Assembly (NCBI GenBank): GCA_027563935.2
Contig: CM050449.1
Coordinates: 91,791,676 to 91,855,675 of the forward strand
DNA length: 64,000 nucleotides
Source of the DNA: Costus lasius
Taxonomy: Eukaryota; Streptophyta; Magnoliopsida; Zingiberales; Costaceae
Direction: 5' to 3'
In this document: positions 1 to 64,000 of the stretch, piece after piece
Position numbering within the stretch: the stretch's first letter is position 1
Layout of the letters: the number at the start of each line of letters is the position of its first letter
Program-made: the position numbers and the translations under genes
Notes under the pieces: model-generated
The model's input: only the letters and a program-made list of their open reading frames with translations
The model's database searches: none
Told to the model about the DNA's origin: nothing

Positions 1-1540
1 CTAATAAAATATGAACACCTTCTAATTTTAATCTAGGATCCATAATTGAAGCTAAACAATATAAAGGAGATATATTTTTCTAATATTTTTTAAATTTTGT
101 TTCCATTTTAAAAATTACTTGAAAAACATTTTCATCATGTCTATATTGAGAAAAAATTTCACTAATTAAAACTAAATGTTCTAAAATTAAACATGATGTA
201 GGATAATAAACACCAGATAAATGAGTGCTAGCATTATAAAAAATTTCAAAAATATTATGTAATAACTTTGCTTTATCCCAATCATTTTCTTCAATATTTC
301 CATCAGGCATTCTTTCATTATAAAATAATGTAAGAGGATCCTTAAATGGAAAACATGTTGTTAGCATATCATAAATAGAATTCCATCGTGTTTTAATATC
401 AAGTTTAAATTTTTTATATGACAAACCATAAGATTTACATATTTGTCTAAAATCTTGATTTCTAGAAGTAGAACCAGTAACAAATCTAACAACATTTCTT
501 AATTTAGTTACATGTTCATCTACTTCTCTTATTCCATCTTGAACACATAAGTTTAGAATATGGCATGCATATCGTATATGAAAAAAAGCACCATTAAATA
601 TTGGATTTAACAATCCTTTTAATTTATCAATTGCACTATCATTATTACTTGCATTATCAAAACTAATTGAAAAAATTTTATTAATTATATTATATGAATG
701 TAAAATGCTATGAAATTGTCTAACTATAGCATTTGTAGTATGAGGATATTCAAAAATTTTAAATGCAATAATTCTTTTTTGTATAAAAAATTCACTATCT
801 ATCCAATGTGCCGTAATACACATGTATGACTGATCAGAATGATTACTGGTCCAAATATCAGATGTTAAAGAAATACAAGAAGTTAATGTAATTAAAGCTT
901 GTAAAAGATTAGTTTTATATTCAGAAAAAATTTTTATAGTATCCCTACGCATGGTTTGTCTACTTACTTTTTTATATTTAGGTTGTAGTGATTTATGTAT
1001 AAATTTTTCAAATTTATAATTTTCTGCTAAAGAAAATGGTTGTTCATCCCAAACAATAAATTTAGCTAATTCTTTTCTAAGAATTTCAGTAGAATAATTA
1101 AAAACTTCAAAAGAACTAGAGGAAAGATTGAGAGTAGCCTATGCACGATCGATTTGAGTTTGATGGCTTTTGATGTGGCGAGCCAAATGACCAGTTCCAC
1201 CCGATGATTTGCAAGTCATGACTTTTTTGCACTTCTTGCAGCTGGCTCTTTCTTCGCCGTTAATCATCACCACATCGAAGCTCTTCCAAACGTCGCTCGT
1301 GCGTTTTCTTGAGCCCGACACAGTAGACTCGTGAGGGTTTGCACTGCATCCATCCTCTCCCTACATAGTGTTAGTAGGCTCAAATTCAACATGATCTTGC
1401 TGTTGTTGATTTGGGTCGTAAGGCGGAGGGTTGGCATCTTGATCGGGTGGCATAACGAGGTCAGTTATCCCCATTAGCTCCTGCTCTAATGTCTCAAGCT
1501 CCCATGGCAAAAGATCTCATGTATTGTTAAATCCCGCCAT
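1..1540 (-). pseudogene. hAT transposase with BED zinc finger, partial, four in-frame stops
   Basis: This would be the DNA-cutting transposase of the hAT element, of the RICESLEEPER/zf-BED type. One reading frame runs from ATG 1538-1540 down to the window edge. A BED finger lies at residues about 83-126 (ligands C101, C104, H122, H126). The RNase H-like core follows, with the TSDIWTS and SFDNASNN segments that carry catalytic aspartates. The last residues before the edge contain the MDPRLKLEG block found just before the hAT C-terminal region. The frame is broken only by stops at 1517-1519 (TGA), 1361-1363 (TAG), 1139-1141 (TAG) and 80-82 (TAG); no frameshift is seen. The C-terminal dimerisation region is outside the window. 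The family call is firm and the copy cannot make a full protein. Confidence 0.88.
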
Positions 1541-2129
1541 TAATTCTACATATAATATTAAAAGTTAGCCAAAAAAATTTATAAAATAAGATTAAATACT
1601 TACTAATAATAAATTATACATTAAAAAATTACCTTATCACGTGTTTGAAGATTGCTTAGTAAGAACTAAGAAGTTGAGGTTTCAGCCTTCAACAACCTTA
1701 ACTTAAACATAATTATGAAAAAAATTTATATTAGAATAATTTAAATTTAAGTACAATTACATTATAAAAGACTAAAAGTAAATTAATTTACTACTTACTT
1801 GATCTTTTCCACGTGACTAGATCGAGGGAGCTTTGAAATCTTGATGGCTAATTGAAACTCAAGACTTAGAAAAGAGATTAAGAGAGTATTAAGAGAGAAT
1901 GAGAAATTAATCCAAAGTTAATTGGAAACATGTGTGAAGAAATGAGAGGGTTGGGGGGTCAATTTATAGGGATGAATTGGGTGTAAATTTACATATTTAT
2001 CCCCTATTTTTAATTATTAAAAGGGGCTAAAATGGTAATTTTATAACATAAAGACAATTATATCCCTAACTTTTAAATTTTTTCAAACCGTTATAGGGCT
2101 ATTTGGGTAAAAACGCATGCTCAATTCGA

Positions 2130-2410
2130 AAATTCCGACCGTTACCGCTCAAAATATCCGTGCCGTGCCTGGCACGGCCCCGTGCCGTGCCTGGCCCGGC
2201 ACGCCTGCGGGCTGTGCCCGGCCCGGCCCACGGGCGGAGAGGCCTTGGCCCAGCCCGACCCGAGTCGGGCCACGGGCCGCCCGCGGCACGTTGACTTGGC
2301 CATGGGCCGCCCGCGGCACGTTGACTTGGTCAACGGGCCGTGCTGTGCCAGGCCCGCGTCGTGCTGGGCCATGAGGGCCACGGGCCGGCTCGGCCCGTTG
2401 GCCACCTCTA
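2130..2410. repeat. GC-rich subterminal repeat block of the hAT element
   Basis: This is about 280 bp of strongly GC-rich sequence in an AT-rich setting, made of many GGCCCG/CGGGCC words in both orientations and the self-complementary word GTGCCGTGCCTGGCAC. It includes a direct repeat of about 31 bp (about 2271-2332) centred on GCCGCCCGCGGCACGTTG. Dense subterminal repeats are transposase-binding sites in hAT elements such as Ac; that role is inferred here. Confidence 0.6.
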
Positions 2411-4301
2411 GGCGGTGCTAGGGGACTGGGACTTGGACTCGTGCGCAAGCCGTGTCGGGCTGGAATGACCAGGTCATTATGCTCCAAATATCACTTCTTA
2501 GTTTGATAAAAAGGACATAATGAACTTTTTTGATACGAAAAATAAAAATTAGACACTCAAATGTTTGAAACTAATATTGAATAGTCAACGTTGGAACTAC
2601 TAATAGATTGCCAACAAAAATTCGTTCCACCTTGGGATAACTAATGGAGATATAAACCTTGCGATGTCGGATTGACATATCACAACCACTTATCATTAGT
2701 TAAAGTGCAACTAACGTTTCCCCTTCAAACTCTATCTATAAGACCTGATTGGCCTTATTTCTGCACAGCTTTCAAGATAGAAATTGTGAGAAGTTAGAAT
2801 ATTTAACTTTCAAACTCTATCTATAAAACCTATTTGGCCCTACTTCTGCATAGCTTTCAAGACAAAAGTTGTGAGAAGTCAGGATTTTTAGCTTTTAACA
2901 ACTTCTGCTTTTTTAGCTTACTATTATACTTTAAAAGTTGTTCAGAAGTGGAGGAAACAAGATCTAAGCTAGCATAATCACTCATGGGCAAATTTGTATG
3001 TGTTGATAATTGCAGCCATATAATTATATTTTGTTTATATTATGTAAGCATTTGTGTTCTTAATATAGCCCATACGAATGCTTTTATGTTTCAAGTAATT
3101 AGATTGGAATAAACTAAAAGGTTAATTGTTTATCTATGATTTTTCTGTTAGCTCTTCTTCTCATCCCATAAAAATAGGATTTTAATCTATTTCTTCACCT
3201 TTTCATCCAAACAGTAGGGATTCACTCTCTCCCCTTCTCTTATAATGTTATATGCTTAGAAGTTTTCTATTATGCATCACATATTTGATAGGTGTGATGC
3301 CTCTAGAATTTAGCATGTATCTCGAGGCACACCGAGCATGATAGATGGCATTGATCCCTAATCAGTCAGTGTGGTGGATAAGTATAGAGATCGCTTGAGC
3401 TCAGAGTGGTTAATCAAGTTTATTTCCCCCAATGGTTTAACAGATTACCCTAATTTGGGGATTTGAGCGAAGGACACACTCATCCGAATACATGCAACGG
3501 GTGTACACATAATTATGGGTCGGGTCTAAACCCAAGGCTCACATTGAACCAGTGGTGCGACCATAGTTTGACTTTTGTGCGGGCACGTGGCGCCTTAGGT
3601 GGTGACACGTGGCATGTGTGTGTGCGGTGCCCTAGGTTTTAAATAAATCTCAGGGGCCACGGGGTGACGTCAATACATTGATGAGTTTAGATTTTTTTCC
3701 CTAGAGCGATCTGAGTTAATAGCGGGAGACCTAGGCAAGAGAGAGGGAAGCACAGAGCGCTTCTTCGGTTCCACACACATGTACGCACCATTAGGGTGTC
3801 ATGCCGCAGTAGCAGAGGGCAGCAACTTGCATCAATCCTTAGTGGGCAGCGTTCCGCCTTGGTGGTGGCATGAGTAGGCAGTGGCCTAAGCACAAATTCG
3901 TCGACTTCCTCCACTCTCGTCATGCGAACAACACTAGCATCCTCACAATTGACATTCGCGACCCACACAACCGCAGCAGTGTTTGCCGACAAGGGAGAAC
4001 CATCATTCGTGACCTGAGGTAGCCTCGTCTCCGTACTTGACTCAAATGGTAGTGGATCATGGTGTCATCATCTCGAGGAGCGGCAGCTAGGGTTTTGGTT
4101 CTACGGCGACTCGGCATGAGGCGGCGGTGGCTAGGATTCTAGTCAACTGGCAAGGCGATGGTTGTGCATCATAGATAGGGGCTTCAGATCATAGATACAA
4201 GTAGCCGAATCATAGATATTGCCAACTTAATTGTAGATATTGAAGTGACAAATATATTAAGCACACAAATGCAAATGTACATATGAAGAAGATATCCACA
4301 T
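2411..4301. other. Unassigned intergenic DNA
   Basis: No gene is supported. The block at 3560-3660 has several CACGTG-type words (GGCACGTGGC, GACACGTGGC), and 3680-4140 is moderately GC-rich. Open frames there are short, overlap on both strands and match nothing recognised. It may be remnants of older elements. Confidence 0.4.
2726..2895 (+). repeat. Two-copy tandem duplication, period about 85 bp
   Basis: CAAACTCTATCTATAA starts at 2726 and again at 2811. Both copies continue through ACCT..TTGGCC, CTTCTGCA/TTCTGCA, AGCTTTCAAGA and GTGAGAAGT with scattered substitutions. Confidence 0.75.
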
Positions 4302-4477
4302 TGATGTCTCATATTTTTATAGTCTTTTTAACCTATATTTACTAGCGAATCAAGACCTATTATCTTTTTAACCTACTTGTCATGTTTGTTTGAATACAAG
4401 ACAATTCACTCACTTTTATATTCCCGAGTGAATCAAGAGTCTTAACAAAAAGTTTGGCTTCAAACGGGACTAATTTC

Positions 4478-4985
4478 CACAATTACGGCCGAGGCCATAA
4501 TCTATATCATGACCGTAATCCCCAGTTTAACTTTCCGATGGACCCGTTTTTATGCAAGCATGAAGTTACACCCTTAACTTCCTGAATAGCAACCTCTAGG
4601 AAGATAAAAACCTTGACAAGAGACATTACGGTTATGGCCATAATCTCTTGATCAGCAATCTTTGACATCACACTATGGCCGAAATTCAAGTCAAGGTAAA
4701 CATCATCTCACCTACAAATTTTTAGATGAAACGGAGTTTGACACTGAAATTACGGGCATAGCCGTAATTACCATTACGCCCATAATCGCACCGAGAAGCA
4801 ATAAAGGTCAACATTCAATTGGTCATAACTTCTTCGTTATAACTCCAAATCGAGCGTTCTTGGAGTCATAATGATGAGCATTTAATGGGCCACAATTATG
4901 TGAACGTTTTGAGAAATTAAGAGCTTCGATGAAGACATTATGGGCATAGCCGTAATCTTGATTACGGCCATAATCTCTCTTCAGC
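4478..4985. repeat. Hairpin-unit array in LTR A
   Basis: About five units pair a motif such as ATTACGGGCATAGCCGTAAT with a nearby inverse such as ATTACGCCCATAAT. Clear units lie near 4480-4520, 4623-4650, 4750-4790 and 4935-4975. It is the same design as in LTRs B and C, with a different core (GGGCATAGCC or GGCCGAGGCC). Confidence 0.65.
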
Positions 4986-5102
4986 CAAAATTAAAACAGT
5001 CATAACTCTCTCATTATAAGTCCGTTTTGGACGTTTTTGGTGTCAAAACGTAGATAATTAAAAGGGCTATCAATGTAGATGATCAAAAGAGACCCTCTAC
5101 TC

Positions 5103-5110
5103 TATATAAA
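5103..5110 (+). promoter_or_regulatory. TATA box of LTR A
   Basis: TATATAAA follows the hairpin array by about 120 bp and lies within the LTR, where a retroelement promoter would be expected. The related position reads TATAAGA in LTR B (8661) and TTTAAGA in LTR C (about 14089). Confidence 0.55.
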
Positions 5111-6026
5111 GGGTGAAAAACCTGTTGCAAAGGGGCAACGAGTTTTGGCAGGGGGTGGTGATCTTGGTCGAAAGCAAGTAAGAAGGAGATCTTGATGTGC
5201 CCATTCTAGAAGGCTTGAAGAGGATAGCGGCTGCCCTTCTTTGAAGAGTTTACTCCTTTTCTCTCTTTTACCTTCTCTTTGTTTCTTCCTTCTCCTACAG
5301 ATTTGTATCGTAACAACGCTATGATAGCATAATTTCTTTATCAGAACTAGGGTGTAGTTGAGTTGTGTATATCTTTTACTCGAACTTGTCTTCTTATAAC
5401 AAATGCAAATTTATTTCATGTTTATTCTTTCTATGTCGTTTTACTACTAGAATTGCCATGATCACATAATTACTTTTCTTGGGCATCACAAGAAGGACCG
5501 AAAGGAGAATTGCGATGTTAGATTTGTCGGATCGAGCATACTCTGTGCTGTCAATAAATGGGGCAAGATTTGTATGAGGAAATTTATAGTATCTCTTAAC
5601 CCATTGGATCAATCTAGATCCGGTTTGCTATGAAAATAGGATGCCGATCTAGATTGATACCGGATTACACTATCGAAAGAGGGTAATCTGTACCACTAGA
5701 TATCTCCTTAAACACTTTAAATTTGCATTGTTATGATATTATCTTGTTCGAGTTTTAGATCCGCCAATGAGACAAACCCAAAGTTTCAATGTCTCTAAAT
5801 CTAGTTTTGTACCCAGAACTATCTTTTGCATAATTCGGTTGTCTTTTGCTTTTAATTATATTCGATTTAATTTCTGTAATCTCAAACTACCTAATCGATT
5901 GTCTAGCTGTTAATTTATAATCTCTTAGTACTTGATCACTGTCTCTGTGGGATCGACACTTAAGTGCTACTACGACAAAGTCATTACGCTTGCGATTAGT
6001 AGTACAATAAAGTACACATCAAGTTT

Positions 6027-6044
6027 TAGCACCGTTGCCGAGGA
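6027..6044 (+). other. Decayed primer-binding site (tRNA-Asp type) of element A
   Basis: The 18 bases match the tRNA-Asp complement seen intact at 15286-15303 except at three positions, all G to A. They lie five bases after the LTR end. Athila elements use this primer type. Confidence 0.7.
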
Positions 6045-6168
6045 CAAGCAACCAATATCAAAGTGATTTAACAATTGGTAGACTAGACGTATTGTTTTTT
6101 GTTTTTGTTTCTTTGTTTTTGTTATTTAGTTTTTATCTCAAACTTTGTTTATTGCGCTTAACTGTTAT

Positions 6169-7036
6169 ATGAGTAGAGGTTTATGATTAGGTGAATTAGA
6201 AGATCTGTACGAGCTTGATCAAGAAATCGAAAGGACGTTCCATCGCAAAAGAAGATTAAAGGAACTAAGCGATATAAAGAAATCGAGGAGAACCGAACCT
6301 GTTCCTATTGATCTGACGATGGCAAACAACAACAGAATTCTAAAAGATTTTGCTGCTCCAAATGCGTAGGGTCTTTACTCAAGCATTTCTCAACCTCCAG
6401 TGGAGGCTAATAATTTTAAAATAAAGCTCTCCCTCTTATTAATGGTTCAGCAGAACCAATTCGGAGGCCTACCTTCTGAAGACCCAAACATGCACCTGTC
6501 AATATTCTTGGAGTTCTACGACACGACGAAGATGAATGGAGTTTTTAGCCACACTCTACGTTTGAGACTCTTCCCATTCTCTGTTCGGGATAGAGCTCGA
6601 AATTGGTTATATTCGCTACAACCAGAATCCCTAACAACTTGGGAACAACTTTCCGAAGCATTCCTCTAAAATATTTTCCCCCAAGCAAAACTATTCAACT
6701 GCGAAATCAGATCACTGATTTCACCTAAAAAGAAGAGAAATCTTTGTATGAAGCATGGGAGCGATTCAAGGAGCTTTAGTGCTTACGCCCACACCACGGC
6801 TTGGAAAGATGGGTAATTGTTCATATCTTTTACCATTGTCTTAACTATAATATGCGTCTTACTATAGATGCAGCCACTGGTGGAGCAATCATGAATAAGA
6901 ATGTGACGAAGCGATGAATCTATTGGAGGACATGACATTGAACCACAACCAATGGGTTGGATTCATTGAATGTCAATTCTGTTGATTCAAGCTCTAATCC
7001 TTCTATATGTGAGATTTGTGGTATTACTGGCCACAG
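6169..7036 (+). pseudogene. Athila-like gag of element A, truncated
   Basis: This is the capsid/nucleocapsid polyprotein of a Ty3/gypsy Athila element. It begins at an ATG matching the gag starts of B (9938) and C (15440) but hits a stop after five codons. Recognisable parts are the LPSEDPNMHLSIFLEF segment (from about 6470), RDRARNWLYSLQPESLTTWE (about 6589-6650), HHGLERWV and DAATGGAIMNK. It retains the tryptophan of the EAWERF motif that is a stop in B and C. Stops and frameshifts occur throughout. The copy ends inside its zinc knuckle (CEICGITGHSHV, about 7003-7038), where unrelated sequence begins, and no pol of this element is present. Confidence 0.8.
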
Positions 7037-7941
7037 CCATGTGAGACGGTGGCTACCGGCTGGCTTCCCTGGGTCCTCGGCCGCCGATAGCCACTGTCGG
7101 CATCATCAACAATCAACACCTGATACCTTGATTTCGTGCGAATCTCCCCCAAATCCCTCTCTCGATTTCTCCCTTCCTTTTGGGTCTTGGGCCAATTTTG
7201 ACCCAGTCAATGGCCCAATTGACCGGGCCTAGTCCAATAGGCCTTTGGGCCTAACATTTAGTATTGTGGATATGTATTGACTGTGATCTAGTTGTGGATA
7301 TGTTTAACTATTATTACTTGTTTAGTATTGACTGTGATCAGCATTTAGCATGGCATATTGTAATTTTACATACTTTGAGGGGTGTATAGGGTACTGCAAT
7401 TATCGTTTAAATCTCTAGTTATTGAGGGGTGTATAGGGTAAATAGTCTGCTAACTTTGTGTTTCTTTTTCGACAATGAAAGAATAATACCAGTTGATAAA
7501 TCTCTGGAACACACTTCATTGCACTAATATTCAAGAAAAAACATATTACTGTGTATTATGTATAGTTAACCATTATTTTCAGTATATATTCATGCGATCA
7601 TTTGCAAGTACTGTTAACACATTCTTTCCTTACTACTCGTGTAAAACATACTGATTGGACTCTTACAAAGTAAACCACAAAGGTCTTCATGGAACACATT
7701 TTGCTAGGCATACATAAATAAAGTGACGGGAAAATGACAATTAGTTAGTTACTAATTCTAGCTGGGTAAATAGTAATAACTACAAAATAGTTTGTTGAAA
7801 CACATTATCAATAGGGTTGCACTCTAAGAGGAATAGTTCTACGTATTACTGATTCTTTACATTCCACCTGTTAACTTATCTTTCTCGTAATATGATATGT
7901 ATTGGCGACCAAATTGATGTTGATCTTCTGAATAACATGAC
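7037..7941. other. Unassigned DNA joined abruptly to gag A
   Basis: The first 220 bp are GC-rich and include GGGCCAATTTTGACCCA (about 7190), which recurs almost unchanged near 51862. The two places therefore share an old repeat. The remainder is AT-rich, with the word GAGGGGTGTATAGGGTA twice (about 7377 and 7423). No coding region is supported. Confidence 0.4.
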
Positions 7942-9732
7942 TGATGACTCAAAAATTAATAGTATATTTTATATTAATTGTTTAGTCTTTTGAGTTATAT
8001 TTATACTCTTTTGTTAGTTTTTAAGCTTAATTTGTCATATAGTTCGGAATCTACATCTTTTCTAGTTTTTGATCAATTTCAAGTAAAAAGGCCTTTATTT
8101 CGATGGATTCTGAATGATTTGAATGCATAGACAACATCTAATCATCAAGAGGGAATTACTAGCTAATTTTCAAGAAATTCCGAGCTCAAAGTGAAATTAC
8201 GGTAGTGCCGTAATTATTATTATGGTCGTGGTTTTACTGAGACCTACAGAATAAACCACGGCACCACTGTGATCTATTTTTCTCTACCGTGATTTCTGAA
8301 GATTTTTGCATAGAGAAGATTACGGCACTGCTATAAATGTTTTTACGACCGTAAATTTATTCAAAGAGAAATTGAAGCAATCATAGCACTGCCGTAAAAT
8401 TTATCACCGGTCGTAGTTATTCCAGAAAAGTAAACATAGCAAATCATGGTACTGCCGTGATTATTATTACGGGCCGTAATTCTTCCAAGATTTTGCACAG
8501 AAAAGATTATGGTAGTACCGTAATTTATTCCACGGCTGTAATTTTAACTTAATAGCCGACTTTGCCTGAGTCTTCCGCGAGTTACTATAGCCGGATTTTG
8601 CGAAGCCGATTTTGGTAGATTTAAGACACGATTTCAAAATCGGAAAGAATGGAAAGAATCTATAAGAGGAGGAGAAGATTTCAAGACGAGAGGCCCCAAT
8701 TTTGATCAACTACAGAAGGAGAAATCAGGGAGATCGCTGCCGCCTTAGGGTTCTTCGTCGAAAGATATACAGAGCATCTTAGACGGCGAAATTTTCAGGA
8801 AAGCTACGCTTGAGGAACCAGAAGATGAACAGGAAGTTTCAGAATGAAAGGAGTTCGATCAGAGGAGGAATCAACAAAAATGTGGGCGCGGCTACTATTC
8901 ACTGTGTTTCTTCACAAAAAATAATGGGTTGTGATGTATTTCACACCCCTGTAACAGTAACTCTATCTTTTTCTCCTTCTTTGAATTTTGATTTTTCTGA
9001 AATGACATATTATTATAAAATTCTTACCATGATAGTGTAAAAACCTTTTTGGGACAGGGGGGGAGTAATCCTAGAGTTTGTAACCTGTACTGAGAGGTGA
9101 CTTACAAAACTCGAAACCCTTAAATTATGTTTTAGGAACTTATGCTATGAGAATAGGTTTATTCTTAATTCCTAATTTTTTATGCTTGAATTCTTGTTGA
9201 TAATCTGATCTAGAAATTTTTATTGAAATAGACATGAAAATATATACCGAGAGGTGATTTCGATTGTTAGAAACCCTTAAGTAAAACCTATGAAATTAAG
9301 ATATGAGAATATTTAATTTTGCTTGAGATGTTGACACTGAGAGTTAAGCCGCGAGAGTGATTTTAACTTTCTTTGTCTATTTTACATATTTTAAACACTG
9401 AATAGCAAGTCACGAGAGTGAAGGCTGTTCAGTGTAAATTGTTCATCCGAGAGGAGGCAATTTCTTTATTAGTAAATTTCATCTTTATCATAAGAAGAAA
9501 AGCTGACAAACACAAATTTATGTCTAATCATAGAAATATAGGAGGATGAAACCCTAGTCCCAAACTTCTCTCTCTAATAATCCGTAACAGTTTCCGATCG
9601 TTCACTTACGACTTCTTACAAATTGATTCGCTTAGCTAGTGAGAACATAATTACTTGGTATTTAACACATAGGTCCCTGTGGGTTCGATATCTTTTATTA
9701 CTTCGAGTTTCCGTACACTTACAGACGCAATA
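7942..9732 (+). mobile_element. 5' LTR of element B
   Basis: It starts TGATGACTC and ends six bases before the primer site. The first half (7942 to about 9060) closely matches 31017-32118, while the second half matches its partner poorly. It contains a six-unit hairpin array (8190-8550) and TATAAGA at 8661. Relative to LTR C and the 3' LTR, a block of about 140 bp is missing just after GGAGTAATCCT near 9070. Confidence 0.8.
8190..8550. repeat. Hairpin-unit array in 5' LTR B
   Basis: There are six units, each about 60 bp apart. The first reads ATTACGGTAGTGCCGTAAT followed by an inverse TTATGGTCGTGG, and the last pairs TACCGTAAT with ACGGCTGTAAT. Copies vary mainly by A/G and C/T changes. Confidence 0.75.
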
Positions 9733-9738
9733 AGTTTT

Positions 9739-9756
9739 TGGTGCCGTTGTTAGGGA
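9739..9756 (+). other. Decayed tRNA-Asp primer-binding site of element B
   Basis: It differs from the intact 18-mer at 15286 at four positions, three C to T and one G to A. It sits immediately after the LTR end in the same spacing as in A and C. Confidence 0.75.
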
Positions 9757-9937
9757 CCTTAGATTTGTTAATATCAAAATAATAGATAGTATTGCTAAAC
9801 TAAGCTTTGTTTTTAGTTTTGTTTTCTGTTTTTGCTAGTTTTGAATTTTCATAAATTGTGATTTTTGAAATTGAAACATTATTTTGTTTTTCGCTATTTT
9901 CTGTAACTCTGAGTTTATTTGATTCTTTTACTTGTTT

Positions 9938-12535
9938 ATGTGTAGGACCCTTAGGTCAGGACCACTAGTTCCATTAGATCATGAAATTAATAAAACTCTT
10001 AGATTGTGTAGGAAACTCTAGTTTGAAGAGAAGAAGGAAGAAGAATTGATCATGGCTGAAAGAAGATCAGTTAGGGATTATGCAGCACCGATCCACAAGG
10101 GATACACTCTAGCATAGTCAGGCTGGCGATAGATGCTAACAACTTTGAAATCAAACCGACCTTGTTATCAATGATACAACAAAATCAGTTTGGAGGATCA
10201 CCACTTGAGGATCCTAATCAGCATATCTCTCTTTTTCTTGAATATTGTGACACTATTAAGATTAATTGTGTATCTAGTGATGCTTTGAGACTGAGATTAT
10301 TTTCTTTCTCTCTCAGGGACAGAGCACGTGCTTGGCTACAGTCTCACCCAACTGGAACATTCACCACATGGGATCAAGTTTCAAATGCTTTCTTGATGAA
10401 GTACTTCTTACCAAGTAAAATGATACAGTTGAGAAATCAGATCAGTAGTTTTGCACAGAGGGATGGAGAGTCACTGAGTGAAGCATGAGAGCGTTTTAAT
10501 GAATTACAACGGAAGTGCCCTCACCATGGCTTGGAAAAATAGGTTTTGATTCATACTTTCTATAAGGGTTTACTTTATAGTACTCGCCTCACTGTTGATG
10601 CTGCTGCAGGTGGAGCTCTTATGAATAAACCCATTGATGATGCTTTCACTTTGATTGAGGAGATGTCTCTGAACCATAACTAGTGGACCACTAAAAGAGG
10701 AGTGTTATATCGTCCTCCACATGGTAAGATTTGGCAGAGAAGGTAGATTCTTTAGCTAGTAAATTTAATTCATTTCATATGCAAACTGCTATGGTTTCAT
10801 CGTCTATCACCTGTGATATATGTGGAAATCAAGGGCATTATTCTGAAGAGTGTAGAGTCATTACTGAATAGGGTGTAGAACAAATGAATGTTGTAGGGGG
10901 TAGGGGTGTGCAAAAAAAACCGTCGAACCGTTGAACCGCGGTTAACCGACCGAACCGAACCAATTTAGCGGTTAACCGAATTGACGATTTTTTGATCGGT
11001 CAGGTTTTTATAGATGTAATGGTTCACGGTTCAGGAACGGTTCAAAAAATTTCTAAACTACGGTTAACCGAACCGAACCGGTATTAATCAAAAAATTAAT
11101 TTTTTTTAATATTTTTATTTCATATGTGGCTTTTAGATGTTGCAAATTTTCAAATTTTTCCTTGTATGCAGCAAAATACTGAAGCTAGTTATATCTTATT
11201 CATAACTAAAATTTTTTTTAAGTAATCATATGAGGAGCAGAGAATGGTTTTGTAATTTTTTTACAATTTATAATTTATAATTTTATTTTTTTATAAAAAA
11301 ATCAATTAACCGTAAACCGGTGGTTAACCGCACCGATTAACCGGTTAACCGATAGAATCAGTTCGGGATCGGTTCAACATTTTTCCGAACCATTTTTACC
11401 GATTCGGTTCGATTTTTAGGGATACGGTTCGGTTAACCGAACCGTGCACACCCCTAGTAGGGGGTTACAATCAAGGTAGAAATAATGACCCTTACTCTAG
11501 TACATACAACCCTGGATGGAGAAATCATCTAAATTTGTCTTGGAAAAGTAATAATAATGTAGGGGAATAGGTTGAGAATAGAGGATACCAACAGAGGCAA
11601 CAAAATCAAAATCAGCCCCAGAACTCTAGTTTGGAATCTTTACTTGAAAAACTCAGTAGGGATTTTGGAGATTTTAGAGGGGAGATTAAACAGCTTACTT
11701 CTAAGGTAGAAGTTTTAAAAGCACACAATAAGATTTTAGAAACCCAAATAGCATAACAAGCTAGTACATCTTATAGACCCCCAGGGAAATTGCCTACTAA
11801 ACATGATTTGAACCCTAGGGAACATTGTAATGCTATAACTACTAGGAGTGGGAAACAATTAGATAAACCAAAGGGTAGACTTGAGAATGATGATGAGTAA
11901 GAATATGACATTGAACCTAGCAGTGAGCCAGTCTTAGAAACACCACCTGTACATGTGCAGCCCCACCTTAGTTCGCCACCGTGTGGGAGTGATGAGCCTT
12001 CACAGAGTGGTGATGAGCTATGTCAACCTGATATTCCTAGACCTAGCTCACCTGCTCCATATAGGACTCCTATATCTTTTCCCAGAGACTTGTTCAAGCT
12101 AAGTTAGATAAGCAATTTGGGAAATTTCTTGATGTTTTGAAAAAGCTTTATATTAATATTCCATTTACTGATGCTTTATCTCAAATGCCCACTTATGCTA
12201 AATTTTTTTAAAAAATTTTATCTAAAAAAAGAAAAATAGAGGACTATGGCACTGTGGCATTAACAGAGGAGTGTAGTGCTATCATTCAAAATAAATTGCC
12301 ACCAAAATTAAAGGATCCAGGTAGCTTCTCTATACCTTGCTTGATTGGAGATATGGCTTTTAACTGAGCCTTATGTGATCTTAGGGCTAGTGTGAGCCTA
12401 ATGCCTTTATTTATTTGCAGAAAACTGGACATGGAAGAGACGAAATAGACTTCTATTTCTTTGCAACTCGCTGACCGTTCAGTTAAGTATCCCATTAGAA
12501 TTCTTAAGGATGTTCCAATTCAGATTGGTAAGTAT
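9938..12535 (+). pseudogene. gag and start of protease of element B
   Basis: This is an Athila-type gag polyprotein running into protease. Visible parts in order are MAERRSVRDYAAP (about 10051), the Retrotrans_gag core with QQNQFGGSPLEDPNQH and RDRARAWLQSHPTGTFTTWD (10162-10485), a stop in the EA-ERF motif (TGA at 10486-10488), DAAAGGALMNK, a CCHC knuckle CDICGNQGHYSEEC (10812-10853), the hAT MITE, then YRPPGKLPTK, the ITTRSGKQL block and the DYGTVALTEECSAIIQNK block leading to protease. The protease DLGAS motif is altered to DLRAS (about 12378). Many stops and small indels are present. The frame continues at 20875 after solo LTR F1. Confidence 0.85.
10901..11456. mobile_element. Non-autonomous hAT MITE, 556 bp, inside gag B
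   Basis: The ends are TAGGGGTGTGCA and its inverse TGCACACCCCTA. The element is flanked by a perfect 8-bp duplication GTAGGGGG (10893-10900 and 11457-11464), the size made by hAT elements. Subterminal regions are packed with GGTTAACCG and CGGTTCGGTT words in both orientations. The centre is AT-rich and codes for nothing. Confidence 0.93.
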
Positions 12536-13260
12536 TGTTGGTGTATATGCCTTAAGACCTAGTTTTGGTCTATCTTTGTACTACTTGACATTGATATTTC
12601 TTATATATCATTCTGGCATTGTCATTATCATGTTTAGTTTACATCTGTGATTGTGTTCTTACATGACAATGTCCCTAGAGACAGATTGGATCTGTGCTCG
12701 AACTCTAGTCTCCAGTCAATGTACCTTAGTGGATATGGGACAACTATGGTACTTGTGAAACTAGTATATAGGCTGTTTAGGCACGTGGTGCCAACGCAGA
12801 TATATGGGTATATCAGTGTTAGATATACTGGACCAACCCGCTATGAGGCAATGACTTGGTGTCATGAGTTATCCTCACAAGTGACAGGAGATGCATTAAT
12901 CCCTTGACTTGAGGTCATTGACTCTTCTATATGGTTAGGAACAATACAACCTAACACCTCACTATAGTTGGGAGGTCATAACGGTTGTCATTGAGCATGC
13001 AACGATCCATATGAGAAGGTCAATGTACAAACAGAGGATTTGCCCCTTCCTAAAGGAAGCTTGATATCTATGGGGCCCCCCCTATGGTTCTATGACTGAA
13101 AGTGTATGGCCATACCCAGGTGAGAACCTGATTTAGTCATGACCATGAGATTGGGTTAAAACAAGTGGTGACACACTTGTCCAATCGGATATCAATTTGG
13201 CAAAGAGACTGTAATGCTTCTGTACCTAGTTGCGATGATAGGGATGTCGATGTCGATATC
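12536..13260 (+). mobile_element. Solo LTR F1, left segment
   Basis: It starts TGTTGGTGTATATGCC directly after AGTAT (12531-12535). It is homologous to the reverse complement of 63290-63538 plus the adjoining part up to about 56521. It shares with the D-type LTRs the block GTGTATGGCCATACCCAGG (about 13101). It stops at 13260, where LTR C begins. No internal retroelement genes of its own are present, so it is read as a solo LTR. Confidence 0.82.
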
Positions 13261-15279
13261 TGATGACTCCAAATTTCATAGTGTTTTTCATACTTATTTG
13301 GTAGTCTTTTGAGCCATAGTCTTACTCTTTTACCTTGCTTTTATACCCTTTTTTACCAAATACTTCAGAATCTACACAATCTTTGGTTTTTAATCAATTT
13401 CAGGTAAAAAGGCATCATTATCACTGGTTTTCGAGCAATATCAATGCATGAATGAGTTCTAATCATCAAGAGGAGCCTACCCATAAAATTTCAACTCAAA
13501 AAGGTTCTTCTAGCAAAAATACGGCACTGCCGTGTAAATATACATGGTACCGTATTTCACCGCTTTCAACCAGACAAAAATACGGTGCTGCCGTATTTTG
13601 TCCCAGAATGATCATGGTACCGTATTTTGCGTTGATTTCATCCAGAAGACCTAAGCGAAAATACGGCACGGCCGTGTAGAAGTACACGGTACCGTATTTA
13701 TTGGCGATCCAGAACAGAAAAGTTCAGCAGAAATACGGCACTGCCGTGGACGTGTACACGGTGCCGTATAATTGGACGAATTTAACCAGAGAGTTTTGAC
13801 ACAAATACGGCACTGCCGTATGAATCTTCACGGTGCCGTATTTTCTATCAATTCTGACCAGAAGGATTTGGAAAGAATACGACACTACCGTATTTTGGAG
13901 AAAAACTCTCACGGCACCATAATTTTTGTCCGGAACTCACAGAATGAAATACAGCACTGCTGTATGAATCGTCACGGTGCCGTATTTTGGAACTCAGAAT
14001 TTTGATTTTTCCGCCCGATTCTTGCAAAGATCATATATTTTGATCCAGGCCTCCAAATTGAGATCCGAAAGAGGCAGTGGACTCATCTTTAAGAGGAGAA
14101 AACACAGAAAGTGAAAGGAACGAACTTTATCACGAATCCACAGAGAAATTGAGGGAGAGGCGAAATTGCTAGGGTTCGTCGGTTCTCCACCTATAGACCA
14201 CCTCCTGCCACGATTTTTGATAGAGAGCTTCATCTGGTGAAGGAGAACACGCACCTCAAGTTCCAGAGTGTTCGAAGTTGAATTGAAGGAGAAATCGACA
14301 CAATAGTGGTGACGGCGCTGTTCAAAGCAAATTACGGGCTGTAATTTCATTACAGCCCTGTTTTGTAATCTTTCTTCCCTCTTTTTGATTCCTTATCACT
14401 CTGAGAACATGTTTTATTGTAATCCTTTCATCATGGTAGCTTAATCTTTTTATGGGACATGGGGGTGTAATATCTTTATTTCTTAATGGCTAGAAAACCC
14501 TAATTTTGTCAAACTGATTTTATTATGATAATTTTACTCTTGTGATTGATTATTCTTTAATTCTCCTTTGTGTCTTAAATATCAGCATGTTTTAGAATTT
14601 TGCGAAATAGATCGAGAGGTTGATTGTTTGAAATTCGGAACCCTAGGAATTATTGAGTTTGGAACTACCGTAAGAGATTAGGTTGTTCTTCGAATTCTGA
14701 TTTTTAGAGAGCTACAATGCCTTGTTGAATTTCTGATACTTTGGATTGAGTTAATGTGTAGACTTGATTTGATATTGCAAGAGATTGAGTATCGAGTCGT
14801 TGGAAACCCTTGAGTAAAACTAGTGTTGAGACTCGGATGCACGTGAGTGATCTTTGAGTTTCCACTTGAGGTGATCAACCTAGAATTCGGATGCACGAGA
14901 GTGATCCTTGAGTTCTTAGCTGATGGTTTACTTATTTTCAGCATTGAATAGATCTTGCGCGAGAGTGGGGATCGGTTCTTTGTATGATTGTCTGCGCGAG
15001 AGTGAGACAATTTATTTATAAAGTAAATTTTACCTTTACCATAATAGAATTAGATTGACAAATACTTATCTTAATCTAGTCATTAGAATTAAAGTAAATG
15101 AACCCCTAGTCCCAATTTCCTCTCTGATATTTTCTCCGTGTTCTTTTTGATAGTTTGATTCACTATTTTTCGATTGCCTAGCTACCAAGAAATCGATTAT
15201 TCAGTACTTGGCAACAAGGTCTCTGTGGTTCGATAATTTTTATATTACTTCGAGTATCCGTGCACTTGCGGACACAACA
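13261..15279 (+). mobile_element. 5' LTR of element C
   Basis: It starts TGATGACTCC and ends ACAACA before the primer site. It contains the most regular hairpin array of the window (13515-13993). The first 554 bp are matched by 19327-19880 with few differences, mostly transitions. Its right half is homologous to the corresponding parts of LTR B. Confidence 0.9.
13515..13993. repeat. Seven-unit hairpin array in LTR C
   Basis: Units start near 13519, 13577, 13660, 13730, 13801, 13876 and 13948, about 70 bp apart. Each has a left arm such as AAATACGGCACTGCCGTG and, 8-20 bases later, a right arm such as CACGGTGCCGTATTT. The arms pair with each other, and each arm is itself nearly palindromic. 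Open frames here on both strands are a by-product of the inverted repeats. Confidence 0.85.
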
Positions 15280-15285
15280 AGTTTT

Positions 15286-15303
15286 TGGCGCCGTTGCCGG
15301 GGA
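15286..15303 (+). other. Intact tRNA-Asp primer-binding site of element C
   Basis: TGGCGCCGTTGCCGGGGA is the exact complement of the 3' end of plant cytosolic tRNA-Asp with CCA, the usual primer of Athila elements. It follows the LTR end by six bases. Confidence 0.92.
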
Positions 15304-15439
15304 CCTTGGTTTTGTCAATATTGAAAATATTGAAAGTATTTCTAGACTAGGTTTTTGTTTTTGTTTACTATTTTAGATCGACTTTGACTTTCTCTTTATT
15401 ATTCTGCATCTTTTGAACTTGTTGATCTATCTACTTTGC

Positions 15440-17915
15440 ATGCGTAGAAATCTTAGGTCAGGACCACTTGTGCCTTTTGATCCTGAGATAAACAAGACTC
15501 TGAAACTGCGAAAGAGATTGAGATTTGAGGAGACACAAGTTATAGAAGTAGTGGAGATGGCTGAGAGAAGATCTTTGCGTGACTATGCTGCTCCAAATGC
15601 ACAGGGAGTTCACTCTAGTATCACCAGACCAGCCATTGATGCGAACAATTTCGAGATCAAACCGGCGTTCATATCAATGCTTCAACAAAATCAGTTTGGA
15701 GGATCTCCAATGGAGGATCATAATATTCATCTATCTCTTTTTCATGAATTGTGTGATACCATCAAGATTAATGGAGTTTCTGACGATGCGCTAAAATTGC
15801 GTTTATTTCCTTTTACTCTCAGGAACCGAGCACGTGATTGGCTGCACTCTCAACCTTCTGGAATGTTCACAACTTGGGAGCTGCTGTCCAATGCTTTTCT
15901 CATGAAATACTTCCCTCCCAGTAAGATGATTCAATTAAGAAACCAGATCACAGGATCTGCTCAGAAGGAAGGAGAATCTCTTAGTGAAGCATGAGAGCGA
16001 TATAATGAATTGCAGAGGAAGTGTCCTCACCATGGCTTGGAGCGATGGGTTTTAATTGAAACATTTTATTATGCTTTGCTTAATCAAACACGCCTCACTG
16101 TTGACGCTGCTGCAGGAGGAGCCTACATGAACAAGATAGTGGATGAGGCTTACCAGATGATTGAAGAGATGGCTCTTAACCAAGAACATAATTCAAGAGA
16201 AAGAGGAGTGATATATCGACCTCCTCATGGTAAGGATAATGGTAACGATTTTCGCACCCTAGCTGAGAAAGTTGAATATTTGTGCAATCGTTTTGATACT
16301 TTTAAAATGCAAACTCATGCTATTTCTTCTTCTGTCACTTGTGAGATTTGTGGTAATCATGGTCATGTTTCTGAGGATTGCAAAATAATTGTTGATAGGG
16401 GTGAGGAACAAGTAAATTCTTTAGGGAGTTACAACCAAAGTAGATCTTATGACCCCTACTCTAATACCTATAATCCTGGATGGAGGAACCACCCTAACCT
16501 TTCATGGAAAAGCAATAATCATGATAATGGGCAGAACGAAAATAGGGGGTTCCAACAAAGACAGTCAAACTAGAGTCAAACCCAAAAATCTAGTTTAGAA
16601 GAGATGCTTACTGAATTTATGGGTTTCCAGAAAAAACAGAGTGATGAGATGAATGAGAGACTGAAACGGATCGACTCTAGTATGAATGAGAGGATGAATC
16701 AAATGGATTCTATGATAGATGGTATTATTGCCCATAATAAAATTTTAGAGTCACAAATTGCACAGCAGGCTAGCACCTCTTACAGACCCCCAGGGAAATT
16801 ACCTGCAAAACCTGAACCTAACCCTAGGGAATATTGCAATGCTATCACAACTAGGAGTGGGAAACAATTGAAAGATCCTAGGGAAATTTTTGATGATGAC
16901 GAGGTTGAGCCCATAATTGAAATTAGCAGTGAACCTATTCTAGAATCACAACCTACAAAAGTGCAGTCCCATCCTAGCTCTCCACCTTCAAAAGATGGTG
17001 ATTTGCTCTCTAAAGTTGCTAATCCTAAAACTAGTTCACCACCACCATATAGCCCACCTATTCTTTTTCCCCAAAGGATTGTGCAAGCTAAGTTAGATAG
17101 GCAGTTTGGGAAATTTTTGAAAGTTTTGAAAAAGTTGTATATTAATATTCCTCTCACTGATGCTATTTCTCAAATGCCTACATATGCAAAATTTTTAAAA
17201 GAAATTTTATCTAACAAGAGAAAAATAGAAGATTATGGCACTGTTGCTTTAACTGAAAAATGTAGTGCCATCATTCAAAATAAGCTGCCACCCAAATTGA
17301 AAGATCTAGGTAGCTTTTCTATCCCCTGTTCTATTGGGAGTGTTACTTTCGACCGAGCCTTATGTGATCTCGGTGCTAGTGTTAGTCTAATACATCTGTC
17401 TGTGTGCAGGAAACTGAACATTGGAGAGCTCAAACCAACCTCAATGTCTTTGCAAATTGCTGATTCATCAGTAAAGCATCCGGTTGGTATTTTAGAAAAT
17501 GTTCCTGTTCAAATTGGTAAGTTTTTCATACCTGCTAATTTTATAGTGCTGGATATGGAGGAAAATTCAAAAAACTCAATTATACTTGGTAGACCATTTT
17601 GGCCATAGCTAGAGCTCTCATTGATGTGAAAAAAGGAAAATTAACATTTGATATTTGTGGTGATTTAATTGAATTTGACTTAACTGATTCTTTAAAAAGG
17701 GCATCACACTCAGGGACATGTTGTAGCATAGAAACAATTGATGAGGAGGTTGCTTGTGACATGCATATTTTATTTGAAGAACCTTCTGAATTTGATACAT
17801 TTTCTGAGTGTGCTAATCAAGAATTTCAGGAAAGGGCAACAAAGAAGAAGAAGAGGAGACGAAGGGGGAAAGGAGTATCAAAATTGCTTGAAGAAGTAAA
17901 AAAGGCTCATAAATA
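15440..17915 (+). pseudogene. gag-protease polyprotein of element C, nearly intact
   Basis: This is capsid, nucleocapsid and retropepsin of an Athila element. The start is ATG 15440 (MRRNLRSG), matched in B and A. In order: the Retrotrans_gag core (about 15700-15990), DAAAGGAYMNK, CCHC knuckle CEICGNHGHVSEDC (16340-16381), a charged probably coiled-coil stretch (MNERLKRIDSSMNERMNQ), the ITTRSGKQL block, and protease with DLGAS (from 17366) and ILGRPF (about 17584). It ends in a basic KKKKRRRRGKG tail. The frame is broken by TGA at 15992-15994, TAG at 16571-16573 and a one-base loss near 17597 in the GRPF motif. No reverse transcriptase follows. The family call is firm. Confidence 0.9.
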
Positions 17916-19326
17916 AATTTGGATACTGTTTCAAGTTTGAGCCTTATGTTCTTAAGAGCCCTGAACGAGACACAGAGAAATCAGGATGGCTACCAAAGAT
18001 ACAATCACGATCAAATCTGAGTGTTGAACGGTCAAGCTAATGACCATTAAATTAGCGCTTCTTGGGAGGTGAAAAAAAAAATTAAGGCTCTGGTGATTCG
18101 AACCCGAAGACACAGAAGATAATTGGATCTGACACGAACTAGTAGAGCTCTGTGAGTATTCTCCGTCCTACTCATCTGCATTCCATCTTTCATATTTTTC
18201 TAATAATCCATGTGTTCAAATGGAAGATGAATACTTCATACTTCTTGTGCTCACATGCCACGGATCCTCGCCTTTTGATTTTATTGATAGATATTTCGAT
18301 TTGGTTGTGTTGACACAATATGATGATGATGTGTAGAAGGATTTTTCTGAAAATACTACAAACACCATGCCAAAATTTTTAACGAATTATCATGCATATC
18401 AATTTTTGGAAATTGGAAATAGATTTTATATGTTGAATTTATTTCTCTGATATAATCTATTTGTTGAAAATTTTTCATTAATTGATGCATGAAATTCTAG
18501 GTAAATGCATTGTTTAGTGAATGCAATCTTGAAGTGAAATGATTCTTTTGAATAAAATGAGCATATTTGCACATATTATTGAGTTGATATCAAATGATTA
18601 ATCTAGTTAATCTTTATAATCTTTTATGTTATTTGTTGGGAAAAAGAGATCCAAATCCATGAGAAAGGATGACTCCCCTACTTGGCACTGTATAAAATTA
18701 ACAGTGAGACCTAAAGATATGGGTTGAAGTCCACAAAAAGAAAAAGAATAACTCCTCTTCTTGGCATTGTGTTCACAATAGTACCTAAGACAAGAGTTGA
18801 AGTTCATTGCAAAAGTGTGTATCTATGTAGATGCATGCCAAGAGGGAGCTCCTTTGACATTGACTCCTCTGTCTCAAGAAAATTCTTTCTACCTATGAGA
18901 TATGAGTTCTATTATGTGTGGTTATGTGACCAACATACTATAAATTCATCATTGGAAAAAGGGTGGTAATCGATTTAGAGAATATCAAGGACAAATAAAA
19001 AAAATAAGTGGAAAAAAAGATTTGGAGATCCTATTCCTATAAACAAAAACATATTGGATGAAAATCTCAAAAACAAGATTAATTCATGAAGTTGAAATTC
19101 TATTACCATGCATGTTGCGAACTTTTATTTAATTGAATTATTGAGTCTTAAAGATTAATTTCAGAAGACGATGTATTTACTTGAAAATTTTGTGTGAAAT
19201 TGATAAAATTCTCTATGGATGATTATATTCTAGAAATTTATTCGTCATATGAAAATTTATGTTCCAATACTCAATATTGATTTTTTTATTTACTTGAGGA
19301 CAAGCAAAGTTTGAGCCTTATGTGTT
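17916..19326 (+). other. Noncoding tail of element C (deletion scars plus 3' leader)
   Basis: The first 250 bp join remnants from after integrase and after ORF3 of the full-length layout. The rest aligns with 29946-31016 of B, including GTTGGGAAAAAGA / GTTGGGAAGAAAGA, GGTGGTAATCGATTTAGAGAAT and CTTGAGGACAAGCAA just before the LTR. No gene is supported. No clear polypurine tract touches the LTR. Confidence 0.7.
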
Positions 19327-19880
19327 TGATGACTCCAAATTTCATAGTGTTTTTCATACTTATTTGGTAGTCTTTTGAGTCATAGTCTTACTCTTTTACC
19401 TTGCTTTTATACCCTTTTTTACCAAATACTTCAGAATCTACACAATCTTTGGTTTTTAATCAATTTCAGGTAAAAAGGCATCATTATCACTGGTTTTCGA
19501 GCAATATCAATGCATGAATGAGTTCTAATCATCAAGAGGAGCCTACCCATAAAATTTTAACTCAAAAAGGTTCTTCTAGCAAAAATACGGCACTGCCATG
19601 TAAATATACACAGTACCATATTTCACCGCTTTCAACCAGACGAAAATATGGTGCTGCCGTATTTTGTCCTAGAATGATCACGGTACCGTATTTTGCACTG
19701 ATTTCATCCAGAAGACCTAAGCGAGAATATGGCACGGCCGTGTAGAAGTACACGGTACCGTATTTATTGGCGATCCAGAATAGAAAAGTTCAGCAGAAAT
19801 ACGGCACTGCCGTGGACGTGTACACGGTGCCGTATAATTGGACGAATTTAACCACAAAGTTTTGACACAAATATGGCACT
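19327..19880 (+). mobile_element. 3' LTR of element C, truncated
   Basis: It matches the first 554 bp of 13261-15279, then breaks after ATATGGCACT within the fifth hairpin unit. The next base belongs to the surrounding solo LTR F1. About 240 bp of F1, judged from F2 (about 56283-56522), is missing at the same point, so a deletion removed the end of C and part of its host together. Confidence 0.85.
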
Positions 19881-20874
19881 TCATTTTTTGCAGGTTGACC
19901 TAAAATTGACCATAGTTGGTCACATTTGAGTTAGAGTTGCATTGGATTAGATCCAATGGCTTAATCAACTTGTGCAATGAAGTTTGGGTTAGCTCATTGC
20001 CTAATGAGGCCCAACAACAAGTTGTCATGAAGAGATAATGGGCTAAAAGGGTATAATGGGGAGAAAACCAACCCCATTGGTGCCTAAGGGCATAATAGGG
20101 TGTGGGTGGCGCAATGTTCTTCATAAGGAAGCAATTGGCGCCTCCCCCTTTGTTCCTTGGATGGAAAGCTTGTCTCTTAGGCAAGTCATGGGGCGTGTAT
20201 GGCATGGAGGACATCCTTGGTATGTCCTCGGCACATAAGGCTGATGGGAAGGAACTTATGGAAAGGACTTGGAGTCTTTCCTTAACCCTAACCCTAACTA
20301 GCTAACCCCTCTTACCCTAGCCGCATGTCACTTATGGTTTACGCCTATTCCTCTTGTTCAGCCACCCCTTTGCTTTATATATCATTGTATATGAGAGAGC
20401 CCTATGGTAATGCAATTAGCGTGAACAACAGGGGGCGAGAGCAAGATCCAAGTAGTGCAACCTCTTCCATCCATAGCCGCAAGTTTTATCCTCTTCTTCT
20501 CTTGGCGCAAGAAGGCATTAAGCTTGGCGGCTTCATCTCTTCACCTCTTCTCTTGGCGCATCTCTTCCTCAACCTTGGCGCAAGTGAAGTGGTGGTCTCC
20601 CTAAGGCTTGGATCTTCTTCTGAGGCTAGCACCGGGCATGGAAGAAGAGAACTCAAGGCATCCGTGTGTGTGAGACTGCAGAGGGCGCACGCTTGGGCAC
20701 CTACCGCGACATCAACTTGCACTTGCTCTAGATACTTTCCTACTACATTGTGTCAACCCCCTTGCAAGAGCGATCCATTGGGTTTTTGGAACTGGCCTGT
20801 TTCGGGGATATGCTTTCGCTGTGTAACTCTATTGTTTGTATAAAATTTTAAAATATCCCCGGGGTTTCCCAACA
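19881..20874 (+). mobile_element. Solo LTR F1, right segment
   Basis: It aligns with the reverse complement of 55206 to about 56280, including GGTTGACC, TAAAAGGGTATAATGGGGAGAA and TGTTTCGGGGATAT. It ends CCCAACA at 20874, followed by the second AGTAT (20875-20879). Open frames such as 20325-20843 lie in this LTR and resemble no known protein. Confidence 0.85.
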
Positions 20875-23334
20875 AGTATTTTGTTCTAGCAGATTTTGTG
20901 GTTTTAGAGATGGAGGAGGATGTTAAAATTCCTATCATATTTGGTAGACCGTTCTTAGCTACAGCAGGGACAATCATTGTTGTAAAGAATGGTAAACTCA
21001 CTCTTAATATTGGTGAAAACAAAATTGAGTTTGATTTAACTGAATCTATGAAGAAACCATCATATGCTGGATCTTGTTGTAGTATTCATGTTGTAAATGA
21101 CTTTGATTATGACCTCATACTTTGTTTGATGAACATTCTGATTCTGATCCTAGTTCTGAAACTCATGATTTATTAGACTGCACTTTGTGTGATGATCAAG
21201 AAAATCAGGAAGAAAATTTTCCAAAAGTTGAATTGAAAACTCTACCAAACAATCTTCGTTATGAATTTCTTGGACCCAATTCTACTTACCCTATTATTAT
21301 TGATGCACAGCTTGATGAAAGAGAGACAGATTTGCTTCTAAAGGAGTTGAGAATTCATAGGAAGGTAATTGGGTATTCCATTGATGATTTAAAGGGAATT
21401 AACCCCTCTTTTTGTATGCACCGGATTCTTATGGAGGAGGAACACAAACCACATGTGGATTTTCAAAAAAGGCTTAACCCCTCTATGAAAAAAGTTATAA
21501 AAAAGGAGGTTTTGAAATTACTTGATGCAGTTATTATCTATCTTATCTCTGATAATAAATGGGTAAGTCATGTTCATTATGTTCCTAAAAAAGGGGGTGT
21601 GACTGTAATGAAGAGTAAAGATGATGAATTAATTCCTGTTAGGATAGTAACTAGTTGGCGCATGTGCATTGATTATAGGAAATTGAATACAGCCGCACGG
21701 AAAGATCATTTCCCCTTACCTTTTATTGATCAAATGGTTGAAAGGCTTGCTATTCATTTTTATTTTTGTTTTTTAGATGTGTATTCTGGATTTTTATATA
21801 TTCCCATTTATCCTGATGACCAAGATAAGACCACTTTTACATGCTCATATGGTACTTTTGCTTATAGAAGAATTCCTTTTGGTTTATATAATGCACCTAC
21901 TACTTTTTAGAGGTGTATAATGGCTATATTTTCAGATTTTATTGAGGATTTTATGGATGTTTTTATGGATGACTTTTCTGTATATGGTTTTTCTTTTGAT
22001 GATTGTTTGGCTAACTTATCTCAAGTTTTGCAGAGGTATGAAGAAACTAATCTTGTTCTTAACTAGGAAAAATGTCATTTCATGGTTAGGCAGGGAATAG
22101 TTTTGGGACACTTAATTTCAGAGAGAGGGATAGAGGTTGACAAAGCCAAGATTGAAGTGATTGAGAAGTTGATGCCACCCACTACAGTCAAGGAGATCAG
22201 AAGTTTTTTGGGACATGCAAGATTCTACTAGCATTTCATCAAGGATTTTTCTAAACTCGCTAGACCACTTATTAATTTGCTTTATAAAAATGTTAAATTC
22301 TCTTTTGATGAAGGATGTTTGTCTGCCTTTCAGGATTTGAAGAAAGCTCTGATATCGATGCCCATCATGCAGCCGCCTAACTAAAGTTTGCCTTTTGAGC
22401 TTATATGCGACGCTAGTGATTATGCAGTAGGAGCAGTGCTAGGTCAGAGGAAAGAAAAGAAACCCTATGTCATCTACTATGCTAGACGAACCTTAGATGA
22501 AACACAGAGGAATTATATTATCACTGAAAAAGAAATCTTGGCCATTGTTTTTTCTTTTGATAAATTCAGGTCATATTTGATTAATTCTATGGTTATGGTA
22601 TGTACAGATCATGCAGCGATAAAGTATTTGATACAGAAAAAAGACAGTAAACCACGTCTTCTCAGATGGATTTTACTTTTGCAAGAATTTAATTTGGAAA
22701 TCAAAGATGAGAAGGGAGCAAAAAATTTTGTTGCATATCACCTTTCTAGGATAAAGATAGATGCAGATAAAGGTGACATAATTAATGATTCCTTTCCTGA
22801 TGATCAACTCTTAGTCATTGAACAGATCAAGGCTTCATGGCATGCTAATGTAGTAAATTATTTAGTTGCTAATGTTTTTCCTCTTGATTTGAGTTATCAA
22901 GGAAAGAAGAAATTCTTAGCTGAGGTAAAGCACTATTTTTGGGATGAGTCTTATGTATTTAGAAGATGTGCAGATGGAATTTTTAGGAGATGTGTACCTG
23001 AGGAAGAAATCATGGATATCCTATTTCAGTGTCATGGATCATCTTATGGAGGGCATACTAGTACTCAGAAGACTACTTTTAAGGTTTTACAATATGGATT
23101 TTATTGGCCCTCAATTTTTAAGGATGCTAGACATTTTATATTGTCTTATGATAGATGTCAAAAGATAGGAAATATTAATAAAAAGAATGAGATGCCACTA
23201 TCTACTATACTTGAGGTTAAGATATTCGATGTTTGGGAGATAGATTTCATGGGACCGTTCCCATCATCTGGAGGTAACAAATACATTCTTGTGACAGTAG
23301 ATTATATTTCTAAATGGGCAGAGGCTCTTACTTC
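20875..23334 (+). pseudogene. pol of element B: protease end, reverse transcriptase, RNase H, integrase N-terminal part
   Basis: This continues the frame left at 12535. Protease ends with ADFVVLEMEEDVKIPIIFGR (about 20889-20948). After a frameshift near 21110, reverse transcriptase runs about 21235-22380, with CIDYRKLN, the FLDVYSGF aspartate motif and the catalytic FMDD box (about 21963). RNase H runs about 22388-22780 ([33 protein letters not shown]). The integrase HHCC zinc site ([12 protein letters not shown]) and the first core aspartate ([10 protein letters not shown]) follow. In-frame stops lie at 21908 (TAG), 22064 (TAG), 22229 (TAG) and 22382 (TAA). Solo LTR D1 interrupts it at 23335. 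Confidence 0.9.
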
Positions 23335-25024
23335 TGTTGGGGTATGCCCTTAAGGCTAATGTTTGAGGCCTTGGGATTCTATGAGTATCATGTATATAAA
23401 CTCTTATGTTTATAAAGGCAATGGTTGTTATTCGGTATATTACATTGTCTGCTGCAATAAGTATACTTCCGAATAATGTCTCAATGCTGTTCAGCTAGGC
23501 TGACATGCAGTGAAGTCCTTAGTCGAGATATCTTGGTGAACATGAGACAGCCTTGATATGATTGAGACTAATATGTGTTCTAATCTTATAGGATGCTTCG
23601 AGCATGGAATAAGATGTAGACTCATGGGTACATTGGATGTACTGGACAGACCCTACTAGGATATTCAATTGCTTGTCACAATGTGAATAATCCTTGTTTG
23701 CAACAAGTGGCACATGTCCTTTGACTTGAGATCACTTGTGTTTCTAAATGATGATTGTCATTGTTTTGAGGTAGTTCAATATCATTTGAAATATAATGGT
23801 TATAGACTATCTTGGATAATGATTATGATTCAGGTTAGGGCACTAGTGATAGATATAGGATTGCTGTCTCCTTGTTGAAGGAGTGTGATGTTCTATAGGG
23901 GCCCCCTAGATGAGATGATTGAGAAAGTGTATGGCCATACCCAGGTGACTATGTTCATCTGATCTAATCATGCTCATCATATTGGAGTTACAAGCTTGAC
24001 CCGCTTGTCCAATAAGAACATCCAGTAGGCAAAGGATACATGCATGCCTTGTGAAGTTGATTCACACTTGTGCTGTGGTTTGGGTGTAGTCTTGGAAGAC
24101 TTTTTCCTTTATATCGGGAGACAGTGATGTATTGCTAGATACCCCTCACTGGTCGTGATAACGTAAGTTATCGTTACCGACATTTAAAGGAAACCCTCAG
24201 GGTCACACAATTTGGTGATATGGCTTTCTTGAGTCAGATCGTGTGGACTGAATTATTTTGATTCAGTTTAAAGGAGTTTGAACTCTGATTGTAAGTGAGA
24301 TCGGGTCTGGTCATGTTTGATTGATTAGGGCTTGAGATCGGTAAGCTTCGATCGAGAGTAGTGATGCTAGATCGGTGAGATCAAAGGCATCAAGAGATGA
24401 ACGGTTAGATCTTGAACCATTTGGTTCAGAGAGATCTAGACCATGGCTTGGGCTGGTTTGGTTTGGTCTTTGTACCAAACGCATTGAACCGTTGGATTGA
24501 ACCGGTTCACACATGTGTGAACGCATGGTTCATGATGAAAGCGTTTTTGGGCGGTTTGCATGGATTTAGGCGCATGGCTTCATGACTTTCCATAATTGGA
24601 AGTCATGTAACGCCACTTAACTTGTAAACGCCAAAACGCATTTCGGTTCTGATTTTGTGTGGCCGATCCACTCTCGTGTAGATGGGAGTTCACGCAAGTA
24701 AGCGGGAGAGCTTCATCGCCCTAGCAAAAAGATCTCATCTTCTCCACACAAGGACAACTTGGCACTTTTGCTAGCACAAGAGGTGCGCAAGAAGGAAGTC
24801 TTCATCACTTTGGTGTGTGTCTTCTTTGGAGAAGATCCCCTTCGATCTTTACTTCCAAGTCGCCATCCACTCATGGCTATGGTATGAATTACTTCTTATC
24901 TATACAAGTTATGATGTTGATCATATGGCATGCAAAAGATCCCAACAAACCCTATGCTTCCTTGCGCAATTCATGATATGCGCCTACTTAGGGTTTCGCC
25001 CCCCTCTTGAAAGGGGTTTCTTCA
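23335..25024 (+). mobile_element. Solo LTR D1 inside integrase of element B
   Basis: It is 1690 bp, begins TGTTGGGGTATGCC and ends TTCTTCA, with perfect 5-bp duplications ACTTC (23330-23334 and 25025-25029). Removing it and one duplication reconnects the integrase core segment across the site. It is about the same length as D2 and shares its whole sequence with modest divergence. It has no internal region. ORFs on it are not related to known proteins. Confidence 0.93.
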
Positions 25025-25029
25025 ACTTC

Positions 25030-25842
25030 TCCAACTAATGATTCTAGAGTAGTTGTAAAATGTTCAAGAAGATCATTTTTCCACGGTTTGGAACGCCAAG
25101 AGTTGTGATTAGTGATGGAGGCTCACACTTTATAAAACATAAATTTTCAGTCTTACTTAGGAAATATAGCATTAATCATAGAGTTGCAACACCTTATCAT
25201 CTCCAAACAAGTAGACAAGTTGAGATATCGAACAGAGAGATTAAGGGGATTTTGGAGAAAACTATGTCACGAACAAGAAATGACTGGACTTCTAAACTTG
25301 ATGATGCACTTTGGGCATATAGGACTACTTACAAAACATTGATAGGTATGTCTCCTTTTCAGTTGGTTTATAGTAAATCATGTCATCTACCTATAGAGCT
25401 CGAGCATAAGGCGTTCTAGGCAATCAAAGCATTGAATTTCGACTTGAAGAATGCGGAGGAAAAACGAAGGTTACAATTGAACGAGCTAGATGAAATTAGA
25501 CTCTCCGCTTACAAAAATGCAAGGATTTATAAAGAGAGGACAAAAAGGTGGCATGATCGACATATTCTCAGGAAGGAATTTCAACCAGGTGACCTTGTTC
25601 TTTTATTTAATTCAAGATTAAAACTTATTCCTGGTAAACTTAAGTCTTGATGGTCCGGCCCTTTTCAGGTTAGAAAAACTTATCCCTATGGAGCTGTGGA
25701 CATATGGAGTGACAAAACAGGGGAATTCAAAATTAATGGCGAGAGGTTAAAACATTATTTCATGGAGAAACAAAACGAAAAAAGAACGAAATTGCAACTC
25801 AAGGAGCCTCGATCAGATTTAAGTGCAGAAGGGTCAAGCTAG
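25030..25842 (+). pseudogene. Integrase C-terminal part of element B
   Basis: This is the second half of the integrase catalytic core, with the second aspartate in [16 protein letters not shown] (about 25084-25131) and the glutamate region [13 protein letters not shown] (about 25208). It is followed by an [20 protein letters not shown] segment typical of the Ty3/gypsy C-terminal domain. One A is missing near 25059, shifting frame just after the D1 site, and stops lie at 25417 (TAG) and 25648 (TGA). The reading ends at TAG 25840-25842. Confidence 0.88.
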
Positions 25843-26816
25843 TGACCTAAAACTTAGCGCTTCTTGGGAGGCAACCCAAGCACTCTTACTTTAGTTTGTT
25901 TTATTTTTATTTTTGCATACTAATTTTTCTTTTTCCTTTTTGAAGGTGAGTCTAAGTTAATTTTTATGAGGGAACAGTAATTTTTGAAATTTTTGCACAT
26001 ATTACGGTAGGGCCGTAATTATTTTCACGGGCCGCAATTTTGCATTACTTTCGACCAGAGAATTTTATGGCACCACCATAATTATTTTAACTATCCGTAA
26101 TTTGTAGTCGATTCTTTCTAGAGAGATCTACTGTAGGGGTGTAAAATATTTTACACCCGTGATTTTATTCATTTTTTTTTAAAAAAAATGTTTTTTACGG
26201 TGGTACCATAATTTTTATCACGCTCGTATTTTGGAGCAATTTTCTTACAGAACATATTACGGCAGGGTTGTAATTATTTTTACAGACATAATTTTATTTT
26301 TAGGATTTTCCTAGAAATTTATATGAGGGTGCTGTAATTTTGTTTATCGCCGTGATTTTGAGTGATTTTGTTACCGAGCGTTTATGACAATGCCACAATA
26401 TAAATTATGGTCGTAATTCTGTCGGCCCTACATGATTCTGCTGCCGTATTTTTTGGGTTTGCTGCCATGGTTTAGGATTTTTCACCCGTGGTATCTCTCG
26501 ATTCGGCGCTGCCTCTTCGATTTCAGTCCACCTTTGCTTCCCAAACCCTCCGGTGACTCTTTCCGACCATCTCCAACCTACATTCCGGTGATTTCAAGCT
26601 TCAATCTGGTTTTTGCAGCGTTTGTCAGCCAAGCTTCTGCCTTTTTCATTTTTCATCAATGGAGCTTTGCCAGAGCTGATTCTTGCTTCCAGAAGATTCG
26701 TAAAGGGGAGAAATACTTTCCTGAAGATGTTTGGAGGATTGATTTCAACTAGAAAGTTCAGATCTGATTTTCCAAATTTTATTTCCAGCTTTTACATTAT
26801 ACTACTTGGATCTAAA
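25843..26816 (+). other. Spacer between pol and third ORF of element B
   Basis: It is noncoding. It begins with GCTTCTTGGGAGGCAACCCAAG, then T-rich DNA, then an eight-unit hairpin array of LTR type (25990-26475), then a moderately GC-rich leader up to the ATG of ORF3 at 26817. The order array-leader-ORF mirrors the LTR, where the array precedes the promoter. Confidence 0.7.
25990..26475. repeat. Eight-unit hairpin array in the internal spacer of element B
   Basis: Units repeat about every 60 bp, beginning TATTACGGTAGGGCCGTAAT with a following ACGGGCCGCAAT and ending near CTGCTGCCGTATTTT. Several are worn. The third unit includes a perfect 22-bp palindrome at 26137-26158. The arm sequences match those of LTR B. 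Confidence 0.7.
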
Positions 26817-26917
26817 ATGGCACCAAGGAAGCAAGTGGTATCAAAAAAAAAGGAAAGGGTCCAGCTGAGTCTTCCACACCTTCACCTCTAAACCTGTATG
26901 GGATTGTATTTAGGGAT

Positions 26918-28611
26918 TGTTGGGGTATGCCCTTAAGGCTAATGTTTGAGGCCTTGGGATTCTTTCAGTATCATGTATAAACTCTTATGTTTATAAAGGC
27001 AATGGTTGTTATTCAGTTTGTTACATTGTCTGCTGCAATAAGTGTGCTTCTGAATAATGTCTCAATGCTGTTCAGCTAGGCTGACATGCAATGAAGTCCT
27101 TAGTCGAGATATCTTGGTGAACATGAGACAGCCTTGATATGATTGAGACTAATATGTGTTCTAATCTTATAGGATGCTTCGAGCATGGAATAAGATGTAG
27201 ACTCATGGGTACATTGGATGTACTAGACAGACCCTACTAGGATATTCAATTGCTTGTCACAATGTGAATAATCCTTGTTTGCAACAAGTGGCACATGTCC
27301 TCTGACTTGAGATCACTTATGTTTCTAAATGATGATTGTCATTGTTTTGAGGTAGTTCAATATCATTTGAAACATAATGGTTATAGACTATCTTGGATAA
27401 TGATCATGAGTCAGGTTAGGACACTAGTGATAGATATAGGATTGCCGTCTCCTTGTTTAAGGAGTGTGATATTCTGAAGGGGCCCCCCTAAATGAGATGA
27501 TTGAGAAAGTGTATGGCCATACCCAGGTGACTATGTTCATCTGATCTAATCATGCTCATCATATTGGAGTTACAAGCTTGACACGCTTGTCCAATAAGAA
27601 CATCCAGTGGCAAAGGAAACATGTATGCCTGGTGAAGTGGATTCACACTTGTGCTGTGGTTTGGGTGGAGTCTTGGAAGACTCTTTCCTTTATATCGGGA
27701 GACAGTGATGTGTTGCTAGATACCCCTCACTGATCGTGATAACGTAAGTTATCGTTACCGACATTTAAAGGAAACCCTCAGGGTCGCACAATTTGATGAT
27801 ATGGCTTACTTAAGTCAGATCGTGTGGACTGAATTGTTTTGGTTCAGGTTAAAGGAGTTTAGACTCTGATTGGAAGTGAGATCTGGTCTGATCATGTTTG
27901 ATTGATTAGGGCTTGAGATCGGTAAGCTTCGATCGAGAGATCTGGTGCTTGATCAAGGAGATCAAGAGCATCATGTGATGTATGGTTAGATCTTGAACCC
28001 TTTTTGGTTTAATGAGATCTAGACCATGTCTTGGTTTTGGTTTGATTTGGTTGTTGAACCAAAGTCAATTGAACCAGTTCACTTATGTGAACGCATGGTT
28101 CAAATGATAGAGCGTTTTGACAAGTTCACTAAGCGTGAACGTGTGAAGACTTAAGACTTACCATATTTGGAAGCCTTAACGCCAAAACGCCTCAAGCCAA
28201 GAAAAACGCCACGGAATGCTTCAATGTTTTTTGCTCTTGGGTTGCGCTCTCTTGAGGGTGGCTGGTCTCGACGAAGAGAAAAAAGAGGAGAAGGCATTCG
28301 GCAATCCAAGAATACATCAAATCTCCTTCACACGGTTAGGAGACTTGGATTTCCTTGCTAGCACAAGGAGAAACAAGGAGAAGCCATCTTCATCTTGTGT
28401 GCGCGCCGTTTGGAGGAGATCAACTTTGTTCTCTTGATTCCAAGTCGCCACCCACGCTATGGCTATGGTATGATCTTATTTAGATCTATACAATATGTTA
28501 AGTTGATCATATGCTCTTACTTGCGATCCTATGAAACCCTTGCATCCGCTGCAAAAGTTCTATATGCGCCACCTATAAGGGTTTTCGCTCCCCCTTGAAG
28601 GGGACTCTTCA
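26918..28611 (+). mobile_element. Solo LTR D2 inside ORF3 of element B
   Basis: It is 1694 bp, begins TGTTGGGGTATGCC and ends CTCTTCA, with perfect duplications GGGAT (26913-26917 and 28612-28616). It is closely similar to D1 throughout its first 1.1 kb and diverges more in the last 500 bp. No internal genes are present. Confidence 0.93.
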
Positions 28612-29612
28612 GGGATGAGATACAAGAAGCAAGATACAATCAGCTACTCACCAGGCGTGTTGTCAACACAAAGTTTGCTAATAAGCACACCTTAGAGATC
28701 CTAGGCCTATATGATGATATTTTTTGGATGTTTGATCAGATCATGGCCAGGAAGTTCTTCCAGATTTCACCACAGACATACCTCCCCCTAGTTCTGGAAT
28801 TCCTTAGTAGCTTGGTAGCTTGGATATGGAGCTTCATGAATATTCTGAGCATCTGGCAGATGCTCAGATTACCTTCCACCTAGCTAATGTTAAGAGGAGC
28901 CTCATGCTCCGAGACATCAGAGCCATCTTCCACTTACCTGGAGGAGGACACACACATGTACCAGTGGGGTTCATTGAACATGCATTTTGGAATCAAATCA
29001 CCTCGAAATCAAGTTTTTCACCTTCATCAGCTAGGGCGACCAGCATCTCAAACCCCTGCATACGATACGCACACCGAGTTCTAGCACACACCGTCTTCGG
29101 ACGTGGAGATAGCGATGGTATGGTCCGTCAATCTGAGCTTTATTTTCTTTGGTGCATGCTCCATGGTTATCCTGTAGATTTAGCCTTTTTCTTGATTAAG
29201 CACTTTGATAAAGTGGCACGAGCAAAAAGGGGTGCAAATTGTTATAGGTGGTTTCCTTACTCCTATTACACTCTCTTTGGGTGTGAAGCCCTATGGGATT
29301 GAGGTTGCTAAGGGGAATGCCAGAATTGATATTGAATCATGCGTGGCAATGAAAATGATTGTTAGGGAAGGGGATAGTTATTGCTTGATTCTTGGACCGG
29401 GTGCTCCTACTTTACCATTACCTAACAAGGAGAAAACTATGGTCTAGAACCAAGCAAACTGGAAGCTTTCCCTAAGTGCAACTGCCAACGCCACTCCTAC
29501 ACCTTTGGACTCAGTACCACCACCACCCACTTGGGGTGGTAGTGATGACCCTTTTGGTATGAGCATGAACTCCCCACCACACAAAGCTGTCGGATCCTCA
29601 TCGTGTAGAGCT

Positions 29613-29690
29613 GCCCCTGATCAGAGAGGATGGTCGAGTGCCCATGAGAGTGCCCCTGATCAGAGAGGATGGTCGAGTGCCCATGATCCT
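29613..29690 (+). repeat. Two 39-bp coding repeats in ORF3 of element B
   Basis: GCCCCTGATCAGAGAGGATG starts at 29613 and 29652. It encodes APDQRGWSSAHES and APDQRGWSSAHDP. The copies are almost identical, so the duplication is recent relative to the rest of the element. Confidence 0.85.
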
Positions 29691-29945
29691 GGCTTTCAGG
29701 CTCTATCTGCTGAGGTATACCGTCATAGTCGCCTCATGGAGAGAGTGCTTAAAGCCATTGAGCACATACATGAAGATATTGAGGACTTGGGGAGTTATAT
29801 GGAGGAGATGGGAAATTTTCTTTACGACAGGTTCAACGGTGAAGATAGAGATGAGGGTCAAGAAGATAATCTGAATGACCCTATGGAAGAAGCCGCTCTA
29901 GCTGAAGAAGAGAACGAGGAGACAGATTCCAACGCCGACGAGTAG

Positions 29946-31016
29946 AGCTTTGTGAGTATTCCTTTACCTATCTATGCTTTATTTATCTTTATACACTATT
30001 GATGATACATATTCTTGTAGGGAAGGATGACTCAGTCATGCTTCCTGCATCCGGTGCTCTTCGGTTTTATATTTTGTGTTCTAGATATTGATTCGATTTG
30101 GTTGTACCCTAATATTGTGATATTTGATGACGATGTTATTGAGCACCATACATAGGTGCATTCTGGTTTTTTGGATTGTATGACTTATAACTGAATGATG
30201 TGTTTTGTTCTTGGTATATGCACTGACTGCTTATGATGGTATGTGAGGTTTTTACTCTTTGTGGATCTTGATAGATATATTTCTGTGCTGATATACTCAT
30301 TTTTGTGATGATGAATGTCTATGCATGTCAATGTTTGAGAATGGAAATATACCTATTATGCTGAATTTATTTCTTCAATATATATCATCCTATTGAGATT
30401 TTTTATTGATTGATGCATGAGGTTTTGGGTAAGTATGTTGTTTAAAGAATGCAATATGAGAGTGAAGCATCTTTCTTAAATAAAATGAGCATATGAGTAT
30501 AATTTTTTTGAATTGATGTCAATTGAGTAACCTAGTTGATGTTTAATCTATTTTGCTATTTGTTGGGAAGAAAGAATCCAAGATCCAAATTCGTCACCAA
30601 AAAAAAGATATGAGTTTTAATACATCGGCTATGTGGTCGATGTGCTCTAAATTCGTCACAAAAAAAAAGGTGGTAATCGATTTAGAGAATGTCAAAGATG
30701 AAAAAGAGAGAATTTTAAGTGGAAAAAGATTTTGGAGATCCTATTCTTGTAAACAAAAGTATTATGGATTTTAAACTAAAACTTTGGTAAATTCATGAGA
30801 CTGAGTTGTGAAATTTTATTTGACTAAGTTGTGAATCTTAAGGATTAAATTCAGAGGACGATATATTTATTTAAAATTTTATGAAGCATTTGGTGAAATT
30901 TTTCATGAATGATTATATTTTAGAAATGTATTTTTCATAAAAAAGTTTATTCTCCATATTTAGCATTGTTCTCTTTATTTGCTTGAGGACAAGCAAGGTT
31001 TGAGCCTTATATATTT
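29946..31016 (+). other. 3' noncoding tail of element B
   Basis: It is AT-rich and aligned with the tail of C. It has the word AAATTCGTCAC-AAAAAAAA twice (about 30587 and 30652). The end shows CTTGAGGACAAGCAAGG, then GAGCCTTATATATTT and the LTR. A clean polypurine tract next to the LTR is not seen. Confidence 0.65.
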
Positions 31017-32960
31017 TGATGACTCAAAAATTCATAGTATATTTTATATTAATTGTTTAGTCTTTTTAAGTCATATTTATGCTCTTTTGCTTATTTTTAA
31101 GTTTAATTTATCAAATAGTTCGAGATCTATATCTTTTCTAGTTTTTGATCAATTTTAGGTAAAAGGGCCTTTATTTCGATGGATTTTGAATGATTTGAAT
31201 GCATGGACGACATCTAATCATCAAGAGGGAATTACCAGCCAATTTTCAAGAAATTCCGAGCTCAAAGTAAAATTACGGTAGTGCCGTAATTATTATTACG
31301 GCCGTGGTTTTACTGGGACCTATAGAATAAACCATGGCACCACTTTGATTTATTTTCTCTACCGTGATTTCTGAAGATTTTGCTGTAAATGTTTTTACGA
31401 CCATAATTTTATTCAGAGAGAACTTGAAACAATCATGGCACTACCGTAAAATTTATCACCGGTCGTAATTATTCCAGAAAAGTAAACAGAGCAAATCACG
31501 GTACTACCGTGATAATTATTGTGGGCCATAATTGTTCTAAGATTTTGCACAGAAAAGATTACGGTAGTACCGTAATTTATTCCACAGCCGTAATTTTAAT
31601 TTAACAGCCGACTTTGCCCGAGTCTTCCGCGAGTTACTATAGCCGGATTTTGTGAAGCTGATTTTAGGAGATTTAAGACACGATTTCAAAATCGGAAAGA
31701 AGGGAAAGAATCTATGAGAGGAGGAGAAGATTTCAAGACGAGAGGCCCCAATTTTGATCAACTATAGAAGGAGAAATTAGGGAAATCGCAACCGCCTTAG
31801 GGTTCTTCACCGAAAGACGTACAGAGCATCTTAGACGGCGAAATTTTTAGGGAAGCTATGCTTGAGGAAGGAGAAGACGAACAGAAAGTTTCAGAACGAA
31901 AGGAGTTCGATCGGAGGAGGAATCAACAAAAACGTGGGCGTGGCTACTGTTCACCGTGTTTCTTCACAAAAAATTATGGGTGGTGATTTATTTCACACCC
32001 ATGTAACAGTTACTCTATCTTTTTCTCCTTCTTTGAATTCTGATTTTTCTGAAATGACATATTATTGTAAAAGTCTTACCATGATAGCGTGAAAACCTTT
32101 TTGGGACAGGGGGGAGTAATCCTCTTAATTTCTGAAATAATTAGATAATCTCCATTTTGTCAGATGTTCTTCGATATGATAATTTTACTTAAGTGATAAT
32201 TATCTTTAATCTTTTCTAAATTTAGAATATCAGCATATTTTAGTGTTTGTAACATGTATTGAGAGGTGACTTACAACACTCAGAACCCTTAAATCATAGT
32301 TCTATAGCTTAAACTTCTTTTTCGAAATACAGGTAGTCTATTGAATTTCTTATATTATAAATTTGCATTGTTTCTTCTATTTTGTGATTCAACTCAAGTT
32401 AATTTAATTATGGATGTGCTAAGTTACATGTTTTTGTTCTGGCCAAATAATTACATATTTTAGATATAATAAGATGCACTAAGAGATGATTTTTACATAT
32501 TAGAAAACCTCATAATTAAACCTATAAAGTTAGTCTATGAGTGTGATTAAAATTTCTTGAGGGTTTACAATTTATCATAGAATTTAATGAGTTTATTTAA
32601 TTTGATAGGCTAGAGTGTTTATTAAATTAATAAAATGTCATGGTGGGCTATTGAGAGGGGATGATCTGTAATTTAGGACAAATCTATTTAACTTATTTGA
32701 ATAAATTAATAGAGAAATTTCCTTGTTTAAATATTTGAATTTAATATGGTGAAACCTTAGTTCCGAACTCTATCGAATTTTTAGATCTTGTTTGAATTCC
32801 TCAATTGTTTTAAATTTGTTTTTCTTAGCATTGATCTTATTCATTCATTTTGGTTTGTCTAACTAGTGAGTTTAGAATTTGTTGGTATTTAGTATTTAGA
32901 TCCTCGTAGAAATAATATTTATTTATTACTTCAACTAGCTATGCACTTGCGGCCATAATA
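31017..32960 (+). mobile_element. 3' LTR of element B
   Basis: It starts TGATGACTC. The first 1.1 kb, with a worn hairpin array at 31260-31605, closely matches the 5' LTR. From about 32118 it keeps the overall plan of the family (GTATTGAGAGGTGACTTAC, GAACTCTATCG, GCACTTGCGG) but differs heavily from the 5' LTR. The end near 32960 is set by the GCACTTGCGG..ATAATA match to the C and B 5' LTR ends. Confidence 0.75.
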
Positions 32961-34596
32961 ATACTTGCAAACTTATGGTACGAGGCTTAAGCTATTAAAC
33001 TTAAGCACCAATGGCAGCACTAACTTTGAATTAGAGAATATCTATTTTTTTTAAAGTTTAACGGGTAACAACAAGTTATTGTTATGCTTTAAAGTACTAG
33101 AAAGTCTAGTAACAAGTTTGTAAATATGAGCAAGTGTTAATAGTTGTGAAGAGATGAAAGATGAGCAAAAGCTCTTAATAGAGTTTAAAATAATTGTCTT
33201 TAGCAACTATGAATAAGTTGAAACAACACCTACATGAATACAAAAGTGGTGCTGGTTTAATAAGAAAATTATAGTTGTTATAGAAATATTCATTAACGTA
33301 GGATTAACACATGACCATATATAAATGGCGTTAAAGCTTTTGAAAGGAAACTCTCTAGATAAAATGGTTGGCGTGATATCTCTGATGGTAACACAAAGAG
33401 TAGAGGTATAATCCTTCAAAACCTACAATTTTGGTAAAACTTTAATATATTTCTACTAATTATGGGTCTAAGCCAAAATATATGCACTTGTATTTGTAAC
33501 GCAGACCTAGCAAAAATTATTCTTCATAATTAGTGGGGATTGTTATATATTATAATTGTAAACAATAATAAAGAAGCGATTAGTCCTACATTAGAAATTT
33601 ACAAATCAATTAACTTATTTAAAAAGAAAGATAGCCTCATTGGAAACTAGAACAGAAGCAAGTCTTTTTATGGGTTTTCATGTTGAAGTTGGACCCTCAT
33701 TCATATCCCCAATTAGGCACTTGGGGCCTTTGGCGCAGCCCATAACATAATAATTATGATTAATTTTTATATTTTGGAGAATGTGTGTGCACGATTGAAT
33801 CAATTCGATCCAATAGGTCGATTGCATCGATTGTGTAAGTTTTCATATTAAGAGTTATGAAAAATAATTGTTTTTACTCTCTCCACCTCCAACCTCAAAT
33901 CTCACACTGCATACTTAGCTGCCTACCCAACGTAGTCTGTGCCATCAATTGCGTGTTGTAGGTACACAATATGAGACCTCTTCTTCCTCTACTAGCTAGT
34001 TGTCCTTGGAAAAAGTAATCTAGCTTGTCATCCAACCCACAAAAGCATTAGGCCCAAACCTAAATTTATGACGTAAGTAGACATTCCCATTCCAAACAAC
34101 CACTAAGCTCCCTTTCCCCTATAACAGGGGCTTGACCACTGCCCCTCCATGTTGGCACCACCTTCCCCTACTCCGGGGACACTACTTCCTTTTTGGCGTC
34201 GAGATTGACTAGTCACTGGACATCACCTTCATCGCCACGACTGCATCGGGATTCACCACCATACCAAGTTTTATTGCTACACCATATTGATTTTTGTCCT
34301 TGAGCATTGTTTTCTTTTTCAATGCTAAGTTTTCCCCTTTTCTCTCTGTTCGCCACCCTTTTGTTTTTTTTACCCCCTTTGCTATAAAAGGAGATCAATT
34401 GAAATACTTGGAATCATTAAAAAAGAGTTGAAGTTTACCTAAGTCAGATCAATTGAAATACTTTGAATCATTAAAAAAAAGTTGAAGTTTACCAAGTTTG
34501 AGTTGTGCTGCTCTATTTCTATTTTCCATGCCCTTTTATCCTCCATCAGACATGTTCCTCTTTGGACTTTGTTTTATTTATTCCCCCTATAAAACC
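32961..34596. other. Unassigned AT-rich DNA with a possible copia LTR start
   Basis: AGTGGGGAT followed by TGTTATATAT at 33541 has the form of a polypurine tract and LTR start, and the following ATTAGTCCTACATTAGAAATT resembles common plant copia LTRs. No partner LTR or coding domain was found, so this is tentative. From 33650 to 34390 nothing is recognised. Confidence 0.3.
34393..34500 (+). repeat. Two-copy tandem repeat, period 54 bp
   Basis: GATCAATTGAAATACTT begins at 34393 and 34447. Both copies continue GAATCATTAAAAAA and GTTGAAGTTTACC with two or three differences. Confidence 0.85.
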
Positions 34597-35082
34597 TAGG
34601 GGTGTGCAAAAAAAAAACCATCGAACCATTGAACCGCAGTTAACCAAATCGAACCAATTTTTCAATTAATCGAACCAAACGGTTCATAACCGATCCATTT
34701 TTTACTTATTGACTGGTTATCAGTTCGGTTATAGTTTGGAACTTGGCTAAACTACGATTAACTGAACCGAACCGTTATATAATATTTATTTGTATATAAA
34801 AATAATTATTTTATATAAAAATTGAACTGGTTCACTGCTGAAAATCAACGATTAACCGAAAGTTTTTTTATTTATTTATCTTAAATTATTTTATAATTTT
34901 AAATATTTTTCTTTTATATATAAAGACTACAGTTAACCGTCGATTTTCAGTTAACCGTACCGAAAAATTGGTTAACCGGTGCAAACGGTTCAAGAACAGT
35001 TATCTTTTTCTCCGAACCGATTAGATCGGTTCGATCGAAAAACTGTCTTACAATTCGATTAACCAGACTGTGAACACCCCTA
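34597..35082. mobile_element. Non-autonomous hAT MITE, 486 bp, older copy
   Basis: The ends TAGGGGTGTGCA and TGAACACCCCTA and the subterminal GGTTAACCG/GAACCG words place it in the same family as 10901-11456. The flanks ATAAAACC and ATATAACA agree at six of eight positions, a worn 8-bp duplication. The body is more diverged than the other copy. Confidence 0.85.
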
Positions 35083-35926
35083 ATATAACAACTACATCAA
35101 GTAGCTAACTACTCGAGTGGCTCGTGACCTGCATTGGCTTGACATGCTTTGGGCTAAGTCAGGCACAAACTATTGACTAGTCAAATGGGCCACTGGCGAC
35201 TTGAGGCATGCATGCGAGTTGTGCTAAATTGAGATACCTAAAGATGACACGGTTTGAATTTTAGCACCTAAATTCAAAATTTTAAATAGATTTTTTTACC
35301 TATTTGCACTCATAAAGTTTCCTAAAAAATTAATAGTAGGGGTATAAATATTTTTTAATTATAAATTTACAATTTTCTCTCTTTAACATTGAAAAAGAAA
35401 TAATAAATTTATAAATTTAAATCCAATTCATTCCTTTAAATTCCCCCACCCCTCCCATTCTTTAACATAAAAAAAATTCTATCATAATTAGTTTTACTTA
35501 AATCCCTCTTCATACTCTCTTAATCTCTTGAATTTTAATCTTTTTAATTATACTCAAGCTTAAAGTGTTCATGGTTCCTAAGGAATCAACTTGGAGAGAA
35601 AAATGATAGTACAAGAATGGAGATGGTTCTTATTTTACTAGATTTCCAACGCTTGATCTTCCACACATTCGTCTTAAGTTTCTTTGACGCTCAATAATGG
35701 CAAATCATGGTTTCACATATTATGGAGCAATTTCACCAAATCGTGCCCATCGATGTACTTAGGTTTGAAGAATGTCTTTTCACCTTATCTAACCTTGCAA
35801 AACACTAATTTTTGGTTTCTCCTCTCCCTCCCTCCCTCTTAAGTTTGGATCAAGCTATAGGTGGAGAATTTTCAACTTGATGATAGCAATGACGACAATA
35901 CTTTTAATGTCAAGGCAGAGTAGCAT
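35083..35926. other. Unassigned intergenic DNA
   Basis: It is mostly AT-rich with scattered CT-rich patches. No gene, RNA gene or element end was recognised. Confidence 0.4.
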
Positions 35927-36486
35927 TAGACCTAGCAATTTGAGTCAGTGGGTCATAAATAGGTCATGTGCTACTATGACTTATGACCCAATTAAGCTAA
36001 CATAATATGACCTGTTTAATTAATTGAGTTAAAATATTTAACCCAAACACAACCTGAATATAATTGGGTCAACTTGATACAACTTAAGTAATCAGTATAG
36101 TTAAACATGTTGTATATTAACCTACCAAAACCATTAACCTGCATCGACTCGACTCAACAACTTGACCCAACCTGCTAATGACTTGTTGGGAGGAGAGAAA
36201 GAGAGAGGCAAAAAAGAGGGATAGAGGAAGGGAGAAAGCTAGGGTGAGAGAGAGAGCAGGGAGGAGGAAGGTAAACAAGAGAGGGATAAGTGGGGTATTT
36301 AGAAAGTTAGGGTTTTTCAATAGTAGTTTAATCTATTTTGGTTATACGGGTCAACTTATTTACAATTCAACACAACCCGATTAATTTTGAGCCATAAATT
36401 GATTGAGTTATTTATGACCTGAACTTGTCTAACTTCACATCAAGTCAAATTGAGTCGTGGGATAGGGTCAGTATTTGTTAAGTCTT
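35927..36486. mobile_element. Second-family hAT MITE, 560 bp
   Basis: It is flanked by a perfect 8-bp duplication AGTAGCAT (35919-35926 and 36487-36494). The ends TAGACCTAGCAA and the inverse AAGACTTAACAA agree at 9 of 12 positions. Subterminal regions carry repeated GGGTCATAAAT, GACCCAA and GGGTCAA words in both orientations. A purine-rich stretch (GAGAGA/AGGAAGG) fills 36187-36280. There is no coding capacity. Confidence 0.82.
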
Positions 36487-36494
36487 AGTAGCAT

Positions 36495-37650
36495 GCAGAA
36501 TTGAACCAAGACTAGATGTGGAGCTTTGATGATGATGTACCAGCGCCCAGGGTGTTTTTTTTACATTCAAAGAAGAAGAAGAGGTAACCTATATAGTGTG
36601 GATACCATGGTATGTATGGACAAGATGATGCACAAAGAGCAAGTATGCCTTAGAATGATTGCTTGTATTGCCGGCCGAAGTCAATTACTTTTGTTTACTA
36701 TGCCAATTATCAAATTTAAGCTGCACTGTATAAATAAATGGTATTTATTATTTATATATATTTGCTCACGTTTGACACTATGCATTCACATAAATGTATT
36801 ATTATGATTTATAGTGGTTTAAGCTGCATTAAATAAATATGTTGTATTTCTGATTTTTTTCCCATATTTTATATTTTTTTATATATTCTTTTTTTTTGTT
36901 TTTGATTTTTAAAAAATATTTTCCCTTATTTTAAAATATTTTGCTAATATATTTTTTTTCTAATTTTTTTTCCATGACATGACTCATTCATGTCGTATGC
37001 CTAGCTAGGCTGAGCTTATGAAAAGTCAGATCTCACACTGGGTATGACCCATACAAAAATGGGCAAGAGCAAACACCATCTCTAGCAATTGCATCATTAT
37101 AAAATAGGACAAAAAAAGATTTTAGAGGATTACAAAAATTGTCCTCACTTATTATGCTGACACTGTATTTCTTAAAAAAAAAAGAAAAAAAAAAACAATG
37201 GGCACTAAGATTATAGGATGCACACCTTATATATCTACTCATTAATGCCAATTTTTTTCCTCTTCTTTAATTTTATTGTACATCTATTCTATAAGGTCCG
37301 CCACTAGCCCTTCTAGGATACGAGTGGCACCTAAATCTATGTTGCTTATCTCCCTAACTTAGAGATTGAATTGGATATCTAGTAAGTAATGTGATGGAGG
37401 GTGGCTTTTTCACAAAAAAAACAAATAAATAAATAAATAAATAAATATAATTAAAAGTAAATAAGAAAATCTTATTTGGTAATTTTAGAAGAAGGGGCAT
37501 ATTTTGGTTTGCAGGCGCTATGTTGATAAATGGCCAGCTCAAAATGGCAACGGACGCCCTTTTAGAAACCCGAAAATAATGGCTTCTTTATTATGGAAAA
37601 AAGAAGAGAAACGTTCCGACCTCCAACTCAACCCCCCCTCTCCCTTTGCC
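36495..37650. other. Upstream region of the LSD1-like gene
   Basis: It is AT-rich, with a T-rich tract (36845-36970) and an (AAAT)n microsatellite at 37422-37446. No separate gene is supported. The last few hundred bases presumably hold regulatory DNA for the downstream gene, but no specific site was identified. Confidence 0.4.
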
Positions 37651-37658
37651 TATATTTT
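37651..37658 (+). promoter_or_regulatory. Probable TATA box of the LSD1-like gene
   Basis: TATATTTT precedes a CT/GA-rich leader (CACAGAGAGAGATAGAGAG, then a TTC repeat at about 37707-37728) by about 25-30 bp, a common layout of plant core promoters. The transcription start itself cannot be placed from sequence alone. Confidence 0.5.
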
Positions 37659-37679
37659 TGTATCGAACAAACCCGCAAC

Positions 37680-38029
37680 ACAGAGAGAGATAGAGAGAGG
37701 GACTCTTCTTCTTCTTCTTCTTATTTTCTTCCTCGAAGAATCTCGAAGCTCCTCGCCGATCGATCACTGCGAGCCCTTTCGGTTTGCATCCTTTACTTTT
37801 TCCCATTACTGCTTGCTAAGCCCTCATCGTGTCGCCGGACGAGGGTTTCGTCTTACCGCCTCGATTTCCGCTGCCTAAAATTCCCAGCGATTTCTCGTCC
37901 GGATTGTTGGAGGTGGTGTGTCCATCTGCCACTGGATCGTTCTTCCCGGCAGACCTTTCCCTACTGTTATTGAGGCATACGGGACTTCCTCGCCTTCCCT
38001 CTGAATAAATTTGCCAGAATTTACCATTC
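37680..38029 (+). other. 5' untranslated leader of the LSD1-like gene
   Basis: It has a CT- and GA-rich start and becomes GC-richer toward 37970. No ATG occurs between the TATA box and 38030, so 38030 is the first start codon available if transcription begins here. Exon 1 would end at 38042 before GTTAGATTGG. Confidence 0.55.
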
Positions 38030-41000
38030 ATGTCTTCATTAGGTTAGATTGGTGTTCCCTACTGCTTCGTTGTTTGTTTTCTTTTCGATTTCATTGGGTA
38101 CGCGATGAGTTGGATTGAATGATCATGTGACGCTGCTAGTAGTTGAAGCCGATTTACTTCTATTATTATTATTATTTTGCGAATGGATTGTATAAATTTT
38201 CTCGGATTTTGCTCAAGATTATACGTGTTTTTTTTTTAAAAAAAAAATTGATTTTACTTTGGAAGAACCTTTGCTCAAGATGATACAAATGGCCATTTTT
38301 TATTTTATTAACCTGCATTTAGTAAGGGCTTTCGGACAGATAAAGTTTTTGCTGATTATAATATTTGTCGACTGTCTCACTTCTGATCACCCATTGATTG
38401 TTTCGTTACATGGTTTATGCAGGCATGCAGAGCCATTTTGTTTGCAATGGATGTAGAAGCGTTCTTCTTTATCCTAGGGGAGTCACTAATGTTTGTTGCG
38501 GAGTATGCAACACAATAACTGCATTTCCACCTCCAGGTACTTCTTTTGCCGAGTATGCAACACAATTATTGAGCCCTCGCATTCTTTATAAGCGTCATTA
38601 AAATTCATCATGTATATTGGTAACCTGACCAAACCGATATTGTGAATACAAGTAAAGTTAATTGATTGCTATTTTTTCCCAGTACTCCCTCTTTTCGCCC
38701 TTAATTTGTTTTTTTGGAATTATAGCAGGATCTATATTATAATTCCTTGAAATTTATTTTAAAAGTTTCATGGTATCTTAAATTTTTGTATGATACTACA
38801 AGTGTGACTTTTAGTATGTTATCACTTACATGTTAAGTGCAAGATTTGAACAGGAAAGATGAATATTAAGACAATATCAAATCTGTATTAATATCGACAA
38901 CTTAGATAGTAGTGGAATTAGAAAACAAAATAAAATAAAATGGTAAGTTATGATACATTGAATTTTCTAAATTATTTTTTAGGCATGACCATCTTTATAT
39001 TATGCATGCAGAATTACCAACAACTATAAAGTAAACAAGACCAGTGAGTTACATATTGTAGTTTTATTAAACTACAATATTTATGTTATGGTTCGCATTG
39101 TTAAACTATACATGTGCTTAGGCCTTTTTCTCTTTTGTGTTTAGAGGAGGTATATTTATTCTTTATTTGCCTATGTGCATGAGCAGAGATGGCTCGGCTT
39201 GTATGTGGAGGTTGTCGAACTCTATTGGTGTACAGTCGTGTTGCTACAAATGTAAGATGCACATGCTGTAATACAATGAATATTGCAAGACCAGGTCAGT
39301 TTTTTTTTTTTTTTTCATTTTATTTCAAATCTTATATAATACTGATTCACAATCACATGACTGCAGAGTGCTTGTCTTAGACCTTTGTAATGACTGCATT
39401 TTTTGTTATGTGTGCAAGATGATTTCTATGACAACAAAAATAGTTTGTTTGACCTTCTACATTAAGTTAACTCATTGGGCTTGGATGATCTAGTTGTTTA
39501 ATCTGTTTTTTTTTTCTTCCAATCATACTTCTCTGCCAGTGTTTGTTTCTTCCAAAGTTTGTTCAAAACCCTTCTGTCCAATGAACACTCCCATTTTCCA
39601 TATTATATGACATCTTGTTTGTTTTATTGTAATATGCATCAATTTCGTGCGTTGAGATAAGCTGCTGTACTGGTAACTTCATATCTCATATTTGCATACC
39701 CAAGAAAAAGTTTGTTTTCATTCTAATTGCAAATGAAACTCTTTACTTGTAGTTTCTGGATAAATAATGGCTCTTCGTTTGCAATACAAACAACAAGGTT
39801 AAATTAGGTCTTATTGTTACTTAAGTGGTCCTGCTGAAATCAAGTACAATAATCAGGTGCATTGCTGGTATAGAAATACAATCCCGTGTTGCAAGTGGTA
39901 TAGTTAGTTTATAACCGACCATGGACTAGTACCAGGGTATTTATATCATATGAAATTAAAATTGACTGGTACCATCTATACTAGGATTGGTCCGGTCGAT
40001 ACAATGGGGATCTTTTTAAAAACCTTGCTACTCGATATAACATCTCAAAATATAGTAGATAAAAATTATGAAGAATTGTTTTGAAGAATGGTGAGTTGAT
40101 ACTAAGGAATGTAAAGTCATTGGTTAAACTTTCAAAATTAGTAAAAAGAAATCTTGCAACCAAGGTTTTAAAAATCTACTTTAGTTGTCATGTCAATTTG
40201 GTCCCAGATCTGTGCTAGCATAACATGGTAGATCAAGGCATATCGTTTGGGCAATTTCAGAGCCAAACTTACTTTCTAGTTCTATCATACAAAACATTCA
40301 ATTTATTAGTTTATGGTTGTTTAGGGTTAAATAGGATTGGAGTTAACCTACGTTTGAATGAAAAGAATAACATAGATTGAATTGTGATATTTTACCTTTC
40401 TAGTAAGAGCTTCTTTGCAAAGATTAACAGACCAGGAGCCCCATGATAGTATTAATTACTTAATTAGTACAGTAGTAGATGTGTAAGTAATAAATATAAT
40501 AATTAATAATTATGGTCGTTATTAATTGTTAGCTTAGTGATTGATTAAATCTAGATCAGTGTGTGTTTATTTTGTCTTGTTAAAGCATATGTAAAGGCTT
40601 ATTAAGTATAATAATAGATAGGTTTTACTAAATGATATAAGGATACTTGGTATTTGTATATCTTACTTCCAATCCCCTAAAATCAAGATTCTCACTTCTC
40701 CCCTCTTCCTTCTCTTCTCTTTGTTTTGCATCTAAGTGGTATCAAAGCTCAACCAATCTCTTCTCAAAAGCACAACAATAGCCCATTTATAGAGCCCCCA
40801 GTAAATGCTCCCCTCACTACCAATCCCATTAATCTTCTCTTCTTTTCCCAATATCCCCAACACAATACCTCGTTACAGTCCTTTCTCTGCTCTCTACACT
40901 CATCAACACAATAACAATGCAACTTGCTCATCATGATCCCTTGCACTGAACCACCCCCAACACTTGTCAACACGACTGCACACTATTCGCATCTATTAAA

Positions 41001-44000
41001 GTCTCTTTTGTTTCCCATCAATACTATGCGCTGATTGTAACCAACCTTGCTTTGTCCACTATACCTAGTGCATAATCAGCCTTTCTTACTTGCTGTGTTC
41101 ATCATTGGACAAGCCACATTCTCTTCTCCCAAGCACAACACAAAATCCTTGTACCACTCAACAATTTTTTCACTGTCACTTCTCCTTCGCACCCTGTTCA
41201 TTTATTTATTGTCTTTAAGCTTGTTTTCTATCTCCGCTACCTTGCCCTTATCGTCAACTCTTTCCTTACCACCACTATGTTCACAAAGAAACACAATGAC
41301 GTAAACAATGCAACCCTTACTACCGCCACCCTTATCCTTTCTTGTGAAGTCAATGTTGCTTGGGCCTCCACCCTTGACTACAACTTGTCGAATATGTCCA
41401 CTATGCTAGTGTCTTCTAGTGGTTTTGTCTACTGTGGAATGACTAGATTTAGACTAATATGTGCTTGTTATATCTTGTTAGAGCCTAAGTATATGATTAT
41501 AATGATATAGTGATATTTGTTTATCTTCAATCCCCTTGAAAAATAGGGTTCTCTCTTCTCTCCGCTCCATCTTCTCCCCTCTTTTATCTCACCTTTATTA
41601 TATTCTAAATAAAAATTGTTATTGGTGCAGCTTTGCATTGTGAACAATCAAGTTATAAATCCATATTTAGTTTGCTATAGTGTATATTTGGATTTCCTCC
41701 AAAGATGTGGTATTGGTTTGTTGATTCCCACATGTCTAGTGATTTGCATCAAAATAATTGGGATGTCGATGAGAAATTGGCATTCAATACATATACACAT
41801 ACAAAGTGTCGTGGGATAGGTTCATATCTAGGCCACAACCATGATGATCTATTAAACTTGACACCGAGTGGGATCCATCTCAATGTAGTTGTTGAGTACT
41901 ATTTTGATGTATTGTCCTTTTTAACTTCATTGGAGCCTCCCCTTAGGTAGTTTACCGCAACTTTTACAAGCATTTGTAATTTTTCTTATTGTTAGAGGTG
42001 AATTAAGAAATTCATGTCCACAACACCATATATATATATATATATATTTATATTTTAAATTGAGTGGTCCTAAGTAGCCCATTCCAACCCTATTAATTAC
42101 CCTCTAGCTTTGCCATCACTTTATTTGTCACTATGAGCAATGTTGTAGCCTGAGCTTTGTGATCCAGAGTTGTATGGAAAGGGTGATGGTGTTGTCAGCT
42201 TGGGCTTTATAAATAGAACATGAGGGGTCAGTTAGATCCTCCTTTATATTGTCTCGATGAAGAAGTTTCTTCTATTCTATAAACTTCTATTGTTGGTTTG
42301 GTTTGAGGCTTCATACCAACCCATTGTTCAACTCAACTCTATGAGCGGGTAGACTTGGAAGGTTTTGTGTTTAGGAAATAGTAAGGGCAATTAATTTTTG
42401 TGCTTTATTTGGTTATCATTATTTTCATCCTGCATATGTTGCTTTGATTGCTTAAATGCACATTTTGATATTATTTATTAGTTAGGAGATAATTTAAGAG
42501 GTTATATTAACCTTGGCTTGTGGTTGAATCTTGTGGCTAAAGTCCATCATTGTACTATTTAGTCTTCCTCGTGCTTTAGAAATGCTTAGTCAAATAGGTT
42601 AATAACTTTTTTGACATTTGCTCTTGCCCTTTCTACATTATTTGCATTTTAAGTGCATGTGTTGCATATAAACCAACTTGTTGTGCCAAAGATAGAGAGC
42701 TTATGATGGAATTTTATGTGGATGAATGTGAATGTGGACTAGTAATGCTCATGGTTGCTTGACAATGTTGTTTATGCTAAGATGTGGAGTACAAATTTGT
42801 GTAAGATTTCAACCAAGGTTCAAAGAACTGGTCGATTCAAACCGGCCAGTTTTTTTGATTTGTATTGGTCCGACGGTGGTTCTGACTAGACCAAGTGGCA
42901 AGACCAGGGGGATGTTGCGAAAGAGGAAGGAGAAGGAGAAGAAGGATAAGAAGAGAGGAAGGAGGAGAGAGAGGAAGGAGGAGAAGGAGAGGAAGAGGTG
43001 GAAGCGGCGGATTAGTACATACCTCTCTTCTTCCTCTTCTTCTTCTTCTTTTTCTTCTTCTTCCTTCTCTCTTCTTCTCCGCCTGCTTTCCCAATTCTTG
43101 TTCGGTACCGGTCTATACTGGACGTGGACCGGCTTTTTGAACCTTGATTTCAACCCTTATATAAAATTTCAAACCATCACTCCACTATAAATTCAAAATA
43201 AATAAGAATCTTATTATTAAATGTTATAAAAATTTACAACTTATAGAGATATATAATAATTAAAGTGCTCACTTATTACATTTTATATCTTAAATTCTCT
43301 GCCACATTATCACCAAAGGATGCATTAGCCTTTTAGAATGTATGCCTTCCAATTATCACATTCGCCATTTTTGGATTGTTCTCTATCAGAGTATTAAATT
43401 TTAGACTTCTTTGGGTATGCTTTCTTGTATTATTAAGTTATATTGTTATTAATATATCAAATATAGGTCATAATAATGTAATTAAAATTATTAAATTACT
43501 TAATTGGGAAATTAAATAACTACTAAATAACCACAAACAAAATTGAAGCTTACTGACCATCTGAATTTCATGCCTTACGTGCATCTCTCATATGTAATAG
43601 ATGGCATTGATGTATTGCTTGCACTTTAACATTTTGAGCAAGGCAATATTGGCTTTTGAATTATGTAATTTACTTCTCCCATCATTTAAGATGACATAGA
43701 AAGGCTCCATTGTGATTGTGTATTTCCTTTCAAAAATCCATGCTTGGTACAAGTTTTCTACACAAGCTTTACATTCATTGAGAAGGCATTAACGAAGTAT
43801 ATTCTTTGCTTTTAAACCTAGTTTTCAATTGAGACATTTTGAGAAGATATCTCAAATGATGATGGTAAAATCTCTTCCTTTGTGAAGTATGCATTATGGA
43901 ATGAACTTAGTGGTAGTTGTAAAGTAAGAGAGTAACAATTTGTGCTCTCTTAATCATCTTCTTCACTAGGTCAAGGTTGCCAATATCTATCATGGCGATT

Positions 44001-47000
44001 AAGTATGTTGCATATGAGATTTAAAACAAGTGGAATAGTCTAGTTAGATGAATTTATCAACTCTCTTGAAGTTGATGTTTCTGTTCGCTTCAATTTGTAT
44101 AATCCTATGAGGGTTGATCTCCACTACCATCTCTTTAATGAAATGACATATGTATATTACATTGTAGTAGTGTGTTGAAGTGTCCATTAACTTGTAATTG
44201 GTTGTATTGTCATTAGTCGTTACCAATGTTTTAAAAACCGGTTCTGTATGGTTTTTCTGACTATTACGGCCATTCTATTTAGTTGGCCGACACATATTAT
44301 ATACAATATTGACTTTAACTGACGAAGGGTGTGTCCGGTAAGTGACATTGCTGAGCAAGGGAGGAGCGGGAGAGACAACAATGATAGCAGGGGAGAGAAG
44401 AGTGCATCCAGCGAGCGCTGTCGGTGAAAAAGGGAGGAGCGGGAGAGAGAACAACGATAGCAAGAGTGGAGGAGAAAAGAGTAAGTCCGGCAAGCGACTC
44501 CAGTGAGTGCTGATAGCGAGTAAGGGAGGAGTGGAAGAGATACCAAAGAGATAGCAGCGGCACCAAGGTAGCAAGCATGGGGGAGAGCAATTGAAAATAG
44601 GGGTTTTGTTTTCATTACCAAATAGACCAATCTATGATTGGTCCTCTTCATTACCAAATGGTTCGATTGGTACTGGTGGTACCGATGTACCACCAGTACT
44701 ATTACCAAATGGTTCGATTGGTACGGTTGGTACCGACATCCGGTACCACCAGTATTAGACCGGTATGATCGGTATGTACCGGTTCAATTGCCAACCTGTA
44801 CAACATGTTGGATTGGGTTTTTAGAACCTTAGTCGTTACAATAGAAAATGTTGATGATCATCTATGTTGGCCTAGTCCATGTCTCACATTAGAGTTTTGT
44901 GCAATTCAACTCATTTTCTCATCATGCACATATCCAAGTATGTTATTTCTCTACTTTGTTTTGATGGTAACTATTAATTATTTCATAAGGAGTTGGAGAT
45001 TGGATCGTACACCTATTCTCTTGGATCTTGGATATCATGATGTTGTACCAACTAGCATCCATTGTCTTCTTCTTAGTGTAGGTGTAATCTAGGTGTTTGT
45101 TAATTTGCTTGGGAGGGGAAGACTCAAGCTAAAATGATGGTACTCATGCATATCATTCTTTGCATTAGTGGAGAGAAGCTTCAGATACTATCGCAGGCAT
45201 GTGAATGTGCATTTAGGTTGCTAGTTCTCCACTTATGCTTGTGTTCATCGTATATGCAGTCAAGGTGGTTCCTATTGCAACTTTGCTTTCTATTGCCATT
45301 GTCTTTCTCATTGTTGGATTGTTGAATATAATGCATTAAATAGGAATGTTAGTTTTCCTTATGTGCATATTGAGCCTTCAAAGTATGATGGTGATGGTGT
45401 TCTTCTATTTCAATATTCTTTGCAGTCATATCATCGTGATGTTTATGTTGGTCATATACAGCATCCAGCCGCTTCGCGATCAAAGTCAGTGCTCTTTATT
45501 AAGATATTGTCTATTGACTTTGTAAGCATATAAGTGCTCGAAAAAGCCTGTTCTTGAGTCTCTGAGTACATATGGCAGCATCGGCTGGATGCTGCTTTGG
45601 TCACGTGATACCCCAACCCTTAAAGCTGTTATTCTAGTGAAAGAACTCTCAGTGTTCAATATTAGCTAATTTGCAAGTGTGTTTCCATGTATGATTGATA
45701 TTCATTGGCTTATGAGTCAGAATACTTCTGAGAATTTGGAGAGTAAAAGTTGTTTTCAAATGAGGGTAAAGAGGTTTATATACGCTGAAAACCTTAAAAA
45801 TTAGCCAAAATGGTTTAAAAAAAATCTCATGAACAATTGTATCAAAAGTCCAAATGACTAGAAATCTAGTCCTTAGACCTTCTGTGTGTTGATTGTACTA
45901 TGGACCAACACACTGCATGCTTATTAGGTACAGTACCAGCTGGTACTCATGGACCATGTGCCAGCATTCCATTGTACCAGTACAACCTTGGTGGTACCTC
46001 GGACACAGTTTGACAATCATCTGTGCCGCTTTTGCTTTTGTTAATAGACTCCCAACTTAACTGTGACTTGGAAAGAAGGGTAGTGCTTAATTTACTCTTC
46101 CCAACTTGAAAATTTTCATGCTCCCACAATAAATCGTCATATCTCAATGCTAAAATCCCTAACTTTGTTCTATTGGTTAAATTGCTTTACTATATTTCAA
46201 AAAATATTTAAATACCTAGATAACTGAAAATTGGACTGCGGTGAGATAACAATGAAAATAACTAGAATAAACAAAAAAATTGATCTACCTCTACTCGTAG
46301 ACAACCGCCCCTCTTCTCACTATGAAGTCACTTGCATTCTGGAACAACTTTACGACAGTGCAAGCAAACAGCCTTTGCATAGACAAACCATGCTGTGCAT
46401 TTTTATACTGGGCTTCTGTTAGGAAAATGCTGATGTGTTAGGAAAAGGTCCAATTACATATTTATGGTTATTGAGCTATACCAATTTTCTCTTTGGTTTC
46501 TTGTTATGTGTATTTGTTATTGATAATTTATTTTCAATCTTAGAACCAAAAGCAAATTCTGGACTTGATAATTGATTGATTGGAGGAGTGTTCAGTTATG
46601 AGATCAAGAGGCCGCAGAATTACTTGGGTGGTTGACACTTTGAGATTGTGGGAAAATTAACATTATGAATTGAATCTCTTATTCCAGCCTTTGATAAAAT
46701 GTGCTCTGTGATAAATGATTTGTATCCAGTCCAGTGCCCTGTTTTTTTCCTTCTCGACTAATGATAACTCGTTTCCCTTTTCTTGTCTTCTACTGTAAAA
46801 TAACCTGTGTTTCTCTACTAGCTTTAGGCAAACTTTTACTAGGCTTGATAGAACCCTTTGTTTTTTTAATTTACATAGTTAAAAGAAACACCAGAGATGT
46901 GCATATACGAGAGAAGCTCTATCGTTTAAGATTTTTTTTTATTTTAGAAACAGTTTACTTCTATGTTATATATTCAAATTTCATCCTTGTTGGTGACGAA

Positions 47001-47896
47001 GTGAACTACTAGGTAGTCCTGAAGGGTCGTGTATTTGAAAACAAAGCACAAATAACTCGAGGAAATGTTTAGTACATGGTTGTCAAAGCAAATAATAATG
47101 TAATATCATGCTATTTTTGGATGGCATGCTCCTTTGTATGTTGATGATGTCTGTAATTTGTTCAAGATTCATAAACTGCAGATTTATGTCACTGCCATCC
47201 TTTGACTTTTTCTGTTATTTTATGAAAATTTTTTTAAAAAAAGCTTCTTTTACTTTATTAAATATTTGTTGGATTACATGAAAGGAGATGATTATCAATC
47301 TATCATGTTGCATCAATTCTTGATCCTGTGTGATTGCAGCAAATCAGGTTGCTCACGTTAGCTGCGGTCTTTGTCATACAATGCTGGTGTATCCTTATGG
47401 AGCACCATCCGTCAAATGTGCGATATGCCATTACGTGACAAATATTTGGGTAATTTTGAGACTGCTTTCACTTCATTCCATCTTTTCATCACACCATCTT
47501 AATGTTAAAAACTCCTTTTGCTTTCCTATTTGTAACAGATAGACAGTATGAGAGTCCCAATGCCAGCTGAATATAGGTCTAGTGAATCTTCACCTGCACA
47601 ACAACCAGCTTCTGCTGTATGTCATTTCCTCGAATAACTTGATTTTTACTAAGAATAAGTTTATTCTCATCTTGCTAAGAAAATTTTCCTTTCTGTTTCC
47701 GTAGCATCCTCAAGAGAAAAATATTACTGTAGTTGTTGAAAACCCAATGTCAATGGACGAAAGCGGCAAATTGGTAAATGTTCGCCTTCGACTGCTTTGA
47801 ATTTAGTTGGTAAGTATAAGTTGCAGGAACAAGCGATAATTTGTTTCATTGCAGGTAACCAACCTTGTAGTTGGAGTCGCCATTGGGAAAAAATGA
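38030..47896 (+). CDS. LSD1: LSD1-type zinc-finger protein (LESION SIMULATING DISEASE 1 homologue)
   Basis: This is the only host gene recognised. LSD1 proteins are small nuclear/cytosolic regulators that restrain plant programmed cell death. Coding exons: 38030-38042, 38423-38536, 39187-39294, 47340-47449, 47539-47616, 47705-47773 and 47855-47896. All introns are GT-AG and phases agree. The product is 177 residues from ATG 38030, or 172 from the in-frame ATG 38425 ([10 protein letters not shown]), which matches the usual LSD1 start. Three LSD1 zinc fingers of the form CxxCRxxLxYPxGxxxVxCxxC occupy one exon each: [28 protein letters not shown] and [14 protein letters not shown]. All twelve cysteines are kept. 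The second finger has Val for the conserved Gly and the third has His for Arg. The C-terminus has [15 protein letters not shown] and ends GVAIGKK, as in LSD1. There is no stop or frameshift, so it is probably functional. Confidence 0.93.
39900..40180. repeat. Worn MULE-MITE fragments in intron 3
   Basis: GGTACC/CCGGTC words and two MULE-like ends are present: TTTTTAAAAACCTTG (ends about 40028) and AAGGTTTTAAAAATC (about 40162). They resemble the ends of 44225-44828, but no target duplication was found. Confidence 0.35.
40527..41629 (+). mobile_element. TRIM-like small retroelement in intron 3
   Basis: Two direct repeats of about 204 bp (40527 to about 40730 and 41426 to about 41629) flank about 690 bp of noncoding DNA. 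They share GTG-x-ATGA..AGAT/TCTAGA, TATATCTT/TGTCTTGTTA-AGC, TTTGTTTATCTTC/TTTGTATATCTTAC, CAATCCCCT and CTTCTCCCCTCTT. TGGTATCAAAGC at 40737-40748, right after the first repeat, is one base from the initiator-tRNA-Met primer site. Repeats have diverged strongly and no target duplication is clear, so it is an old copy. Confidence 0.5.
42029..42047. repeat. (TA)n microsatellite
   Basis: About nine TA units lie in intron 3; a similar run is downstream of the gene at 48040-48056. Confidence 0.85.
42815..43146. mobile_element. MULE-type MITE, 332 bp, in intron 3
   Basis: The ends AAGGTTCAAAGAACTGG and the inverse AAGGTTCAAAAAGCCGG are flanked by perfect 9-bp duplications ATTTCAACC (42806-42814 and 43147-43155), the size made by Mutator-like elements. 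The interior is a purine-rich stretch (about 42905-43005) followed by a pyrimidine-rich stretch (about 43021-43085) that could pair with it. Open frames across this low-complexity core occur on both strands and are not genes. Confidence 0.82.
44225..44828. mobile_element. MULE-type MITE, 604 bp, in intron 3
   Basis: The ends GTTTTAAAAACC and the inverse GGTTCTAAAAACC are flanked by an 11-bp match TTAGTCGTTAC (44214-44224 and 44829-44839); 9-11 bp is typical of Mutator-like elements. Inside are three worn tandem units of about 85 bp (about 44350-44545, GGGAGGAGCGGGAGAGA) and two direct copies of ACCAAATGGTTCGATTGGTAC (44657 and 44704). Frames on the minus strand are repeats, not a protein. Confidence 0.82.
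45459..45594. repeat. Perfect 13-bp inverted repeat with 110-bp loop
   Basis: CAGCATCCAGCCG (45459-45471) and CGGCTGGATGCTG (45582-45594) are exact inverses in intron 3. It may be the ends of a small element or an intron hairpin; no target duplication is visible. Confidence 0.5.
45915..46010. repeat. GGTAC-rich palindromic fragment in intron 3
   Basis: GGTACAGTACCAGCTGGTAC and nearby GTACCAGTAC..GGTGGTACC resemble the interior of the MULE-type MITE at 44225. It is probably a decayed relative without recognisable ends. Confidence 0.35.
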
Positions 47897-49680
47897 CTAT
47901 CGTCTCTGCTATCATCTTGGTTATTATTTATGTTTGTGAAGTACAATTTGGTTGAAGCTACGGATGCGCAATACCCTTAGCCGGTATTCTTTAGTTGTCA
48001 ATTAGGCACACAGTACACTGCAAAATTGCATGTTGCAACAGTATATATATATATATATGCTAAATCACATTAGTGGATATTTTATGTTTAATGCGCTCTC
48101 ACGCACGCACATTTCTTTCATTATGACGTTTCGTTGTTAATATTGTCTTAAACTAGATGAAATGTTAGTAGAAAAGTCTTGTATCCATTAACATCTCACA
48201 TTTGTTAATAATTTGTAAACAGAAGGCAACATGATAGACAAAATATTATTTGCTGTAGTTCATTTAACATATGAAAACTAAATTTTTCAAAAAGGCTTAG
48301 TTACTAATAATTAATTTCTAGCGTCAATTTTTATATTTGTTTTAATCACATTTTAAGGAAAAAAAAGTACCATATCAAATTAATATAAAAGTTGTTTAAA
48401 AGTCCTCCCAAATTATTTCAAAGAAAGAAAATGACATTATACTTGGGTACATAAAATAGGGGCAGGAAAAAAAAATCAAATGGATCAAGAATGTTTGTTA
48501 GCTGCAAAAATAGTTGTTGAAAACCTAGAAGAAACTGCTTCTTTGAGAAGCTATCACTTCTGTTCTGGCTAGTTAAAGTGTTTAAAATGCTTATCTAAAT
48601 ATCTTTAAATTTTTCTAGTTAGTCATTTTTTAAATAGTATTTTTTTAACTAACAAAAATTAAAAATTTTAGTTATGTCAAATGGATCCTATGGACTATAG
48701 AAAAAAGAGGCCACCGTCATTTAATAATACCTTTTCAATTTTTTTTTTATTTTTTTTAAATAAGCAAGAAATTGATGAAGGCAAAACTTAATTCCAAAAC
48801 TTTATTATCAATAATCACAAATATCTTTTTCAGTAATTTATACCTAATTATTTCTTTTAAACAAATAAGAAGCATAGCATAGCTGAAAGTTCAATATTAC
48901 AAACATAAAAAAGGTACATAGTTATGTAGTATAAACAAAATTTCCAAAAATCTCGAAGCTCTAAAATATTAAATCATCTTTTATTTGCCCGTACTCTTTT
49001 TGAAAAAAATAAAGTTTATTATCTATCATGTACGTTTCATTTTATTGCATTATTGAGTTTCCATATACATTCATATTTCTAGTAGAATGGATAGTAGTCT
49101 AAGTATCTTATTTTGATAGCAAATGGGCTTACCATCTTAGATCAATCTATTTGTCCCCTATTACGAGAAAGAGTCAAGATCTTAGGCAATGTCATTCATT
49201 TGGAAGAATGTACAAATCTTAAAGTAAACATAGAGATTAGAGATAGTCTTTTACTTTAAGATTGATATAAACGGCTCAAATGTTACCCTATCTAAACTTG
49301 CTAGGCAAAGACTAAAATTTTCTCCACCATTGTAATATGTCAAACAACCATGTGATCGTAAAAGTATAACAGAAATGATAACTCTATGTTTCACCTTAGT
49401 TTTTCACTTCATGCCTCATAATTATGTGTTAACTTTATACCACGTATTTCTCATGTAATTTTTTCCAACTCAATTAAAATATTGCATAATCTCTCTTTTT
49501 TCTTATGGGTAATGTAAATTTTAGTGTAATGGATCATGGAATTCTAAAATAAATCGTTTAAACGTGGCTATCTTTTTGAGCTTTTCCAACCCACCATATA
49601 TTATAAATAATTATTTAGGATTAATTATTCTTCTGTGAGCGAATGTCACGCATTAAGAGGTGCAAGATACAACTTATGTA
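47897..49680. other. 3' flank of the LSD1-like gene and intergenic DNA
   Basis: The first few hundred bases should hold the 3' untranslated region; no unambiguous AATAAA signal was chosen. A (TA)n run lies at 48040-48056. The remainder is AT-rich and nothing was recognised. Confidence 0.4.
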
Positions 49681-51061
49681 ATAAATTATAATAACAGTAT
49701 GCATTTGTCCATTTTTATTTGAAGTCTGTCTAAGTGGAGTAGGGCACAAACTAGCGGAGAAGTAAAATTGTGTATGTGTATAGGTGTCACGACGAAGATT
49801 AGTGCTAATATTTTTTTTATACTAAAATGCAGAGCCACGCAAGACTCTAAAAGAAAACAACGAGAGCCACGCACGACTCTGAAAGAAAACAATCCCACAT
49901 CTCAACTTAACCCAGGAAATAACAAACACTATACATTGACGGTGGTGCACACGTGCGAACAACGGACACCATATAGAGTGCCGGGAAGGGGCTAGTCGCA
50001 CACAGGCGATGGAACACAAGCACATCACATAAGAAGTGATAGGGTCACATGTGCCGAGAAGAGGGGAGGAATCGGCTTGCTCGGACAAGTAGGGGAGAAC
50101 GCAAGAGAAGCGAGGGATCGCATGCACCTAAATGCAGGGTCAATGCAGAACGCACACGAAAGCAATAGAAAACGACGTTGTCGGAAAACATAGTAAGGTG
50201 CAACATCGCCGGAAAAACAAAGCATTGACGAAAAACCAAATATCATCAGAAAACAAAGCAACACTGAAAAAACCAAAATGAAAGGTTAAGAGAAATCCTT
50301 GGTAGGACTCGAACTCATCAGCTCCACCTCTACACAACGCACAGATAGAGAAACAAGATTGAATTCCTCGATGCCAAATCACCCACCACACACCATCAGT
50401 GATTGGAGTAGAGTTAACCGGAGATTGCTGCGGATCATCGGAAAACAAGAGGGAGAAGGAGCAATGGCACAGGAAAACGGACATGGCGCAACCATGAATG
50501 CTAGCGTGCCCCCCCCCCCCCTGTCCAGGCGTTCAAGGCTTCGCCGACCATGTATGCTCGAGTTCGCTAGAGTTCCCCATTGGGGTTTGCCGGAGGTCAC
50601 TGAAAAGTGGCAGGAGACGAGAGCCCAAAGGAGACAGGGGCCAAAATGAGCAGCCATCAGAGAAAGAGAGCAAGCCAGCCTCCTCTCCGGAAACCACTTC
50701 GCCGAATCACATTGTCAACTCATCTTGTGCACCCCTCGACACCCCGTCGAGGTTGCGGTGTGCAGCGTCGACACCACCTTCTAGCCTGGCCTCCCCAGAC
50801 TGCCCACATGTCGGAGCTTCGCCGACCATACATTCGTCATCGTCAATGCCTCACTAGCCATGCACACCTGTGGAAGCCAAGCGACCACTATCACTAGCGA
50901 AGTTGCATCGTTCGCCTCCTCATCCTTCCATTCGCGTGCGTAGGCGAGCTTGGAACAAGCGACCTCGTGTCTAGGCATCATCGCCCACGGCCGCTTGTTG
51001 CCGCCTGCCACATGGTCAACGCTCAATTGGAATGCACCCGTCGTTGCTGAAAAAAAGTCCC
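49681..51061. other. Unassigned GC-richer DNA
   Basis: It holds a 31-bp tandem pair AGAGCCACGCA-GACTCT (about 49831 and 49862), words such as GAAAACAAAGCA, a C14 run near 50508 and overlapping open frames on both strands (50299-50897) with no recognisable protein. It may be an old retroelement fragment; the sequence does not decide. Confidence 0.35.
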
Positions 51062-51434
51062 GAGAAGGGACCCTTCATTTCACTTTGTGGAGAAAGGGTT
51101 CCAATTTTGGGGTCTAAATAGGATTAAAAAATAAATAAATAATATTATGATAATCTACTCATCGAGATCTATCCAACGGTACCAAAATCGTCGTGATCTA
51201 TATCTTATATGGGGAGAAAAAAAATCGGGAATTATAGTAGAATATAATCTATCATAAATTCTACTATACTTCTCGATTTTTTTTCTCCTCGAATAAGATT
51301 TGGATCGCGATAGTTTTGGTACCATTAGATAGATCTCACTGAGTAGATTATTGTGATATTTTTTATTTTTTTTAAAACCTATTTGGACCCTAAAATTAGG
51401 ATCCTTCTCCACAAGTCAAGTGAAGGGACCCTTC
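51062..51434. mobile_element. Foldback MITE of about 370 bp
   Basis: The two halves are near inverses along their whole length. GAAGGGACCCTTCATTTCAC at the left meets the inverse of GTGAAGGGACCCTTCATA at the right, and inner arms share GTGGAGAA, GATCTATC, GGTACCA and GGAGAAAAAAAATCG. The centre lies near 51240. The ends themselves are palindromic (GAAGGGACCCTTC). Flanking duplications were not resolved, so the superfamily is unknown. Confidence 0.75.
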
Positions 51435-52902
51435 ATAGGCCAAATGCTCTTCGTTGCTAGACAAAACACACCACGTGGCACTATCCCACTGGATGAGGGT
51501 GACATCCACCGTGCTAATGCCATGTGGCATCGTCTTCACAGATTGAGAGTCGCTATCGACCTTATCTGCTGTGCACCCATGCACTTGCCAACCGACTTCA
51601 CTACTTAAGGCCTCACCACTAGTATCAACGCCGCTGCCCGCAAGCGTCATCACCTTTGCCCAATCAGACGTCATCCTCCCGGATTGATGCCACCATTGCA
51701 TGCCCGAACGGCTCAATGCAACCTGTCGCCAGTCGTCAGCCACCTAACGTCGACCACCACTGCTTGAAGCAAACAACACTCGCTGTTGAATATTGTCCGC
51801 CAGCCCCAGCCGAACAAGCCACTGCCCTCAATTCTCACTCGTGTGCTCTAATTTGACTGGAGCCGAAATTGGGCCAATTTTGACCCAATCAACAGCCCAG
51901 TTGATTGGTCAAAATCTGGGCCTAGGCATCATGGATCTTAAAGTGAAATATATAAAATTAGCTCATTAGCACCTAACAAAGCCTTTGAATCATACAAAAT
52001 AACTTTCCCCTCGGTTGCAATATCTAATTTGTAGTGGTACACAACTAATAGCTGCAACCTTAGATAATGGCCAAGCTTAGAGTGGTTGATTTTGATGTGC
52101 AAAGCTTGTGATGGACAATCCCTTTGATGATGAAGATGTCCACTTGAGGGTTGAAGAAGAATTAGCATAATGTTGGGCAAGAACATAAACAAAAATGCAT
52201 AGTAAAAAGATATATAGAGAAAATAATATACAACTTAAGAAATCTTTGCATTAGTGAGATAATGACCAATAAAGCAAATAACAACAATGAGCAAATGGAT
52301 AAGAAAATCACAACGACTATACAAGCACAAAACATTTATCGAATGCCATTTTTATAAAAGGAAAAAAAAAACTATGATAGCAAAATCCGATAAAAAAATT
52401 ATTAATCAATAAGAGAAAAAACATTTATCACCTCTAGCCACACCCTAGAGGTAAATATATTAAAATATATCAAAGACTAGATATCACACAACCATGACTA
52501 CTAGTAGCAATAGAAATCTAACTAAAGGAGAAATCTCATCAAAACTCTACATCAAGAAGAAATCTTAATAGAATCTAATTTTATAAAACTCCAAAATGAA
52601 ACCCAACCATAAATTTTTGAAACTAACATGGAAATCAAATTTAAACATAACAAGTAGTCACATATCATCAGTAAAAGCAAACATTAGATCTTTTATTTCA
52701 ATTTTCTCCCTACATAAAATTAGATGTAGAGGGCGCATTAAAATTGGAGTCCATGGATATGAAAGAGGGCTCGAGGTGAATTCAAAGGTCTAGGCACCGA
52801 ATCTATCTACCCAAGGAAAAGGAAAATGGTGGTTTTTTTCATTTCCACCTACTTTTCCACCAAAGACAGCACACACTTAAATCTTAAGTGGGGGGAAGCG
52901 GT
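51435..52902. other. Unassigned DNA, first part sharing a repeat with 7190-7260
   Basis: 51435-51925 is GC-richer and near 51862 has GGGCCAATTTTGACCCAATC, the sequence also at about 7190. 51926-52885 is AT-rich. AAGTGGGGGGAAGCGG (52886-52901) followed by TGTGATATC at 52903 has the form of a polypurine tract and LTR start, but no partner LTR was found. Confidence 0.35.
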
Positions 52903-53279
52903 TGTGATATCTTAATTTAGTCTCATATAGAAAGGGAGAAAAAAAAAATAATATAATATATGACTTAGTAAATTACTATTATTAACTTGGATATAAATAT
53001 TTTAAATCGATCTATACTATTATTTAACTAATCAAGTTAATAAATTAATTTACTCATTAATTGAGTTATAATAAAAATTTAGAAGGGATACTAATGATCT
53101 CAAGATTTATATATGGAATCCCAAATGATATTGATCAATTTTAAAAAGAATGAGAAGATACTTACTGTCACCCCTAGGAGGCTAGGATTAGGGTAATAAT
53201 TTATTTTTTTAAAAAAAAATAGGCCAAATGCCCTGCCCAAAAACGGAGTCACGCAGGACCCATAAACAGAAAAATGTTC

Positions 53280-53790
53280 TAGGCATGGCCCATGCCTAGG
53301 CATCTTAGGCACGACGACGTATCCACCGTTGCACGCATCGCAAAGCGGATCTGCGATACATGCATCCCAAAGCACTCTACGCTCTGTCAGAATTGGAAAT
53401 TATGGCACCATCGTCGCCTTCCATTCCGCGTCGTCTTCTATTCCGCTCTGTCTCCCATTCCGCTCTATCCTGTTGCGCTCCATCTCCGTAACCCAACCCA
53501 AGTATAGTTTATCTCTCTCCTTTTTTTTCTTTATCATCACCTCACTCTCGTCTTGCTCTCATCCCTCTCTCTCCAATTTCCTGCTCCCGTCCCGCTCTCG
53601 CAGAACCAAAGGAAAACCCTAAACCCACCCGCTCTCGTCCCGCTCACTCTAGTTTCCTCTTCCGTTGTGCCGAGGGTTGTCGCTCCACCACCATAACCCT
53701 CTCCGACTTCGTTCTCCATTGAGCTGAGAGCCATCATTCCTTCTCGGCCAGCATTTTCGCCTCCTTCTCTGTCACTGCCGTGGTAAGAAC
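53280..53790 (+). other. Exon-like GC-rich block with possible splice donor
   Basis: CT-rich sequence ends CACTGCCGTG|GTAAGAACATT near 53780. The last part is duplicated in tandem about 155 bp downstream (53704 versus 53859), where the donor-like site recurs as GCCATG|GTAAGAAC. It could be the first exon of a transposon or host gene whose next exon is near 63830, but no protein family was recognised. Confidence 0.35.
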
Positions 53791-54012
53791 ATTTCATTTA
53801 TTTTTATAGCATTATTATCTTCCTTCTAACACTATAGTGTTATTATCTTCCTTCTACCGACTTCATTCTCCGTCGAGCCGAGGGCCGTCGCTCCTTCCCG
53901 GCTAGCATTTTCACCCCCTTCTCTGTCTGTGCCATGGTAAGAACATTTGATTTATTTTTATAGCATTATTACCTTCCTTCTAACACTATAACATTATTAT
54001 CTTTCATGTAAC
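53704..54012 (+). repeat. Two-copy tandem duplication, period about 155 bp
   Basis: CGACTTCGTTCTCC (53704) and CGACTTCATTCTCC (53859) begin copies that share GCATTTTC, CCCTTCTCTGTC, GGTAAGAACATTT and ATCTTCCTTCTAACACTATA. Confidence 0.85.
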
Positions 54013-57005
54013 ACTATAACATTTGATTTGTATGAAAATTTATCTGAAATTAGTGAAGTTATGTCGCGTAGAATGTCCAGTTCATAGTCGAACTTATGAT
54101 GTTATTGTTGAACTTATGATGGTAATGTTGAATTTTGTCAAATATAGTCAAATTTGACTGAATTTTGATCGAAACTTACATGACACCAATGAAATAGTAT
54201 CAATTATAGTGAATTTATTTCTATGAATATTTGCACATGATTTTATTGCTGAACTTCATAAGTATATGCATATGAATTTTGATCAAAACTTGCATGACCC
54301 AAACTTTCATGGAGCTAGCTGAAATAGTGTTATGTGACTTGGTATGACTTGGACACAATAATATTTAATTTATATATTTTTTTTCAATCTCTAATTCCCT
54401 GTTTTTTGTTAATTGATGATACCATTAAACTTCTTCTCATTTTGTTGAACTTAACCCAACTTGACCCAAACCTAGGGTAATGAATAGACATGTTGTCATG
54501 TGACTTGGATACAATAGTACTTAATTTATACATTTTTTAATCTCTAATTCTCTATTTTTTTTTAATTGATGATATCATCAAACTTCTTTTCAGTTCGTCG
54601 AACTTGACCCAAATCTAACCCCAAACTTGACCCAACTTGACCCAAACCTGAGGGTAATGAATGAACATGTTGTCATGTGACTTGGATACAATAATACTTA
54701 ATTTATATATTTTTTTAAATTTTTAATTCCCTATTTTTGTTAATTGATGAAATTGTCGAACTTCTTCTCATTTCGTCGAACTTGACCCGAACTTGACTCA
54801 AACCTGGGGGTAATGAATGGACATGTTGTCATGTGGCTTAGATACAATAGTACTTAATTTATACATTTTTTTCAATCTCTAATTTCCTGTTTTCGTTAAT
54901 CGATGATATTGTCAAACTTATTCTCATTTCGTCGAACTTGATCCAAACCTAATCCAAACTTGACCTAAACCTGGGGGTAATGAATGGACATGTTGTCATG
55001 TGACTTGGATACAAAAGTACTTAATTTATATATTTTTTTCAATCTTTAATTCCCTGTTTTTGTTAATTGATGATATCATCGAACTTCTTCTCATTTCGTC
55101 GAACTTGACCCAAACCTGGGGGTAATGAATAGACATGTTATCATGTGACTTGGATACAATAGTATTTCATTTATATATATTTTTTTCAATCTCTAATTCT
55201 CTATTTGTTGGTAAACCCCGGTGATATTTTATAATTTTACACAGAGATTACATTTGCACAGCGAAAGAATATCCCCGAAACAGGCCGGTCCCAAAAACCC
55301 AGTGAAGATCGTCTTGCGAGGGAGTCGACACGATGAGATAGAAAATACCTTAGGGGCAAGATGAGGCCGATGTTGAGGTAGGCGCCCAAGCGTTCGCCCT
55401 CTGCAGTCTCGCATACATGGATGCCTCGAGCTCTCTTCTTCCTCACCCGGTGCTAGCCTCGGGAAGAAGATCCAAGCCTTAGGTGCTCCTTCTCCTATGC
55501 TTGCGCCACCTCCAAGGATGAAGCGCCAATGATGGACAAGGGAGGGAGAGGTAGCCGCCAAGCTTTAACTCCTTTTCTATACTTGCGCCACCTTCAAGGA
55601 AGGTGTGCCAAGATGAAGAAAGGGGATGAAGACACCAAGCTTTGTTCCTTCTTACGCCAAGAGAAGGAGGAGGGAAAAAGCTTGCGGCTAGGGAAGATGC
55701 GCTGCTCTCTTCTTGCTCTCGCCCCTCAAGTCTTGCTCACGCCAATTAGAATTGCGCAAGGGGCTCACGCATGCATCTATTATATAGATGCAAGAGGTGG
55801 TGGCAAGAAAAAGGTGTGGAGGCGCAATAATCATGAAGGATGCGGCTAGGGTTGAATGAGGGAGCAATTAGGGTTTAGGGTTTGGAAAGTCTCCAAGACT
55901 TTACCATAAACTCTTCCTAATTTCCCATATGCGCCAAGGACCTTCCTAAGAAGTCCTTCAAGCCATATCAGCCCCAAGACTTGCCATAAAGGCAAGCATA
56001 CCATCAAAGGATGAGGGGGGAGGCGCCTAAAGCTTCCTAAAGAAGCAAAATCGCCCACTCCACCCCATTATGCCCCTAGGCGCCAATAGGGTGGAGACTT
56101 CTCCCCATTATACCCTTTTAGTCCATTGTCTCTTCATGACAACTTGTTATTGGGCCTCATTGGATAATGAGCAAGCACAAACTTCATTACATGGGTTGAT
56201 TAAGCTATTGGATCCAATCCAATGCAACCCTAATCCAAATGTGACCAATCTTGGTCAATTTAGGGTCAACCTGCCAAAAATAAAGTTTGGCTCCAATAAC
56301 TATCTTCCATCTCATCAGGCCCATTGGCGCTGATGAAATCTCCAAAATAGATCCAAGTCATCTAATAACTCGATCATAAGGCTTCCCGATCAATACGAAA
56401 ACTCGAGTATCAAGGTGTGCGACCCTGTAGGTTCCTTTGACGTTGGCAGTGCTGACCTAAGGTCACCACAAACAGTGAGTGGCACCTAGCAGTGCATCGC
56501 TGCTACCCAAGTCATCGGAATGGATATTGACATCGACATCCCCATCATCGCAACTAGGTACAGATGCATTACAGTCTCTTTGCCGAACTGATATCCGATT
56601 CGACAAATGTGTCATCACTTGTTTTCACCCAATCTCATGGTTATGACTAAATCAGGTTGTCACCTGGGTATGGCCATACACTTTCAGTTATATAACCATA
56701 GAGGAGCTCCATGGATATCAAGCTTCCCTTAGGAAGGGGCAAATCCTCTATCTGTCCATTGACCTTCTCATATGGGTCGTGACATGCTCAATGACAACCA
56801 TTATTACCTCTCAACTATGGCGAGGTATTAGGTTGTATCAAAGCATATCCTTAACCATATAGAATGGTCAATGACCTCAAGTCAAGGGATCAATGCATCT
56901 CCTGTCACTTGTGAGGATAATTCATGACACCAAGAAATTGCCTCACAGCGGGTCGGTCCAGTATATCCACCACTGATATACCCATATGTCTGCGTTAGCA
57001 CCTCA

Positions 57006-59341
57006 TGTTATAACCAAAGAAAGTATTTTTTAGAAAACTCAAAATTTATATTTTTATAATTTTTATCACTTTTCTAGAATTTTTTAGAATTTTAAAAGGT
57101 TTTAAAATTTGATTTTTTATAAAAAAAATTTGATTTGCGATCGCGGGGGCTCAAACCCGCATCGTGCGTAAGTAAACAACGTCGCCTAACCATCGGGCTA
57201 ATTCGCATTTTAATATTAATTCGTAGCGGGTTTTATTTATTTACGTTTTGATTTAAATTAGGGCGACGAGAGAACTCGTCGTCTTCCCCGATCTTTGCGG
57301 CGATCGATTCGCCGTCGCGTTCTCACCGTTCACGAATGCGTTTTACCTCTATATTAGAGGGCTTCTGCTCTCGTTGATGCGAATCATACCCTTGAGCATC
57401 TTCGAGCCTCGAAGCTCCGCTAGGAACGAGACATAACGCTCGAACCAGTCGCCGGAGTTCGAGCGGCGCCGCCACAAGTTCCAGCCTTCCAGTGCCTTCA
57501 TTGACCCGAGTTTTCTGTTTTGGGCTACGATACAACATCGTAACAAGGTATACTTCCTTTCCTGAAGCTTTCGTGAAGTTCCGATCGGTTTTGGTTAAGT
57601 TTTGAGTATCGACTGCGATGGTGCCACCGTCGATACTTTCGCCTGCTTCGAGAGCTTCGACCGTGCGTCAAAAGCTCGCTCAAGCCGGTCATAGAGCTTC
57701 GTTTCGTCGTCAGAAGTCTTTTGGAGGAATTTGGAGTCGATCCGATGTTCGACGCGTCCTCGCGAGCTCGCCGGCGCAAGCAGCGGACGCAAGTCCGACG
57801 ACCTTGCGCGGAGACGATCGGGCGGCACGGGCGAACGACCGGTTCAAGTTTGATTTAGGGTTTTGAGCGGTTTATTTAGAAATAAACCGGCTCATTATGT
57901 TGCAATCGATTTGAACCGGTTCAACAGTGGTGAACGATTCAATTTCAATTTCGGCTCAGTTCTTGAATTCTGACCAGTTCGACCCTGATTCGGTCAAATC
58001 CTGGTCGGTTCAGGTAGCCGTTGGAAAGCTTATGAAATTTCCCATCTAATGATAATCTGTGTAGCTTTATATGAGTTGTATATTTTGTGTAATTTAAGTT
58101 CCAAGCGTCGGTCTGGCTTGGTTCAGGGTAAATCTGGTCGCTTCACTGCAATTCTGTTCGGTTCAGTGGGCTTTAGGTCCGGTTCATATCATCTAAGAGT
58201 GGTTCTCTAGGTTTAGGGTTATGTTCTACATGTTGGTAGCCTTAGTTTTCAAGTTATAATGTTTATTAATAGAGTTCATGTACAAATTTATGTTACAGAG
58301 TGGTTGATCCATTATTCGGCTTGATAGACAAATTATTGACTTTTCAAAAGGATTCAGAATAACAACATTTGAGGTAGGAATCTTACCCTACTCCTTTGTT
58401 ACAGTGTCAAGAACTTATAGGATTTGTCGCTTATTCCTTTGATTTGATTATGATGCATATATTAGAATTAATTAACCCTGATATCTGTTTGATTCACCTG
58501 CTTGGTTTGTTTCTGAAATTCCTGTTGAATTCAATTATCTTGTTTATTTGGTCATATTCTATTTCTATATGAATGGTTAACAAACTTGTTTTGAGATATC
58601 CGATATATTGGCTTATGATCATGGTTGAACAATTGTGTATCTGTGATATTGACACATGAGTATGTGGAACTATTGTAAATCTGTAATGATATATATTGAC
58701 CTCTGACCTGGATGATTTATTCTCCTGTGGCCTGTTTATCTAAGTTATAGTTCCGACGCGTATCGGACTATCTGAGATGCCGGTACGGCATCACCAATTG
58801 TCTTGAGGACAATACTACGGATGTCAGTGTTGGACGCAACACTCCGGGCTGTTTAGGACAATCGTTCCATTGCATGAGCAACTGTGGAAACACTCTGAAA
58901 ATGAATGCGGCTCTTAAGTGAGATCTGTTGGCCAGCTTGATGATTTGCACGACATTCTTATATTATTTGTATATCATTGTTTCAGTGATTGTATTATCCT
59001 GTTATTTGATCCCCTCACCATGTTTGTTGATTCCTACTTAGCATTTCTACTAACCCCCTTTATTTCCCTTCCAGGTACAGAGTTAGCTTCTGGGAGGGAT
59101 AGAGTAGATAGTAGATACCAGTGCGAGTTGCGATAGTAATTTTAGTTTTATTTCAGTTGAGCTATGTACATCTTGAATAGTATATTTTAGAGTTTGTGTT
59201 ATAAAACTGTTGATGTTAAATCTGGATTGTTCAATTAAATAAAGGATATGTGATTATTGTAGTTCTCTGGTTCCTATCAATATTGTTACTCCCTGGGGAA
59301 CCCTGAGCTAGGAATAGCCGGCTTCCCGCCGGGGCGTGACA
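57006..59341 (+). mobile_element. 5' LTR of element E
   Basis: It is 2336 bp, starts TGTTATAACC and ends GCGTGACA. It is closely similar to 60946-63289 throughout, with more changes in the first 300 bp. It includes a tRNA-like sequence (57136-57207), a possible TATA region (CTCTATATTAGAGG, about 57343) and the conserved end AGCCGGCTTCCCGCCGGGGC. Confidence 0.92.
57136..57207 (-). tRNA. tRNA-like sequence in 5' LTR E (probable relic)
   Basis: On the minus strand the 72 nt have acceptor arms TGCGAAT and GATCGCA (five Watson-Crick pairs, one G-T, one mismatch). A three-pair D stem is GCC/GGC around CGATGGTTA, a seven-base anticodon loop GTTTACT has T at position 33, and the T stem is GCGGG/CCCGC. 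The A box TAGCCCGATGG and B box GGTTTGAGCCC each differ from consensus at one place. The anticodon stem pairs at three of five and the T loop has one extra base, so it is unlikely to be a working tRNA. Confidence 0.45.
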
Positions 59342-59348
59342 ATTTTAA

Positions 59349-59360
59349 TGGTATCAGAGC
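59349..59360 (+). other. Initiator tRNA-Met primer-binding site of element E
   Basis: TGGTATCAGAGC is the standard complement of the 3' end of plant initiator tRNA-Met. It lies seven bases after the LTR. Confidence 0.93.
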
Positions 59361-59525
59361 TATAGGTTCAGAGGTATAGGTTTCTGTGGACCCATAATCC
59401 ACAGGTCAGAGCTATAGGTTCAATAAAAAAGCCTAAGGATATAGGAACCTTAGGACTAGGATTGGGTTAAGGTTAGAATAAATGAATAAGTATATATTTA
59501 GTAACATATTCTTTTGATTGACAGG

Positions 59526-60859
59526 ATGACACCAAAAACTAGAGGCAGAACAATCCCAAGTCAAGGAAGTAGAGGACGTGGAGGTGGAAGTCAGAGGGTG
59601 AGTGCCCACAGCATTGGAGAAGCTAGAAACCCTCCTGAAGCTGAGGTACAGTTACCTCAAAACTTACCTAGAGCCCCTACAAGAAGAAGAAGTGGGTATG
59701 AAGCCTCAGTACTCTTAGAAGCAGTACTCAAAACTTACCACATGTTTCCTCTGTAGTACAAGCAGTAGTAAGGGATGAGGGTGAATCTTCATCTCGATCA
59801 TTGGTACCACAACCAGTAGTAAATCAGCTAGTTAGGTCAGCTAACGTATTGATGCGGTTCTCACTGTTAGGGAAAGATCGATTTGGTGATTTTATAGGAA
59901 CTACTGACCCTTGGATTGCTAGAGATTGGTTATTAAAAGTAGAGCAAACCTTTAGGGTACTAGGATGTCCAGATGAACAAAAGGTGGAATTGGCCACATA
60001 TTTCTTATCTGATAGAGCTGGAACATGGTGGTCTGGTATGAGAGTTACTTTTGGAAATGACCCTATCTCTTGGACTGATTTTAGAGGTGCATTCTTTGAG
60101 AAATATTTTTCAGAATCTTTTCAGGATAGCCAAATGCAAGAGTTCCTAAATTTAAAACAAGGGAAAAAGATAGTAAATATTTATGTAACTGATTTTGAGA
60201 GATTATCTGATTTATTTCCAGAATTAATAACCACTGAAAGGAGAAAATGCCAACTCTTTATTTATGGATTACACCATACAATAAAGGAACAGATGAACAC
60301 CATTCCATTATATAGTTTTCAATCAGTGGTTAATACAACATTCAGGATATAGGCTTCTTTGATAGATGTGGCTAAACAAAAATAAATTGATGAGGTACAA
60401 GAATTAGCAGAACAGAGAAAAGTGAATCAGACAACTAGATCAGTAGAGGAAAGAACCTATGATAACAGAGGGAAAAGATCTAGAGCAGTATTCAATAACC
60501 ATCAGAGACTTGTACATTCTTCCTATGCACCAAGCCTAAATTCAGCAGGGTCTGTAAGAAAATGCTTTAAGTGTAATCAAGAAGGGCACATGGCTAATGT
60601 ATGCCCTTCCAATGAGATTCAGTGCAACTATTGCAAAGGTTGGGGTCATTATAAGGTAGATTGCCCACGGAGAGGATTTCAACCCCCACAACAAAGCTAT
60701 CAGCATAGCTCTAGACCGAGGACTTATCAGGAGAGAGCTGGTCAGGTTAATCAGTCACCCCAGAGAGGACCTCAGCAGCAATCTGCAGCTCCAGCAAGAG
60801 TTTATGCAGTGACTCAGCAGACTCAACAGGAAACTCAGCAGAGGCCGGACTTGGTGTAA
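59526..60859 (+). pseudogene. Tekay-like gag of element E, broken
   Basis: This is the capsid and nucleocapsid protein. The start is MTPKTRGR at 59526; a frameshift near 59715 moves to the frame of the main domain. The Retrotrans_gag domain (about 59930-60340) has DPWIARDWLLKVEQTFRVL, LATYFLSDRAGTWW and FFEKYFSESFQDSQMQEF. Stops lie at 60350-60352 (TAG) and 60383-60385 (TAA). Two CCHC knuckles follow, CFKCNQEGHMANVC and CNYCKGWGHYKVDC (about 60563-60670), then a Gln-rich tail with VYAVTQQTQQ, ending at 60859. In full-length relatives the same Gln-rich tail leads straight into protease, which is absent. Confidence 0.9.
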
Positions 60860-60930
60860 TTTTTATTTCATAGTTATTTAGTAATAATGCTATTTTTGTA
60901 TACTTTGAATTTGGAGGACCAAATTCTTTT

Positions 60931-60945
60931 TAAAGGGGTGAATAA
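60931..60945 (+). other. Polypurine tract region of element E
   Basis: TAAAGGGGTGAATAA lies directly before the 3' LTR. The position and the preceding CAAATTCTTTT match the second-strand primer site of Tekay-type elements, though the G run is shorter than usual. Confidence 0.65.
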
Positions 60946-63289
60946 TGTTATAACCAAAGAAAATATTTTTTAGAAAATTCAAAATTTATATTTTTATAAT
61001 TTTTATGATTTTTCTAAAATTTTTTAGAATTTTAAAAGGTTTTAAAATTTGATTTTTATAAAAAAATTTGATTTGCGATCGCAGGGGCTCGAATCCGCAT
61101 CGCGCGTAAGCAAACATTGCCGCCTAACCATCGGGCTAATTCGCATTTTAATATTAATTCGCAACGGGTTTTATTTATTTACGTTTTGATTTAAATTAGG
61201 GCGACGAGCGAACTCGTCGTCTTCCCCAATCTTTGCGGCGATCGATTCGCCGCCGCGTTCTCACCGTTCACGAACGCGTTTTACCTCTATATTAGAGGGC
61301 TTCTGCTCTCGTTGATGCGAATCATACCCTTGAGCATCTTCGAGCCTCGAAGCGCCGCCAGGAACGAGAAATAACGCTTGAACCAATCGTCAGAGTTCGA
61401 GCAGTGCCGCCACAAGTTCCAACCTTCCAGCGCCTTCATCGACCGGAGTTTTCTGTTCTGGGCTACGATACAACATCGTAACAAGGTATACTTCCTTTCC
61501 TGAAGTTTTCGTGAAGTTCTGATCGGTTTTGGTTAAGTTTTGAGTATCGACGGCGGCGATACTTTCGCTTGCTTCGAGAGCTTCGACCGTGCGTCGAAAG
61601 CTCGCCGAAGCCGGTCATAGAGCTTCGTTTCGTCGTCAGAAGTCTTCTGGAGAAATTTGGAGTCGATCCGATGTTCGACGCGTCCTTGCGAGCTTGCCGG
61701 CGCAAGCAGCAGGCGCAAGTCCGGTGGCCTTGCGCGGTGGCGATCGGGCAGCGCTGGCGAACGACCGGTTCAAGTTTGATTTAGGGTTTTGAGCGGTTTA
61801 TTTAGAAATAAACCGGCTCATTATGTTGAAATCGATTTGAACCGGTTCAACAGTGGTGAACGGTTCAATTTCAATTTCGGTTCAGTTCTTGAATTCTGAC
61901 CGGTTCGACCCTGATTCGGTTGAATCCTAGCCAGTTCATGTAGCCGTTGGAAAGCTTATGAAATTTCTCATCTAATGATAATCTGTGTAGCTTTATATGA
62001 GTTGTATATTTTGTGTAATTTAAGTTCCAAGTGTCGGTCTAACTTGGTTCAGGGTAAATCTGGTCGGTTCACTGCAATTCTGTTTGGTTCAGTGGACTTT
62101 AGGTCCGGTTCATATGATCTAAGAGTGGTTCTCTAGGTTTAGGGTTATGTTCTACATGTTGGTAGCTTTAGTTTTCAAGTTAGAATGTTTATTAATAGAG
62201 TTCATGTACAAATTTATGTTACAGAGTGGTTGATCCATTATTCGGCTTGTACCGTTTGATAGACAAATTATTGACTTTTCAAAAGGATTCAGAATAACAG
62301 CGTTTTGAGGTAGGAATCTTACCCTACTCCTTTGTTACAATGTCAAGAACTTATAGGATTTGTCGCTTATTCCTTTGATTTGATATATGATGCATATATT
62401 AGAATTAATTGACACTGATATCTGTTTGATTCACCTGCTTGGTTTGTTTCTGAAATTCCTGTTGAACTCAATTATCTTGTTTATTTGGTCATATTCTGTT
62501 TCTGAATGAATGGTTAACAAACCTATTTTGAGATATCCGATATATTGGCTTATGATCATGGTTGAACAATTGTGTATCTGTGATATTGACACATGAGTAT
62601 GTGGAACTGTTGTAAATCTGTAATGATAAAGTCGTGATATATATTGACCTCTGACCTGGATGATTTATTCTCCAGTGGTCTGTTTATCTAAGTTATAGTT
62701 TCGACGCGTATCAGACTATCTAAGATGCCGGTACGGCACCGCCAGTTGTCTTGAGGACAATACTACGGATGTCAGTGTTGGACACAACACTCCGGGCTGT
62801 TTAGGACAGTCGTTCCATTGCATGAGCAACTGTGGAAACACTCTGAAAATGAGTGCGGCTCTTCTGTGAGATCTGTTGGCCAGCTTGATGATTTGCACGA
62901 TATTCTTATATTATTTGTATATCATTGTTTCAGTCATTGTATTATCCTGTTATTTGATCCCCTCACCATGTTTGTTGATTCCTACTTAGCATTTATGCTA
63001 ACCCCCTTTATTTCTCTTCCAGGTACAGAGTTAGCTTCTGGGTGGGATAGAGTAGATAGTAGATAACAGCGCGAGTTGCGATAGTAATTTTAGTTTTATT
63101 TCAGTTGAGCTATGTACATCTTGAATAGTATGTTTTAGAGTTTATATTATAAAACTGTTGATGTTAAATCTGGATTGTTCAATTAAATAAAGGATATATG
63201 ATTATTGTAGTTCTCTGGTTCCTATCAATATTGTTACTCCCTAGGGAACCCTGAGCTAGGAATAGCCGGCTTCCCGCCGGGGCGTGACT
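60946..63289 (+). mobile_element. 3' LTR of element E
   Basis: It is 2344 bp, starts TGTTATAACC and ends GCGTGACT (the 5' copy ends ACA). It aligns end to end with the 5' LTR with small indels. It includes the second tRNA-like sequence (61074-61145). Confidence 0.92.
61074..61145 (-). tRNA. tRNA-like sequence in 3' LTR E (probable relic)
   Basis: It is the same 72 nt length as the copy in the 5' LTR. Acceptor arms are unchanged, the B box is GATTCGAGCCC and the D arm is identical. The anticodon loop is GTTTGCT and its stem pairs poorly. Differences between the two copies are mostly transitions. Confidence 0.42.
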
Positions 63290-63817
63290 CCTCGTGCCTA
63301 ACCAGCCCATATACCAGTCCACAAGTACCAGAGCTGTCTCATATCCACTCAAGTACATCGACTGGGGACAACCATTTGAGCACAGATCCAATCTGTCTCC
63401 AGGGACATTATTATGTAAGTACACAATCGTAGATGTAGACAAACATTGATAATGACAATGCCAGAATGATATATAAATATTAGTGTCAAGTAGTACAAAG
63501 ATGGACCAAAACTAGGTCTCAGGGCATACACACCAACACTGTTTTTGTTAATTGATGATATCGTCGAACTTCTTCTCATTTCGTCGAACTTCTTCTCATT
63601 TCGTTGAACTTCTTCTTATTTCGTCGAACTTGACCCAAATCTAACCCAAACCTTGGGGGTAATGAATGGACATGCTATCATGTGACTTAGATAAAATAGT
63701 ACTTAATTTATATATTGTTTTCAATATCTAATTCCATATTTTTTTGTTAATTGATGATATTGTCGAACTTTTTCTCATTTCATCGAACTTAACCCAAACC
63801 TAACCTAAACCTGTGGA

Positions 63818-64000
63818 TAAAGCAGTGTGTTGCAACAATGAGAAATTCTAGTTCAACTGAGAGCGATCCTCAGTGTGATATGGATGTGGAAGATGAATCT
63901 TTCACTGGAAAAAAAAAGCTAGTGTTTCTTATAGTAGATGTTAAATGAGTAGATTACACTCATTCATTGATAAGGTGTCAAGTGGATGTGATCTGAAGCA
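63818..64000 (+). other. Exon-like sequence at the right edge
   Basis: After the last minisatellite unit, AAAGCAG|TGTGTTGC could be a splice acceptor. ATG 63839 opens MRNSSSTESDPQCDMDVEDE, a serine- and acid-rich start, but the frame closes at 63944. If real, the exon would end near the A-rich run at 63911-63919 or the copy is broken. No family recognised. Confidence 0.3.

Follow-up and report, generated by a model that had tools for sequence, protein, structure and literature searches.

Arrays of paired CGG-CCG dyads in the LTR and before the env-like gene of Athila-type retrotransposons of Costus lasius

Introduction

How the env-like genes of plant retrotransposons are expressed, and whether they have any role, is an old open question. 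A 64,000-nucleotide window of the Costus lasius genome (C4:91791676-91855675 in a 1.28-Gb assembly) carries nested LTR elements and raises the question in a concrete form: what are the regular arrays of short palindromes that stand in the LTRs and, in one element, again between pol and an env-like gene? The initial annotation of the window described one such array (13515-13993) as seven hairpin units with nearly palindromic arms in an Athila-type LTR. It proposed selection on the structure or on a palindrome-binding factor.

A layout of this kind is on record for the Sireviruses, a Ty1/copia group. Their repeated motif (RM) has a CGG-CCG core, and its LTR copies lie before the TATA box (Bousios et al., 2010; PMC2829016). 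Extra copies occur in the linker of nine ENV-bearing elements, where 77 of 79 precede ENV. The motif was termed Sirevirus specific relative to other Ty1/copia elements and was seen as supporting an internal ENV promoter (PMC2829016).

Results and discussion

Each unit consists of two dyads at a fixed spacing

Array C (13518-13990, plus strand) lies in U3 of the 5' LTR of element C, as annotated. This LTR (13261-15281, plus strand) starts with TGATGACT, and we place its end at about 15281 because the primer-binding site TGGCGCCGTTGCCGGGG lies at 15286. All seven units were recovered, with left half-sites starting at 13518, 13579, 13660, 13732, 13804, 13876, and 13948. The pitch of 61, 81, 72, 72, 72, and 72 bp agrees with the reported periodicity of about 70 bp. 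A unit has four half-sites: CGG, N5 (N6 in array A), CCG, N12 (or N21), CGG, N0-2, and CCG. Thus, it contains a left dyad with a centre of 5-6 bases and a right dyad with a centre of 0-2 bases. In array C, CGG-N5-CCG is followed by N12 (five units) or N21 (two units) and then by CGG-N2-CCG. The inner stem is weak in the two units with 21 bases between the dyads: of 4 flank letters, 2 pair in the unit at 13579 and 1 in that at 13876. The arms are near-palindromic because each is a dyad, and the annotated hairpin is the unit folded on itself. The paired words quoted for it are the commonest form, from which individual units vary. A single long hairpin as the unit was set aside in view of model-free spacing counts (below), which favour two separate dyads at a fixed distance. 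The spacers at 13570-13863 carry a CCAGA-like word (six in this copy of the array, C5, and one to three in B5, B3, and D).

The same design is present in the other LTRs for which it had been claimed (4478-4985, 8190-8550, and 31260-31605), and it is retained while the sequence drifts between families. Array B5 (8196-8545, plus strand) has six units of the form CGG-N5-CCG / N12 (N13 once) / CGG-N0-1-CCG within a B-type LTR (7942-9072), which is perhaps the 5' partner of the element B 3' LTR (89.7% identity). The latter (from 31017) contains array B3 (31272-31598, plus strand). The first unit of B3 lies 293 bp beyond the polypurine-tract-side motif TTGCTTGAGGACAAGCAAGG (PPT motif; 30979-30998, plus strand) upstream of the LTR. 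Array A (4482-4978, plus strand) is in LTR A, which starts near 4301 with TGATGTCT. It has four units by eye and three at score 14 of the model described below, with the form CGG-N6-CCG / N12 (3/4) / CGG-N0-CCG. The 3' LTR of element C (19327-19880, plus strand; 97% identical to 13261-13814) has its array from 19584 (C3) and breaks off at 19880, inside the fifth dyad unit. Array B3 has a 23-bp deletion relative to B5 (8306-8328); no other indel in the alignment of the B LTR parts is as large. The LTR break in a dyad unit and this indel within an array suggest that the arrays may be deletion-prone. For 28 units of the window that were delimited manually, the gap is N12 in 23, N21 in three, and N13 in two.

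None of these arrays was picked up by Tandem Repeats Finder. Two other repeat regions lie outside them. Within the window, predicted folding is most stable at 2091-2491, in G+C-rich CCGTGCC/GGCACGG repeats, and a tandem array of 156-177-bp units occupies 54345-55214, with related pieces at 63542-63820.

A further array precedes the env-like gene of element B

The pol homology of element B (21212-25752, plus strand; blocks 21212-23335 and 25057-25752) has the gypsy-type order of reverse transcriptase (RT), RNase H, and then integrase. A repeat insert (23335-25024) interrupts it, and a second copy of this insert (26918-28611) lies inside the env-like ORF region (26817-29945, plus strand), for which we inferred a candidate ATG at 26817. 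Pfam detected ATHILA ORF-1 (PF03078) in 28811-29299 (E 5.7e-12), downstream of pol. Matches to the env piece were also found in five genome loci (L016, L018, L019, L022, and L023). This agrees with the annotated Athila-type identity, and from ORF content and Pfam matches we assign the elements to the Athila lineage of Ty3/gypsy. We also take the type of primer-binding site to be a mark of this lineage.

Array D (26001-26420, plus strand) lies in the pol-env intergenic region, between the end of the pol homology (25752) and the candidate env-like start (26817). Its six hits (26001, 26064, 26194, 26256, 26320, and 26381) are mostly of the form CGG-N5-CCG / N12 / CGG-N0-1-CCG. It aligns with the B LTR array at 62% over 371 columns. 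We rejected the idea that D is an inserted piece of LTR: its flanks (25800-26000 and 26431-26917) gave four short LTR matches with E 0.06-0.44, similar to those of the control matches (E 0.35-0.93). All five scored units of D fit the B dialect better than that of C, although for three of them the fit to A is slightly closer than that to B. As an anchor for related copies we used the motif GCGCTTCTTGGGAGGCAACCCA, located just after pol (25857-25878, plus strand; the post-pol motif).

The spacing recurs beyond chance in the window and across the genome

Exact triplet counts at distances of 0-30 bases set the arrays apart from the rest of the window. The arrays hold 11 exact CGG-N5-CCG (11/42 CGG-to-CCG pairs) against 1/126 elsewhere, and 10 exact CCG-N12-CGG (10/17) against 2/145, with the arrays of LTR pairs included and hence not independent. 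We also trained a score model on the five LTR arrays of the window, with array D held out. At score 14, it recovered six units in D, all in plus orientation, and no unit on either strand elsewhere in the window (one at score 10, three at 8). Over 48 genome loci (260,097 bases), scanned with gaps of 11, 12, 13, and 21 allowed, the model found 309 units and none in the reversed sequence. Furthermore, the 18-mer AAATACGGCACTGCCGTG from the arrays occurs genome-wide, at up to two mismatches, 10,741 + 10,975 = 21,716 times (reversed control, 2 + 0).

A free count of spacings in 28 genome loci (L008-L035, which are related copies) gave 134 distinct left dyads. The next CGG followed at 12 bases in 58, at 11 in 11, at 21 in 35, and at another distance in 6; the remaining 24 had no CGG in reach. 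Distinct CGG-N5-CCG numbered 115 and CGG-N2-CCG 109, and every other spacing from N0 to N11 was present at most 10 times. The spacing is, therefore, a conserved feature of the arrays. The inter-dyad gaps in these loci take the values 11-12, 21, 30-31, and 39 (with one of 9), in steps of about 9 bases. As N12 and N21 differ by 9 and a few gaps are of 30, 31, or 39 bases, the data agree equally well with 9-base steps and with a helical turn. Pitch (about 63, 72-73, or 136 bp) and right centre (N0 or N2) vary among the dialects of the genome loci, which mostly have N12 between the dyads in scans restricted to gaps of 11, 12, 13, and 21.

The six arrays (A, B5, B3, C5, C3, and D) are also strongly foldable as RNA on both strands (z -3.7 to -9.4, from 60 dinucleotide shuffles each), with z of -1.8 to +0.9 in four control stretches. 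The observed/expected ratio of CpG is 1.0-1.55 in the arrays against 0.66 in the window, at an array G+C of only 0.33-0.44.

Arrays occupy fixed places in U3 and accompany env

Of 19 distinct places that have U3 units, mostly C-type, 18 have the first unit 291-296 bp past the PPT motif; the exception (L033) had 268 bp. This count covers 22 loci with three places seen twice (L009/L010, L012/L016, and L015/L023). One locus (L020) has the PPT but no U3 units. In four additional loci (L058, L059, L060, and L062), the distance was 293-295 bp. These fixed places indicate that the arrays are old and that their position was inherited while the letters drifted, so the families are not independent trials. 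TATA-like words follow arrays A (5103-5111, plus strand; 125 bp beyond the array end), B5 (CTATAAG at 8660), and C5 (CTTTAAG at 14087) in the window. They follow 9 of 37 LTR clusters in the genome loci, where some clusters end at the edge of the stretch. No TATA-like box was present within 420 bp after array D, and among five pre-env arrays there was one such word (TTTATAG).

The post-pol motif has 13,237 near matches genome-wide (control, 0), and we used it to ask how often a pre-env array is found with and without env. In a first sample, 20 stretches chosen from the hits listed for the LTR-array word, the five env-bearing elements (L016, L018, L019, L022, and L023, with env matches between the post-pol motif and the PPT) all had 5-6 pre-env units in addition to 3-6 in U3. 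None of the 12 env-less elements, in which the PPT follows the post-pol motif after 1.2-1.6 kb and no env match was found, had any pre-env unit. Three stretches could not be classified (L017, L021, and L024), including one (L021) with 3.8 kb in this region and neither an env match nor a unit. As this sample had been selected via the array word, a second one was drawn regardless of arrays: every fifth of the first 100 exact post-pol matches listed (n = 20, 2.2 kb each), all within the first 32 Mb of one contig. Seven of its eight env-bearing elements had 3-7 pre-env units and the eighth had one. Of four env-less elements with a PPT, three were without pre-env units and one (L055) had two; all four had 2-6 units in U3. 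The eight unclassifiable stretches comprised four with arrays, one with a single unit, and three with none. The pre-env array is thus associated with env in two small samples, in which the env-less copies lack the whole stretch, so that the absence of the array may reflect one deletion.

The pre-env array also keeps its place. It starts 144 bp past the post-pol motif in element B of the window, 146-148 bp in five elements, and 115-210 bp overall; one family has 670-820 bp. This family (L039, L042, L046, and L047) is the one with the 136-bp pitch; in the one copy with a clear PPT motif (L039/L063), a scan of the next 3 kb gave no U3 units. Among the units of five C-type elements, 21 of 27 in the pre-env arrays and 30 of 31 in the LTRs have N2 as the right centre.

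The dyad cores change slowly by transversion

To compare rates, we took the site labels from one part of the copies and the substitutions, per compared letter pair, from the other. In 14 U3 regions (excluding duplicate places, L020 with no units, and L015), the transversion rate rose from 0.052 in cores to 0.127 in half-site flanks and 0.157 in spacers, and was 0.133 outside the array. In five pre-env regions, it was 0.027, 0.079, 0.119, and 0.033, respectively; spacers there change faster than sequence outside the array, so the contrast with the cores is partly one of fast spacers. Cores were below spacers in 20/20 splits for U3 and 10/10 for pre-env regions, with splits that are not independent. 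With 18 U3 regions, some places counted twice, the values were 0.072 for cores and 0.172 for spacers. The CGG/CCG cores, therefore, change by transversion 3-4 times slower than the spacers. Transitions were not clearly lower in cores (0.167 vs. 0.196 in U3, 0.106 vs. 0.126 in pre-env regions), as predicted by decay of methylated CG. The two LTRs of element C differ from each other at 17 of 301 sites in the array and at 2 of 254 sites beyond it. Fifteen of the 17 differences are transitions, and 12 of these fall at CG or CHG.

Paired dyads as putative protein-binding sites

From sequence comparison, we consider it probable that a protein recognizes the arrays as clustered sites in double-stranded DNA, which would serve both the LTR promoter and an internal promoter for env. 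The unit, with CGG-N5/6-CCG and CGG-N0-2-CCG at a fixed distance, could dock one dimeric factor or two, and typically 4-7 units would act together in an array. In Athila elements, one array would be retained in U3 ahead of the LTR promoter. Env-bearing elements would have a second one in the noncoding stretch after pol, to drive or regulate an env promoter that presumably lies directly after it. The bound protein would activate transcription rather than counter silencing. Arrays could then drift in sequence as long as they retain the spacing. Under such binding, the strong fold on both strands would be a by-product of the palindromic sites.

Selection on RNA hairpins is the first alternative. 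The genomic RNA has U3 at its 3' end and the second array at the pol-env junction, where hairpins could act in stability, export, packaging, or env translation, or as start points of host small-RNA production. Palindromic LTR regions are small-RNA hotspots in maize Sireviruses (Bousios et al., 2016, as cited in PMC5311732 and PMC10760457), which likewise have palindrome clusters with strong predicted folds in the regulatory part of the LTR, but are Copia elements. The predicted folding of our arrays is strong, yet equally so on the minus strand. In 20 window units, true partners were no better than partners swapped within the same array in three of four pairings. The inner stem was borderline (P 0.05 with these 20 units and 0.025 with the 28 manually delimited ones, which omit the degenerate B5 unit 2, B3 units 2-3, and D units 3 and 6, as well as A unit 2 and the truncated C3 unit 5). 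Partners are thus largely interchangeable within arrays, and the selection on the fold that had been proposed is not supported in that form.

Genome units were shuffled globally, which leaves family structure in. Units with N11-13 (n = 111) showed a small excess of true over shuffled pairing for the inner stem (2.41 vs. 2.23 of 4 flank letters, reached by 3 of 3000 shuffles) and the left dyad (2.26 vs. 2.16). In contrast, the 77 of 188 units with N20-22 had no inner stem beyond shuffling (1.14 vs. 1.16), and their left dyads were near-perfect (3.81 of 4). The outer stem was good in both classes (3.38 and 3.83 of 4, respectively). Column shuffles of the window alignment (20 units; A, N21, and N13 units also excluded) reached the covariation score in 0/500 for the left dyad and 4/500 for the inner stem, a signal that, as far as seen, mainly reflects change between families. 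The majority letters of family C pair 7/7 in the outer and inner stems and 5/7 in each dyad, as expected if RNA pairing mattered. However, among 112 half-sites of the window, changes from CG to CA, which break the RNA pair (14), were about as common as those from CG to TG, which keep a G-U pair (17). The N21 units without an inner stem, together with swapped partners that do nearly as well, provide little support for RNA-fold selection, which we regard as unlikely.

The arrays could also be a passive relic, a palindromic minisatellite of an Athila ancestor that was copied along and is now functionless. Position and layout are indeed shared by descent, so that the shared descent which the initial annotation had named as refuting its claim is in part borne out. 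The units of array C share their CCAGA-like spacer word, and the arrays decay fast after insertion, as in the LTRs of element C. Against a relic count the cores that are slower than spacers by transversion, also in copies not used for the labels. So do the N12 spacing kept in families whose flank letters and centre lengths have drifted, and the association with env. We hold this explanation to be improbable, to about the same degree as RNA hairpins. As the two dyads are what the units have in common, we prefer DNA sites over both RNA structure and relic.

Who would bind these sites is a separate matter. Within the binding-site reading, an element-encoded protein matched to the dialect of its own family is an improbable variant. 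The LTR and pre-env arrays of one element do tend to share a dialect (D and B; the C-type elements; L048), but the match is loose, given the fit of D to A, and two loci (L050 and L045) show no clear agreement between their arrays. The VANC proteins of VANDAL transposons, which remove methylation, have short tandem motifs as their targets (Hosaka et al., 2017; PMC5735166), and one cluster of sunflower Athila elements has a drop in LTR methylation (PMC12844716). However, Ty1/copia elements have been published with the same core, which suggests a host factor instead. We dismissed the env-like protein as the binder: Pfam gave only ATHILA and a Transposase_32 match below cut-off in the env-like piece, with no DNA-binding domain seen, and a homolog search with its 163 amino acids, restricted to similar lengths, scored none.

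Relation to Sireviruses and other known systems

The likeness to the Sirevirus RM extends to several features. Both have many CpG-rich CGG-CCG palindromes, mostly with 5-base centres, in the upper half of the LTR before the promoter region (PMC2829016). The CGG-TASTA-CCG of Inga equals the centres of array B (tagta and tacta), and the CGG-CAGTG-CCG of Sorghum those of two of our loci (L045 and L048), array C having mostly the complement CACTG (PMC2829016). Sirevirus elements have at least 8 core copies, and array C alone has seven units, or 14 dyads, several with decayed cores. Their cluster lies 200-400 bp past the PPT, a range that includes our 291-296 bp (18/19) before a putative promoter. 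The extra cluster accompanies ENV in both (here 5/5 vs. 0/12 without env in the first sample, and 7/8, with one unit in the eighth, vs. 1/4 in the second). The elements themselves do not belong to the Sireviruses, as they have a gypsy pol and an ATHILA ORF. Furthermore, our units are paired dyads with differing centres at a fixed N12/N21 gap, whereas Table 3 of the Sirevirus study prints single dyads (PMC2829016). Unlike the RM, our arrays are low in G+C and many of their CGs have decayed. A Sirevirus cluster forms a CpG island with a conserved TATA box behind it; our arrays show a raised CpG ratio at low G+C, and the TATA-like words after them are patchy.

Other systems are more distant. Like our arrays, the VANC targets are short motifs that were tandemly amplified in noncoding parts of the element and drift between families. 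However, their motif (YAGTATTAY) is not described as palindromic in the sections on it, the elements are DNA transposons, and the cognate protein is established (PMC5735166). Athila6A of Arabidopsis is of the same lineage by name, and the passage that mentions its ENV ORF promoter describes no array (PMC4977677). Text searches of the open-licence PMC literature brought up no description of CGG-CCG arrays in Athila or other Ty3/gypsy elements. A search for external Athila DNA among viral contigs returned nothing or unrelated coding DNA. Three plant-like gypsy contigs from bacterial assemblies (L005-L007) had no arrays, but count little as an array-free comparison because their lineage is uncertain. 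Two of them (L005 and L006) are similar 9-10-kb retrotransposon contigs in unrelated assemblies of CPCC-numbered strains and are probably contamination. In the third, from a bacterial MAG, a post-integrase ORF (L007:1799-2344) matches the carlavirus domains Viral_NABP (PF05515, E 3.3e-8) and Carla_C4 (E 0.0008).

Implications

Paired-dyad arrays in the LTR and before env are a layout so far described for unrelated plant elements, the Sireviruses, and here in Athila. It is possible, though doubtful, that one CGG-N5-CCG code is read in both env-bearing superfamilies of plant LTR elements and acts on their LTR and env promoters. If so, its readers would be either one shared family of host factors or element proteins that have converged, and genomic RNA and env messenger would be switched on together. 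Foamy virus, a two-promoter virus, offers an analogy for such joint switching of LTR and env. An array at the LTR and again before env, kept across drifting families, gives a concrete and cheap test of how env is controlled. Should the code be shared with the Sireviruses, it would represent either a common host switch used by two superfamilies or a striking convergence.
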